Notes under the pieces: model-generated
Seen by the model: only the letters and a program-made list of their open reading frames with translations
Told to the model about the DNA's origin: nothing
The model's database searches: none
Source: Selaginella tamariscina
Taxonomy: Eukaryota > Streptophyta > Lycopodiopsida > Selaginellales > Selaginellaceae
Direction: 5' to 3'
Length of the DNA: 64,000 nucleotides
Assembly: GCA_003024785.1 (NCBI GenBank)
Contig: PUQB01000307.1
Span: forward strand, 186,001 to 250,000
Made by a program: the position numbers and the translations under genes
Shown: piece by piece, positions 1-64,000 of the stretch
How positions within the stretch are numbered: position 1 is the first letter of the stretch
Layout of the letters: each line of letters opens with the position of its first letter

Positions 1-281
1 ACGCGCAACACACACCTGGGCTTAAACACCTTGGCATATGTTGACTTTCGACAAATCCGTAGATTCCAGAGATGATCATGCTTCGAATGCAGCCACGTCG
101 GTGGACACAAGGAATCTGTGAGAAAGTGACATGCAACAGACAAAATCTATGATAATCATTTCATCACCCGTGAGCTTACTCATATATATATATACATTTG
201 TGTGTGTGTGTGTAAACCTGCTTTTAACCCACTAATAATTCACAGCTTTCATGCCGCGCCTTTGCCAGTATAGCCACATAC

Positions 282-617
282 CTGTAAGTGAACCATTTCC
301 AGCTTTTCATCCCCTCGTGCATCTCATCCGCTGTAAGTCGGTGTGCAAGAAGTTATATTTATGTGTATAAATATATAAACATATATCTACTCATACAACA
401 TACAAAGCAGACCTGCTGCATAAGACTATATGCATATATACATAAGCACAAACACACACCCACACACGCACACGCAAACATGCAGGTTGTATAGTTGTGT
501 GTGAATAAATACGTACGAGTAACCCGGAAATCTCACAAAACCCATGTTGTAGTGTCTGCCAGCTAGTAGGAATTGCCAGGTCTGTATTACTCACCAACTT
601 CCCATGTCAAAGGACAT
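282..617 (-). other. Possible exons of an unidentified minus-strand gene
   Basis: On the minus strand three short open stretches are bounded by consensus splice sites: 617-595 (starts ATG, ends before GTGAGT), 581-517 (after TACAG, ends before GTACGT) and 330-282 (after TTACAG, ends before GTATGTGG). The last reads as a hydrophilic peptide containing MHEGMKSWKWF. The first two do not join in phase without a stop, so either an indel is present or the model is wrong. Further minus-strand coding may continue off the left edge (positions 1-180). I recognise no family and do not assign a function. Confidence 0.2.
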
Positions 618-724
618 CTCCTTAGTTTTCTACCTCGTGTTTTCCCTGATAGTCATCATTATATAACTTGGAAATCCAAAAACTTAAACAAAATTAATCA
701 AGACAAAAGAAAGACTCACCTGTG

Positions 725-986
725 ATGAAGAAATTGTTCACATTCAACTTAGATATTCTCGTTTTATTGATCGTTTCCTTAGGAAATGTATACTCTCAGG
801 CCAATCTTGCAAGCTCGGTTCCTTCTACTACATTTGAGCAAAGCTATTCGACCATGTTTGGCCGACCAGAAACAGAAGGGGATACTGTGGAGCTCAAACT
901 TGATAGAAACTCGGGTAATCTGCGTTAAAACATACATATACACTGTGTGTCTGTAGATATATATACATATAAGTGGAAACATATGA

Positions 987-1026
<40 letters not shown>

Positions 1027-1278
1027 CATTTGTAGAGCAGATATACACACGACACATGTTGTATGTAGTAGGCTTAAGACATCTATACTTACCACTTGTA
1101 TTCGCCAGGCTCAGGATTCAAATCGATCCACTCATATTTCTATGGATTCTTCAGTGCCTCTATCAAGCTTCCTGCAAACTACTCTGCAGGAGTTGTAACG
1201 GCATTTTATGTAAGTGGAAATCTTCAAATAATGCGTGTGCTGTACATATATGATATATATAATATATGATATATATAT

Positions 1279-1310
<32 letters not shown>

Positions 1311-1896
1311 ATATATATAATATATATATAAATGCATTGACTAGGCATCCAACTATGAAAATATACGGAGAATCATGATGAGATAGACTTTGAGTTTCTA
1401 GGAGTCGTACCTGGATCACCTTATGTGCTACAAACAAATGTGTATGGAAGTGGGAGTGTTGAGATTGGACGTGAAGAGCGTATGCATCTTTGGTTCGATC
1501 CAACGGCCGACTTTCACCGCTACATTTCCTCTGGAACGAATACCAACTAGTGTATGTTGTGGTGTGACATATATTGCATCTATAATCATAACCATATATA
1601 TATATATATATATATATGAACTTCGGATCCACTTCAATATATAAAAATACTATATCTGTGCATACGAGTGTGTGTGCGTGGACTTACTCTTTTCCATGTA
1701 CAGTTTCTTCGTGGATGATATGCCTGTGAGACAAATGAAAGAAGTGAAGAGTTGGGAAATCAGTACCCATCAAAACCAGTGCACTTGTATTCAACCATAT
1801 GGGACGGCTCTAACTGGGCAACTAATGGGGGAGATTCACCAGTTAACTACGAATATAGCCCATTCGTATCAACCTTCACGGACTTCAAACTGCAAG

Positions 1897-1932
<36 letters not shown>

Positions 1933-2236
1933 TGTAGCAAATATACAACACAACTGTATATGTACAAAATTATGCGTACACACTGTTTTCAGGATGTGAG
2001 GATGGTGTAAACTGCGACCTGAAATACGAGATTTCAAGGTTTAAGGAGTTAAATGAAAGCAAAAGAGTGATTTAGCGTGGGTTAGAACTAATCATCTTAG
2101 TTACTCCTATTGTGACGATAGAAGACGATATCCAACCCCATTGCCAGAATGCCTGGGGAATTCTAACATGCAAACTACAAAAGGAAGACATAGACATACC
2201 TACAGAAAAATCAAGTTTCATACCAAGTTAAACTAG
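725..2236 (+). CDS. XTH: Xyloglucan endotransglucosylase/hydrolase (GH16), five exons, with apparent 1-bp deletions
   Basis: XTH enzymes cut and religate xyloglucan in the cell wall. Exons: 725-914, 1109 to about 1219, 1345 (or 1371)-1549, 1704-1896, 1993-2236. The start at 725 gives a signal peptide ending VYS-QA. The exons then read [10 protein letters not shown], the core [10 protein letters not shown], the catalytic motif [10 protein letters not shown] (two Glu and an Asp), [20 protein letters not shown], and the C-terminal cysteine-rich XET_C tail [12 protein letters not shown] ending in PLPEC. This order and the VDDMPVR form fit the group III (XTH27-30-like) branch. The reading frame breaks by one base at about 1372 (avoidable if the acceptor before 1371 is used), in the CC run near 1525, at about 1751 and at about 2059. 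Each downstream segment is perfectly conserved in the shifted frame, so assembly deletions are more likely than a pseudogene. Intron 3 contains TA and intron 4 GA/TG microsatellites. Confidence 0.9.
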
Positions 2237-2760
2237 ATATGTAAGTTTAGGCACATACATAAATATCATTTTATAATGGAGATTATTAGTTTTTGTATAG
2301 CGTGTGTGTGTACACATACATATGCACAACGATATACAAATATGTTAATATGTTGAAATATTTGAAAGTTTTATATAAATGCAATTGAAAAGATACAGGA
2401 CGGAGATTGCTCTCCAAGAAGAATGCTGCTTTCTGGAAGAGACTAGAAAGTAATTGACTGATAAAATGCTAGCGTTTTATGTACCTTCTGTATACAACAT
2501 AACTCTGCTATTTGTAGAGCCATATTCGGCTTGTTCTCTGGTTTCCTATAACAAATGAGGCAAAACTTAAGTTCATAGATTATTAACTTTACACACACGC
2601 ACAACATAGAGAGACACAGGCACCAACAACACACAGTTAATTTAACATTCTTTTAGGAGATATGTAAGTTGTCTCGTGTGTGTGTGTGTGTGTGTGTATG
2701 TATATATAATAGAAATTCTTGCCTTTACATGTTATTATGTTATTTTTCTGTATGAAGAAG
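2237..2760. other. Convergent intergenic spacer between XTH and phosphoglycerate mutase
   Basis: AT-rich spacer with TG microsatellites at about 2300 and 2680-2700. It should contain both 3' UTRs, because the flanking genes converge. No further coding pattern is visible; a 63-codon minus-strand open frame at 2443-2634 has no recognisable features. Confidence 0.5.
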
Positions 2761-5640
<2,880 letters not shown>

Positions 5641-5944
5641 TCTTCAAAATGCGAAGAACCCTAAAAACAGGGCCCGGACCATAAACCCTACAACAGTATT
5701 ATATTAAATGATTGTGATTTTATTGACCATTTAATTTCTATATTGCAAACTTATAAGGTTGTACATTAAAATATTCTAAAATCCCGACTATAGGTTTATA
5801 ATATTCTCATATCATAATATAAATAAGATTCTTCATCATTATATTGAAGATGCTCAATACATTTCTTTGGTTACTTTAACATAAACCGAAGCACATGCAC
5901 ACACACTTTAATGTGTGTGTGTGCGTGCGTGCGTGTGTAAGAGA

Positions 5945-6013
5945 GAGAGATGGCTGTTGGTAAATTAACTTATACATCGATGTGAAATATACATTAGTAT
6001 CACCTCTGAAGTG

Positions 6014-6055
<42 letters not shown>

Positions 6056-6135
6056 CGGGTGTTGGTAAATATTATAGACATGGATACATTAGAAGGTATC
6101 GCCTGTGAAGAAAGGAGGTGTATAAAGGGCACGTT

Positions 6136-6185
<50 letters not shown>

Positions 6186-6250
6186 AAAGGGCACGTTTAT
6201 ATATATAGAGAGAGATGGTAAATATTTTAGACATTGATGTGAAATATAGA
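5945..6250. repeat. Partial tandem copies of the EGY3 3' end joined by TA/GA microsatellites
   Basis: Three related segments lie in a row: about 5950-6012, 6060-6137 and 6214-6300. Each contains a form of TGGTAAAT followed by the sequence around the EGY3 stop codon and last codons, and each is separated by a (TA)n(GA)n tract. The last one is the true end of EGY3. The arrangement suggests repeat-mediated local duplication of the gene tail. Upstream, 5650-5945 is ordinary AT-rich spacer with a short TG tract at 5910. Confidence 0.7.
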
Positions 6251-8607
6251 TTAGAAGCTATCACCCCTGAAGAAAGGAGGTGTATAAAGCGCACTTGGGA
6301 AAGTCCCTGCACTATTGGGGAACAATGCAAAGAAGCAAAAGATAGCAAGAGCGTATCCCAACACATATCGACTCGTGGGCAAAGGCGTAATCTCGTCCTC
6401 TGCAGGCAACTCCTCACCTCCCCTGAAGAATGTAGCCACAAAACCCCACGTCAAACTTAATACACTTCCCGTAATCCCGCCAATTCCCAGTGATAATGAA
6501 GTTATGAAAGACAGAATATTTGCTACTCTTCTCCCATATAACGCCTGTGCTATTCTACCACCTTCTAGCTTCCCACACGGTAGTAAAATTCAATGAAGTC
6601 ACCACAATCCCTGCATTCTCTTTCATATATATATGCTCTCTCTCTCTCTCTCTCATGCGCGCACACACACACACACCATACCAAGGAGGCCTGCGAAAGC
6701 TAAAGGATCAACAGGAACACCAAGGCCTTCAACTGCTTGAGGAAGAACATTCCCAAGTTCATCTGTGTACGGACCAATCACGTACTGTATGAATGACAAC
6801 ATTGGGTTGTTATAGAAAAACTGCGGTCTAATGTACCTGTACACACACACGTACAAAATATTAATATATACATACGAGTTTAACATACTTACAGAGCATT
6901 ATCACCACCATTAAGGCTATGATCCAAGTTAAAAGCGATGGCAGCGAGTAAGAAAGAGGTAACAAATGCACTTGTTGTCCGAGCAGCTGCAATGTCGAAC
7001 AGTGCCTTCTTGCTTGGGAGTATCGATTCGTAATTGTTCACGACCCCAAGACATCCCGTCCATGTTGATGGTATTAAGAACGATGGACTGAGCTTTACTC
7101 CGTATTTACTCGCTGTCAACCTCGTTGCAACCTGAACAAACGTTGTGCGTGTGTGTGCGTGCGTGCGTGTGTGTTAGAGAGAGAGAGATTTATACCTCAG
7201 AGACACCCAGTATGGTAAGAAAACCTCCAAAAGAGGCAATACACGAGAGACATAATCATCAAAAGTTGCATTTGGTGTTAAGAAGAAGCCACTGGTGACC
7301 GCAATGGTTCCCAGAGTAGTAACGCCCAGAAGCACTGCACTGGTATAACCAGCCACGTTATTCAAACTAGACACCTCAAACTGAAGGTCAATCTCCTCCT
7401 TTGGCTGTACTACACACACCTGGTACAACAAAGACATATGTTGTACGTAAACCCACGCACGCACACGCACGCATTACCTGTTTTTTACCATCTTCACCAC
7501 CTTCTTCTTCCATGAACCAGAGAACTACCTCTCGGCCAGCAGCACTTGCAAGTTTCGCCTTCAGAATTGGGATGACCTCCTCAAGAGGCATTCTTAAGCT
7601 GCCAATGAAGATTCCTCCATCTCCAAACCTTCTCACCCCCGTTGCATAGAATGTATCATACCCAAAGCAACTCTTCAGCTGTTAAATCAAGTATTATAAT
7701 GATATTTAAATAATTAATACATATACTTAATACCTGCTTGAGGTCCAGTGCTTTGAACTTGCCTTCGACACGTTCGAGTCTCTCTTTCTCTCTCTGAGCT
7801 TGGCTCTTTGCAAATGTGTTTAGCAAACCTGAGAAGAAGTTAGTGCTCTGTTTGTTGTTAAGCTCGTTCAGCTTCTGTTCAGCTCGCTTCTTCTCGAGTT
7901 TAAGTGCTGCTTCGATTGAGGGGTTCCCCATAAACTTCTTAAACTCCTCGTCTTGCTTCCAGTCGATTTCTTTAACCTCCTGCTTTATCTCCGCTTGTAT
8001 CTTTTCCTCCTTGTCGCTCTTGTCTTTGGTTACTGTAGAGCTTGACTTGTCGTCTGAAGGCTCTGCCTTCACTATCCATCTTGTACGGGACCTGCACTGT
8101 GTTTGCAACTGCAATAATATATGTGTGTGTTAGGTGTGTGCGTGGTGGTTTTACAAAAACAGAGAATTTCTCTACTCTTCACATATTTTATAAAAGTTAT
8201 GTCATTTAGTATACGACTACTGTGTATGTGTTTGGAGTTCCAGGATACATGAACACGTGCATAATGTACATATGCCAGTGTATATATGTATATCTATATG
8301 GACAGGACTACTGTGTATATGTTTTGAGTTCCAGTATACATGAACAAGTGCATAATGTGCATATATCCAAATATATACATCAGTTAACTTCTCTCTCTCT
8401 CTCAGGTGTATATAATTGATATGGTACACTGTATAAGCAACATCTGTACACGGTAATAGAAGGAATGTTTATATAACAAACCTTGAGTGCAGAAGCTGCT
8501 CTAGAGGACGTGGCAAACACAATGCCACGATGTTTGGGATCAGGAATCGAACCAATTGCAGATGGGCAGCACCACGGTGCATTCTCAACAATGGAGAAGG
8601 AAGCCAT
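6251..8607 (-). CDS. EGY3: EGY3-like chloroplast protein (site-2 protease family, catalytically inactive type), seven exons
   Basis: EGY3 is a thylakoid multi-pass membrane protein of the S2P metalloprotease family that lacks the active-site histidines. The ATG at 8607 begins a Ser/Ala-rich putative transit peptide (MASFSIVENAPWCC). Exons: 8607 to about 8483, 8108-7734, about 7679-7478, 7421-7196, about 7132-6893, 6834-6677, about 6597-6251. They read a charged stroma-side segment (EIDWKQDEEFKKFMGNPSIE), then RRFGDGGIFIGSLR, GREVVLWFMEEE, VVQPKEEIDLQFE, FFLTPNATFDDY, KYGVKLSPSFL, SLNGGDNALYIRPQFFYNNP, and the end FALFPNSAGTFPSALYTPPF then FRGDSF. At the HExxH site the (frame-corrected) sequence reads GVSEVATRL, so both His are absent, as known for EGY3. 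Single-base indels occur near 7225 and at about 6560 (before LPCGKLEGGR). Probably functional. Confidence 0.93.
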
Positions 8608-8794
8608 CGTCCAAATGGGGTACTATCCCTTCTCTTTACGGACAAGTCATATACTCGTGAGGAATATACTCAATTATACTTGTTAATATTATTCATGTTC
8701 GTACCTGTCAATGGGGCGGGCAACCATGTGGAGCTCTCTCGACAACTCTCTTATTTGTCATCAAGTTGGACTTGGAGGGTCGTAATCTTCTAAA

Positions 8795-9200
8795 TAGTAC
8801 AACACGTGTCCACTTTGTTCCTATGTGCTTAATTTATTTTAATTGTGTCTTCCATGTGATAGTCATTAAGTCTATATTATATTTAATTTACATCGTAGAC
8901 GATGACATGTTATAGAAATAGTATAAGCTTATCTTAAATATTTTAAACATTGTATACACATAAGTGTACTGATTATTCGTATTTAATATTGCTATGATCA
9001 ACACGAGATATACACATGTTATATCTACATACACTGCATAAGCATCTACTTATACCGTATATACTGTGTAGGAAGGACAAGATGCAGAATACTTATATTA
9101 AAATTTAATCTATTCTACGCCAGTGTTTTAATAGGATTTCCCACAGTAATAGCTAAAACATTATTGTATTGTTATTACAGATATGTTTCTGTATATGCAC
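8795..9200. other. AT-rich region upstream of EGY3
   Basis: No coding pattern. Probable location of the EGY3 promoter, since EGY3 reads leftwards from 8607. I see no distinctive motif. Confidence 0.4.
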
Positions 9201-9770
9201 ATAATACCCCCGCATACACATGCTCATACGTACATGTACAAAAGACACACACATGCATGTACATAAGTATATATCAGGGATAGAATCTTCAAAATACACA
9301 CACATACACTATTCCATGCATGTATGTCAGTAAGTGGTGCAAAGGAGATGGTCTTCCTTGTATGGTTATACCATGCATACATGTGTTGTGCAAATGCATA
9401 GATGTGCATGAATCATTCGTATGCTATGTAGGTATATACGCACACGTATACTCATGAACCACGCACAATTCATATGACATAAATGTATACATGTATGTAT
9501 GTGTATACCAACACACAATCGCACCACATATAGCAAGTTCAAGACCAATTGGTATACCTTGTACATGCATGTATATATGTATTATATACTCAAACCTACA
9601 ACACACACCACACATGGTTCATGGAAGTCCTGCACATGAGGTTTTCTAAGGGACTCTTTGATGCGGTTTATGCGCATGAAGTCTCTCTCTCTCTCACACA
9701 CACGCTTTTATTAGAAAGCCATGAACATTTCTAGTTACAGTTATATATTTACTACGAACATTTGTATACT
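9200..9770 (+). repeat. Dispersed microsatellite-rich repeat, copy 1
   Basis: Shares a series of blocks with 52200-52470 in the same order: GCAAAGGAGATG, then GTATGGTTATA, CATGCATACATGTGT, CACATGGTT and ATGGAAGTCCTGCACATGAG. Reverse-complement copies lie at about 58500-58870 and, partly, 53565-53670. No open frame is conserved. A short non-autonomous element is likely; termini were not resolved. Confidence 0.6.
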
Positions 9771-9899
9771 CTCCATTGGTAACATCTAATACATAAATAC
9801 GTATGTATGCAAACACTAAAGGTTTATGTTTTTAATTGTGCATTTTTTCTATAAAATTTATGCATACACAGAGGAAATCTAAAACATGTATGCAATGTT

Positions 9900-11030
9900 T
9901 TCTCTAATTACGGTTAGGGCAAGCTCTTTACTTAGCCTCCCTAGTGTACTATGCCATATTATTATATAGCATATGTGGAAGGTTCAACCTCGGTAATAGA
10001 ATTAATTTTAAGTACATTAATTGTTTTTAAATTTTCTATATCAAATTTATTGTATATTCACCTTATGTCTAATATTTGACACTAGTGCCACATTTAAGTA
10101 AACTTTATTATATCGACTTTGTGAAATAGAATTAATTTAATTAAATTAGTTATATAATCACCTTAGGTGGTATTTTAATTTTTTTTTTTAAAATTAAATT
10201 TCTTGAATGTGATATGGGTATTTTATGTTAATTGCAACATTCGTGTGGACTTTATTATATAACTTTACAAGACAAATTAATTTAAAATGCATTAATTGTA
10301 TAATCACTTAAGTACAATATATTCACGTGAACTTTTATAAATAAACTTAATTTTAAATAAATTAGTTGTATAATAGTTGTCTTTAATTTTTTTTATTATA
10401 TTGAATTTATTGTATAATCACCTTAAGTGATTAAATTTAATTTATATTAAAAAATTAAAATTTGAAAATTTAACATTAAGTGCAACATATTCATATGGAC
10501 TTTATGAAAAAAATTAATTTTAAGAAAATTATTTTATAATTTATATTTTAATTGTATAATCACCTTAATTAGATGGTTGTCTCTATTTTTTTCTTATTTT
10601 TTTTGTATAAGCAGTTTAGATGATTAAATGAAGGTCAATATATTTTTATGGTTTATATTGTAATAATATGAGAAAACATTTTAAAGAAAAAAAGTTTTTG
10701 TGTATATGAATTATATATATATAGTTTCAAGTATATGGAATTATATATTGATTAAAAAAATTGTGGTATGATGACAATAATAATAAACATATTTAATTTA
10801 GCACTAATGTGAATGCTAATGTATATTGTGATTGTGCTATGATAATCTAATAATAAACATTATTAAACATATTGTACTCATCATCTCCTACTCAATATAT
10901 TACATATATTATATTATACAAAACTTAACTTTCTTGGTAAGTATCTTTTTAAAGTCATATGTTGTATAAATTAAAATCTTTAACTTTAATTAAGTATATG
11001 TGTAAGCACATACATAAATATTATTATAAT
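9900..11030. repeat. AT-rich degenerate tandem repeats
   Basis: Blocks of GAATTAATTTTAA, ATTAATTGTATAATCACCTTAA and GTGCAACATATTCATGTGGACTTTA-like sequence recur about every 110-130 bp from 9990 to 10570. The rest, to 11030, is unstructured AT-rich DNA. No genes are seen. Confidence 0.6.
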
Positions 11031-11034
11031 TTTG

Positions 11035-11350
11035 ACTATGATTGCTCTTTACTTTGAAGGTTGATTGTTGTTATTTATGTCGACAAGCCCTGGGTGTAGA
11101 AAAAACATGTCTACTTAGTGGACTTTAGTAATGATTCAATTGAATGTTATTAAGTATTTATAAGAAACACTTGGCGAAGCTAGCACTTTTATATATAAAA
11201 TTTTACCTTCATTTTCCTTGTCTTAATTGAGTTCTTGATTAATTTCAATATATTAGATATGAGTAGTAGGGTTGATTTAACTTAGAGTTGCCTAACCCCA
11301 CACAATCCCCTTGGGTTAGGGTTTAGGAGTTGATGAGTTGTTAGATTAAA
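11035..11350 (+). repeat. Diverged fragment of the 1.7 kb LTR family
   Basis: Aligns by eye to the beginning of the LTR at 11860 and 29214: TTTGACTATGA, CTCTTTACTTTGAA, GACAAGCCCTGG, then an ACCTTCATTTT block and a TTAGGGTTTAGGAGTTGATG block. It is older than the copy that follows. Sequence between 11350 and 11860 shows no features. Confidence 0.55.
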
Positions 11351-11859
11351 CTTAGTAAGTAGATAACGAGAATAATCACAATACGGAGAAAAACAAGGAT
11401 GAAAATGCACCTACAAATTGAGTGCAATTACAATATTGTATTAATGGACAAGTTAAAACAATCAAAAGAGCAATAGTTGAAATATGAAATAAAAAACAAA
11501 CAATTAATACATACCAAACAACAACTAGAGATTATGAGTAGCGAAAAGACAATAAATAAATACTAAGATAAGCGATCAAGGATCACGCAAGGTCTGAATT
11601 GCTATGGATTTTAGAACTAAAGTATCGATTAAAGGTGATAAATGTATTATGAAGAAATGTAGATGTATTTGCTTGGAGTTATAAAGATTTGAAAGGAGTA
11701 CCGGCGACAATTTGCACACACAAGATAAAACTCTTACCTAAGCAATACCCAAAAGACAACAAGCATACCGAATGAATCATATTTTTTTAATGAAAGTAAA
11801 GGAAGAAGTTGACAAGTTACTACAAGTCATCCAATTGAGAAAGCATAATGATTGTCACA

Positions 11860-14585
11860 TGTCATAGTTTTTACTATGACTCCTCTTTACTTTGAACATT
11901 GATTATTGTTACCTACTATACTATGTTGACAAGCCCTAGATGTAGTGAGAAACAACCTCGCTTAGTGCACTTAGGTGTTTAGGGGTAGTCCGGCCAGCTG
12001 TCCTTAGATATTGCAAGAAACTCTAAGCGAAGATAACACTTACCTTCTAGAAAACTCTTACCTTCATTTTTCGTGTCCCAGTTGGTTAATGGTTAGTTCC
12101 GGTGAGTTCGACATGTCAGATATGTTTAGAAATACCCCTAGGTTTGACAAGTTAGGGTTTAGGGGTCGATGGATAACTCTGGGAATGAGATTCCATGTGT
12201 AACTCTAAGTATATTCCCTTTAGGAATGAGATTCTATGCCAGCCCACTTAAGTAAATAGGAAAATGGGGGGGGGGGGGAGGGTTCTCTCATATAAATAAG
12301 GTAGGAGTGAGGGTTCCTGGGTTCATGACTAAGCTCGTTACTCTTCTCTTGGTGCAAGCTCTAGCTTGTGTCGTCAAGGCACAACCCTCTATTGTGTCGC
12401 CCTAACTTCCAGATGACAGAGGTACGTCCCACCTTTGGGGTAGCACACCCTTAACATTGGCGAATCTATCCTGAGGTCTTGTTGGAATGCACATTCCAAG
12501 ATGTAGAGGTTGAGGCTTGTCTTCAGCCTCCTCCTCCATGTCAAGCTAAGTGTAACACTCACTGCCAAGCAGGGCACATCCGTGTCTTGTCAACTATGGG
12601 TGTGAGATCTTGTTTAACAAGTTCACGTTACCTAGTTCTTGAGGGTTCATTGAGGGGTTCTAGAGTTGGCATTTAGGAGCCACGATTGTGACACTTGATG
12701 CAACTCTCGAATCTAAGGGCTATGGCATGATAGCCCACGTAGTGTCACATGGAGATGTGACATTGGGCTAGACGTCACATGATACAACGCCCGAGACACG
12801 CCCTTTGGGGTTGTGTCATGGGCTTGTCGCCAAGGGGTTAAACACTCTAGCAAATAAACATGTTTGTGCTCGCACTAGGGTGCTAAGCTTTGAGCATTTG
12901 CTCAAGGAAGGTTAGGTCTCGTAAGGTATGCTTAGGCACACTTGGCTAGGGGAGTGTTCTCCTTGGAATCCAGGGTTGAACAACCTAAGCTTGTTAGCAT
13001 GAGCCTTTTCATGAAGCACTCACAAGGTCATGTACTTAGGGTTATCCAAACCTAGCCTTAGGGAGTTTGCTTAACAAAACACTTGTGTTCGCCTACAGCG
13101 CACACTCATGTCCTCACTAAGAATTAGCCCTAGGGTATGACTTGGCCACTCAAACCCTTAAGGGTTAGTCATGGTTTAGGGTACCCCTTGTCGCCCTAAA
13201 GGGGTTGTACTTCCGAATGAGGATGATTCTTCAAGGGGTAAGTGATGGTGCCTTGGCTCTGTCATAGGGGTATGTGTGAGACACATCTCCTTTGTGGGGT
13301 TAGGTCATGAGCATGTCTAGGTCTACTGGGACAGGATTCTAAAGTCTACTCAGGTTATCCTCTAGGCTCTCTCATATAAATAAGGTAGGAGTGAGGGTTC
13401 TTGGGTTCTTGGGTTCATGATTGAGCTCGTTACTCTTCTTTCGGTGCAAGTTCTAGCTTGTGTCATTAAGGCACAACCCTCTATTGTGCCGCCCTAACTT
13501 CCAGATGACAGAGGTACGTCCCACCTTTGGGGTAGCACACCCTTAACGTTGGCGAATCTATCCTGGAGGTCTTGTTGAATGCACATTCCAAGATGTAGAG
13601 GTTGAGGCTTGTCTTCAGCCTCCTCCTCCATGTCAAGCTAAGTGTAGCACTCACGGCCAAGCAGGGCACATCCGTGTCCTTGTTCAATTATGGGTGTGGG
13701 ATCTTGTTTAACAAGTTCACGTTACCTAGTTCTTGAGGGTTCATTGAGGGGTTCTAGAGTTGGCATTTAGGAGCCACGATTGTGGCACTTGGTGCAACTC
13801 TCGAATCTAAGGGCTATGGCATGATACCCCACATCGTGGAAGGCAGTGTCACATGGAGATGTGACATTGGCTAAATTCACACGATACAACATCTAAGGCA
13901 CGCCCTTTGGGGTTGTGTCATGGGCTTGTCACCAAGGGGTTGGACACTCTAGCAAATAGACATGTTTATGCTCACACTAGGGTGCTAAGCCTTGAGCATT
14001 TGCTCAAGGAAGGTTAGGTCTCGTAACTAGGTATGCTTAGGCACACTTGGCTAGGGAGTGTTCTCCTTGGAGTCCAGGGGTTGAATAACCTAAGCTTGTT
14101 AGCATGAGCCTTTTCATGAAGCACTCACAAGGTCATGTACTTAGGGTTATCCAAACCTAGCCTTAGGGAGTTTACTTAACAGAACACTCGTGTTTGCCTA
14201 CGACGCACACTCATGTCCTTATTAAGTATTAGCCCTAGGGCATGACTTGGCCACTCAAACCCTTAAGGGTTAGTTGTGGTTAGGGTACCCCTTGTCCGCC
14301 CTAAAGGGGTTGAGGGTGATTCCTCAAGGAGTAAGTGATGATGCCTTGGCTCTGTCATAGGGTATGTGTGAGAACATCTCCTTTGTGGGGTTAGGACATG
14401 AGCATGTGTCTAGGTCTACTGGGACAGGATTCTTAAAGTCTACTTAGGTTATCCTCTAGGGTTTAGGGGATGGTCATTCTAGGGGACTTAAGGTAGGACT
14501 CTAAGTCTTCTGCTTAATTGGGCTCTGAGTCAGACTCTTAGGGTTATCTTGGAAGACTTAGCATTGCTCACACAGGGTGATGACG
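11860..14585 (+). repeat. Long terminal repeat (2.7 kb) with an internal tandem duplication
   Basis: Begins TGTCATAG and ends at ATGACG (ATGACA in the copy at 29214-30916), giving the short inverted ends typical of LTRs. A segment of about 1.1 kb starting at the TATA-containing CTCATATAAATAAGG is present twice in direct orientation (about 12285-13370 and 13371-14460). The 29214 copy has it once, which accounts for the length difference (2.7 against 1.7 kb). Each duplicated unit carries its own TATA-like box followed by a GGGTTCATGA block. Just after the end, AATGGCCAC and CAACCACGT is shared with the other copy and is the likely primer-binding region. Confidence 0.75.
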
Positions 14586-14639
14586 CCAAATGGCCACTTG
14601 GCAACCACGTTTACCACATGTTTAGCCCTTCGGGTTAAA

Positions 14640-14970
14640 ACTCTGACATCACCAAGAAATTATGGATTTGTGTTAACTACAAAAAGTTGAATGATGTCAC
14701 CAAATGAGACATGTATCCAATACCTTTTACCGAAGAATTATTGGATATGATAGCTAAACATGACATGTATTCATTTTCATGATACAACCAAGCACAAGTA
14801 AAGGAAGCAAATTAACTAAAGCTAGCATTCATTAGTCCATGGGGAGCTTATGCATATTGTGTCATGCCCTTCGGATTATGTAACACACCATTTACCTTTC
14901 AATGATTGGTTAATGAAACATTTAAAACCTATTTGATAACATTCATAAAAGTTTTCTTATAATTCGCACT
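14640..14970 (+). pseudogene. Decayed Ty3/gypsy reverse transcriptase fragment
   Basis: In one frame the translation gives CVNYKKLNDVTK, YPIPFTEELLDMI, SPWGAYAYCVMPFGLCNTP and TFQ, the fingers and palm of a plant Ty3/gypsy reverse transcriptase, with several stops. One stop replaces the conserved Arg after DVTK (CGA to TGA), typical of 5-methylcytosine decay. It follows the LTR at 11860-14585, so the element has lost gag, protease and the rest of pol. Confidence 0.8.
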
Positions 14971-16330
14971 ATTCCCAAAATTTTATGTAGAATTGGAAAT
15001 ATTGTTGTTTCCTTGTCCTTGGTTTTGGGATTATGAAGAGTGTGGAGCTCATGTTATAGCCCCAAATGATGATCTAGTTCTGATAGGAGTAGCATCAATA
15101 CCTAGTAGGATAGCGTATTGGTTGGGGATTACATCATAATATTTGGATAACATACTAGATACTCAAGATTTGGATGTTATGTTGCCAGCGAAACCCATGG
15201 AAAGACCAAAGACTCAAGGGAGGAGAACATAAGAAGTCCCCCACAACAAACAACATATCATTTTGTGGAAGACGACAAGGATGAGGATCAACCCTTATTT
15301 TGTTGATTGATACCATGATGAGACTCCAGACGAAGGAGATGATAGTACATCCCAGTTGACACTCATTAGCAACAAAAGTACGTATACCCATGGAGTGTAA
15401 GGATACAACACCACAACTAAGAGTACATGTACAAGAAAACATACCATCAAGGGGATCACATGATGGAGCATGACCATAACAAGGCCACAAGAAATTGAAA
15501 CGAGGTATTACCTAGCCACTAGGAGTACAACTAGAGCAGTGGTACTAATAAAGATGTTGGACACAGCGAGTGGGGGAGGACATCAAGAAGTGTGTATGCG
15601 TCCAATGACACGTAGAGAGCAAATCAAGAATGACACATGGGATAAGGGGGTGAGATAAGAACCCCAATCTTGCCAACAATGTATGGGGCAACACGCAGCA
15701 AAATGATAGGAGCAAGATGCACCAAGGAACTCAAAACAAAGTAGGGAACAAACCAGCCCATTGAGTACGATGAACAATCGATTCATGAAACACCAATGGA
15801 TAGAGGTACAAAAGGCCAATTACTACACCTTCAGAGTGCAATAGAGGCACAAATAACGCACATTAAATCGAAGAAAGCATGGCATGTCAACTACACAACT
15901 AGTACAACAAATTGAATAAGGCCACTAACAACATGACCAATTAAAGGTATTTACATAAATGATCCAGGCAAAAAGGGGAACAACTATGAGCTCAAGGGAA
16001 ACAAATACAATATATAGCCACTAGGATGGAAAGTGTCACACCGACAACCACTTTTACTTTGGAGGAATAAGAGGAATTGAAGAAACTTCAAGAAGAATAT
16101 AATATATACTCTCTTCTTACTCTTACAACAAAATCTTGATTTATGCTATGTAACTATCACTCAATTCTAACGTATTTATATATCTCATCGTAGTATCTAT
16201 CTCTTCTCTATTATGTCTAGATTCACAATAATACATGTTAAATACATTACATCCTTATTACTCTTTACAAACCTTCCAAAGTCTAATTTAATTCTTTTTT
16301 ATGTCTAACAATTTCTGTTATATCACATGT
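14971..16330. other. Unresolved decayed sequence, probably retrotransposon remnant
   Basis: Moderate GC content, open frames of up to 111 codons without recognisable domains, and no splice-like structure. It lies directly after a reverse transcriptase remnant, so continued retroelement decay is the simplest reading, but no domain supports it. Confidence 0.3.
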
Positions 16331-16339
16331 TAATGGTGG

Positions 16340-16985
16340 CGACCACCAATATGATTGAAATACAGCTTTAACATTTATCACAAAATTGACGATAATGGAT
16401 CTTGCAAACCCACCCACATTCAATCAATTTACTATTATATTTGGTTTCAATTGAGAAGACTATGAATTGGTAATTTACTCAAATTTTAACAACTTAAAGG
16501 TGTTTTTAAAAAAGTCAATGGTCAACATTTTAACCAACCCATTTAACTAGCATTAATATCAATTTTGAGGCCAAATATGAATATACAATTTGTTTTAATC
16601 CTCATAAAATTGCCAAACCATAAATGATTCAAAAAATAAAAACTTTGGAAAAGCTTTACAAATGTCTTGAGAACAAAACCTTCTAACATTGACCCAAAAT
16701 GGACAACTTCTTTCATTAGAACACAAGAAATGTTTATGGGAAATAGTAATTTCTTTCATCAAAGCACAAGAAATGCCTATCAACCAAGTTGGTTACCATG
16801 CATTGTCAGTTCCAATGCATCACAAAATAATAACCATCTAATTCCTAGACACTTCACTTTTAGTTAACCACATAATCCCTTGGCCCAACTTCAAGTCCTT
16901 TCACCTGAAAGGAACAATATTACTATGACATTGACACTTGAATTTAAAAAAAGGGCACGTCATGCATCTCTCATTTGCTAATTGC
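16340..16985 (+). repeat. Repeat shared with 50390-51000, copy 1
   Basis: Blocks including CAAACCCACCCACATTCAATC, AACTTTGGAAAAGCTTT, ACAACTTCTTTCATTAGA, CCATGCATTGTCA and AACCATCTAATTC occur in the same order and orientation in both places. The reading resembles a decayed gag of a Copia-type element (an ETLEKALQ-like phrase in the other copy), but this is weak. No intact frame. Confidence 0.5.
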
Positions 16986-17099
16986 ATTTTAAAACATTTG
17001 AATTAATAGTACAATAAAACATTATTTTTTGTTATTTTGTGCAAAAACTAGAGTCATTTCTATATCTATTACAAGCAGCAAATTGTGAATAATTTGCTT

Positions 17100-20000
17100 T
17101 TGAATATGTTATGTTACATACACCAAATAGAACTGATGATGAGTTATATGTTGCATATAACTCAATTTATGGAAGCTTCAAAACTAATGAATCTAACTTG
17201 CTTGCTTGGAGAGTAATCAACCCAATCAACAAGGTAATAAATTTCACCTCAAAGAAGCTTGGTGTCCAATATAGTGTGAACTTCATATTCAAGTTCACCA
17301 TCGAGCTTGATAGGTGGTGACAGTGGTACAGTATGATTAGGAATGGTATTAAGTGTGTATAGCTCAAGGACAGGCACATGAAAGATAGATTGGATCTTCA
17401 TAATAGAAGGAAGTTGAAGATAAAACACAACCTTGTTGATCTTATTGATGATTGAGAATAGTCCAAAGCGTTGATAATTGAGTCTTTCACATAGTTGAGT
17501 AATTCTTAAACTACGTCGAATCAACCAAACTCAATCATTAACTTGGAAAACATAGTCAATTTGATGATGTCGGTTGGTAGCTACTTTGCGTGAGGCTTAG
17601 GCCCGGTGGAGGTGATAAATCAACTTCTTGTGAATAATTTAAAGATGGTTGAGGCAATCTTCTACTAATTGGTTGACCGGAAATTTAACATGAGTGTGCA
17701 ACAACCAATAGGGATGCTGATCATGAACTACAAAGAATGGTGTTTAACATGTAAAAGCATACACCAAGTTGTTATATGTGAACTTTGCAAGGGGTAAGAG
17801 TTCAACCCAATTGTCTTACTAGTAATTGCTAAAGCACCAAAGGTATGACTCCAAGATTTGAATGGTCCATTTATATTAATTGTTGGTTTATGAATGATAT
17901 CTTAAGGATAACTTGTACTTAATGTTTAAAAGCTAAAATAGTCGCTTCCAAAACTTGGCAGCAAATTGAGGCCCACTGTTGGTGACAATATTGTCTTGCA
18001 AACCATACAATTGAAATTTTTTCTTAATATACTATCATTTCACTTATGATGGATTTTATGCATGGGAGAAAATGAGCCATCTTGAAAAATTAATTCACCA
18101 CAATCAAAACCATATTAAACCCCTTAAAATTAAAGAAGATTAATGATGAAGTCCATGCAGATTAACTTTTAAGGACTAATTGGAAATGATAATGGCTAAA
18201 AATATGTACAGACCATGGCGAGAGGCCTTGGACCAATAACAAACATCACAAGTGCAAATAAAGTTTGCTACATATATTTAAAGTTGGACTAATAATCTTG
18301 AGTAACTAGCTCAAATATTTTGTGAATGTCAAAATGTCTAGTAATAAAATTATCATAATAATCCTACAACATTCAAAGATGACATGGGCCATTTGGAACA
18401 TAAACAAGATTGTTGTAAGTAACAATCCGTCCTGGAGTTTGAACCAAGTGTAATCATCACAGTTGTATTGGGAACTAAAACTCGAGCCTCATTAGAAGTA
18501 ATATTGTTCAGAACATCTTGAGCAACTAGATCTATTAGTAATGTTGCATGAACCATGTTAAGAACACTATAATCCAGTTGAGCTTGCAACACCTCAATAA
18601 CTTTCAACTTTATCTGGTTTGATCCAAAAAGAACATGTCATTGTTGGTCAAATGTTGGATCACCAGAATGAGGAGCCAAGTAGGACCATCGAGATAGTGC
18701 ATTTGCTTTACCCTATTGTGAATGTCGATACGTGATGACAAAGTTAATTTGTGCTAAGAATTAGACCTAACAAAACTGATGACAACTCAAAACTCATGCC
18801 AACTAGAAGTATATGAGATTCTTGTGGTCGTTATAAACTATTAACTGGTGTGGTAAACTCTTCAGAAACTGCCTCCATTCTTCAAATGAATCCATTCTTA
18901 TCATGTACATCATAATTGATTTCTGGTGCGAAAAACTTATGAGAATAAAGTATTATCGAGTGGAGTTCCACTTGTCCATTAACTAAGTTATATGCACTTC
19001 AAAGGTTAATTTTGGTGAAGTACTTAGCCCCAATAAGTTGCTCCATTGGGCTCAATATTGGTAGTAGGGTTATAGGTTTTGTATCATTACTTTGTAAAGA
19101 CCATGATATCCACTACCAAACATAATGAGCCATCTTTTTTTTTTTACAAAGAAAATAGGTGCACCAGTTAGAGACTTAAAAGTGTCAAATAAATCCAATA
19201 GAAAAGTTCTCCTCAATGTGTGCCCATAAAACCTTAAGTTCTAATGGATAAAGCCCATACATCAAACCCAATAAGGTTGAGCACCTTCCACCAAGTCAAT
19301 GGGACAATTATATGGCCAATGTTTCGAGAGTTTACTAGCCTTGACCTTGTTGAAGACATTAGCAAACTTGTTGTACTAGCTAGTAGCTAGACTGAAGACT
19401 TACTTGAGCTAGACTCGGGTGCTAGGGTGATGGCTACAGTAAAAACTGATGAAGGATCCCATTTACCTTTTTAGATGAATTCATTCAATGAGATTGTCCA
19501 AAGTTGGATTTGAAGAATTTGAAACTTTTACCTTCTTCAATAGACCGAAACACCTCTTGCGATAATCAATGGTTGATTGTGCATCTCAAATCATGGTGTA
19601 TCAAGGATAACTAAATACTTGAGACTACTAATCATGTTGAATAAGATTTTGCAAGAATATCTCCCAAAGTCAACTAAATGGACTTAGACTCCTCAAGAAT
19701 AGCACATGATGCCAAGGACTTGATACAGGAGCTTCTTCAAGGAAATGAAGTGTTGACACACAAAGGTGTGAACTAGTCCAACAAAGTTGATGTTGTGACC
19801 TTACAACTTCTTGTCATGTAGCTTAGCCTGTATCACAAATGACTTATTAACTTGAGATGATGTGACTCAGTTAGTTGTTGCAGGGACTCTTTATGCTTAG
19901 GATTGTTCAACCAAATGGTTATTACTTTGGTTGAACTTACTTATTTAACTCCTCATATAACTTGTTAAGAACTTTAAAATTGTTGCTTTGACTTAAAGGC

Positions 20001-20940
20001 TTAGAACTCTTAGGGCAAATGTGATTGACCGTGATGACTTGGGAAAGTATGGGGTGAACATGTGCCTCAGATTGTTTGGGTAGCTAATTGTAATATGATT
20101 AGGACCACCATAGTATAGACACAAATTATTAACCCTTTGATATTGTTTCTCGGTTGGGGTTAGAGGACCTTAGCGTAGAGCTTGGGTGGCCTCGCACTCC
20201 ACGAGGACTAGTCCTTAAGTTAGGACTCGAGCATGGCCATGATTTACCATTTGGGCTACTGAGAGTGAAGCCACTACTATTGCATAAGTGTATTTCCTCG
20301 AGCGAGACTGCTAAAATTGTTTTGAGCAACGTTCAAACAATCAGTTATCACATTGTATAATAATCTCATAGAGACTTACTGTGTCCTCATGGAATGCCAA
20401 GAGAAGATCCTTGACATCGTTGTGAAGCCCTTGTCAGAACTAGTCAATTAGAGCTTCCTCATTACATGGCACATCGCATGGAAGAAGACGAAACTCTAAT
20501 GCATACACTGATGCTAGACATTTACTCTGTTGAAATTGATGGATCTTATTAATTTCCTTATCGGTGTCACCAAAGCAATTCTAAACTTTGAAATAAACAA
20601 TTCAAAGTCATCCAATAGTGGTGAGCTATTTTCCAACAAAACTGCAAATTAGGCTTGAGCAAAGCTAGTAATCCAATTAGATCCACCTTTCAACAATCAT
20701 TTACATAGCAACTAGGGTTCATCTGGATGACCATGCAAATCTAATTTGTCACAACCTTTCTCTATCCCCTTAAGCCAACTAAGTCAACTAGTGTTTATGA
20801 GAGGGCCCCTAGTCATAATGATCCGGTTATGCTTGGGCCTTTCCCACATATCCCACAATTTTTACATAGGTAGTTAACCTACTAGGCTAGAACTATGACA
20901 TAATTCATAAACCCACGGAACTAGGATCTTGAGTCATCAA
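17100..20940 (-). pseudogene. Highly decayed chromovirus (Ty3/gypsy with chromodomain), minus strand
   Basis: Reading right to left, gag-like sequence at about 20930-20380 (a QFRQGLHNDVKDLL-type phrase) is followed by reverse transcriptase traces at 19400-19000, RNase H/connection at about 18900-18650 (DHKNL, then GKANALSRWSYLAP), integrase traces, and the start of the integrase C-terminus and chromodomain at 17524-17249 (FHVPVLELY, LEYEVHTILD). The phrase order matches the better copy at 40893-46497, so it is the same lineage but much older. It contains many stops and frameshifts. No clear LTRs remain. Confidence 0.75.
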
Positions 20941-21050
20941 ACATTTCTAGTAGACTAGCCTTAGGTTCTTGTGATGGTGTAGAGAAACCCAAGCTTGAAG
21001 ACTTGCTTTATAATAATTGGATCGGTTACGTGAGTTTGGCCACTTGCTAC

Positions 21051-21368
21051 TGTCAAGCCATGATCCAAGAGCAAGGAGGCTTAACTCAAGAGCAGGACAA
21101 GAACTAGGAACAAGACAAGAACATGAGGCAAGGAGCAAGACAAGAACAAAATAAGAATGATTGTAAAATGATTGGTGTTGATAGTAACTAATTGTATAAC
21201 AATTAAGTCGGAGCTTTTATGTTTATAACTCCAAGAGCTAATATCGGCATGAGCTAAAAATATATTCCAAGAGTTAATCTAGTCATGAGCTAAAAATAAT
21301 GTCCCTTATCCTGTAGGTATATCTTATAAGCATATCATGTATCCCGTATTCTGTATTGGGTCACGACA
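21051..21368 (-). repeat. 3' LTR (shortened) of the split minus-strand chromovirus
   Basis: Reads TGTCAAGCCA at its left end and GACA-TGT at its right end, the complement of the family ends TG..CA. It contains the TATA-like CATAAAAGC and the AGTTACTATCAACACC block found in the 618-646 bp LTRs elsewhere, but is only 318 bp because the middle is shortened. It lies immediately after the chromodomain end of pol. Confidence 0.85.
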
Positions 21369-24300
21369 GCACTTCCTCCCTAAAGACGAGTTCCATAAGT
21401 CATGAGACTTGGTTTAGCAAGATAACGCCGATGAAAAGCAAAAGCATGGAGCAAATTGAATGTAGGTTCCCGAGTGCGATCAGTAGGCAAATAACCTTTT
21501 CCAATCCACCAAGTATTAAAGTTGGCGGCGATGAAGACAAGAATCAAGAATGGCTGCAACTTCGTACTCAAGTTCATCGTTAATGACTACAGAGAAAAAG
21601 CACGACCAGGAAGAGAAGAAGGATGATACGATTCTAACAAAGAAGTGTGAAACACAGGATGAAGTTTCATAATAGATAGTAGCTCTAGTTGGATTGACCT
21701 TAGCCACAATCATATAAGGGCCTAATCATTGAAAATCCAACTTAGAAGAAGGCTTGTTAGTGCGATTATGCCGACAAAGAAGCCACACAAAATCACCAAT
21801 CTTATATGCATGTGCCTGATGATGAGCATCACCATGATGCTTGTACCATTCCTGTGCTTGTTGAAGATAAACTTGGAGATCATCATGTACCTGACAAATA
21901 TGCTAGAGAGGATCCTGTACTGTAGGAGCTAAAGAAGGAGAAGCATGAGAGCAAAGCCAAAATGTAGATGGTAGCCTATAAGAGCGAAGGAAGGTGTCTG
22001 GCATGTAGATGCGTGAATGGAGTTGTTGTAAGCAAACTCCACCATAAGAAGAAGGTCCAACCAGTTGTCTTGTTGGTAATTGATGAAGCAGCAAAGATAC
22101 TGCTCCAAGGTCTGAATCATGTGTTTTGATTGCCCATCAGTTTGCCGATGATATCTTAAAGAAAGATCTGCTTTAACTTGTAGACTCCGAAGAAGCTCTC
22201 GCCAAAATCTGGACATGAATTTTGGGCCTTGATCAGAAACAATGCTCTTAGGAAGCCATGATATCAAAACACTTTGCGAATCACCAACTCAGCAGTTGTC
22301 TGGCCTGTAGCCGTCTTGGTACATAGTAGAAAATGAGCCTGTTTGGTGAAACGGTCAACCATCACAAGAACTGCATCAAATCCACGAGGAGGAAGATATG
22401 TGAAGAAATCCATAGAAATGGATCTCTAAGGAGCAGAGGGAACAAGAAAAGGACGAAGAATACCAGAGGGTGCGTGATGAGGCATCTTCGACCTGTTATA
22501 TGTGTCACAACTCCATACAAACCTTTCCATAAAACTTCACAACCCAAGCCACTAATAGTTGCGAGTCACCAACTCAATTGTCTTGGCCACACCAAAATGT
22601 TCTATAGCCGGGGTATCATGACAATCCTATACCATAAGAGTCCTGTAAACACCAACAAGAATGTACAAGAGACCTTCCCAGTATAGAAGTCCGAATAACT
22701 TGTTGTCTGTATGGGAATTGGGGAAAGAGGAGTTGCGATGTCAGAACTAATGTGTGAGAACACATTTTTTAACAAGTCATCTATAGCCAATTGCAAACGG
22801 ATGTCCTGTAGAAGTGTTGAATTTGCTGGAGCCTGATGAACCTATAGTGCCTCAAACCAAAATCAATCAGGACCCAACAACACTTACTTTTGATAGTCAT
22901 ATGTAGGATCGCCCAAGGTCGGTGGAAGGTAAGAGCGCCTAGACAATTACCATTTTGAAAACTAGGCTTGTAGATAATGACAAAATCAAAACATGATAGG
23001 AATTCCGCCCACCTAGCCAGTCGCCGACTGAGAACTCGAGCTGTTTGAAAAAACTCTAGGTTCTTGTGATTCGTAAGAACTTGTACAGGATGCGCAACAC
23101 CTTCCAGGAAGTGTCGCCACTCCTCAAACGAATTCACAATAGCCTTGAGTTCCTTGTCATGAATCTCGTAATTGATCTATGCTGAAAGGAACTTATAAGA
23201 GTGAAAGGCTACAAGATGAAGTAACTTGTCTTCTTCAACTTGTGATAGGATATAAACCTACTGCAAAGTTTGAAGCATTTGCTTTAACAAAGAAGAGCGA
23301 GAAGAATCAGGATGTATTAAAATTGGAGTTGTCTTAAAGGCGTACTTGAGTGCTGTGAATGCATGTTCCACCTTATCAGAGAAATCCCCTATGCGCTTGG
23401 TGAGTTCCGTGAGTGGAAGTACACGCTATATGAATTGCCTGTAGAAGTTTGCAAAGCCAAGAAAACATTGTATGTCTCGTACAAACTTGAGCCTCTCCCA
23501 CTTCACGATAGTCTTCACCTTGTGCATGTTCATGGAAACGCCAGCAGGAGAGACAATGTAGCCCAAGAACTCCACAGTATCCTTGTTGAAAAAACACTTC
23601 TCCAACTTCGCATACATGCCATGCTCATGAAGCTTTTGTAGAACTAGTCGTACATGCTTATCATGTGCCGCCTGGTCCTTGGAGAAAATCAAAATGTCAT
23701 CAAGGTAGATTACCACAAATTAGTCCAAGAAGTCACGAAAGATGTCATTCACTATGTGTTGGAACACGTCTGGGGCATTGGTAAGTCCGAAAGGCAACAC
23801 CGTGTGCTCGAAGTGTCTATACCTTGTATGAAAAGTAATATTCCACTCATCGCCTGGATGAATCCGTACAAGATTGTAAGCCCCTTGTAAGTTAATCTTC
23901 GTGAACACATTTGCTCCTTGTAGCCGATCGAGAAGTTCCGGAATCAATGGCAATGGGTACCGGTTCTGAATAGTGACTTAATTCAAACCTCTATAGTCCA
24001 CAACCAAACGTAAACTCTCATCTTTCTTCTTGACAAAGAAGATAGGTGCTTCTGCAGGGACATTGAGTGACGAATGAAGCCGGATGCTAAGTTTTCCTCA
24101 ATGTACTAACAAAGAACCTTCAATTCTATAGGTGACAGTGCATAAATCGGTTCGAACGGTGGAGTCTTTCCTTCCACAAGATCGATAGGACAGTCGTAGG
24201 ACCTGTGAACAGATTGAACTACAGCCTTGTGCTTGTCAAAAACATCCTGAAAGGAGTGATACTTGAATGGCAAGGAAGAAGGAGGAGAAGAAGAAGGAAC

Positions 24301-24520
24301 AATAAAAGGAGATTGAAAAAAACAGGGGAGTTAGATACAGGAAAGGTAAAAGAGGACGTAGGAGTTACTTGGAAGGTAAAAGATGAAAAGGAGCAGGATT
24401 AGTGGCAAGTTCATGCATGGTAGTGGTAAGAACTCGGAGAGGAGAAGAAATGAGCTGTGATTGAAAAAGAGGAAGGATCTTAAGGGGTGAAATAGAAGAA
24501 GAATAATGAAAAGAGGCAAG
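21369..24520 (-). pseudogene. Chromovirus pol (3' half of split element): RT, RNase H, integrase, chromodomain
   Basis: From right to left on the minus strand: end of the proline-rich linker (24520-24230), reverse transcriptase (24100-23430, with [20 protein letters not shown] and the catalytic YLDD in [13 protein letters not shown]), RNase H (about 23350-22930, with EEWRHFLEG and NHKNLEFF), integrase with the zinc-binding start (about 22700) and core (SDQGPKFMSRFW, RQTDGQSKH, 22267-21930), and a chromodomain (21600-21400). It is broken by many stops and frameshifts and is not functional. It joins the fragment at 40164-48201 once the 24525-40159 element is removed. Confidence 0.88.
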
Positions 24521-24524
24521 ATTG
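24521..24524. other. Target-site duplication ATTG, left copy
   Basis: The uninterrupted chromovirus linker (compare the plus-strand copy near 42640) contains a single ATTG at this point. Here ATTG precedes the left terminal repeat, and a second ATTG (40160-40163) follows the right one. A 4-bp duplication is therefore inferred. Confidence 0.75.
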
Positions 24525-24551
24525 ATGCAAGTTATAACTAAAATAGGCATG
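24525..24551 (+). repeat. Left terminal inverted repeat
   Basis: Outer bases ATGCAAGTTATAACTAAA, inner GGCATG. Pairs with 40133-40159 with four mismatches, all transitions except one. A second, shorter match (CCCATTTTC, 24560-24568) lies just inside each end, but in the same orientation rather than inverted. Confidence 0.75.
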
Positions 24552-25024
24552 GCTATAGTCCCATTTTCTAATAATTAGCAATTTTAGCTATTTAATTAGC
24601 ATTTTCTAATATTAAAGGAATATTCTTTAGAATATATGTTTGAAAAAAGAATATTCTTTAGAATATTCTATTTTGTATTCGACCCTTTAATAAATTATAG
24701 CATTCATTGAACAAAAATTAATAACATTATAAAAGTAGAAGTATTAAATTATATAATATATTGCCTAATATAACAATTAAGGAAGAGCATAAGAGGTACA
24801 TTATATAAATATTGATGTTGTTATTAAAATATTAATATTTAAATATAACATTATTAATTAAAAATTTGTAGTAGTAATAATATATATAAAAATCCTATAA
24901 TAATATAGTCAATCTTCCATATCTTTTTTAAATTTATATAGTTAAGTAACAATTTGGTACTATTATTAAAGAGTTTATAATTATGAATATTAAATATATG
25001 ATATTTTATAATTTTGTAATTGCT
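24552..25024. other. AT-rich left subterminal zone
   Basis: Very AT-rich, with palindromic GAATATTCTTTAGAATAT motifs at about 24626 and 24650. Similar GAATATTCC motifs lie near the right end (39965-39990) and in the interior AT-rich zones. No coding pattern. Confidence 0.6.
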
Positions 25025-28000
25025 TTAAGCTTCAGAAAACATACATTCCCTTGCAGTTTTGTTAATCGTGACTTTATCAACGCTTCTTGACATCCACCCA
25101 TATCGAATGGATTTAACATTTATAAAACATGCTGGGTCTTTTTGATTGGGAGACCATGTTTTCTCTAGGCATCCATTATATCTTTCGCTCTCCTTCTCGT
25201 GTCGCCTTTTTTGTGGTTTGAACCATGCAACCTTAACAATACTATTTTTTGTGATTACTTCAGGTGTGTCGATAATTTGACCCATCCAAATAGGCTGATT
25301 ATATGACGCATCTGGAGTAATGAGAACCATCATTAGTTTTTGAAGATCCTGCAGCAATCAAAGTATGCTTTAGGTTTTTGGTTCCTTTGTCCAACAAAGT
25401 GTGGGGTTTGCACTTCCACATCACTACTGGCTTCTATGTCGTCTGTGCTCAGTGATGTCATTTCAATCTCCTCTCGCCACCTTGTTTTAGGCCAAAAAGG
25501 GTGTTGCAATTCTGTACTTGTGACAGTAGGCCCTTCCAACTCTCGAACAACAGTCTCCCAATAGTGACCACATGCTTATATAGTTCTGAGTAACCAGTTG
25601 CCTTATCAGAATTCTTTGGCATCGATTTTTGAACCCATGCCACATATTTTTTGATGCCATCAATAATAACCTCTTGTTCCTTGAGCTGGGCACTCAATGG
25701 AATAGGGTCTGGTTGTCCTTCTGGGAGAAGTGGCTTTCCATCCTCTCCACTTTTGAAGAGCATTAAGCCCTCTTTCGGTAACCACTCCTGCTCTGATGGC
25801 CGTAACTTGTACTGCATAATAGGTATACCATCTCGTATGGAGAAAAAGAATTGTAGCGGCACAAGGTGACCAACTAAAGAATCACTCCCTTCTTTTATAT
25901 ACTCCTTGAGAAATTTTTTGAAGTCTGGCACCTCAGTCACAAGCAAAGCACAACTTTTTTTGGAGATGCAATTTTCAAAAAGATTCATCATATGCGGTAA
26001 GGTAAGTGCACTTGTCCTTTTTGTAGAGTTGGAGACCTTGCTGAAGAACGCATCAATATCTTCATGAGTGTGACCAACCATAAGGAAACTGAGCGTGATT
26101 GTTTCAAACACACCTTTGGCAACAAGCATTGACAAGTATGCTAGCACATATCTAGAAAATAAAAGTAAGTATGAGCTTGAGAAACCCTTAAGTAAAATGA
26201 TTTACCTATTTTTGTTCTCGCCTGCACAATTATCCATCTGTAAAAGCAAATGACGAGGAAGCTTATTTGATGTTGAGGACACATGTACACTATTTGAGCT
26301 AGATCCCTCCACTGAACCTGAACTCTCAACAGGGCCATCTGTTTTTTGTGCAGGTTGCTGACAATGCCTCTCATATTCCCAAGTAGCCTCAAGTGCAGAC
26401 GTGTTCATGAGAGCATTATGTAAAGGTTGAAGGTGTTGTTTCTTCACTTTGAGATCACTGATAGGACTTGTCTGTGAGTGGGCTTCAAGGTTTCTGAAAC
26501 ACATGGCTAACGACCCAATAGTGAAATTGGAGTCGCTAGACCAATGTGGAAGTGAAAAGTGTCCATATGACTCACAACCGTGTCCATGTGTTAGCACACC
26601 TGTCAATGAAATCGGAAGTTTCATGACATTTCCAAGGCACTTTGGTGTTGCAAAGAGCTTTGGAATGCTGGTCTTTGAATGATCCATCTTGTCATGGATC
26701 AAGCACAGGTACTCTGATGGGCGTGACACAGAAAGCATGCGGTGTGCATAGTACTGAGACCGGCAAGTTTGTTGTGCAATCATGTGGGCCTCCATCTTCT
26801 TTGAATGGTAGTGATCTCCACCAAGGTTTTTGCACAAGCCTCTGCAGCCTTCAATGATGTACAAGTGTCACACTTGGAAAAGCTAGAGTGTTTTGCAATC
26901 TCCACATCCTTAAAATGAGTATTCCATATGTTGTTGAAGGTACCAGTGCAGATTGCTTGAGCCCCATCAAACTGAGGCACTTGTTCACATGTTCACACAG
27001 CTTCAATTGAGTGTAGATTGAAGGCAAAACCTTGAGATTTTCCCTGACCCCTGCATTTGTGGTTCGGCATTTGTGAGGCATCCTGTCTGCATTTGCTTCC
27101 ACAAAAGCCTTGAGTATCTCTATGGCTGCCATAATGTGAGAGCGGGTTTTGACCAAGCGAGTGTTCCCATGTACTGAGGTTCGCGCTCCATCTAGCCACT
27201 CATCCCTCCGACGGTAGAACGTGGTCTTTGGGATCCCGTATATACTGTACCAAGCTTTGAAGCAGATGGCCACCTTATTAAATACCATGGATGTACTCTG
27301 ATAACCTGTGTCCGAGGCCATTCCATCAATACACCCAGTTAGTGCAGCATATACAAACTCATGCCTTTGCTTTTGGGTGAGTACGAAAGACATGTCTACA
27401 TTGGGTAATTTCATTCCGGTCTGCCATCTGACAACACTTCTTCTTGCAGCAGTCAATCGTGGAAATGCTCGTAACACTTTCGGAAGATGTAGGATCCATC
27501 TTACCCTCTTGCTGAAACTTGCAGGGGAAGATCTGCAACCCATGAATCGCCTTTTTCTTACAATAGGACCAATGCAAGGAACCTCTTCAAATATGAGTTG
27601 TTCTTCCGGGTTGTTATTATTGAAATCCAACCCAGAATATGTTGAACCATCTTGCCGTCTTAATTCAGATGTTCGCCACCTCACGAGGGATCCAGGATGC
27701 AATGTGCCATTAGGTGAAACCTCTGTCACAACTACACCCACGAAGTCGGACCCTAGTTTCTCTTCTGACACTGCTTCCATTGGATTTATAGCTGTGATGA
27801 TGCCTCTCCCAACCTCAATCTCATGAAGAAAGAGAATCACCTCATCCATCACAGCAGGCAAGCCATCATCTGGAAAACTCGTGCTACTGTTTGTTTGTGA
27901 CTCTGCATATTCTGTGTCAGCCTTGACTTCATCCAAATTCCACAATACAGGAGAACCCTCCTCAAATTCCATTCCCAGAACCTCAACATGCTTGAAAATG

Positions 28001-28141
28001 GTGTTCACCCATACGTACACACAAGATCCTTGGCAATATTGTGACATGATGCATTATCATCTCGAACTTCCACAGTTCCAGTGCCAACTATCTCGTTGTT
28101 CCGAAGAAGACATACTTTATCTCCAGTATTATACATATTGT
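25025..28141 (-). CDS. DUF7869-like protein, candidate transposase of the 15.6 kb element
   Basis: Begins after a TGTGCAG acceptor at 28142 (DNMYNTGDKVCLLRNNE), so an upstream start exon is missing or lies beyond. The long open frame 28047-26851 carries an N-terminal region of unknown type and a helix-turn-helix-like phrase (GIPKTTFYRRRDEW). A cysteine pair (KCDTC) follows, and then the DUF7869 core: LLQMDNCAGENKNR (26240-26206), a 54-bp intron (26205-26152), and YVLAYLSMLVAKG then FLMVGHTHEDIDAFFSKVS. The conserved Asp-Asn and GHTHEDID residues suggest a metal-dependent nuclease-like site, but no activity is established. The tail runs to MFSEA at 25025. Frame shifts of one base occur near 28020, 26970, 26850, 25550 and 25350. 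Total about 950 residues. Family assignment is from remembered motifs, function is inference. Confidence 0.7.
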
Positions 28142-28279
28142 CCTGCACATAAATAATTGTTATTTATGATATCTGTTTATGCAATATTTCTAAGAAATCT
28201 GAATTGCGGTTGCTTAATAATATGCATGTACAATAATACATAATTATGTATAGATAATATCCCATGCTTTATTAATACA

Positions 28280-29040
28280 ACTGATGGGTGGGATTAATCC
28301 CGCCCATGACTCCCTCCGACGAGGAATGATGGGCAGGATTAATCCGCTGCCAACTGTACCCCTTTGGAGTGAGCCAGCGGGATTAATCCCGCCGACGAAG
28401 CTGCCCCTTCGGAGAGACTTGGCGGGATTAATCCCGCTGCTAATTCCCACCGCGATGAAGAATCAGCGGGATTAATCCCGCCATCGGATCTTCCTCATCG
28501 GAGAGAGGTGGGATTAATCCCGCCACGGACTCCCTCCGACAAGGAAGAAGCGGCGGGATTAATCCCGCCCCCAGATCTTCCTCGTCGGAGATAGGCAACG
28601 GAATTAATCCTGCCGCAAATCCCTCCGACGAGGAAGAGGGGGTAGGATTAATCCCGTCCACAACTCTGACGACGGGGAATAGGCTGCGAGATTAATCCGC
28701 CCACAACTCTCTCCGAAGCTATGATTTCAAAAAAGATCTCGGGATGAATCCTGCCCACAAATATTTAAAACATGGAAGTGGTGGTGAGATTAATCCCGCC
28801 ACACCTTCTCTACCTCCTAAAATGGTTGGCGAGATTAATCCTGTAGATAACTCTTCTAATAAATTCATGTAACTCTTATCAGTTGAGAGAGTTATCGGCG
28901 GGATTAATCCTGCCGCTCTTTTAAAAGGCGGAGAAGCATTGCCGGACTAATTTTGCCATAACTATTAAAGAGATGGTGGTGGGATTAATCCTGCCACCTC
29001 TTCGAAAGGCAAAAAAAATGGCCAGATTATCTCGCCGCCC
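28280..29040. repeat. Palindrome array 1: about 17 copies of GGCGGGATTAATCCCGCC
   Basis: Copies of the 18-bp palindrome, perfect or with a few changes, occur near 28293, 28335, 28378, 28422, 28466, 28509, 28553, 28600, 28643, 28687, 28740, 28785, 28829, 28898, 28943, 28978 and 29015. Spacing is mostly 42-45 bp. Spacers carry a second palindromic theme (TCCGACGAGGA and its complement TCCTCGTCGGA). Copies decay towards the right. The array lies 140 bp upstream of the DUF7869-like gene. Open frames through it encode GGINPA or AGLIPP on both strands and are not genes. Confidence 0.92.
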
Positions 29041-29213
29041 GGCTAACCGAGAATATTAAGTTAGAAGTATATTTAAATGGAATAAATCCCTAACAGAATA
29101 TATTGTAATCCTAATGCATTCCTAAACCCCTAAATTGTAAAATTTGAGAGAGAATGTAAGAGAGTGAATCTTTATAAATATATCTAAATTTGTTTATAAT
29201 ACTTGTAAACAGC

Positions 29214-30916
29214 TGTCATAGTTTTTACTATGACTCCTCTTTACTTTGGATGTTGACTGTTGTTACCTACTATACTATATTGACAAGTCTTAGATGTAGT
29301 GAGAAACAGCCCCGCTTAATGCACTTAGGTGTTTAGGGATAGTCGGTCGGCTGTCCTTAGATATCGCGAAACTCTTAATCGAAGGTAGCACTTACCTTTT
29401 AGAAAACTCTTACCCTCATTTTTCGTGTCCCAGTTGGATTAATGGCTAGTTCCGGTGAGTTCGGCATGTCGGATATGCTTAGAAATACCCCAAGTTGACA
29501 AGTTAGGGTTTAGGGGTTGATGGATAACTCACCAAGTATGTTCCCTTTGGGAATGAGATTTCAGTGCTAGCCCACTTATGTAAATAGGAAAACAGGGGGG
29601 GCTCTATCACATAAATAAAAGTAGTATATAGGAGTGAGGGTTCCTGGGTTCATGACTGAGCTCGTTACTCTTCTCCCAGTGCAAGCTTTAGCTTGTGTCG
29701 TCAAGGCACAACCCTCTGTTGTGCCGCCCTAACTTCCAGTTGCTAGGGGTACGTCCCACCTTCGAGGTAGCTTACCCTTAACGTTGGCAAATCCATGCCT
29801 GGGAGGTCTTGTGAGAATGCACGTTCCAAGATGCAGAGGTAGAGGCTTGTCTCCAGCCTCCTCCTCCATGTCAAGCTAGGTGTAGCATCACGACCAAGCA
29901 AGGCACATCCGTGTCCTTGTCCAACTGTGGGCGTGGGATCTTGTTTGACAGGTTCACATTACCAGTTCCTGAGGGTTCACTAAGGGTTTCTAGAGTTGGC
30001 ATTTAGGAGCCACGTTTGTGGCACTTGGTGCAACTCTTGAATCTAAGGGCTATGGTATGATAGCCCACATCGAGGGAGGCAGTGTCACATGGAGATGTGA
30101 CACTGGGCTAAACGTCACATGGTACAACGCTCGAGGCACGCCCTTAGGTTATGTCATAGGCTTGTCGCCAAAGGGTTGGATACTTTAGCAAACAGACATG
30201 CTTGTGCTTACACTAGGGTGCTAAGCCTTGGGCATTCGCTCAAGGGAGGTTAGGTCTCATAACTATGTGTGCTTTGGCACACTTGGCTAGGGGAGTGTTC
30301 TCCTTGGAATTCAAGGGTTGAACAACCTAAGCATGTTAGCAGGAGCCCTTTCGTGAGGCACTCGCAAGGTCATGTGCTTAGGGTTATCCCAAACCTAGCC
30401 TTAGGGAGTTTGCTTAGCAGAACACTCGTGTCCGCCTACGGCGCACACTCGTGTCCTTACTAAGTACTAGCCTAGGTCTAGGGTATGACTTGGCCACTCA
30501 AACCCTTAGGGGTTAGTCATGGTTTAGGGTACCCCTTGTCCTAAAGGGGTTGTACTCCCAGATAAGGGTGATTTCTTAAGGGGTAAGTGACGATGCCTTA
30601 GCTCTGTTATGAGGGTATGTGTGGAACACACGTCTCCTTGATGAGGGTTAGGGCATGAGCCTGTCTAGGTCTTCTAGGGCAAGACCCTAAGTCAACTAGG
30701 GTTATCCCTCAAGGGTTTTGGGGGTAGACACTCTAGGGAGACTTAGGCTAAACCCTAAGTCAACTAGGGTTATCCCTCAAGGGTTTTGGGGGCAGACATT
30801 CTAGGGAGACTTAAGCTAAACCCTAAGTCTCATGTCCACTTGGGCATTAGAGTTTAACCCTAGGGGTCGTTGGGTTGTTTTGGGAAACTTAGCATTGCTC
30901 ACACAGGGTGATGACA
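29214..30916 (+). mobile_element. 1.7 kb LTR plus primer-binding region, inserted in the 15.6 kb element
   Basis: Starts TGTCATAG and ends ATGACA. Same family as 11860-14585 but with the 1.1 kb unit present once. Homology to the other copy continues about 25 bp past the end (GGCCACC, GCAGCCACGTG), so this is a 5' LTR with a truncated internal region rather than a clean solo LTR. The flanks (ACAGC left, CGAAT right) give no target duplication, in agreement with truncation. A short duplicated block (CCCTAAGTCAACTAGGGTTATCCCTCAAGGG-like) occurs at 30688-30715 and 30752-30783. Region 29041-29213 is plain AT-rich DNA. Confidence 0.7.
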
Positions 30917-30941
30917 CGAATGGCCACCTAGCAGCCACGTG

Positions 30942-31360
30942 TTGCAATTTAATGTCACTCCTGAGCTGATCACTAAGAAGAACAAAGAAAATCTGAAAAG
31001 TGAAAAATAAAGAAATGAAGAAACTTTATCGGAGAAAGAACCAGATCTGAATTTGAATAGGAAATTAAATGCATTTTCAAATTTACATGTCAGACCGACA
31101 ATACTTATGTCAGAAATTCGAAATTTTTGAAAATAACAAAAAGAAAATTTAAGATGAATTGAAACAAATAACCGACAGTCTGACATATATACTCTCTAAT
31201 TCTAATGAGTGTTTTAAAATTGCATTTAAAGTTGTTTAAATTACGAAATTTTTGTAATTATTCTATATTCTTAATATTCAAGTATATATTATTAAGTTTA
31301 TATTTATATATATATATATACTAATCCAATAAATAAATTGAAATATTATTATGTATCATT
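30942..31360. other. Non-coding stretch after the LTR
   Basis: AT-rich with a TATATA run at 31305. A 95-codon minus-strand open frame (31186-30899) is Phe/Ser-rich and has no recognisable domain. Nothing else is visible. Confidence 0.4.
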
Positions 31361-31364
31361 TAAA

Positions 31365-32060
31365 ATATTCATAGTCTGTTTATTATTATTTTTTCTTAAT
31401 TACTCGAGTAATTAATTTACATTTCCTACTATTAATGGGATATTCTTTATTATTTTCTTAATATTCAAAGAATATTCCAGTATTAAACCTGATTATCATA
31501 ATTAAATTAGTCTTATTCTTAATTATCTCAGTAATTATTCTACATTTGTAATATAATGGATTTTCTCAATTAATTTGTTATTATTTCAAGAATATTCCTA
31601 TGTTAAACCTTATTATCAATATTAAATTAATATATATTATTAAAACTATATATGACTATATATTAGATAAAATGATGTATTATTATGTATATTTAAAATA
31701 TGTTCATAGTGTGTATATTAATATCATTTTCTTAATTACTTGAGTAATTAATCTTCTTTATATTAATGGGATATTCTTATTATTTTCTTATTATTCCAAG
31801 AATATTTCAATATTAAACATGATTATCATAATTAATTTAGTTAATTATTTCAGTACTTAATCTACATTGTATATATTAATGGGATTTTCTCAATTAATTT
31901 CTTATTATTTCAAATATTCCAATGTTAAACCTTATTATCAATATTAAATTAATATTATATTAAAACTATATATGGCTATATATTAAATAAAATCATATTA
32001 TTATGTATAATTTAAATATGTTCATAGTTGTTTATTAATATTATTTTTCTTAATTATTCG
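31365..32060. repeat. AT-rich tandem repeat, unit about 330 bp
   Basis: The block ATTCATAGT..TTATTA..TTTTCTTAATTACT-AGTAATTAAT..TTAATGGGATATTCTT recurs at about 31365, 31700 and 32020. Within each unit a shorter version (AAGAATATTCC, TTAAACCT-ATTATCA) is itself doubled. About two full units and a partial third. Confidence 0.7.
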
Positions 32061-32264
32061 ATGTTTGTTTTGCACACATATATAAACACAATCATAAATT
32101 TATATATACACGTGCACCGCATTAAAAGTACTTACAGAGACAATATGCACACACATGCACATTGCCCTAAACCAAACTTGAGAAATTATATGTTGCTTCT
32201 TATTGAAAAACATCATGTTCAACGCATGTATGATTTATATGTATCAGTCTATGTGTATATAACA

Positions 32265-32960
32265 TATTGAATTTACACATGTAATATATATGTATGTCTG
32301 TGTGTATACATGTGTGTATGTATATATGTTACTAATATATGCAATGTGTACGATTTTCATTTGTTAACACTCTCTCTTCCTCATACATACATAGTGTCAC
32401 ATGCATAATCCCCTTTCATACATACACATCATGCATGATCATGATCCATAATATGTAGCCTGTCTCTTTCTCTACAAACACCATGCATGATCCATAATAT
32501 GTACTGATGTTACAATATTATGTACTATGTATGTATATCTGTTATATATGTGTATGTATATATGTGTACTAATATATGCAATGCATACAAAATTAATTTT
32601 TTAACACTCACTCCTCTCATACATACAACCATACATGATCCATCATAACCCTAAACCCTAAACCCTATGTAACACATTGAATTTACACATGTAATATGTA
32701 TGTATGTCTATGTGTATACACGTGTGTATGTATATATGTGTACTAATATATGCAATGTGTATGAATTTAATTTGTCAACATTCTCTCTTTTCTCTCATAC
32801 ATACACACCATGCATGATCCATGTTAATATGTACTGTCTCTCTTCTCTCAAACATACACACCATGCATGATCTATAATATGTATTGTCTCTCTTCTCTCA
32901 TACATACACACCATGCATGATCCATAATATGTACTATGTCTCTTAATATTAATATGTACA
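32265..32960. repeat. Tandem TG/TA-rich repeats including an interstitial telomere-like repeat
   Basis: A unit beginning ACA-ATTGAATTTACACATGTAATAT and running through TGTATGTCTGTGTGTATACATG to a CATGCATGATC block occurs at about 32265 and 32667, with partial copies between. From 32795 to 32945 a 48-60 bp unit (TCTCATACATACACACCATGCATGATCC-type) is repeated about three times. At 32647-32666 there are nearly three copies of the plant telomere unit CCCTAAA. Confidence 0.75.
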
Positions 32961-33239
32961 TATGTATGTATGTTTATGTGTATAATAATGTGTGTATATA
33001 TGTATCGCTGCACATGAAACTTTAACATTCTCATGGACACACACATGTTAAACCCCTGCATGATTTTATTCTTGGGGTGTATGTGATACACCCACGCACA
33101 CACACACATTGATAATATAATGAAAGAATATTTGTTTAGGGCGAATCTCTTTTTAAGGTTTAAGTATATTCTTAAAAGGAATATTCAATTAAGGTTAATA
33201 ATATTCTATTTCTTTTAGGTTTAGGTATATTCCTAGGGT

Positions 33240-33473
33240 TTCAAGAAGTAAGGCGGCAGAGGCGCGGCTGTGAGATCTCTCTCTCACACACAGGTGAGAT
33301 CTCTCTCTCTCTCTCACGCACATTCCTGAGTTTATTTATTTATTTTTATTCACATATATATTTATATGTTGTGTATCTTAATAATATAATTTAAATCTCT
33401 ATCTCTCGCACACACACGCACACTCGTATACATATACACACAAGATATATATATATATATTATATATATATAT

Positions 33474-33513
<40 letters not shown>

Positions 33514-33737
33514 GTGTTTGTGTTGTGTATAATTTTATTAATTTATTAATTTTATCTCTTGCACATGCACACACACTCCTGTTTATTTGTATGATTTTAT
33601 TTGTTTCACTCACACACACATACTCACGATATACATATACACACACACACACATATATATATACATACATATATTATGTGTACCAGTATCTGTATAATTC
33701 TTTTTATTTATCTATCTCTTGCCACACACGCACATCC

Positions 33738-33814
<77 letters not shown>

Positions 33815-34245
33815 TTGTATTAATTTTATTGATTTGTTAATTGTATCTCTCGCACACAACGCACACTCCTGTATATATATGTGTGTGTGTGTGTGTTGTT
33901 TTCTGTATGATTTTATTTTTTCACACACGCATACACACGATATACATATACACACACACATATATATTACCTATGTACATATATACATACATATATTATG
34001 TGTACCAGTATCTGTATAATTTTATTTATTTATTTATCTCTCGCACACACACGCACACTCCTGTATATACATATACATAAATATACATAATATACATAAT
34101 ATACATATACATATACATATATATATACATATATATGTGTGTGTATGTGTGTGTGTATGTGTCAGTATAATTTTATCAAATTTGTCTATCTCTGGCACAC
34201 ACACGCACTCTCCTACATACACATATACATATAGATATATATATG
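33240..34245. repeat. Satellite built from microsatellites, unit about 170-200 bp
   Basis: The series TATCTCTCGCACACACGCACACTCCTGTATA, a TG tract, GTATGATTTTATT, CACACACGATATACATATACAC and TATTATGTGTACCAGTATCTG is repeated about five or six times with differing tract lengths. Pure TG tracts are at 33475-33512 and 33782-33812. It explains several long Cys/Val- and His/Thr-rich open frames. Confidence 0.85.
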
Positions 34246-34249
34246 TGTG

Positions 34250-35135
34250 TAGCGGCGGGATTAATCCCGCCGCCCTTCAGGCAGGCTATTTAGTTAGCCT
34301 CATGAGCGGCGGGATTAATCTCGCCGCCTATGCATGCTCTGCACGGAATTTGGCGGATTTATTCTGCTGCTAATGGCCTGTTCAAAGGGTCTAGGTGGCG
34401 GGATTATCCCGCTGGATTCCGCGCAGGGCATGGGCATCTGGCAGGATTAATCCCGCCGCCCATGGCCTACATGTTGGGCCTAGACGGCGGGATTAATCCA
34501 TCGCGTACGCATGCCTTGCGCGGAATCTGGCGGGATTTATCCCGCCGCCAAAGGCCTGTCTGAAGGGCCTAGGCAACGGGATTAATCCCGCCGAATTCCG
34601 CACAGGGCATGGGAGTGCGGCGGGATTAATCCCGCCGAATTCCACAAGGCATGCATGGGCGGCGGGATTAATCCGCCGAACACCCATGCCATGTGCGAAA
34701 TCCGACGAGATTAATCCGCGCACATGCCTGCGGGAAGGGCCTGGGCGACAGGATTAATCACGCCGAGCCTTCAATGCATGGTGGAGGGATGAATCCCGCC
34801 ACCCTTCTTTTTTCCTCCATTGGTGAGTCGGACCAATCCCAAACGTTTCTGTCTGAGACGAAGAAGGTTTATAACATACCAATGGAGGGGACTGAAAAGG
34901 GTGGCGAGATTCATTTCACCATCTCTTACATGGTGAGCGAGATTAATCCCGCCGCCTTTCTGGAGCCCCTGAAGGGGTGTGGCCAAATAAATCCTGCCCA
35001 ATTCTTTCTGAGATTGAGAAGGGTGGCGGGATTAATCCCGCACACCCTTTCAAGGCCTCTAAAAAGGTGGCGAGATTAATCCCGCCCACTCTTTCAGGAG
35101 CATTGAAGGGGTGGCGAGATTAATCCCGCGCACCT
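34250..35135. repeat. Palindrome array 2: about 19 copies of GGCGGGATTAATCCCGCC
   Basis: Copies near 34255, 34309, 34354, 34398, 34441, 34486, 34529, 34576, 34620, 34662, 34706, 34748, 34788, 34905, 34937, 34983, 35027, 35068 and 35113, mostly 42-45 bp apart. In the left half the spacers alternate between GCATGC..GCGCGGAAT and GGCCTG..AAGGGCCTAGG types and their complements. In the right half they resemble those at the far end of array 1 (CTTTC..GGGG). Core palindrome conserved, spacers diverged but patterned. The array lies about 300 bp upstream of the methyltransferase-like gene. Confidence 0.92.
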
Positions 35136-35245
35136 TCCATGTGAATATATATGTGTATTAGTATATATAAGTTGCATATCTCATTTTATTTACTTTTATC
35201 ATCTTATCATAATATTTCAAGTAAAACTAGGAATCTATATAAAAT

Positions 35246-35326
35246 TGTCCAAAGCTCACATTTGTGGTGGTTTAAAAACAAAATGTTATCTTTCTTTTGC
35301 ACTAGCACAAATGTGAGCTTTGGACA
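35246..35326. ncRNA. Perfect 21-bp stem hairpin (possible small-RNA precursor or regulatory stem-loop)
   Basis: TGTCCAAAGCTCACATTTGTG at 35246-35266 (21 nt, shown here as seen without its partner) is perfectly complementary to 35306-35326, with a 39-nt loop. The perfect stem of miRNA-like length stands out in otherwise degenerate surroundings, between palindrome array 2 and the first exon of the methyltransferase-like gene. It could be a small-RNA hairpin, a young inverted duplication or a transcript stem-loop. Expression cannot be judged. Confidence 0.4.
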
Positions 35327-35431
35327 GTTAATTCCGTCCACTTTTCTCTGTGTATTATTTTTGTATATTCGGGTTTATACAAGTGTGTGTGCGTTTTTAT
35401 ATGATTTGTATTCATAGTGTATTATTTGCAG

Positions 35432-38400
35432 AAGGACGATTTAATTAAACAAGGAGATCAAGTCATTAGTATAGAGTCGTCGTCAACTTCTGGGTAAGAA
35501 TTAAAATAAATCTGTATACTCATATATGTGCTTAAAGAAATAATCGTTTTTGTATTCAGATGTGGAATTGAGGTGACATTAAAGATGAGAGCAGGAGAAG
35601 AGATGGGCAAGGGGATTCTGGAATTAACTTGGCCATATTTCAAAACTAAACGGGAAGCGCATTGGAACAACCATGGTTGCTATCAACTAACCTTTGTCAC
35701 ATCACATGGACAAGCAAAACAATGGAAAGTGGGTATGTTAGTCAAGCATCCAAAAGCATGCTGTGAACCCAAATTGAACGATGCTCAACACATATGCCTT
35801 GTTCCATCTAATGTCATGTTCTCGGATCCAGAGGTCGCCATTTACAACATTAATTTCGGGTGGTCTTGTCGACTCATGAATAATGACGTTCACGTCTTCA
35901 CTAATGATGTTGACCATTGGAGTTCTTCTTCAACTCAACGAAAGCCCATCTATGGAGGGATCCAACTGGATGTCTACTTCGAAGATCTTCATACTCATCG
36001 AATAAGTGTATTCTCAGTAGAGATTGCTTCACAATACAGAAAATTCACAAGTGGAGCAATCATCCTCTTCACATTGAAGAAGAACACAACGACATCATAA
36101 GGAGATTGAGAGGGTGGCTCGGTCTCAGGTTCTTTACATCACGTTCAATTTACTTAGAAAATTTTGGGAGCTGGAAGAGTGTGTCGAAAACATTAGAACA
36201 ACATTCAATCGGGGATCACACATGTTGATTTAGATCGTAGAAGAAAATCCTCGATCGTTTTGTCAATTGCACCTGTGGCATCCCATGTTACAATAAGCCA
36301 CAAGGAAATGATGTTGAATGATAGGATTTACAAGTGTAGGGTTAAGTATTGCAGCGTGAAGCCCAACTTCAAACTTCAATTACAGGCCACTCAATCAAGA
36401 ACGTGTAGCTGAGCTCATGGAGAAGATGAAGGACAACAATTCTTATACTGTTTCACATATAATGCTGTTTGTGTCCATACTACGAGAGAACAAAGGTGCT
36501 GACAAAATGTGGATCTCAACACTAAACAAATGAGGAAGATTCAGACGGAGAATAGAAATCATATCAAGTACTACATCATTATTGGCTAGCACACAATAAT
36601 GGTAGCCCAATGACTTCTCGAGGAACACAACAAAGAAAGTACCATAATTTATCGGCGGAATGGGATGCGCAGACACCAACCACTACAACAGCAAAATATG
36701 GAGAAGTTCAAACACACGCGAGCCGTGTGGGAATTCTCTTCAGCGACCACAAAGAGCTATCATAGGGAATACACAATCTGTGGACTACTGGGTAAGCAAA
36801 TTGTTTGGGTGGGATTTATCTTGCCAATATATTAATTCTGTCTTTTTTTTTTCCAGAAAGTTGAAGAAATTGTAGCAGTTGATTTTGCCAGGTGGGTGAG
36901 AAGGAAACATCCTTTTGATGATGTGATTTCTTGTCTCGAGGATGGGATCTTTGCCAAATGGTTGGGGATTATGGAATCCTTTGCAAAGGAATACTGAAAG
37001 AAGAAGCAGACAAGTGAAGGGAGCCCTCAGAAAGTCTGCAAAGAAACCCAGTAAGACGCCGAAGGCTAAGTCTGTTCAAATAAAGGATGTAGACAACGAT
37101 TTCAAGCTCACATGGTTGAAGCCTTTAAATGGAACAACGATGGAGGAGATGGAAGTCTTGGCTGATTTGGTGATTGATGGCAAATTACAGATTAACAACA
37201 GCAGCCCCACCTCTCCTTTTCATCTCAAGGCAATGGAGTTGAAGACGGTCAGGCACTTCAAGGAGTGGTTGGGAATACACTGCCACAAACTGGGTTGGAC
37301 CTCGGCTTCAACATATGAAGAGGTCAGCAAATATTTGCATGTGACAAACGATGATATGCTTGTCGAATGGGTGAATCAATCGGAAGATCTGGGCAAGAAT
37401 CTATTGCACGCCAACGCCAAAAAGGAGAACATTGGATGACGCCTTCTCTTATGGCAGTCCTTCAGCAGGAGAACCGAGTTGAACCTTATAAAGGAGGATG
37501 CTACGAATCACGACAAGCCCTACAGATGTTTGTTGTTGGATTCGGAGACTTTATGGGGTACCATCACTGCTTGTAGGAAACCGTTTCAATTGTTCGTGAT
37601 GGATCGGGGGTGTCAAAAAATCCTTCGACAGACAGGACACTAGAGGATTTGGTGGAGAAACTTAGCCGTGCAAGCATGTACAAAGAAGGTATTTATTATT
37701 GAATTCATACTTGCACTCTTGACTGATATCTACTTTTCAGGTATTTATTTCTTGATTCTTGCTCATGTCACCGATACCTTTGCCTTCGCCTTTGCCAAGA
37801 GAATAAACATCGTTGGACAGGATTTTATATGAATGATGCTGATCCGAAGTGCATTGATTCGGTTGTTCACTTGGTTGTTAGGAATGCGCCAAACAATTTC
37901 AAACTTCCAAATGACTGGCCAGGCATCTGTTTGCACTCCAACGGCCCTGAACCTCCATCCGATACACCGATAGCTAGAGTGACGTATTCGGCAATGTACG
38001 TTATCCAAACATTACAAGTCAAGCGGCACGGAGCATCGTCAACTTGATCAGGGGTCCTCACAGTGATGCGTGGGTTTTTGACTACTGCACTAGGGGGTCC
38101 GTCTTGAAGGAGTGTTACCTTCGGATACATGTGTGTTTGCCGTTGAAAAGGATAAGACCATGGTTGAGGACCTGAACAAGTGGATAGAGAGGTTCTCAAC
38201 TGACTACCCCAACAAACCCATAAGGAGTATTTGAGAAAGTTCCCTCCGATAAGTGCGATAGCTCTGAAGACGAATCTGGTTCAATGTCGGAGTCTGAGGA
38301 CGAACTTCAATCAGATATTAGACCGGAAGTTATCTCGAGGAGTACAGAACATTCACACACTCCATTACCCATGGAAACATCAAAAGAAGATACAAAGATC

Positions 38401-38472
38401 TTGAACCATCTCACAAGCGGCTTAGACCTTCTTCGCCTCACTCAGAAGGTAATAGCGAAGAAGAATTGTTAA
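35432..38472 (+). CDS. Multi-exon gene of the 15.6 kb element; 3' half resembles a beta-class DNA methyltransferase
   Basis: First visible exon 35432 to about 35492, then 35560-36230. These read GKGILELTWPYFKTKREAHW and FGWSCRLMNNDVHVF, which I do not recognise. At 36382-36470 RPLNQERVAELMEKMKDNN weakly recalls a ParB-like start. Exon from 36857: VEEIVAVDFARWVRRKHPFDD, then a Lys-rich linker and KTVRHFKEWLG (to 37437). About 37500-37690 gives PYRCLLLDSETLWG and FQLFVMD, a possible but incomplete motif IV. After an intron (to 37739): YFLILAHVTDTFAFAFAKR, APNNFKLPNDWPG, TYSAMYVIQTLQ and WVFDYCTRGSVLKECYL followed by CVFAVEKDKTMVEDLNKW. The last two look like motif I (VLDPFxGSGT..) and the following acidic ligand (GxExD). 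Motif IV before motif I is the beta-class order found in ParB-linked bacterial and phage methylases. An acidic tail ends at 38472. Several frameshifts mean it may be inactive. The start codon was not identified. Confidence 0.4.
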
Positions 38473-38725
38473 TGAGTTCTTAGAGTGACGAATAGTTGTA
38501 AATGAGTGTAACATAAGGCATTTTTGTATATTTTTTATATTTGTACAGAAAATAAATTCTCAAGGATTAATGAAGCTTTTAGTTCAAACATGGGTCACAC
38601 ATTAACAAGGTAAATAATATACCTTGATAATTTTAAGGTCAGCTAATTATCATTTTGCAGATGTAATGAAACATTGAGAACATGGATTTTCAGCATTGTG
38701 CAGGTAAGAGATTTGGCGAAATTTC

Positions 38726-39655
38726 TTGTGCCACATGTCAATGACAGAGTTCATGCAGGAAATGGATAATAATGCAGCTCAAAACATCGTTACCATGGGG
38801 CCACTTCAGTTTTTTCATCATCATTTTTATTGGCTTCAGTTCCGAAATCAATTTCTTCAGCATGCAATATCTGAATCTTGTAAGGATGATGTACAATTAA
38901 ATGATGAAGGGATAGGCAACGAGATAGTGCAAGATAAATGTGAAAGGGAGCAAACAAGTGATTTGCAAAGTATTCAAGAGGCAACGCTATCCATGTTACT
39001 CATGGCCATATTGTGTTGTTGGATGTCAATGGTGTTCTGCTTCATCGACAAAGGCCCGAGGATAGGAAAAAAGAAATCAAACAAGGAGATTTCATTCCTT
39101 GTCATGGTAAATTTCGATATGATATTATTTTTCGTCCAGGGTTGGATCGTCTCTTTCAAAAGCTTAAGGAGATGGGTGCGCTTGTGGGGATTTGGTCATG
39201 CATGCAGATTCAAACTTAACACCGCTGTTTGCTTAAGAAACATTGTAGTGTTGCAGAAGAGGTGATTCGTAAAGATTGGATTTTTGACCACGATATGTTT
39301 ATAAACCTCTCGAATTTCACAATATAAAAAGGAAAGCAAGCCATACTTCTTCAAGAATGAAAGAATAATTGGGACTCATGGGGAGATCAGTCGCTTAAGG
39401 ATAAAGAACGCACAGATTAGTGGTAGACGACTCTCCTCAGAAGGCTATGCTCAACCAAAACATTGCTTGTATTCATCCAATCACTTTCGATCCATATTCT
39501 GATACCGATATCATGGATGAGCTAGTGAACTACTTGGATACGTGCCTCAGAAAGAAGAATCTCGAAAATTTTTGTGAGCAGTATCCACCGTATCAACATT
39601 TCCTGAAGCTTTTCTTTCTCGTGATTTTGAATTTTATAAAATGAAGGATAGCAAC
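38726..39655 (+). CDS. FCP1/NIF-type HAD phosphatase-like gene (frameshifted)
   Basis: An N-terminal region of about 90 residues (MSMTEFMQEMDNNAAQNIV) is followed, one base out of frame, by HIVLLDVNGVLLHRQRP (39000-39060), the HAD nucleophile motif I in the DxNGxL form used by FCP1/NIF phosphatases. FRPGLDRLFQKLKEMGALVG and IWSCM follow (motif II region, WSxxM). After further indels come KHCSVAEEVI and KDWIFDHDM, then VVDDSPQKAMLNQN (39423-39465), which is motif IV (VDDSP). The tail includes YPPYQHFLKLF. Members of this family dephosphorylate Ser/Thr in proteins such as RNA polymerase II. At least three frame breaks suggest either errors or decay. It is the last gene before the right end of the element. 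Confidence 0.6.
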
Positions 39656-39839
39656 CGGGCGCTTTATAATATTATTCTTAAGGAACGTCATTTTTAGATG
39701 AGCCTTTATGCAGACCTTCTCTTATCACATCTTATGTATTAACAAGGATGGCAACTCCCAATTGCATTCGTGAGAGTGTTAAGTGGTGGCAACAACATCA
39801 AGATATTGACCAAAATGATTCGATTAATCCAAAATGAGA

Positions 39840-40132
39840 AGATTTCTTTGTATGATAGGAAGAAAGTATTTATAAAAAAATTAACATTGATAAGAAATGA
39901 TTTCATTTGTAATTATGTTTGATAGTATTTTTAATTATTGTAAACTATTTTTAGAATAATATGAATATTCTAAGATATTTTAGGAATATTCCTTACTAAG
40001 TAAGGTTATTGAAGGATTAATTATTAATTAATTAATATTTAAGGCTTAATTACATATTAATTAAATGATTAATTAATAATTAAAACTTAAGTATTAATTA
40101 GTAATTTATTTTATATTCCCATTTTCACGTAT
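39840..40132. other. AT-rich right subterminal zone
   Basis: Dense TTAATTAA-type motifs at 40015-40100 and GAATATTCC at 39980. Includes CCCATTTTC at 40118-40126, also found just inside the left end. No coding pattern. Confidence 0.6.
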
Positions 40133-40159
40133 CATGCCCACTTTAGTTACAACGTGCAT
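40133..40159 (-). repeat. Right terminal inverted repeat
   Basis: Plus strand begins CATGCCCACTTTAG and ends ACAACGTGCAT; its complement matches 24525-24551 at 23 of 27 positions. Directly followed by the ATTG duplication at 40160-40163. Confidence 0.75.
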
Positions 40160-40163
40160 ATTG

Positions 40164-40887
40164 GGAGAAACATGTGTGGATGTTGACAAGTGTACAGGAT
40201 TGGAAGAATCCTGTATAAAAGTCTGTGGATGCACAGGAGTGAGGAGAGCCTATGAGTGTGCTGACGAACCAATAGGAGGTGAATCCTGTTGAGGAGGAAC
40301 TTTCGACACTGATACAGGATTGAAAAAACCCTGTACAGGAATCTGCGAACTTATAAGAGTGGAGAGAGCTTGCGGATGTGCTGAGGAATTAACATGAGGT
40401 GAATCATGTCGAGGAGGAGTCTTCAACACTGATACAGGAATAGGCACGATCAATCCTGTAGCTTGTACTGCCTCAGACACTAAGGATGTATTCTGCACAC
40501 ATGAAGGTACAGGATTGATCTTGGATGCCGGAGAGGAAAATGTGAGCGTCCTAGATCTCTAGTCGATCTGAGGATTTGCAACAACAAACCATGGCATGCC
40601 CAAAATGATGGGAGTCGACCAAGTCTTGATCAAGTTGAAGGAAATCGAACAGTTGAATGCGCCATGACTGCAAGAGAGAGGTTTGGTAGCATGGGTAATT
40701 GCGTCAAAAGCAATCAGACGACCATCGACCACCTCTACAGGAACTACACGCTTCAACTTCACCACCGAAATGCCATGTTGAGTTGCAAAAGTGTCATCCA
40801 TAAAGCATGCATTTGCACCAGTGTTTAATAGGGCAAACTCCTTGAGCTCTCAATCATTGAGATGAATGTGTACATAAAACTTGAATG
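40164..40887 (-). pseudogene. Protease and proline-rich linker of the split minus-strand chromovirus
   Basis: Right to left: the protease segment after the active site (40880-40560, MDDTFATQHGISVVKLKRV, IILGMPWFVVANPQID), then a Pro/Ser-rich linker (VSKVPPQQDSPP repeated) up to the right end of the 15.6 kb element. The protease N-terminal part and gag continue at 46503-47531 on the other side of the inserted plus-strand chromovirus. Confidence 0.88.
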
Positions 40888-40892
40888 ATGAA

Positions 40893-41510
40893 TGTCACGA
40901 CCCGATACAGGATCCAGGATTCCGGATACATGATACGGGTTGCAGGATTTTCTTACAGGACATTCCTATAAGGATTTCGGATACAGGATATGGTTGCAGG
41001 ATATTCCTACAGGATATGCCATAGGATATGCCTAGAGGATAAGGGACATGTGGACTCATCTTAGCCTCTGCATGCATGCAGTCACTTTGCATGCATGCAA
41101 CCACTTTTAGCACTCATGCCTAGATTAGCTCTTGGAGTTGTGAGCATAAAAGCTCTGACCTAATTGTTGTACAATAAGTTACTATCAACACCAGTCTTAC
41201 TACGATCAATCTTGTCTTATCTTTTTCTTGTCTTGCTCCTTGCTTTTTGTCCTCTCCTTGTCTCGCTCCTGGATTCTGTCCTACTCCTATCTTGCTCCCG
41301 GATCCCATCATGTTCCTGTCTTGTTCCTAGATCCTATCCTGCACCTTCCTGTCTTATTCCCGGTCCTATTCTGATCCTGTCTTGCTCCTGGATCCGTCCT
41401 GTTCCTATTCCAGTTCCTAGTTCCTGTCCTACTCTGGTCATGTTCCTAAGTCAAGCCTTCATGTTCTTGGAATCCTACTCTCTTCCTGGTTCCTGGATCG
41501 TGGCTTGACA
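40893..41510 (+). repeat. 5' LTR of the nested chromovirus
   Basis: Has TGCATGCATGCA palindromes at about 41070-41100, a TATA-like CATAAAAGC at 41145-41153, and the predicted transcript start at about 41176 (AAGTTACTATCAA). A pyrimidine-rich TCCTGTC-type tail fills the rest. It differs from the 3' LTR at many sites, often C to T or G to A, so the insertion is not recent. Confidence 0.92.
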
Positions 41511-41526
41511 ATTTGATAATAACTGC
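41511..41526 (+). promoter_or_regulatory. Self-priming primer-binding site
   Basis: Directly after the 5' LTR, TTGATAATAACTG (41513-41525) is complementary at 12 of 13 positions to CAGTTACTATCAA, which lies about 30 bp after the TATA box in the 3' LTR (46113-46125). This is the arrangement of Tf1/sushi-type self-primed elements. No TGGTATCAGAGC-type tRNA site is present. Confidence 0.65.
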
Positions 41527-41606
41527 TTTCATAGCTCTCCATTTTCCAACTACTTTTTTTTCCTTGATTCTTTTCCTTCATTTTCCTCCTTTTTCTTTCA
41601 TATATC

Positions 41607-44600
41607 ATGGCTAATTTTGAGCGTTTTCAACGCAAGCACCAAATGTTACTTTCATGAGTTCCTGCACCACCTTCTGGAGTAGTTCCTATGGAGGTTGAGA
41701 AATCCAAACGTGGCTCTCTTTCGCTGCTGAGAAGCAACGTCGCCGCAGTGAGAACCTATGCTTGTATTGTGGTGAAGTAGGACACAAGGTGGCAGAATGT
41801 CCTATTAAAGCCAAGAAGTTCAAGACGCGTGAAGTTGAAGCTGAAGTCCAATCGAAAAACTTCAATGTTCACTTCGTCTAGGGCCGCGAAGTTGGGCATA
41901 GGTGCAGGCTCCATTGGTGCTGCTCATACCATTCCATCACTTAAGTTTCCTGTACACATTCATCTTAATAATCGAGAGCTCATGGAGTTTGCTTTGTTAG
42001 ACATTGGTGCAAATGCATGCTTCATGGATGACACTTTTGCAACTCAACATGGCATTTCGGTGGTGAAGTTGAAGCGTGCAGTTCCTGTAAAGGTGGCCGA
42101 TGGGCGTCTGATTGCTTCTGGCGCAGTTACCCATGCTACCGAACCTTTCTCCTACAGTTATGGCACATTCAACTGTTCAATTTTCTTCAACTTGATCAAG
42201 ACTCGGTCGACTCCCATCATTTTGGGCATGCCATGGTTTTTTGTTGCAAATCCGCAGATCGACTGGAGGTCTAGGACGCTCACATTTTCCTCTCCGACAG
42301 CTAGGATCAATCCTGTACCTTCTTGTGTGTAGGATACATCCTTAATATCTGAGGCAATACAAGCTACAGGATTGACCGTGCCTAATCTTGTACCAGTGTT
42401 GAAGACTCCTCCTCGACAGGATTCACCTCATGTCAGTTCCTTAACACATCGCAGGCTCTCTCCACTCCTATAAGTTTGTGTTTTCCTATACATGGCTGTA
42501 TCAGTGTCGAAGGTTCCTCCTCAACAGGATCCACCTCATGTTGACTCGTCAGCACATTCGCAGGCTTTCCCCACTCTTGCGCAACCACGGACTCCTGTAC
42601 AGGATTTTTTCAATCTTGTACACTCGTCAATATCCACACAGGTTTTTTCCAATCCTGCCTCTTTCTGTTACCCTGCTTTTGTTCCACCCCCCAAGATTCT
42701 TCTCTTTTTCAGTCACAGCTTCTCCTCCTCTCTGAGTTCTTACCACTACCATGCATGAACTCGCCACTGATCCTGCTCCTTTTCACCCTTTTGCCTTTCA
42801 AGTAACTCCTACGTCCTCTTCTACCTTTCTGTATCCGACTCTCCTATTTTTCAATCTCTTTCTCCTACTCCTTCTCCTTCTCCTTCTCCTCCTTCTTCCC
42901 TACCATCCAAGTATCACGCCTTTAAGGACGTTTTTGACAAGCACAAGGCTGCAGTTCTTCCTGTTCACAGGTCCTATGACTGTCCTATTGATTTGCGGAA
43001 GGAAAGACTCCACCGTTCGGACCGATTTATGCATTGTCACCCACAGAGTTGGAGGTTCTTCGTCAGTACATCGAGGACAACTTGGCATCCGGCTTCATTC
43101 GTCACTCAAAGTCCCCTGCAGGAGCCTATCTTCTTTGTCAAGAAGAAGGATGGGAGTTTACGTTTGGTTGTGGACTACAGGGGTTTGAATCAAGTCACCA
43201 TTCGGAATCGGTACCCGTTGCCATTGATCCCGGAACTTCTCGATCGGCTGCGAGGAGCAAAGGTGTTCACGAAGATCGACTTACGAGGGGCCTACAACCT
43301 TGTACGGATTCGTCCAGGCGATGAGTGGAAGACTGCCTTTCGTACAAGGTATGGACACTTCGAGTACACGGTGATGCCTTTCGGCCTTACCAATGCCCCA
43401 GCCGTGTTCCAACACATGGTGAACGACATCTTTCGTGACTTCTTGGACCAGTTTGTGGTGATCTACCTCGACGACATTTTGATTTTCTCCAAGGACCAGG
43501 CGGCACATGACAAGCATGTACGATTAGTTCTAGAGCGGCTTCGCGAGCATGGCCTGTACGCGAAGTTGGAGAAGTGTTTTTTCGATAGGGATTCGTGGAG
43601 TTCTTGGGCTACATCGTCTCTCCTGCTGGCGTTTCCATGGACATGCACAAGGTGAAGACCATCGTGGAGTGGGAGAGGCCCAAGTCTGTACGAGATGTAC
43701 AATGTTTCCTTGGCTTTGCAAACTTCTACAGGCGGTTCATACAGGACTTCTCCAAGCGTGTACTTCCACTCACGAACTCACCAAGCGCACAGGTTTTCTC
43801 TTGGTCCGACAAGGCGGAACATGCATTCACAACACTCAAGGACGCCTTCACGACAGCTCCGATTTTAGCACATCCTGACCCTTCTCATCCTTTCTTCATT
43901 GAAGCAGATGCCTCGGATTTTGCAGTAGGATCCGTCCTATCACAAGTTGGAGAAGACAAGTTGCTTCATCCTGTAGCTTTTCACTCTCGTAAGTTCCTTT
44001 CGGCGGAGATCAATTACGAGATTCATGACAAGGAACTCAAGGCCATTGTGGATTCGTTCGAGGAGTGGCGGCATTTCCTGGAAGGTGCTGCACATCCTGT
44101 ACAAGTTCTTACGGATCACAAGAACCTGGAGTATTTCAAACGGCTCGAGTTCTCAGTCGGCGACAGGCTAGGTGGGCAGTTCCTATCACGTTTTGATTTC
44201 GTCATCGTCTACAGGCCCGGTTTTCGGAATGGCAAGGCGGACGCATTGTCTAGGCGCTCTTACCTTGCACCAAGCCCGGGCGATCCTGCATATGACTGTC
44301 AAAGGCAAGTGTTGTTGGGTCCTGATCGATTCCGGCTTGCGGCACTACAGGTTCATCAGGCTCCAGCAAATTCAACACTCCTACAGGACGTCCGTTCGCA
44401 GTTGGCTACAGACGACTTGGCAAAGAATGTGTTCTCACACATTCATCCTGACGTTGCAAGTTCCTCTTCCTCCAGTTCCCGTTCAGACTACAAGTTGTTC
44501 ACCATACAGGATGGACTCCTGTACCGGGAAGGTCTCCTGTACGTTCCTGTTGGTATTTCCAGGACTCGTGTGGTACAGGATTGTCATGATACCCCGGCTA

Positions 44601-45850
44601 CAGGACATTTTGGTGTGGCCAAGACAGTGGAGTTGGTGACTCGCAACTATTGGTGGCCTGGGTTGCGAGGTTTTGTGGAAAGGTTTGTACGGAGTTGTGA
44701 CACTTGTAACAGGTCGAAGATGCCTCATCATGCACCCTCTGGTCTTCTTCGTCCTCTTCCTGTTCCTTCTGCTCCTTGGAGATCCATTTCTATGGATTTC
44801 CTCACAGATCTTCCTCCTTCGTGGATTCGATGCAGTTCTTGTGGTGGTTGACCGTTTCACCAAGCAGGCTCATTTCCTACCCTGCAACAAGACAGCTACA
44901 GGTCAGACAACTGCTGAGTTGGTGATCCGTGAGTGTTCCGACATCATGGTCTTCCTGAGAGCATTGTTTCCGATCGAGGTCCACAATTCATGTCCAAGTT
45001 TTGGCGAGAGCTTCTTCGGAGTCTACAGGTTAAAGCGGATCTTTCTTCAGGATATCATCCACAAACTGATGGGCAGTCCGAACGCACAATTCAGACCTTG
45101 GAACAGTATCTTCGTTGCTTCATCAGTTACCAGCAGGACAATGGTTGGACCTTCTTCCAATGGCGGAGTTTGCCTACAACAACTCCGTTCACGCATCTAC
45201 AGGACAGACACCTTTCTTTGCTCTTACAGGCCACCATCCACGTTTTGACTTTGCTCCTCCCGCTTCTCCTTCTTCCGCTCCTGCAGTACAGGATCGTCTC
45301 CAGCATCTTCGTCAGGTACAGGATGATCTCCAGGTTCATCTTCAGCAGGCACAGGAACGATACAAGCATCATGCTGATGCTCACCGTCAGCCGGCACCTG
45401 CATACAAGATTGGTGATCTCGTGTGGCTTCTTCGTCGACACATTTCGCACCAACAGGCCTTCTTCTAAGTTGGATTTTCAACGATTGGGCCCTTACAGGA
45501 TTGGCGGAGGTAATCCTGTAGCTTTCCGACTCGAGTTACCATCCACGGTGAAACTTCATCCTGTGTTTCACACCTCCTTGTTGGAGCCGTATCATCCTTC
45601 TTCTCTTCCCGTCCTTCTCCTCCTCATTGACACTGAACCTGAGTACGAAGTTGCAGCCATCCTTGATTCTCGTCTTCATCGCCGCCAACTCCAATACTTG
45701 GTGGATTGGAAAGGTTATTTGCCTACTGATCGCACTTGGGAACCTGCATCCAACTTACTCCATGCTTCTTCCAAGTTGCTGCCTTCCATCGGCATTATCC
45801 TGCTAAACCAGGTCCCAAGACTCGTGGAACTCGTCTTTAGGGAGGAGGTG
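41607..45850 (+). pseudogene. Chromovirus gag-pol, gag-deleted and frameshifted
   Basis: gag starts ATG at 41607 (MANFERFQRKH) but jumps near 41655 to just before the zinc knuckle (CLYCGEVGHKVAEC, 41759-41800, CCHC intact). The protease active site reads LLDIGANA instead of D-T/S-G (a C to T change, about 41996-42020). RT spans about 43100-43590, with [21 protein letters not shown] and catalytic YLDD at 43464-43475. RNase H spans 43880-44260 (FIEADASDFAVGS, DHKNLEYF). Integrase has an HHCC zinc finger (44590-44720) and core (SDRGPQFMSKFW, GYHPQTDGQSER). The chromodomain is at 45630-45770 (EYEVAAILD, YLVDWKGY, TWEPASNL). Frame breaks lie near 41815, 43593, 44825, 44930, 45150 and 45460. Confidence 0.92.
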
Positions 45851-45851
45851 C

Positions 45852-46497
45852 TGTCACGACCCGATACAGGATACAGGATTCCGGATACAGGATACGGGTT
45901 GCAGGATTTCCTACAGGAATTCCTACAGGATTCCGATACAGGATACGGTTGCAGGATATTCCTACAGGATATGCCTAGAGGATAAGGGACATGTGGACTC
46001 ATCTTAGCCTCTGCATGCATGCAGTCACTTTGCATGCATGCAACCACTTTTAGCACTCAGATTAGCTCTTGGAGTTGTGAGCATAAAAGCTCCGACCTAA
46101 TTGTTGTACAATCAGTTACTATCAACACCAGTCTTACTACGATCAATCTTGTCTTGTCTTGTTCTTGTCTTGTTCCTTGCTTCTTGTCCTCTCCTTGTCT
46201 CGCTCCTGGATCCTGTCCTGCTCCTTCTTGCTCCCGGATCCGTCCTGTTCCTGTCTTGTTCCTGGATCCTGTCCTGCACTTCCTGTCTTGTTCCCGATCC
46301 TATCCTATCCTGTCTTGCTCCTGGATCCGTCCTGTTCCTGTTCCTGTTCCTGTTCCTGTTCCTGTTCCTGTTCTGTTCCTGTTCCTGTTCCTGTTCCTGT
46401 TCCTAGTTCCTGTCCTGCTCTCGGTCCTGTTCCTAAGTCAAGCCTTCCTGTTCTTGGAATCCTGCTCTCTTCCTGGTTCCTGGATCGTGGCTTGACA
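45852..46497 (+). repeat. 3' LTR of the nested chromovirus
   Basis: 646 bp, TG..CA ends. TATA-like CATAAAAGC at 46082 and the predicted transcript start CAGTTACTAT at 46113. Contains a (TTCCTG)n tract at about 46334-46405, longer than in the 5' LTR; this explains most of the length difference. Confidence 0.92.
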
Positions 46498-46502
46498 ATG
46501 AA

Positions 46503-47531
46503 ATGATATGAGTAGCACCAATGGAGCCTGCACCTACGTCCAACTTTGTGGCTCCTAGACGAAGTGAACATTGAAGTTTTCCGATTGAACTTCAGCTTCA
46601 ACTTCACACGTCTTGAACTTCCTGCTTTAATAGGATATTCCGCCGCCTTATGTCCTACTTCACCACAATATAAACATAGATTCTCACTGCGGCGACGTTG
46701 CTTCTCAATAGTGGAAAGTGAGCCATACTTGTATTTCTCAACCTCCATAGGAACTACTCCAGAAGGTGTCGCAGGAGTATGTACCATAGCTATAGGATTG
46801 GTTTGCAGGAACTGCTGATGGGATTTTTCCTGACGACGCTCGAACAAGTGGTTGTCACAGTGAACGGCCTGTTGCATGATCTCCACTAATATTTGGGCAT
46901 CCCGTAACATAAGGAGAAGGTCCTTAACGTCATCCCTCAACCCAAAACAAAAGTGTTCAATCAATGCAGTCTCGTCCCATGGAATGTTCGTGCAAAGTTG
47001 CTGAAATTTGAATGCATAGACGGAAGCTAGTCGAGATCCTTGTGTGAGCTTTCGTAACTTTGTGCATGCGGAACGGTACTATCGGGATTTCCAAATCAAG
47101 CTTCAAAGGCAGCCACGAAACCTTCAAAGTTTTCCATCAACGGGTTGTCACGCTCCAGCAAAGGGGCAACCCAAGCTCGTGGAGATCCAACTAGTAGGGA
47201 TGCTAAAAGGCCAACCTTTTATGCATTAGTCGAGTAGCGGCGTGGTTACATGCGGATCAAAAACCTGATCTGATTCAGGAACCTTTGAAAATCGGCACGA
47301 TTGCCATTGAACTTTTTCGGCATGCTAATCTTTGACTCTAAAGAAGTGTTCGATAGAGAGGAAACCACGGATGCTTGAGAGAGAGCCTACGCAGCAACCT
47401 TGGAGGATGCATTAGCAGCTGCATGCACTGCGTTGGTGGAACCTTGCAAATCTGTGACCATTTGGCGCAAAGTGGCCAGCTCATGAAAGCAATATTTGGT
47501 GCTCGCATTGAAATTACTCAAAATCGGTCCA
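46503..47531 (-). pseudogene. gag and protease start of the split minus-strand chromovirus
   Basis: The likely gag start is at 47531. The capsid-like region (LRDDVKDLLLMLRDAQ, MQQAVHCDNHLFERR) ends in a zinc knuckle whose last Cys is Tyr (CLYCGEVGHKAAEY). The protease N-terminus follows and is cut at 46503 by the nested element. Stops are present near the N-terminus. The plus-strand open frames here are shadows. Confidence 0.88.
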
Positions 47532-47629
47532 TGATTTATGAAAGAAAAAAGAAGAAAATCGAAGGAGAAGAATCAAGAAAAAAAAAAGTAACTGAAAATC
47601 AGAAAGTTATGAAGCAGTTACTATTAAAC

Positions 47630-48201
47630 TATCAAGCCATGATCCAGGAACAAAGAAGTGAGTAGGATTTCGAAAACAAGGAAGCTTGACTCAAAAGTAG
47701 GACAAGGAGCAGGACAGGAAACTAAGAACCATAAACAAGACAAGAGCATGAGGCAAAGAGCAAGACAAGACAAGACAAGATTGATCGTAGAAAGACTGGT
47801 GTTGATAGTAAACTAATTTTATAACAATTAGGTCAGAGCTTTTATACTCACAATTCCAAGCTAATCTGGTCATGAGTCTAATCTGGTCATGAGCTAAAAA
47901 TAATAACCCTTATCCTCTAGGCATATCTTGTAAATATCCTATAGGCATATCCTGTAGGAATATCCTGTAGTATATCATGTAAGCATATCCTGTAGGTATA
48001 TCCTATAGGCATATCCTGTAGGAATATCCAGCAACAAGTATACTTCCTGTTCCTACAAAAGGATCATACACCATCTTTCTGGCCTCTGCAAGAGCCTGGT
48101 TTTGTTACAATATAAGGATACATGATACAAGTTACAGGATATGCCTATAGGATATACCCACAGGATATGCTTGTAGGATCATCCTGTATCCGGTCGTGAC
48201 A
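47630..48201 (-). repeat. 5' LTR of the split minus-strand chromovirus
   Basis: The right end is GGTCGTGACA (complement TGTCACGACC), the left TATCAAGCC. It abuts the protease of an older copy at 48202. Next to it, 47615-47629 (complement TTTAATAGTAACTG) is the primer-binding site. It carries an insert of foreign coding sequence at 48029-48114. Confidence 0.88.
48029..48114 (-). pseudogene. Captured exon fragment of a Trm11-like tRNA (guanine-N2) methyltransferase
   Basis: The minus strand reads QNQALAEARKMVYDPFVGTG then SILVAG in one open frame. VYDPFVGTGSILVA is methyltransferase motif I in the form found in Trm11/THUMP tRNA methylases, and ANQALxxxGxLVYDPFVGTGS is the usual plant context. 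The fragment is about 85 bp, has no splice sites or continuation, and replaces part of the TATCCTGTAGG-type repeat section of the LTR. It is not present in the other LTRs of this window. Confidence 0.7.
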
Positions 48202-49506
48202 CCAGAAATAATTAGACGACCATTTGCAACCTCTACAGGAACTGCACGCTTCAACTTCACCACTAGAATGCCATGCTGAGTTGCAAAAGTGTCATACATG
48301 AAACATGCATTTGCACCAATGTCTAATAGGGCAAACTCCTTGAGCTTTCAATTATTGAGGCAAATGTATACATGAAACTTAAGTGATGGAATGGTGTGAG
48401 CAGCACTAATGGAGCCTGCACCTATGTTCAACTTTGCGGCTCCTAGACAAGTGGACATTGAAGTTTTTCCAACTAAACCTCAACTTCAACTTCATGCATC
48501 TTAAACTTCCTAGTTTTAATAGGACATTCTGCCACCTTGTGTCCTGCTTCACCACACAATATAAGCATAAGTTCTCACTGCGGCAACATTGCTTCTCAGT
48601 AATTAAAGTGGGCCACGCTTGTATTTGTCAACCTCTATAGGAACTACTCCAGAGGAAATGTGCTATAGCTACAGGATTGGCTTGCAGGAACTGTTGACAA
48701 GATTTTTTCCTAACGATGCTTGAACAAACAATTGTCACAACAACAGCCTGTTGCATGATCTCCGCTAAGGTTTGGGCATCCGGTAACGTAAGGAGAAGGT
48801 CCTTCACGTCACCCTCAACCCAAAATGGAAGTGTTCGATCAATGCAGTCTTGTTCCATGGAATGTTCATGCAAAGTTGTTGAAATTCAGATGCATAAACG
48901 AAAGCTGGTCGAAATCCTTGTGTGAGCTTTCTTAACTTCGTGCATGCAAAACAGTACTTATCGGGATCTCAAAGCAGGGTTCAAAGGCAGCCATGAATCC
49001 TTCAAAATCTTTCATCAATGAGTTGCCACGCTCTAGCAAAAGGGCACCCAAGCCCATGGGGATCCAACTAGTAAAGATGCCAAAAGGCTAGCCTTTTGTG
49101 CATCAAGTTGAGTAGCAGCATGATTGCATACAAATCAAAGACCTAATCTGATTCAGGAAACTTTGAAATCAGCATGATTGCCACTAAACTTCTTTAGCAT
49201 GCTCATCTTTAGCTTTGAAGAAGAGTTCGATGGAGAGAAAACCATGGATGCTTGAGAGAGAGTTTGCCACAGCAACCTTGGAGGATGCATCAGCAACTGC
49301 ATGCGCCGCATTGGTGAAACCTTGCAGATTTGTGACCACTAGCGCAAAGTGGGCCAGCTCTGAAGCAACATTTGGTGCTCGTGTTGAAATTGTTCAAAAT
49401 CTGCCATGATTTGTGAAAGAAAGAAGGGGGAAAACAAGGGAGAAAAATTAAGAAAAAAGAAAATAACTAAAAAATCGAGGAGTTATGAAAGGAGTTACTA
49501 TTAAAT
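48202..49506 (-). pseudogene. gag and partial protease of an older chromovirus copy
   Basis: gag start at about 49407. Contains the capsid phrase EGDVKDLLLTLPDAQTLAEIM (minus-strand frame 48873-48628), a zinc-knuckle region near 48560, and the protease as far as the GRLI segment at 48202, where it is cut by the LTR of the split element. The rest of this copy is not found at the other end (left of 21051). Many stops and frameshifts. Confidence 0.82.
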
Positions 49507-49855
49507 TATCAAGCCATGATCTAACAGCAAGGAGGCTTGACTTAAGAGTAATGACAAGAACTAGGAACAAGACGAGAACAGAAGGTAATAAGTAAGACAA
49601 GAACAAGACAAGAATAATCGTAGAATGACTGGTGTTAATAGTAACTGATTATATAACAATTAGGTCGAAGCTTTTATGCTCACAACTCCAAGAGCTAATC
49701 TAGGCATGAGCTAAAAATATATTCCAAAGGCTAATTTAGTTATGAGCTAAAATAATGTCCCTTATCCTATAGGTATAATCATGTAAACATATCCTGTAGG
49801 TATATCCTATAGGCATATTCTGTATCCCATATCTTGTATCTTGTATCCTGTATTT
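49507..49855 (-). repeat. Truncated 5' LTR of the older chromovirus copy
   Basis: Starts TATCAAGCC and includes the transcript-start block TTAATAGTAACTG (plus strand 49635-49647) and TATA-like sequence. It is cut before the TGTCACGACC end. The adjacent primer-binding site (49491-49506, complement ATTTAATAGTAACTCC) is complementary to its own transcript start at 12 of 13 positions. Confidence 0.8.
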
Positions 49856-49859
49856 ACAC

Positions 49860-50385
49860 TAACTTTTGACCCTCTTGATCTTGTCATTTCTTTGATTCTC
49901 GCAAACTTAAGTTTCTTTGCCATCAACTACTGATTTTATTTATTAGCCATTGGTTGTTGCACATTTTACAATATGAATGCATAATCTTTTGAGTGATTTC
50001 AACTATTATTCTAGTGTGAATAGAAACGTAACTAACGTAAAGAGATTTTGATTCAAACTATTAAAGCTGAAGCTTATAATAGAGTACAAATTGAATGTTT
50101 TAGTGGAGAAAGAAAAAAAAAGAACATATATTAATTGCTATTATAAGAGATGAACCAACAATTAATGTTCAACCGAAATAAAGAAACTCTAACCTCCTTT
50201 ATTGGTGTCTATGGAGCACTTGTATAGATTTAAATATGGACCTTTCATTCTGGATCTAAATTTAGACTTTTATTTCTATATTTAAATTTAGACATTTAAT
50301 TCTGTATTTGATATGAATATGAACTATTGATTTCTTATCTTAGAATATTTTAATGTTGGCGTATACCATTATTAACATCAACTTG
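49860..50385. other. Non-coding AT-rich stretch
   Basis: No open frame or motif of note. A short repeat of TAAATTTAGAC-type sequence at 50230-50300 is all that can be seen. Confidence 0.4.
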
Positions 50386-50389
50386 ATAT

Positions 50390-51165
50390 ATTTTGGTGGT
50401 TCATATGAGCATGGATTGTACAAACCTACCCACATTCGATCAATTTAATGTTGTAGTTAGTTTCAATTTAAGAGACGGTACTCCCTTCAAATTTAAACAT
50501 GGCCAACATATTAACCAACCCATTTGACCTAGCATTAATATCAATTTAAAAGGTCAAACATGGATATATAATTTGTTTATGATCCTTATAAAACTGTTAT
50601 ATATTGTACTTTATACACCACAAATGATGCAAAAATGTGTGAAACTTTGGAAAAAGCTTTGCAAACTTCTCAAGAATAAAACCTTCCAATATGTCCATTT
50701 GGGGAAATAACAACTTCTTTCATTAGAGCGTAAAAATGCCTATTCCTAGCTATTTGCCATGCATTGTCACTTCCAATACATCACAAAATAAGAACCATCT
50801 AATTCTTAGACACTTTCTCTTTAATCAGCTGATCACATAATTTGCTTAAACTCTTAGCCCAACTTATGTCCTTTTGACAATATTGTTTGTTATGATATCA
50901 ACACTTAAACAAGAAAAAAGCCCCTGTCGCATTCCTAAATGGCATCTCATTTGCTAATTGCATTTAAACATTGAATTAATAGCACAATAAAACACTATTT
51001 GTCATAGTTCTAACTTGGTGTTTGACTACTTAGGTAAAGATTGTGGGATATATGGATAAAAAACTCAAGCATAATTGAGTCATCCGTGACCAGGGCCTCT
51101 CATAAATATCAATTGATTCGGTTCTTTACTTAGTTGACTTAAAGGGAGAAGAAAGGTTGTGATAT
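50390..51165 (+). repeat. Repeat shared with 16340-16985 (copy 2), followed by a gag-like repeat
   Basis: 50390-51000 matches 16340-16985 in direct orientation. 51000-51165 matches the complement of about 20750-20930, including a CCTCTCATAAA and TAGTTGACTTA..GGTTGTGA series, and belongs to the gag start of the old chromovirus family there. Both are decayed. Confidence 0.55.
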
Positions 51166-51239
51166 TTAGTATTAAAGTGGTCTCGGGTTCGATTTTTATC
51201 AAGGATAAATTTTTAATAAAGCTCATGCCACTGAGGTTG

Positions 51240-51800
51240 AAATATATATCCTTGCTTAACTAAACCTTATATCACATAGGATCGCTTTGCCTAACTAAAA
51301 CCCTCGATCACATAGGATCACCTCGCCAAGGGGTCACACAATGTGAGGATCTCCTCTGGGCTGTTTGGGATAATCTCACACTGTGTATCCTTGCCTGACT
51401 AAACCCCTTGATCACACAATGTAGGGATCACCTCGCCAAGGGTCACACAATGTGGGGATCGCTTTTGAGTTATTTGGGATAATCTCACACTGTATATCCT
51501 TGCCTAACTAAACCCCTCGATCGCACAATGTGGGGATCGCCTCTAATCTGTTCGGGATAATCTCACAAGTATCCTTGCTTAACTAAACCTCACACAATGT
51601 GGGAATTGTGTATCCTTGTTTAACTAGACCCACACAATGTGGGATCGCCTCTAAGCTGTTCGGGATCGCCTCTGAGCTGTTTGGATAATTTCACACTGTA
51701 TCCTTGCCTAACTAAACCCTCGATCACATGGGATTGCCTTGGCAAGCGGTCACAGAATGTGGGATTGCCTTGACCTGTTCAAGATAATCTCACACTGTGG
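51240..51800. repeat. Tandem repeat, unit about 100-120 bp
   Basis: The string CTTGCCTAACTAAACCC, CGATCACA, GGGATCGCCTCGCCAAGGGGTCACACAATGTG and TGTTCGGGATAATCTCACACTGT recurs about five or six times with deletions. It runs into the sequence CTGTGGACCTCAGAC at 51795. No coding potential. Confidence 0.8.
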
Positions 51801-52150
51801 ACCTCAGACATTCAGGTACGAAGATATATATTTACTGTATGAACTTTGCAGGATGAAGGCAGAGAGAGAGATTAGCCACGAGGCTAAGTGATGTGATTGA
51901 TTCTAGTATTGGTGTCTTTCCAGTACGTACTTACTACTGTATTTTGTTGCGTTGCGATTTGAATTTAAACCTTAGACTCGATTCATATATTTTTGCACAC
52001 TACACATTCTTTGATTTTCATATTCGGCGACCATTTCATCACCCAACGTGACCTTTTTTCCACACGTACGGAAAGCGGCTAACTGAGGACATACAGTCTG
52101 AGGTAGAAGGTGAATCTCCAAGCTGTTGTGAAGGAGACATTAACACATAC
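51800..52150. other. Unassigned spacer
   Basis: Mixed sequence with no clear gene or repeat. 52030-52120 resembles, by its base composition only, an exon-like stretch, but no family is recognised. Confidence 0.3.
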
Positions 52151-52164
52151 TGTGCATGTGTGTA

Positions 52165-52545
52165 TGTTGGGGGGGGGGGGGGGGGGCGGGGGGGAGGGAC
52201 CGTCATGCACATCATCCCATTCTATGAAACAATTATAAAGCTTTATGTATACTCTCGTATCTGCCCAAAAGCAAAGGAGATGATCCTCTTTGTATGGTTA
52301 TATCATGCATACATGTGTATGTATGTGTGTGTGCAAATTCATGGATATGCATATATATGTATACATGTCCCACAACACACACATATACGCACATAGGCAC
52401 ATGCACGCACATGGTTGATGGAAGTCCTGCACATGAGTTCTTCTTTATTGGAGTCTATCACGAGGTTTACACTCAATTCATGGTTTATTATAAAGTGATG
52501 AACATTTATATTTATTACTAAGTTGACTTATGAAGAACAAATTCC
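52165..52545 (+). repeat. Dispersed microsatellite-rich repeat, copy 2
   Basis: Preceded by a G-run (52169-52197, interrupted once by C and once by A). Contains CATGCACATCATCCCATTC, CAAAAGCAAAGGAGATGATC, TGTATGGTTATATCATGC and ATGGAAGTCCTGCACATGAG, the same blocks as 9200-9770 and, inverted, 58500-58880. Confidence 0.65.
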
Positions 52546-52795
52546 CTCGGTTGTGTACTTAATGTCATATACATATGTATATCCACATCAATATATAATG
52601 CTAAAAAGTTAAGTTTTTTTATTGTGTGGTTCTACATAAGAGTTTATCATCATAATACTATGAACTGTATGAATACACAAAGGTTAATGAAAATTTATCT
52701 GTGTGAGACACTGTTTGCTTATGGGAGAGTATATGTTCATGTGATGTTGTGGGTGTGTGTTAATAGAAGTCTTTGTGTGCACAAGCGAATGAATA

Positions 52796-52832
<37 letters not shown>

Positions 52833-53335
52833 GAAATCCTTATAAGCACAGTTAAATTGCATGTTCACGCGCACGCTTATAAGTAATAATAAAATAATTC
52901 ATACATTATTAATAGTTAAAACGATTCAGTTAATATCACATTGTTCTGCTAATATAAAAGTTAAAAATATGAAATTGCTAAAACAAATTATAATTATTCT
53001 TTTTAATTAGTACATTTTTAATTAAAAACATTTATTATAATGTTTAACGAGTTAACGATAGAGCACGGATTTCCGTTAATTCTTGCGATTTATTGGTATT
53101 TCAAATCAAAATATATTAATTGATAAATTCAAGGAATTATCATTTTCATGGTTAATTTAGCTAGGTTTACTAAACCTTAAACCCTGTGCTCAAAACGTTC
53201 TGCATTTTAAATTTGTGAATTACATCTCTAAGTTATATAACTATAGATTAGATTTAGATTTAGTTCTAGACTTAGATCTGATCATAATAGATCTTAATGT
53301 TCCATAGTGCATTAAAAAAAAATAAAAAAATAAAC

Positions 53336-53379
<44 letters not shown>

Positions 53380-54200
53380 GAGGGTTTTGAAGATTAAGTG
53401 AGGTGGTGAACCTTGGAAACTGCCTGGGGTCTTTGTAAGCGCTCTAGAATCGCTTTTTCTGCCACCACCAAGGTGTCTGTGTGGGTTTTGCAGGTGTAAG
53501 TGTATGATAACAAGTACACAGGAGACCTCTCATATGAATGATTCACACACACACACACACACATCACACATGTACATCTGCATGATCATCTCCTTTACTT
53601 TTGAACAAAAACGATCCACAAGTATAATAAATTTGCTTCATAAAATGGGGTGATGGCACGAATGCTGAATCTCTCTCTATCTATTTATCTATGTATAGAC
53701 ACACACACATAGGGAATGTGTTGGTATAACTAGGTAACGTATCCTGTATCACCTCAGTTAGCCGCTTCTGCAAGTGTGGAAATTTGATTAGGTTCGCCTA
53801 GCACCACTGAAGATGAAAATAAAAAAATGTGTGCAGCGTGCAGAGATATATAAATCGAGTTTTAATTTAGGTTTAAATTCGAATAGGAATGCAAGAAAAA
53901 TATTAGTAAGTATATACATCACATCACTGCGCTTCGCAGCTAATCTAGTCCTCTCCGCCTTCATCCTGCACGTAAACTTGTCATTCTCTCTCAAAGTTCA
54001 TACAATAGACATGTCCGATCGAGGTCCACAATGTGAGATTATCCCCAACAGCTGCATGATCAAGGTGTTTTTCCTTGTACGAGTCCTCACCACATATACA
54101 TGTATCTTGGATATATGTACATGTATTTTGTCCTCTATTTATACTTCATATGGTAGTATAACCATCCACATCTATATACATATACTGTGTAGAGTAAGGA
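52546..54200. other. Intergenic region with microsatellites and a partial inverted repeat copy
   Basis: TG tract at 52799-52828, TA/CA tract at 53338-53380 and CA tract at 53543-53560. 53565-53670 is a partial reverse-complement copy of the dispersed repeat (ATCATCTCCTTTACTTTTGA, GATCCACAAGTATA). The remainder is AT-rich. A 131-codon plus frame at 53813 has no recognised domain. Confidence 0.5.
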
Positions 54201-54707
54201 GTGTTTAATATATAACAAACCTTAGTGCAGAATACATACTTATGTAACCTATAAAATTAGAGTGAGTTTACGCCATCCATAATAAGAAACTTAAACGTTA
54301 TTGTTATTACAAACTTCAGGCACAAAAACACAATGTGTGTAGTATGCTTCGGTACAGCTATAGCTATGTACTGTGCGTGAGGGTATTATAGATGTGATAT
54401 ATTATATATCAACTGTTCTCTCTCTGTGGCTAGTAATACACACTCAGTACATAACGGATAGAACCTTGGAGGGGTTCAAAATACACATAAAAATACACGC
54501 ACTCACACACACACGCTAAATCCATGTATGTATGCAAATAAGTGGAGTCCGAACTGAATGTCCTTGCTGCATGCCTTGAGTAGATGCAGGCCACACACAC
54601 AGAGGTACACCAAGCCACACAGGCACAGCCTTAAAACAGGCAGGGTTTATATACACAAACAAAGAAAAACATTACAAGTTTCACAAGTTGTTAACAGTCC
54701 TACGCAC

Positions 54708-56462
54708 CTAAATCTCTATCTTATAGACAGCTCTACCACCGCGGTATCCTGAATCCCAATTTATATCCACGCGTTCCGCTCGGATAGGACATATTTCATA
54801 AGCTAATTTCTGGCCCTCAATGTCCACAACCATGCACCTCGGACGGGATCCACTTTCAGGATCAAAGATTATGACATGCCGTTGGGGAATGCTAATGCAA
54901 TGTGTGTCAATGACATCTGTCTTTGATATTTCCAGATGATATACACGACGGTTGCGGATGATGAATCCACCCACCTTCATTAAAATAAATTACCATAAGT
55001 CCCTATGTGTGAATATTTACAAACGACTTGCCTGAGCCGTCATGGGCGATCCGGGCCAAGGGCCACGAGGAATGTACGTACTTGGGTTCTGCATGTTCAC
55101 ATCTCACACATGAATACGTGTATACGCATGGCTGAGTTCATATATATGTGTTTTACCTGAGTGAATTGCAGGGCGTAAAACAATTCGGGAGTGAACTTGT
55201 CACCTTTAAGCATAAAGGAGCCTACCCACATAGTTTCATCCGCCACGAGAATGCATAGCAATTCAGGAAAAGTTCGTCCAACATGTTCCACACGGATCAC
55301 GTCGGCTATAGTCAGCGGCCTTTCGCTCTGTAAGATAAAGAGGGTAAGACAAGTTTTGCACAGAGCTAAAAGAGAGTGAAAGAAAGAGTATAAGTCGTGA
55401 CTTCAGGTCTTACTGTTTGTTTGTAGGAAGTGCACTGCAGTTGATTCGCTGTCAAATCCATAGTACACAAGGTATGATCAGCTGTAACAGCAACAAAGTA
55501 TCCAGAGAGTATCCGCATGAGGTTGCAAGTTGTGGTCAAGCTATGGATTACAGTTGTCCCTACATGTCGGAAATCTCTATAGCAAAGTAAACTGGCGTCC
55601 CAAGGGTCATAAAACACCTGTAGAAAAAAGCTTTTCAATACAATACGTGTGTGTGCGCTTGTGTGTTTTACCTGGAAATTATCAACAACCATTCCTGTAG
55701 AGTGTGGTTCAGGCCAAGATAGAGGCAGATCTGGAATGACGACCCGAAAGTTCGATAAGTCCACAAGAGAGGAACGAACGAGCTGTTTGCGACGTTTGAT
55801 AAAAACGGTCTTCGCAGTCGCAGCAAAGCTGGGCTCAATCTGACGCTGAAAGTAAAACCATTTCCCAGACGCTCCAACAAAACGTGTTATTATATGTGTA
55901 TCCTCATTCGTCTGGATTTCTGGGGGTAAAGCAACACGGAAGCTCGGTTCGACTTCCTCTCCAGGAACACCAGCAATGATATTAATATACCCACGCTGGT
56001 CCTCGTAAACATAAGCATCACTGTATAAGACTATGCTCTGTTAGATATACTTCTCTCTTTCTTACACACAAATACACACACACACACCTGCGAGTTGGGG
56101 CATTGTGCCAACGTTCCTCGAGGTTAGCACGGAGTTCTGAACCACCTGAGCTTCCTTCAATGTTAATGAATTGAGCACCCTGCGCAATGATCTGTAATGC
56201 AAGACCACGTTAAAACGAAACCGTGTGTATAGAGGGACGTGAACAATATCACATACAAAGAATGCTTACCTTTTCAACTTGTTCAGAAAGTAGCTCGTCT
56301 ATTTCATTCTGAAAGAAATTAATATTTAGTATTAGTCAAGTGACCAAGATAGAAATAGCACTATATTGTGTTCTGTGTATGTGGTGTGTGGGCGTGAGTG
56401 TGAGAGAGAGGGGTAGTTTACGATTTTACCTGTAAGAGTCGAATGTCGGCCATCAGATTCAT
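54708..56462 (-). CDS. Conserved-looking multi-exon gene of unknown function
   Basis: Eight coding exons read without interruption. The first begins at ATG 56462 (MNLMADIRLLQ). It is followed by NEIDELLSEQVEK (about 56313-56272), IIAQGAQFINIEGSSGGSEL (about 56210-56091), and a large exon about 56023-55674 (DAYVYEDQRGYINIIAGVPG, KWFYFQRQIEPSF, VVIPDLPLSWPEPH). Then come 55618-55414 (VFYDPWDASLLCYRDF, ADHTLCTMDLTANQLQC), 55328-55159 (RPLTIADVIRVEHVGRTFPE), 55095-55033 (STYIPRGPWPGSPMTAQ), and 54974-54708 ending VYKIEI. The intron after the TAQ exon has a GC donor (GCAAGT). About 430 residues with no signal peptide or membrane segment; the beta-rich body with a short N-terminal coiled-coil-like segment is all that can be said. 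A 5' exon at 57277-57210 may be UTR, as its phase does not fit. A broken duplicate lies at 59577-61245. Confidence 0.75.
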
Positions 56463-56559
56463 TGCCTGTATTAGAATTCAAAAACCAGTTTATTGTTTGC
56501 AAATAATTTGTATATTATGAACCATATTACATGTTTTACGTGAAACGAGTGTGGATTCA

Positions 56560-57165
56560 CGCAGAAAGATGGAAGGATTTCCATGGAATTCCATGATCCT
56601 AAGTGCAAATTCATAACAAAACGCAAGTTTTCTATGGAAAACTAAAGGAAAATACAAGCAGGTATACGGTGCGTTAAATTCATAAAAGAGCTCCACGAAC
56701 AACACAGACTATGGAAGATTTCCATGGATATCGTGATCTAGCTGCAAATTCATAACAAAATGGAAAACTAAGAGAGAATACAAGCAGGTGGGTTGAATTC
56801 ATAAAAGAGCTCCACGAACAACACAGAAATATGGAAGATTTCCATGGCATATCATGATCTAGCTGCAAATTCATAACGAAATGGAAACCTAAGAGAGAAT
56901 ACAAGCAGGTGGGTTGAATTCATAACAGAGCTCCATGAAAAAACAGATTTCTATGGCATATCATGATCTAGCTGCAAATTCATAACAAAATGGAAAATAG
57001 AGAGAATACAAGCAGGTGGGTTGAATTCATAACAAGAGCTCCACGAAAAAAACACAGAAATATGGAAGATTTCCATGGCGTATCATGATGTAGCTGCAAA
57101 TTCATAACAACTAAGGGAAATACAAGCAGGTGGATTGAATTCATAAAACGAAAAACACAGATTTT
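56560..57165. repeat. Intronic tandem repeat, unit about 110-120 bp, five to six copies
   Basis: The unit TATGGAAGATTTCCATGG, ATCATGATCTAGCTGCAAATTC, ATAACAAAATGGAAA, AATACAAGCAGGTGGG and TTGAATTCATAA..GAGCTCCACGAA is repeated from 56560 to 57165 in the first intron of the unknown-function gene. Copies differ by small deletions. Confidence 0.9.
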
Positions 57166-57277
57166 TGTATGAAATGTGCAAAGTATAGAAGGAAAAAATA
57201 GATACTTACTTCACTGGATAATTCCCTGTCACTCTTCCATTGCGAGGAGACGAAGGAACCCTACTCCTATACTCCAT

Positions 57278-58200
57278 TCGATCACGCGGGAAAAAAAATT
57301 TAAAAGTATATTCTTTGATATCTCTTTCATTTTATTAAACAACTGAAGGGGAGAGGGTTCAACGGTTAAACCGTATATTCTACGAAAATATATATACTAA
57401 TATAGGATAATCCAGGTGATTTTATTAATTAATTTTGCGATTAAATAGTTTTATTTTAAATACTTTATTAAATCAAATGAATCTATAAACACACACATGT
57501 GCTTATACCAAAAGATTGAAAAAACATTAAAATGTCATTACTGTAACATTTTTAAAACTACGTTAAGAAATTAAAAAAGAAGATGAATGTATAATTTTAA
57601 TTTAGATATATATTTGTTCTTTTGTTTATGTTTCATTCTTATATATGAGATAACACTGAATGTATATAATTAATTAATTTTTTTTTAATTTTAAAAATTT
57701 TCGTTAACAATTCAATCGACATATATAAGTCCAAATTGTAACCAAGTCAAACACAGTCCCTATGCATATATAACACGTATGCCTTCCGCTCTCTCTCTCT
57801 CTCTCTTCTCACATGCACACACACGCGCGCGCGTGTCCAAGAGAATGCTCTCCTCTCTTACACACACATGGACTTTCATTAACACCTACAAAACACACGT
57901 GGTCACACACACACGCACAGTTTTCTGTTTCTCTTCTCAAATGTACTTGAACTTTCATCAACATGCATGTACATACCCATCAATTTTTTTTTTAACAATT
58001 ACATATACAAACTCATAATAGCTTTCAAGAACACATGTTCACACTTTTCATACACAAATTATTTATTGTAGCTAAATTCACCTGTACAGTTTCTCAAATA
58101 CACAAGCTTTATTTAGCACACACATCATTCTTTCTCACCACCACAAGGATTCCAACACATACACGGTATCCATTAGCTTGTGCATACAAAGACTTCTATT
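57278..58200. other. Intergenic region upstream of the unknown-function gene
   Basis: AT-rich, then a CT/CA microsatellite stretch from 57785 to 57930. Probably includes the promoter of the gene starting near 57277. No genes seen. Confidence 0.4.
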
Positions 58201-58420
58201 AACACACACCCACAACGTCTTATGCACATATACAGCCATAGATTGTCAATAGCCTGTGTAGAAAAGAACAGTAATAAAAAACATAACCCTTTAGTGTCTG
58301 CATACATATACGTAGATGTTTCCCATACAGATGAGGAAATTTGTTCGTAGTAAATATAACTGTAACTAGAAATCTTCGTGTCTTTTTAATGAAACATGGA
58401 CTTGAATGTGCGTGCGTGTG

Positions 58421-58471
<51 letters not shown>

Positions 58472-58900
58472 CTTCATGCACATGAACTGCATTTAAAGAA
58501 TCCCTTGAAGAAAACCTCATGTGTAGGACTTTCATCAACCATGTGTGTGTAAGTGTTGTAGGTTTAAGTATGCATTAGAAAGTATACCAATACCTTTGCA
58601 AAAGTTACTTGAACCTGTCATATGGTGTGATTGAGTGTTAGTATACACGCATATATACATACATACATAAATTGTCATGGTTCATGGGTATACATGTGCG
58701 TAAAACCTACATAGCATACGAATGATTCGCGCGCACACACAGACACACGTATGGCATTTGCACAACACATGTATGCATGGTATGACCATACAAAGAGGAC
58801 CATCTCCTTTGCTTATGAGCACACAGATAGAAAGATGATCCACAAGTATACATAAAGCTTGATAATTGTTTTATGGGATGGGATGTGCATGAATGATCGT
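58200..58900 (-). repeat. Dispersed microsatellite-rich repeat, inverted copy
   Basis: Contains the complements of the blocks seen at 9200-9770 and 52165-52545: CATGTGTAGGACTTTCATCAACCATGTG, TGCATGGTATGACCATACA, GGACCATCTCCTTTGCTT and GATCCACAAGTATACATAAAGCTT. A TG/GA tract sits at 58410-58470. Confidence 0.65.
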
Positions 58901-59139
58901 AATTGTGGTGAGTTTAGGGATTGCAAATGAATGTGTGTAAAACATGTTTGTGTGTGCATGTGTATATGCATTACCTATGTATATGTGTAGACATGTATAT
59001 ATTATAGAAGTGTTCTGTCAACATTAACACTAGCTCATGCACAGTGGTATGTGTTTGTATGAGATAATACTCTTGGTTCTCTTTCTCTCTATATGTAATG
59101 TGTGTGTACAAATTTCTTATATACCCCTAAAATTTGTCA

Positions 59140-59419
59140 TACCTTCACAACTTAAATAGAGTGAGTATATGCTTTAAATAAGGTTTAATGTATTATGCGT
59201 ATCCATAGTAAGAAACTTAGACATTATTGTTATTATGAACTACAGGCACAAAAACATAATATGTGTAATATGTTTCTGTACAGTATGCACACACACATGT
59301 AGCCAAAGAGAGAACCGTTGAGTATTATCTCAAACTATGTATTATATCGTATCTATAATACCCCCATTCACACACACACGCGTAAGTATATTGGAGGGAT
59401 CCAAAATACAGACAAAAGT

Positions 59420-59472
<53 letters not shown>

Positions 59473-61245
59473 GTAAGTGATGGAGTCCGAACTGAAAGTA
59501 CACACACGTACACACAGGAACAGCCTTAAAACATGTACGGGTTTATATACATAACGAAAAACATTACAAGTTAACCTAAATCTTTATCTTATAGACCTCC
59601 GTGTACCCTGAATCCCGGTTTACATCAGGATGTGTGTCAAAAGGTAATGTATGGCCCGTAATGGCTACAATCAGGAACCTCGGATCGCATCTCATTGCAA
59701 GATCATGGACTATGACATGACGTTGGGAAGATTAATGCATTCTCTGTCAATGGCATCTGTCTTTGATATTTCTAGATGATATAAACGATTCTTGCATCCC
59801 CCCACCTAGTGCTTATGTGTGTATATATTTACAAACAACTTGCCTGATGAGTCGTCATGCGCACTGAGTACGTTTGTGTTACACCAAATGATCTGCTCGG
59901 AAGGCGCAGCAGGAATGTACGTACTTGAGTTCTACATGTTCACATATCACACATGAATACGTGTATACACACACGCCGAGTGAGTGGCAGGTTGTAAAAC
60001 AACTTGGGAGTGAACTTGTCACCTTTTAAGTGTAAGGGTGCCTTCATTTATAATTGCATCCGGCAAGAGAATGCATAGCAGTTTAATAAGAGTTTGCCCA
60101 GGTATAGTCAGCAGCCATCCGCTCTGTAATATAAAGAGGGTAAGACATGTTTTGCACAGAGCTAAGAGAGAGTGCGAGAAAGAGTACAAATCATGACTTC
60201 AGGTCTTACTGTTTATTTGTAGGAAGTGCACTGCAGTTGATTCGCTGTCAAATCCATAGTACACAAGGTATGATCAGCTGTAACAAAGTATCCAGAGAGT
60301 ATCCGCATGAGGGTTGCAAGTTGTGGTGAGGCGATTACAGTTCTCCCTACATGTCGGAAATTTCTATAGCTAAGTATACTGGCGTACCTGTAGAAAAAAC
60401 TTCTCAATATCTATACGTGTGTGTTTTACCTGGAAATTCTTAACAACCATTCCTGTAGGCAGATCTGGAATGACAACCCGGAAGTTCGATAGAGGAACGA
60501 ACGAGCTGTTTGCGACGTTTGATAAAAACGTGGATGTGGAACTCGGTATTCAGCCACAGCACCTGGAAACTGTAGGTGAGAGAAGCGTGGTTTCCCTTGG
60601 TGGTGGCAGAAAAACCGAGGACGTGTATCTCCACTAGCAAATCTGGGCTCAATCTGACGTTGAAAATAAAACCATTTCTCGGATGCTCCCGCAAAATGTG
60701 TTGTTATATGTGTCTGTGTTTCTGGGGGTAAAGCAACACGGAAGCTTGGCTCGACTTCCTCTCTATGAACACCAGCAATGATATTAATATACCCACGCTC
60801 GTCCTCGTAAACATAAGCATCACTGTATAAGGCTGTGGTCTGCTAGATGTACTTCTCTCTCTCATACACACACGCACACACACCTGCGAGCTGCGAGCTG
60901 CGAGCACGGAGTTCTAATCGATGTGAGCTTCCTTCAATGTTAATGATTCGAGCACCCTGCTCAATGGTCTGTAAATTAAATGCAAGACCACATTAAAACG
61001 AAAACGTGTGCATAGAGAGGGATGTGAGCAATATCACATACAAGTACAGTGAGAATATGTCGACTTGCTTACCTTTTCAACTTGTTCAGTAAGTAGCTGG
61101 TCCATTTCATTCTGAAAACAATAGTATTAGTTAAGTGAACAGGTAGAAATAGCACTATACTGTGTATGTGGCATGTGTGCGTGAGAGAGAGGGCTGATAT
61201 ATAAAATTGATTTTGTCTGTAAGGATCGAAGGTCGGCCATGAGCT
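59140..61245 (-). pseudogene. Broken duplicate of the unknown-function gene at 54708-56462
   Basis: Downstream flank and gene are both duplicated: 59150-59290 corresponds to 54250-54350 (ATAGTAAGAAACTTAGACATTATTG). The gene copy runs from the last exon at about 59577-59800 through 60230-60400 (RILSGYF, ADHTLCTMDLTANQ) and 60440-60830 to the small exons at about 61070-61112 (NEMDQLLTEQVEK) and 61225-61245. Deletions remove the DPWD region and the IRVEHVG segment, and several frameshifts are present. An insert of about 110 bp of unrelated sequence lies at 60530-60645, between the parts equivalent to FIKRR and the SPAL region. Not functional as the original protein. Confidence 0.82.
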
Positions 61246-61309
61246 ATGTCAGAATGAAAACCCAGTTTATTTTTTTTTTTTTATTATTTGTAAGTAATTT
61301 GTATATTAA

Positions 61310-63800
61310 GACACCAAACGGTCGTAGGAACTTTGCAGGCTAGATTCAGGTGGTTTCGGTGGATTGTCCATGTCCAATCCCGAGGTTGCGACTTGGAAGC
61401 CCGGTCGTTGCCTCAGGTTATGTAGGTGTTATGATGTGTTGGCCTTGACCTGGATGCCGTGAGGGTCCGTGTACCGGTGGTTTGGAGTTGCGTTGTAGAG
61501 GGCAAACCCGTTGGGGAGGAAGAGAGAGATGGCCCTCCTAGGGTTTGGCTCTAGCTAGAATAGAGGAAGGGTATATGTATTACAGCTGAAATTATAATGT
61601 GGCCAAGTGGCCGCTGGACACGACCCCTATCTAGCCCATAAACAAGACGTGAGAGAAGATGAATTAGAAGGACCTCTATCCACTGTTTGATTACTTGTTT
61701 ATATATAATGGATTGGGAAGTACTTGGTTGTACTCATTGGGTGGGTGTGTCCTTGGAAAGACTGGGTACATGTAACTATCTTAACGTGCTATCTTTTACA
61801 TCTTGGTAATTAATCCGGACAATCGGATTCAGGTTGCTGTCAACTTTGCTTATCACATGTCCTGATTTGTCAGCGTTGTCTAATAGTGGTTAACATCCTT
61901 TTAGCTATTGTCTCATGGTTGCCCTTTATCAGTACACCACTCGAGTCTTGCCATTGTTTATACGCTCTGCTGGTCCGTCTTTACATGCGGTCGCATAACC
62001 ATCAACCAGATGCTCGGACTTACACACTGACATGTCCTTGAGCCATGTCTTTAGTGTCCTTGGCTTACCTTGTAGTGCTTGTGGTACATGGCAGTCTCCT
62101 TCTCAATTGCTTCCAACTTGATCTCTAGTGCAGCTGTCGTTGCATCTTTGAGCTCAGTGGTCCTTTATAACTTGGCTGCAATTCCCTTGTCCTATTCTTG
62201 GCCTTGCACCATATGTCTCATTGATCCGTTCTTGTGCTAGTTGTAGCTCTTCCTCCTTAATGGCCTTTCTAGCTCTTGTACTGTGGCCAACACTTGGCTT
62301 ACCTTGACCTCGGCTGCCCATACTCGCTCCATGTTGTCATCCTATTGAGGTAGAATCACCATGGCCCCATCATTTGATGTGGTCCCCTTGTCTTGGGCCG
62401 TGAGTTGTGCCTTGACCCTTTTTACTTCTCACTATTGTGCCTTGAGCTAGTCATTATGTTGGTGTAGTTTTTTGCTATGGCTATCAATTCGTAGGCATCC
62501 TTGAGTTCTGCGTCCTTTCATTAGAACTCGCGATGTTCTCCTAGCCTTGTTGGGCCTTCTCAGCTACTGCATACTCACGGTCGCACTAGAGCTGTTTGCG
62601 GATGCACTAGAATTGTTTGAGGCTACCCTAAAGATCTTCATGCTTTTCTTGGAGCTCGTCAAGTGCAGTAGTTATGGAGGTGCAGGTTTGTTGGATGGAT
62701 GCTAGTTCTTTCTTCACCTTCTCCCACTATTGAACACCCTAGAGTGTGCTATATTGCCTGGCGTTCCTTTGAACGATCTAGTATTGGCTTGTGAGGCTCT
62801 TCATGATGGCGTTGTGCTCCTCAGCTATTCCCTTGAGATCCAATTTGTGCCATGCCTTTTCCAATTCGACTAAAGAGATTTGTGAGATCATCATGTAGTC
62901 CAAATGCCCAATGCTCGTTTGTGTGGAAGTGGTGGTACGCATCTAACAAATGCACCTCCGATTCTTCTCCTTTTGGTTTTGGCTTACCTACTGGCGATTG
63001 TGGCAACTGTCTGGTGTGTTCAATTGATTCCTACTGTACTTGTGGTGGGCTAATCGGGTATTGTGATGGGAACTGTCAGGATTGATTGTGTTGCTAGGGA
63101 CCTCTTCTCCTCTTGTGGATTTTGAACCTTGGCTGCTTTGATTCTAGAGATTCTTCGTCTCATCCCCTTTTTCAAGATGACTCCGTGGCCTCCAATTGTT
63201 TTCCTTTGTCCATTTGGCTTGCCTCGAATTGCTCCCCCTCTCCTCAGTGTCTTGTGGTGTTGGTTCAAAGTGGCGTCAGTATGGGGGTTGGAACTCGACT
63301 AAGCAACTAGGTGATCACGACGTTGATGTGTTCATTTGTTGAAAGTCTTTGCTTGCTTCCACTTCGATGCTGCAAGTTAGCGCCAGAATCATGTAGTGTT
63401 TGAGGTAGTCTACTAGGTCCACTTCGATCTCTTTCATGTGTAGCATAAGGCATTCACCAACCATGTGGCGATCCTCCTCTCAATTTTTTTTGTAAACATA
63501 AAGGTAACTAGTGCAAGGAACTCATCTACCTATTTTCCTTCTTGTAGGCTAAACCTGGACATGAAGTCTTCTCCTTATTGTTAGGAACCATTGGTACGTG
63601 AGTTCCATAAGACCGTCCAATGGCATCTCACCCTCTAGTAGCTTGAAGACCAATGCTAGGTCGTCAATCTTCACATAATACAACGTGCTTCCCCGTAGGC
63701 TAAATTGATTCTGGATCGCTTGGACTTTTTGGTCTCCAGCTAGCAGATTGTATAAAGCATCTTGCTAGCTTTGCGAACACCAATTCTTCCACATGTTCCC
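61310..63800 (-). pseudogene. Decayed gag-like, coiled-coil-rich retrotransposon sequence
   Basis: On the minus strand 63780-63350 reads gag-like (LLAGDQKVQAIQNQFSLRG, KLLEGEMPLDGLMELTYQWF), 63268-62821 is basic and then ends in a GLHDDLTNLFSRIG phrase, and 62740-62000 gives a coiled coil (WEKVKKELASIQQTC, TALDELQEKHED) with CAG-to-TAG stops. 61310-61900 may hold an LTR or flank. The family was not determined. No functional frame remains. Confidence 0.55.
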
Positions 63801-63802
63801 AT

Positions 63803-64000
63803 GGAGGATTTTTCCTGACGACGCTCGAACAAACATTGTTGTAGCGAACGGCTTGTTACATGATCTCCACTAGGCATCCGATAACATAAGGAGAAGGTCC
63901 TTCACGTCATCCCTCAACCCAAAATGGAAGTGTTCGATCAATGCAATCTCGTTCCATAGAATGTTCGTGCAAAGTTGCTGAAATTCATATGTATAACGGA
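63803..64000 (-). pseudogene. Chromovirus gag fragment at the right edge
   Basis: Closely matches 46830-47020 and 48700-48890: complements of TTTTTCCTGACGACGCTCGAACAA, CATGATCTCCACTA, AAGGAGAAGGTCCTTCACGTCATCCC and TTCGTGCAAAGTTGCTGAAATTCA blocks, the capsid part of the same chromovirus family. It continues beyond the window. Confidence 0.88.

Follow-up and report, generated by a model that had tools for sequence, protein, structure and literature searches.

A high-copy cut-and-paste transposon in Selaginella tamariscina with DUF7869 as its very likely transposase

We detected that the 15.6-kb element in the analyzed window (the whole 64,000-nucleotide stretch of S. tamariscina DNA) is a real, high-copy DNA transposon of the cut-and-paste type, as the first-pass annotation had inferred for this intervening DNA; copy number, clean ends, target-site duplications and empty sites all agree. 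We are highly confident in the overall assignment as a high-copy plant transposon of this type with a predicted DUF7869 transposase, most likely belonging to the Sola superfamily, and with a methyltransferase-containing second gene in its Azolla-type relatives. The ends and the insertion site are located in the window as follows.

24525-40159: whole element, 15.6 kb
24521..24524, no strand: left target-site duplication ATTG
24525..24551, + strand: left terminal inverted repeat (TIR), 27 bp, used for the genome-wide TIR pattern
40133..40159, - strand: right TIR, 27 bp, matching the left one at 23/27 positions, used for the genome-wide TIR pattern
40160..40163, no strand: right target-site duplication ATTG
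42496..42835, - strand: uninterrupted retroelement copy, the empty site

The boundaries, the 27-bp inverted repeats with 23 matches and the ATTG on both sides were re-read in the sequence and are as first described; the element termini are ATGCA (AT..AT). The flanking DNA is a Ty3 chromovirus, in which RT, RNase H, integrase and chromodomain were found. It had been proposed to be one chromovirus cut at one point, with a single ATTG when uncut, and this was borne out by a gap-free alignment of the joined flanks, through the junction with its one ATTG, to the uninterrupted retroelement copy at 42835-42496 of the window. The lack of any empty site had been named in advance as an argument against a transposon; besides the copy in the window, the joint is bridged by every one of the 40 genome matches that were scored from 2,612 first-look candidates, in 38 cases along the full 500 nt, and a single ATTG was found at the joint in all six genome copies inspected.

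The TIR pattern, searched with at most two mismatches in the 300.7-Mb host genome, gave 4,157 matches (2,139 + 2,018), while the reversed pattern, used as a control, gave none in the same genome. These recognizable ends correspond to up to about 2,000 elements, or fewer if many ends are solitary. An Lhcb gene marks the host as a green plant, with no finer placement. Among the first 100 matches listed, 37 neighbor pairs lie within 20 kb (20 inward, 10 outward and 7 same-strand); 18 of the inward pairs are 10.2-15.4 kb long, and 15 fall within 13.5-15.4 kb, the size of most complete-looking elements. Exact 4-bp duplications were detected at 10 of the 20 facing end pairs fetched and were absent from the other 10, no pair was exact at 5-10 bp, and the shuffled control for 4-bp duplications on the 20 pairs had a mean of 0.6 and a largest value of 5. 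The duplicated sequences vary (TAGA, CTAT, CGTT and others), and one copy (C768) has an imperfect duplication, CTAG/CTAA. The search of the host assembly, for which the absence of a second locus would have spoken against the proposal, thus revealed a whole family, which probably has been active recently. The element is a mobile unit: its inverted-repeat ends are precise and recur in many similar copies, its target duplications have a constant length, and empty insertion sites exist, as in cut-and-paste TIR transposons.

DUF7869 (PF25273) is very likely the transposase of the element. The gene consists of the following parts.

26202..28163, - strand: transposase gene, exon 1 region, whose 3' end holds the MD and LQMDN..ENKN motifs
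26152..26205, - strand: 54-nt GT-AG intron within the DUF7869 domain, position and length counted from the sequence
25025..26151, - strand: transposase gene, exon 2 region, with the GHTHEDID motif and the C-terminus

The presence of a DUF7869 protein was confirmed by Pfam. Both exon regions are split over several frames in the window copy and open in another copy (C84, L087); the transposase of an open copy has about 1,020 amino acids counted from the first Met. Homologues were found with the spliced transposase as a query, among them proteins of moss, liverwort, sea anemone, molluscs and sea cucumber, and the first exon piece alone gave no matches in a protein search. Only seven acidic columns are conserved among 65 homologues, grouped in three motifs compatible with a D-D-D/E core: D515 is kept in 62/64 rows, position 518 is D in 62/64 and E in 1/64, D676 is kept in 65/65, position 715 is E or D in 65/65, and D716 and D718 are each found in 64/65, with D716 replaced by H in the L101 protein described below. 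Over 13 copies and the window, the sites whose variant occurs in at least two sequences number 3, 1 and 14 at codon positions 1, 2 and 3; exons of the compared copies also carry deleted bases (43 and 32 in two stretches counted over 13 copies).

Comparison of the DUF7869 profile with PDB sequences detected no kinship with any solved transposase, and three gp41 chains (E 0.07-0.08) were taken as noise. NCBIfam and PHROGs scans returned nothing useful, two scans of viral contigs found no relatives, and our literature search found no paper that names DUF7869. Three observations support the proposed transposase role well: the conserved motifs, the bias among codon positions, and a separate DUF7869 element bearing TIRs and a 4-bp duplication of its own. 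Judging from the sequence, we infer catalysis by DUF7869 and the identity of the catalytic acids: the protein would bind the 27-bp TIRs, its motifs IIHDKMD, LQ(L/M)DN..(E/D)NKN and GHTHEDID would form a D-D-D/E active site, and it would excise the element and reinsert it at a 4-bp staggered cut.

The independent element (L101:391-8114) is 7.7 kb long, with TIRs matching at 26/33 positions, an exact AACA duplication and an open 873-aa DUF7869 frame (Pfam 3.7e-51). It matches L096:4642-12446 end to end; this second full element has TIRs and no exact duplication, and no left end was recognized in L097 and L099. When these four Azolla-type contigs were searched for TIRs together with a duplication, L101 alone gave a match. 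DUF7869 elements were seen in contigs of a metagenome-assembled genome (MAG) of the Azolla symbiont's genus, and the independent elements probably come from Azolla, a fern. The window and Azolla-type elements have a common layout, with the transposase divergent from a second gene and a palindrome array in between, the palindromes being specific to each family.

The first-pass annotation recognized no described superfamily, and in this it was probably mistaken: the element agrees with Sola, as reviewed, in its size, its 4-bp duplication and its occurrence in a plant. From these described traits we suggest Sola as the most likely superfamily. In one review, Sola has a DDD transposase, 4-bp duplications, TIRs of 11-1124 bp and sizes mostly of 2-9 kb, with some above 15 kb, and occurs in the moss Physcomitrella (PMC10741241). 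The DUF7869 elements have 4-bp target-site duplications, TIRs of 27 and 33 bp and sizes of 15.6 and 7.7 kb, and D515/D518, D676 and D716/D718 are conserved in DUF7869, but E715 is conserved too. Compared by description, Sola1/Sola2 are alike in the 4-bp duplication, short variable TIRs, some sizes above 15 kb and occurrence in Physcomitrella and Azolla (PMC10741241, PMC9033089, PMC6786969), but the methyltransferase-containing second gene, the palindrome arrays and the NIF gene have no counterpart in the Sola descriptions consulted. The dictyostelid Sola2-Fanzor elements also have 4-bp AT-rich duplications, 12-21 bp TIRs and an accessory gene beside the transposase, which is TnpB-like and not a methyltransferase (PMC3627910).

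A eukaryotic superfamily of their own, apart from Sola and all described ones, appears rather unlikely for the DUF7869 elements. It would fit the lack of sequence kinship to a named transposase in Pfam, NCBIfam, PHROGs and PDB, the absence of the domain's name from the papers found, and the ATGCA termini and methyltransferase partner, both missing from the superfamily descriptions as far as these could be compared. However, the 4-bp duplication, the sizes above 15 kb, the moss occurrence and the D-D-D-compatible motifs fit Sola as reviewed, SOLA elements are reported to be more numerous in Azolla than in Salvinia (sources of Sola traits: PMC10741241, PMC9033089, PMC3627910, PMC6786969), and DUF7869 elements were seen in the MAG contigs above.

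Other superfamilies were rejected because duplication length, target or termini differ: CACTA/EnSpm (CACTA/G termini and 3-bp duplication, versus ATGCA and 4 bp in the window element), Mutator (MULE; 7-12 bp duplication), Ginger (gypsy-like integrase and TG..CA termini, versus AT..AT and no rve match in 20 frames of the element and C84), and Kolobok and piggyBac (TTAA target). The KDZ (Kyakuja-Dileera-Zisupton) transposons are large eukaryotic DNA transposons carrying TET/JBP DNA-modification genes. They resemble the DUF7869 elements in size and in the tie to a DNA-modification gene, but the predicted enzyme of the Azolla-type elements is a CcrM-type methyltransferase, and no KDZ family matched in the Pfam scans that were run.

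The remaining genes and the arrays of the window element are located as follows.

28291..28991, no strand: palindrome array 1, GCGGGATTAATCCCGC type
34258..35038, no strand: palindrome array 2, with the same palindrome as array 1 (GCGGGATTAATCCCGC type)
35510..38483, + strand, several frames: second gene, with an N-terminal stretch common with the transposase, a ParB-like stretch and a methyltransferase-like stretch (the last one unproven)
38962..39644, + strand, several frames: NIF/FCP1-type HAD phosphatase (Pfam)

The HAD phosphatase-like protein of the first-pass annotation was identified by Pfam as NIF/HAD phosphatase, while no profile supports its methyltransferase-like protein. The window second gene, with broken frames and an uncertain exon model, has no PF01555 match at E 10 and no matches in Pfam, PDB and protein databases; the stitched right-arm protein as a query gave no matches either, and no match between its methyltransferase-like half and the fern gene could be detected. 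The I.GGSHSAEARRQL stretch of the second gene resembles ParB by eye; the weak ParB-like match has pairwise E values of 0.001 and 0.0033, and no ParB-family profile matched.

The Azolla-type second gene, judged from its sequence, contains a CcrM-type N6-adenine/N4-cytosine DNA methyltransferase domain and likely functions as such an enzyme. In L101, on which the scan was run (L096 is 95% identical in that region), Pfam N6_N4_Mtase (PF01555) matched at 4.1e-8 for one exon frame and at 4.3e-14 with exons joined, covering profile positions 136-219 of 221. A profile search matched CcrM at 7.9e-6, and IADIPYGF and LDLFSGTG (catalytic/AdoMet motifs) were identified by eye. The methyltransferase would probably mark the element's own DNA or arrays and in this way control transcription, silencing or transposition.

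That the second gene and palindromes are chance cargo with no joint role is doubtful, although the window methyltransferase half lacks a detectable match to the fern gene, the NIF gene indicates that cargo can be gained, and N6_N4_Mtase domains are also borne by other host repeats. Against this, the divergent layout and the arrays between the genes are alike in both families, the second gene is present in 4/4 Azolla-type contigs that extend far enough, and the weak ParB-like match points the same way. A second host repeat family bearing a methyltransferase was considered as another DUF7869 family and set aside, with no DUF7869 within 10 kb in the one copy examined.

It is very improbable that DUF7869 is a passenger and that the transposase is another protein, such as the second gene product, or is supplied in trans: the window element has three genes and is not intact, but DUF7869 is the profile-confirmed gene common to both independent families with TIRs and 4-bp duplications, it has the third-position bias and acid motifs, and in the Azolla-type lineage a methyltransferase domain is present in the second gene.

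Our results provide a likely function for a Pfam domain of unknown function spread from moss and liverwort to sea anemone, molluscs and sea cucumber, suggesting that DUF7869 genes are better annotated as transposable elements than as host genes. A broader picture, speculative and probably too far-reaching, is that DUF7869 marks a group of transposons spread across eukaryotes (plants, cnidarians, molluscs, echinoderms and a hemichordate). In plants, the group would be accompanied by a bacterial-type N6A/N4C methyltransferase and by an array of palindromes particular to each family; the array would be recognized by the ParB-like portion of the second protein, and marking of the element would fall to the methyltransferase portion, a self-encoded epigenetic control of transposition unlike host 5mC. 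If the methyltransferase partner and array are general, these elements would offer a source of plant N6A or N4C methylation that can be tested, as well as an example of a eukaryotic transposon marking its own DNA. The methyltransferase-bearing second gene and palindrome array of the Azolla-type elements were the less expected result.

The window holds a DNA transposon, with the following main features.

24525-40159: complete element, 15,635 bp, starting with ATGCAAGTTATAACTAAAATAGGCATG and closing with the inverted copy ATGCACGTTGTAACTAAAGTGGGCATG
26202-26867 and 25458-26201, minus-strand frames: DUF7869 domain (Pfam PF25273)
35510-38483, plus strand: second gene, divergent from the DUF7869 gene

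The terminal inverted repeats (TIRs) are identical at 23/27 positions, and ATTG flanks the element externally on the left and right; these boundaries, repeats and flanks are exactly those of the first-pass annotation. The insertion site is the interior of a Ty3 chromovirus. The chromovirus flanks, fused at a single ATTG, aligned without gaps across the joint to window copy 42835-42496 (84% identity). In the host genome the joint was covered in all 40 scored matches (90-92% identity; 2,612 first-look candidates), the full 500 nt of the fused flanks in 38 of them, and a single ATTG was present at the joint in 6/6 inspected matches. The uninterrupted linker with one ATTG was found both in the window and in the genome, and the earlier reading of the intervening DNA as a transposon is confirmed. 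Two inverted chromovirus copies are present in the window (41930-45879 and 21341-24524, 85% identity over 3.2 kb), one interrupted by the transposon.

The search of the host assembly (300.7 Mb, 1,391 contigs) detected the left kilobase of the element in at least 39 other places at 98-99% identity (40 of 2,292 candidates scored), 38 of the 39 beginning within 12 bases of 24525 and the remaining one truncated, with one additional partial inverted match (89%). The right kilobase was found in at least 39 other places at 93-95% identity (40 of 3,392 scored), 36 of the 39 ending about 6 bases or less from 40159. A degenerate 27-bp TIR, allowing up to two mismatches, gave 2,139 + 2,018 genome matches and the reversed pattern none. 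Among the first 100 TIR matches listed, 37 neighbouring pairs lie no more than 20 kb apart (20 facing, 10 outward, 7 same-strand); 18 facing pairs span 10.2-15.4 kb and 15 span 13.5-15.4 kb. Five outward pairs are 13-17 kb apart, suggesting that the elements are frequently close neighbours. Complete-looking pairs account for 40 of the 100 listed ends, the others being solitary, far apart or lost at contig ends. Extrapolated from the listed ends, some 800 complete-looking elements would occupy about 4% of the genome; if most ends come from whole copies, the number would rise to as many as 2,000, a tenth of the genome.

Second loci with facing TIRs and 4-bp duplications, the check proposed in the first-pass annotation, were found: 10/20 fetched facing pairs, some spanning 22-48 kb, had exact 4-bp flank identity (TAGA, CTAT, ATAA, TGGT, CGTT, AAGA, ATTA, TTAT, TATC, GTAG), against a mean of 0.6 and a maximum of 5 in the shuffled-pair control, and 0/20 had identity at 5-10 bp. 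The unlike flanks in the other ten may reflect ends paired from different elements, recombination or decay. Both arms of copy C768 are collinear with those of the window element, and its flanks are CTAG/CTAA.

DUF7869 is very likely the transposase of the element, judging from its conserved acidic motifs and from an independent element with the same ends-plus-4-bp pattern, in agreement with the earlier assignment. The host genome has at least 300 DUF7869 matches (150 of 4,249 candidates scored), all listed ones above the Pfam cut-off, and 6/6 loci taken from them belong to the window family. Both transposase exon regions of the window copy are split into several frames; copy C84 has the same gene as two long open frames separated by a 54-nt GT-AG intron (1,021 aa). 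The spliced protein retrieved 65 homologues, from sources including Physcomitrium patens, Riccia sorocarpa (four entries), Exaiptasia, Mytilus, Mya, Glandiceps and Holothuria. Across them, conservation of acidic residues (at least 90% of residue-bearing rows, column filled in at least 50 rows) is limited to seven columns, located in (I/V)(I/M)xDKMDQ, LQ(L/M)DN..(E/D)NKN and GHTH(E/D)DIDxxFS, which include the DN and GHTHEDID motifs noted earlier. Hydrophobic stretches precede motifs 1 and 2, and motif 3 is about 40 residues past motif 2; by the motif setting established for the fold, this arrangement would fit a D-D-D/E transposase core. Variant sites common to at least two sequences are distributed over codon positions 1/2/3 as 3/1/14 in two DUF7869 exon stretches (13 copies plus the window) and 2/0/5 in the phosphatase (31 copies), versus 1/1/0 in the left and 1/2/2 in the right terminal non-coding stretch (the latter from 30 copies). 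Base deletions are also present in the compared exons, so some copies have decayed.

The strongest evidence linking DUF7869 to mobility is the independent element. Nine relatives emerged when the DUF7869 alignment was run once against contigs of bacterial and archaeal genomes; six of them (L096-L101) come from a MAG that bears the label Trichormus sp. The cyanobacterium Trichormus azollae inhabits the fern Azolla, and the second gene in these contigs has introns (293-318 nt, AG ends, GT at or adjoining the exon end); L096-L101 are therefore probably host-fern DNA.

L101, 391-8114: complete element, 33-nt TIRs (26/33 matching), AACA on both sides

This element aligns end to end with L096:4642-12446 (72%), where TIRs are present and an exact duplication was not found; the four remaining contigs have one recognisable end each. 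The L101 DUF7869 frame is open (873 aa, Pfam 3.7e-51) and carries IDGMDQ, LDNTAREN and GHTHDHID, the last without one acid conserved among the 65 homologues. The L101 and window-family transposases are 22-33% identical over aligned parts, and the same ends-plus-4-bp pattern at this distance supports a link of DUF7869 to mobility. DUF7869 matches in contigs of two Bacteroidetes MAGs (L102, L103) and a cyanobacterial MAG (L095) are perhaps eukaryotic contamination.

The L101 second gene is on the opposite strand, divergent from the transposase; the window element shares this arrangement, its transposase pointing leftwards and its second gene rightwards. The last part of the L101 second gene encodes a DNA methyltransferase domain of N6_N4 type (E 4.1e-8 in one exon frame, 4.3e-14 with exons joined; best solved relative CcrM, 7.9e-6), and the first part of the gene contains a stretch that looks by eye ParB-like, with no ParB match in profile searches. 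The gene is present in 4/4 Azolla-type contigs reaching the region (67-77% identity to L101, first long frame); the methyltransferase-profile part is in both complete elements, and the other two contigs stop short of it. An N-terminal stretch is common to the window second gene and the window-family transposase (pairwise E 3e-5), and the gene's ParB-like stretch matches that of L101 (pairwise E 0.001 and 0.0033). The methyltransferase-like protein proposed earlier for the window element was not confirmed, its methyltransferase half having no detectable match by profile or L101 comparison.

GC-rich palindromes lie between transposase and second gene in both families; their sequence changes between families and their position stays. 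The window family has GCGGGATTAATCCCGC plus longer forms, 28 in C84 (one-base variant counted; about 43 bp spacing where dense) and, by the same rule, 10 in the window copy. The Azolla group has GTCGATGCnnnGCATCGAC types (10 in L099, about 51 bp spacing; fewer in others). Shuffled sequences gave a mean of 0.2-1.7 palindromes of any kind. We propose that the second protein would bind or methylate the palindromes. For the methyltransferase-plus-palindrome module, the part that a specialist would find surprising, the Azolla-type elements alone give a clear case.

The HAD phosphatase-like protein of the first-pass annotation was identified as a NIF phosphatase (E 7e-10, nearly the whole profile, pieces joined). 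It was unmatched in the nine relatives from the contig scan, and so looks like window-family cargo.

No paper containing the term DUF7869 was found in the literature searched. An undescribed superfamily, as suggested earlier, is probably not right, since the description of Sola, the described superfamily nearest in its set of traits, fits circumstantially, compared by description and not by sequence. Sola has a DDD transposase, 4-bp duplications, TIRs of 11-1124 bp and sizes mostly of 2-9 kb, some above 15 kb, and occurs in Physcomitrella (PMC10741241; Sola1 as a table entry in PMC9033089), and dictyostelid Sola2 has 4-bp AT-rich duplications (PMC3627910). SOLA elements are reported to be more numerous in Azolla than in Salvinia (PMC6786969). 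The window family is alike in the 4-bp duplication and the size above 15 kb, and from these descriptions we lean towards its membership in Sola.

A different high-copy repeat with an N6_N4_Mtase domain was also observed in the host genome (739 first-look candidates, 150 scored, every match listed above the cut-off). Five of six fetched loci are one repeat, with the terminus CCAAAATGGCG(G/A)CACTC soon after the methyltransferase frame; one copy had no DUF7869 within its 10 kb of upstream sequence, where the frames look, by eye only, Mutator-like. In the window, the left flank has a 1.1-kb tandem duplication (12281-14460, 91% identity), and a short frame at 3432-3881 resembles Piezo_TM1-24 (4.6e-6, slightly below the Pfam cut-off) and may be a Piezo exon of the host.
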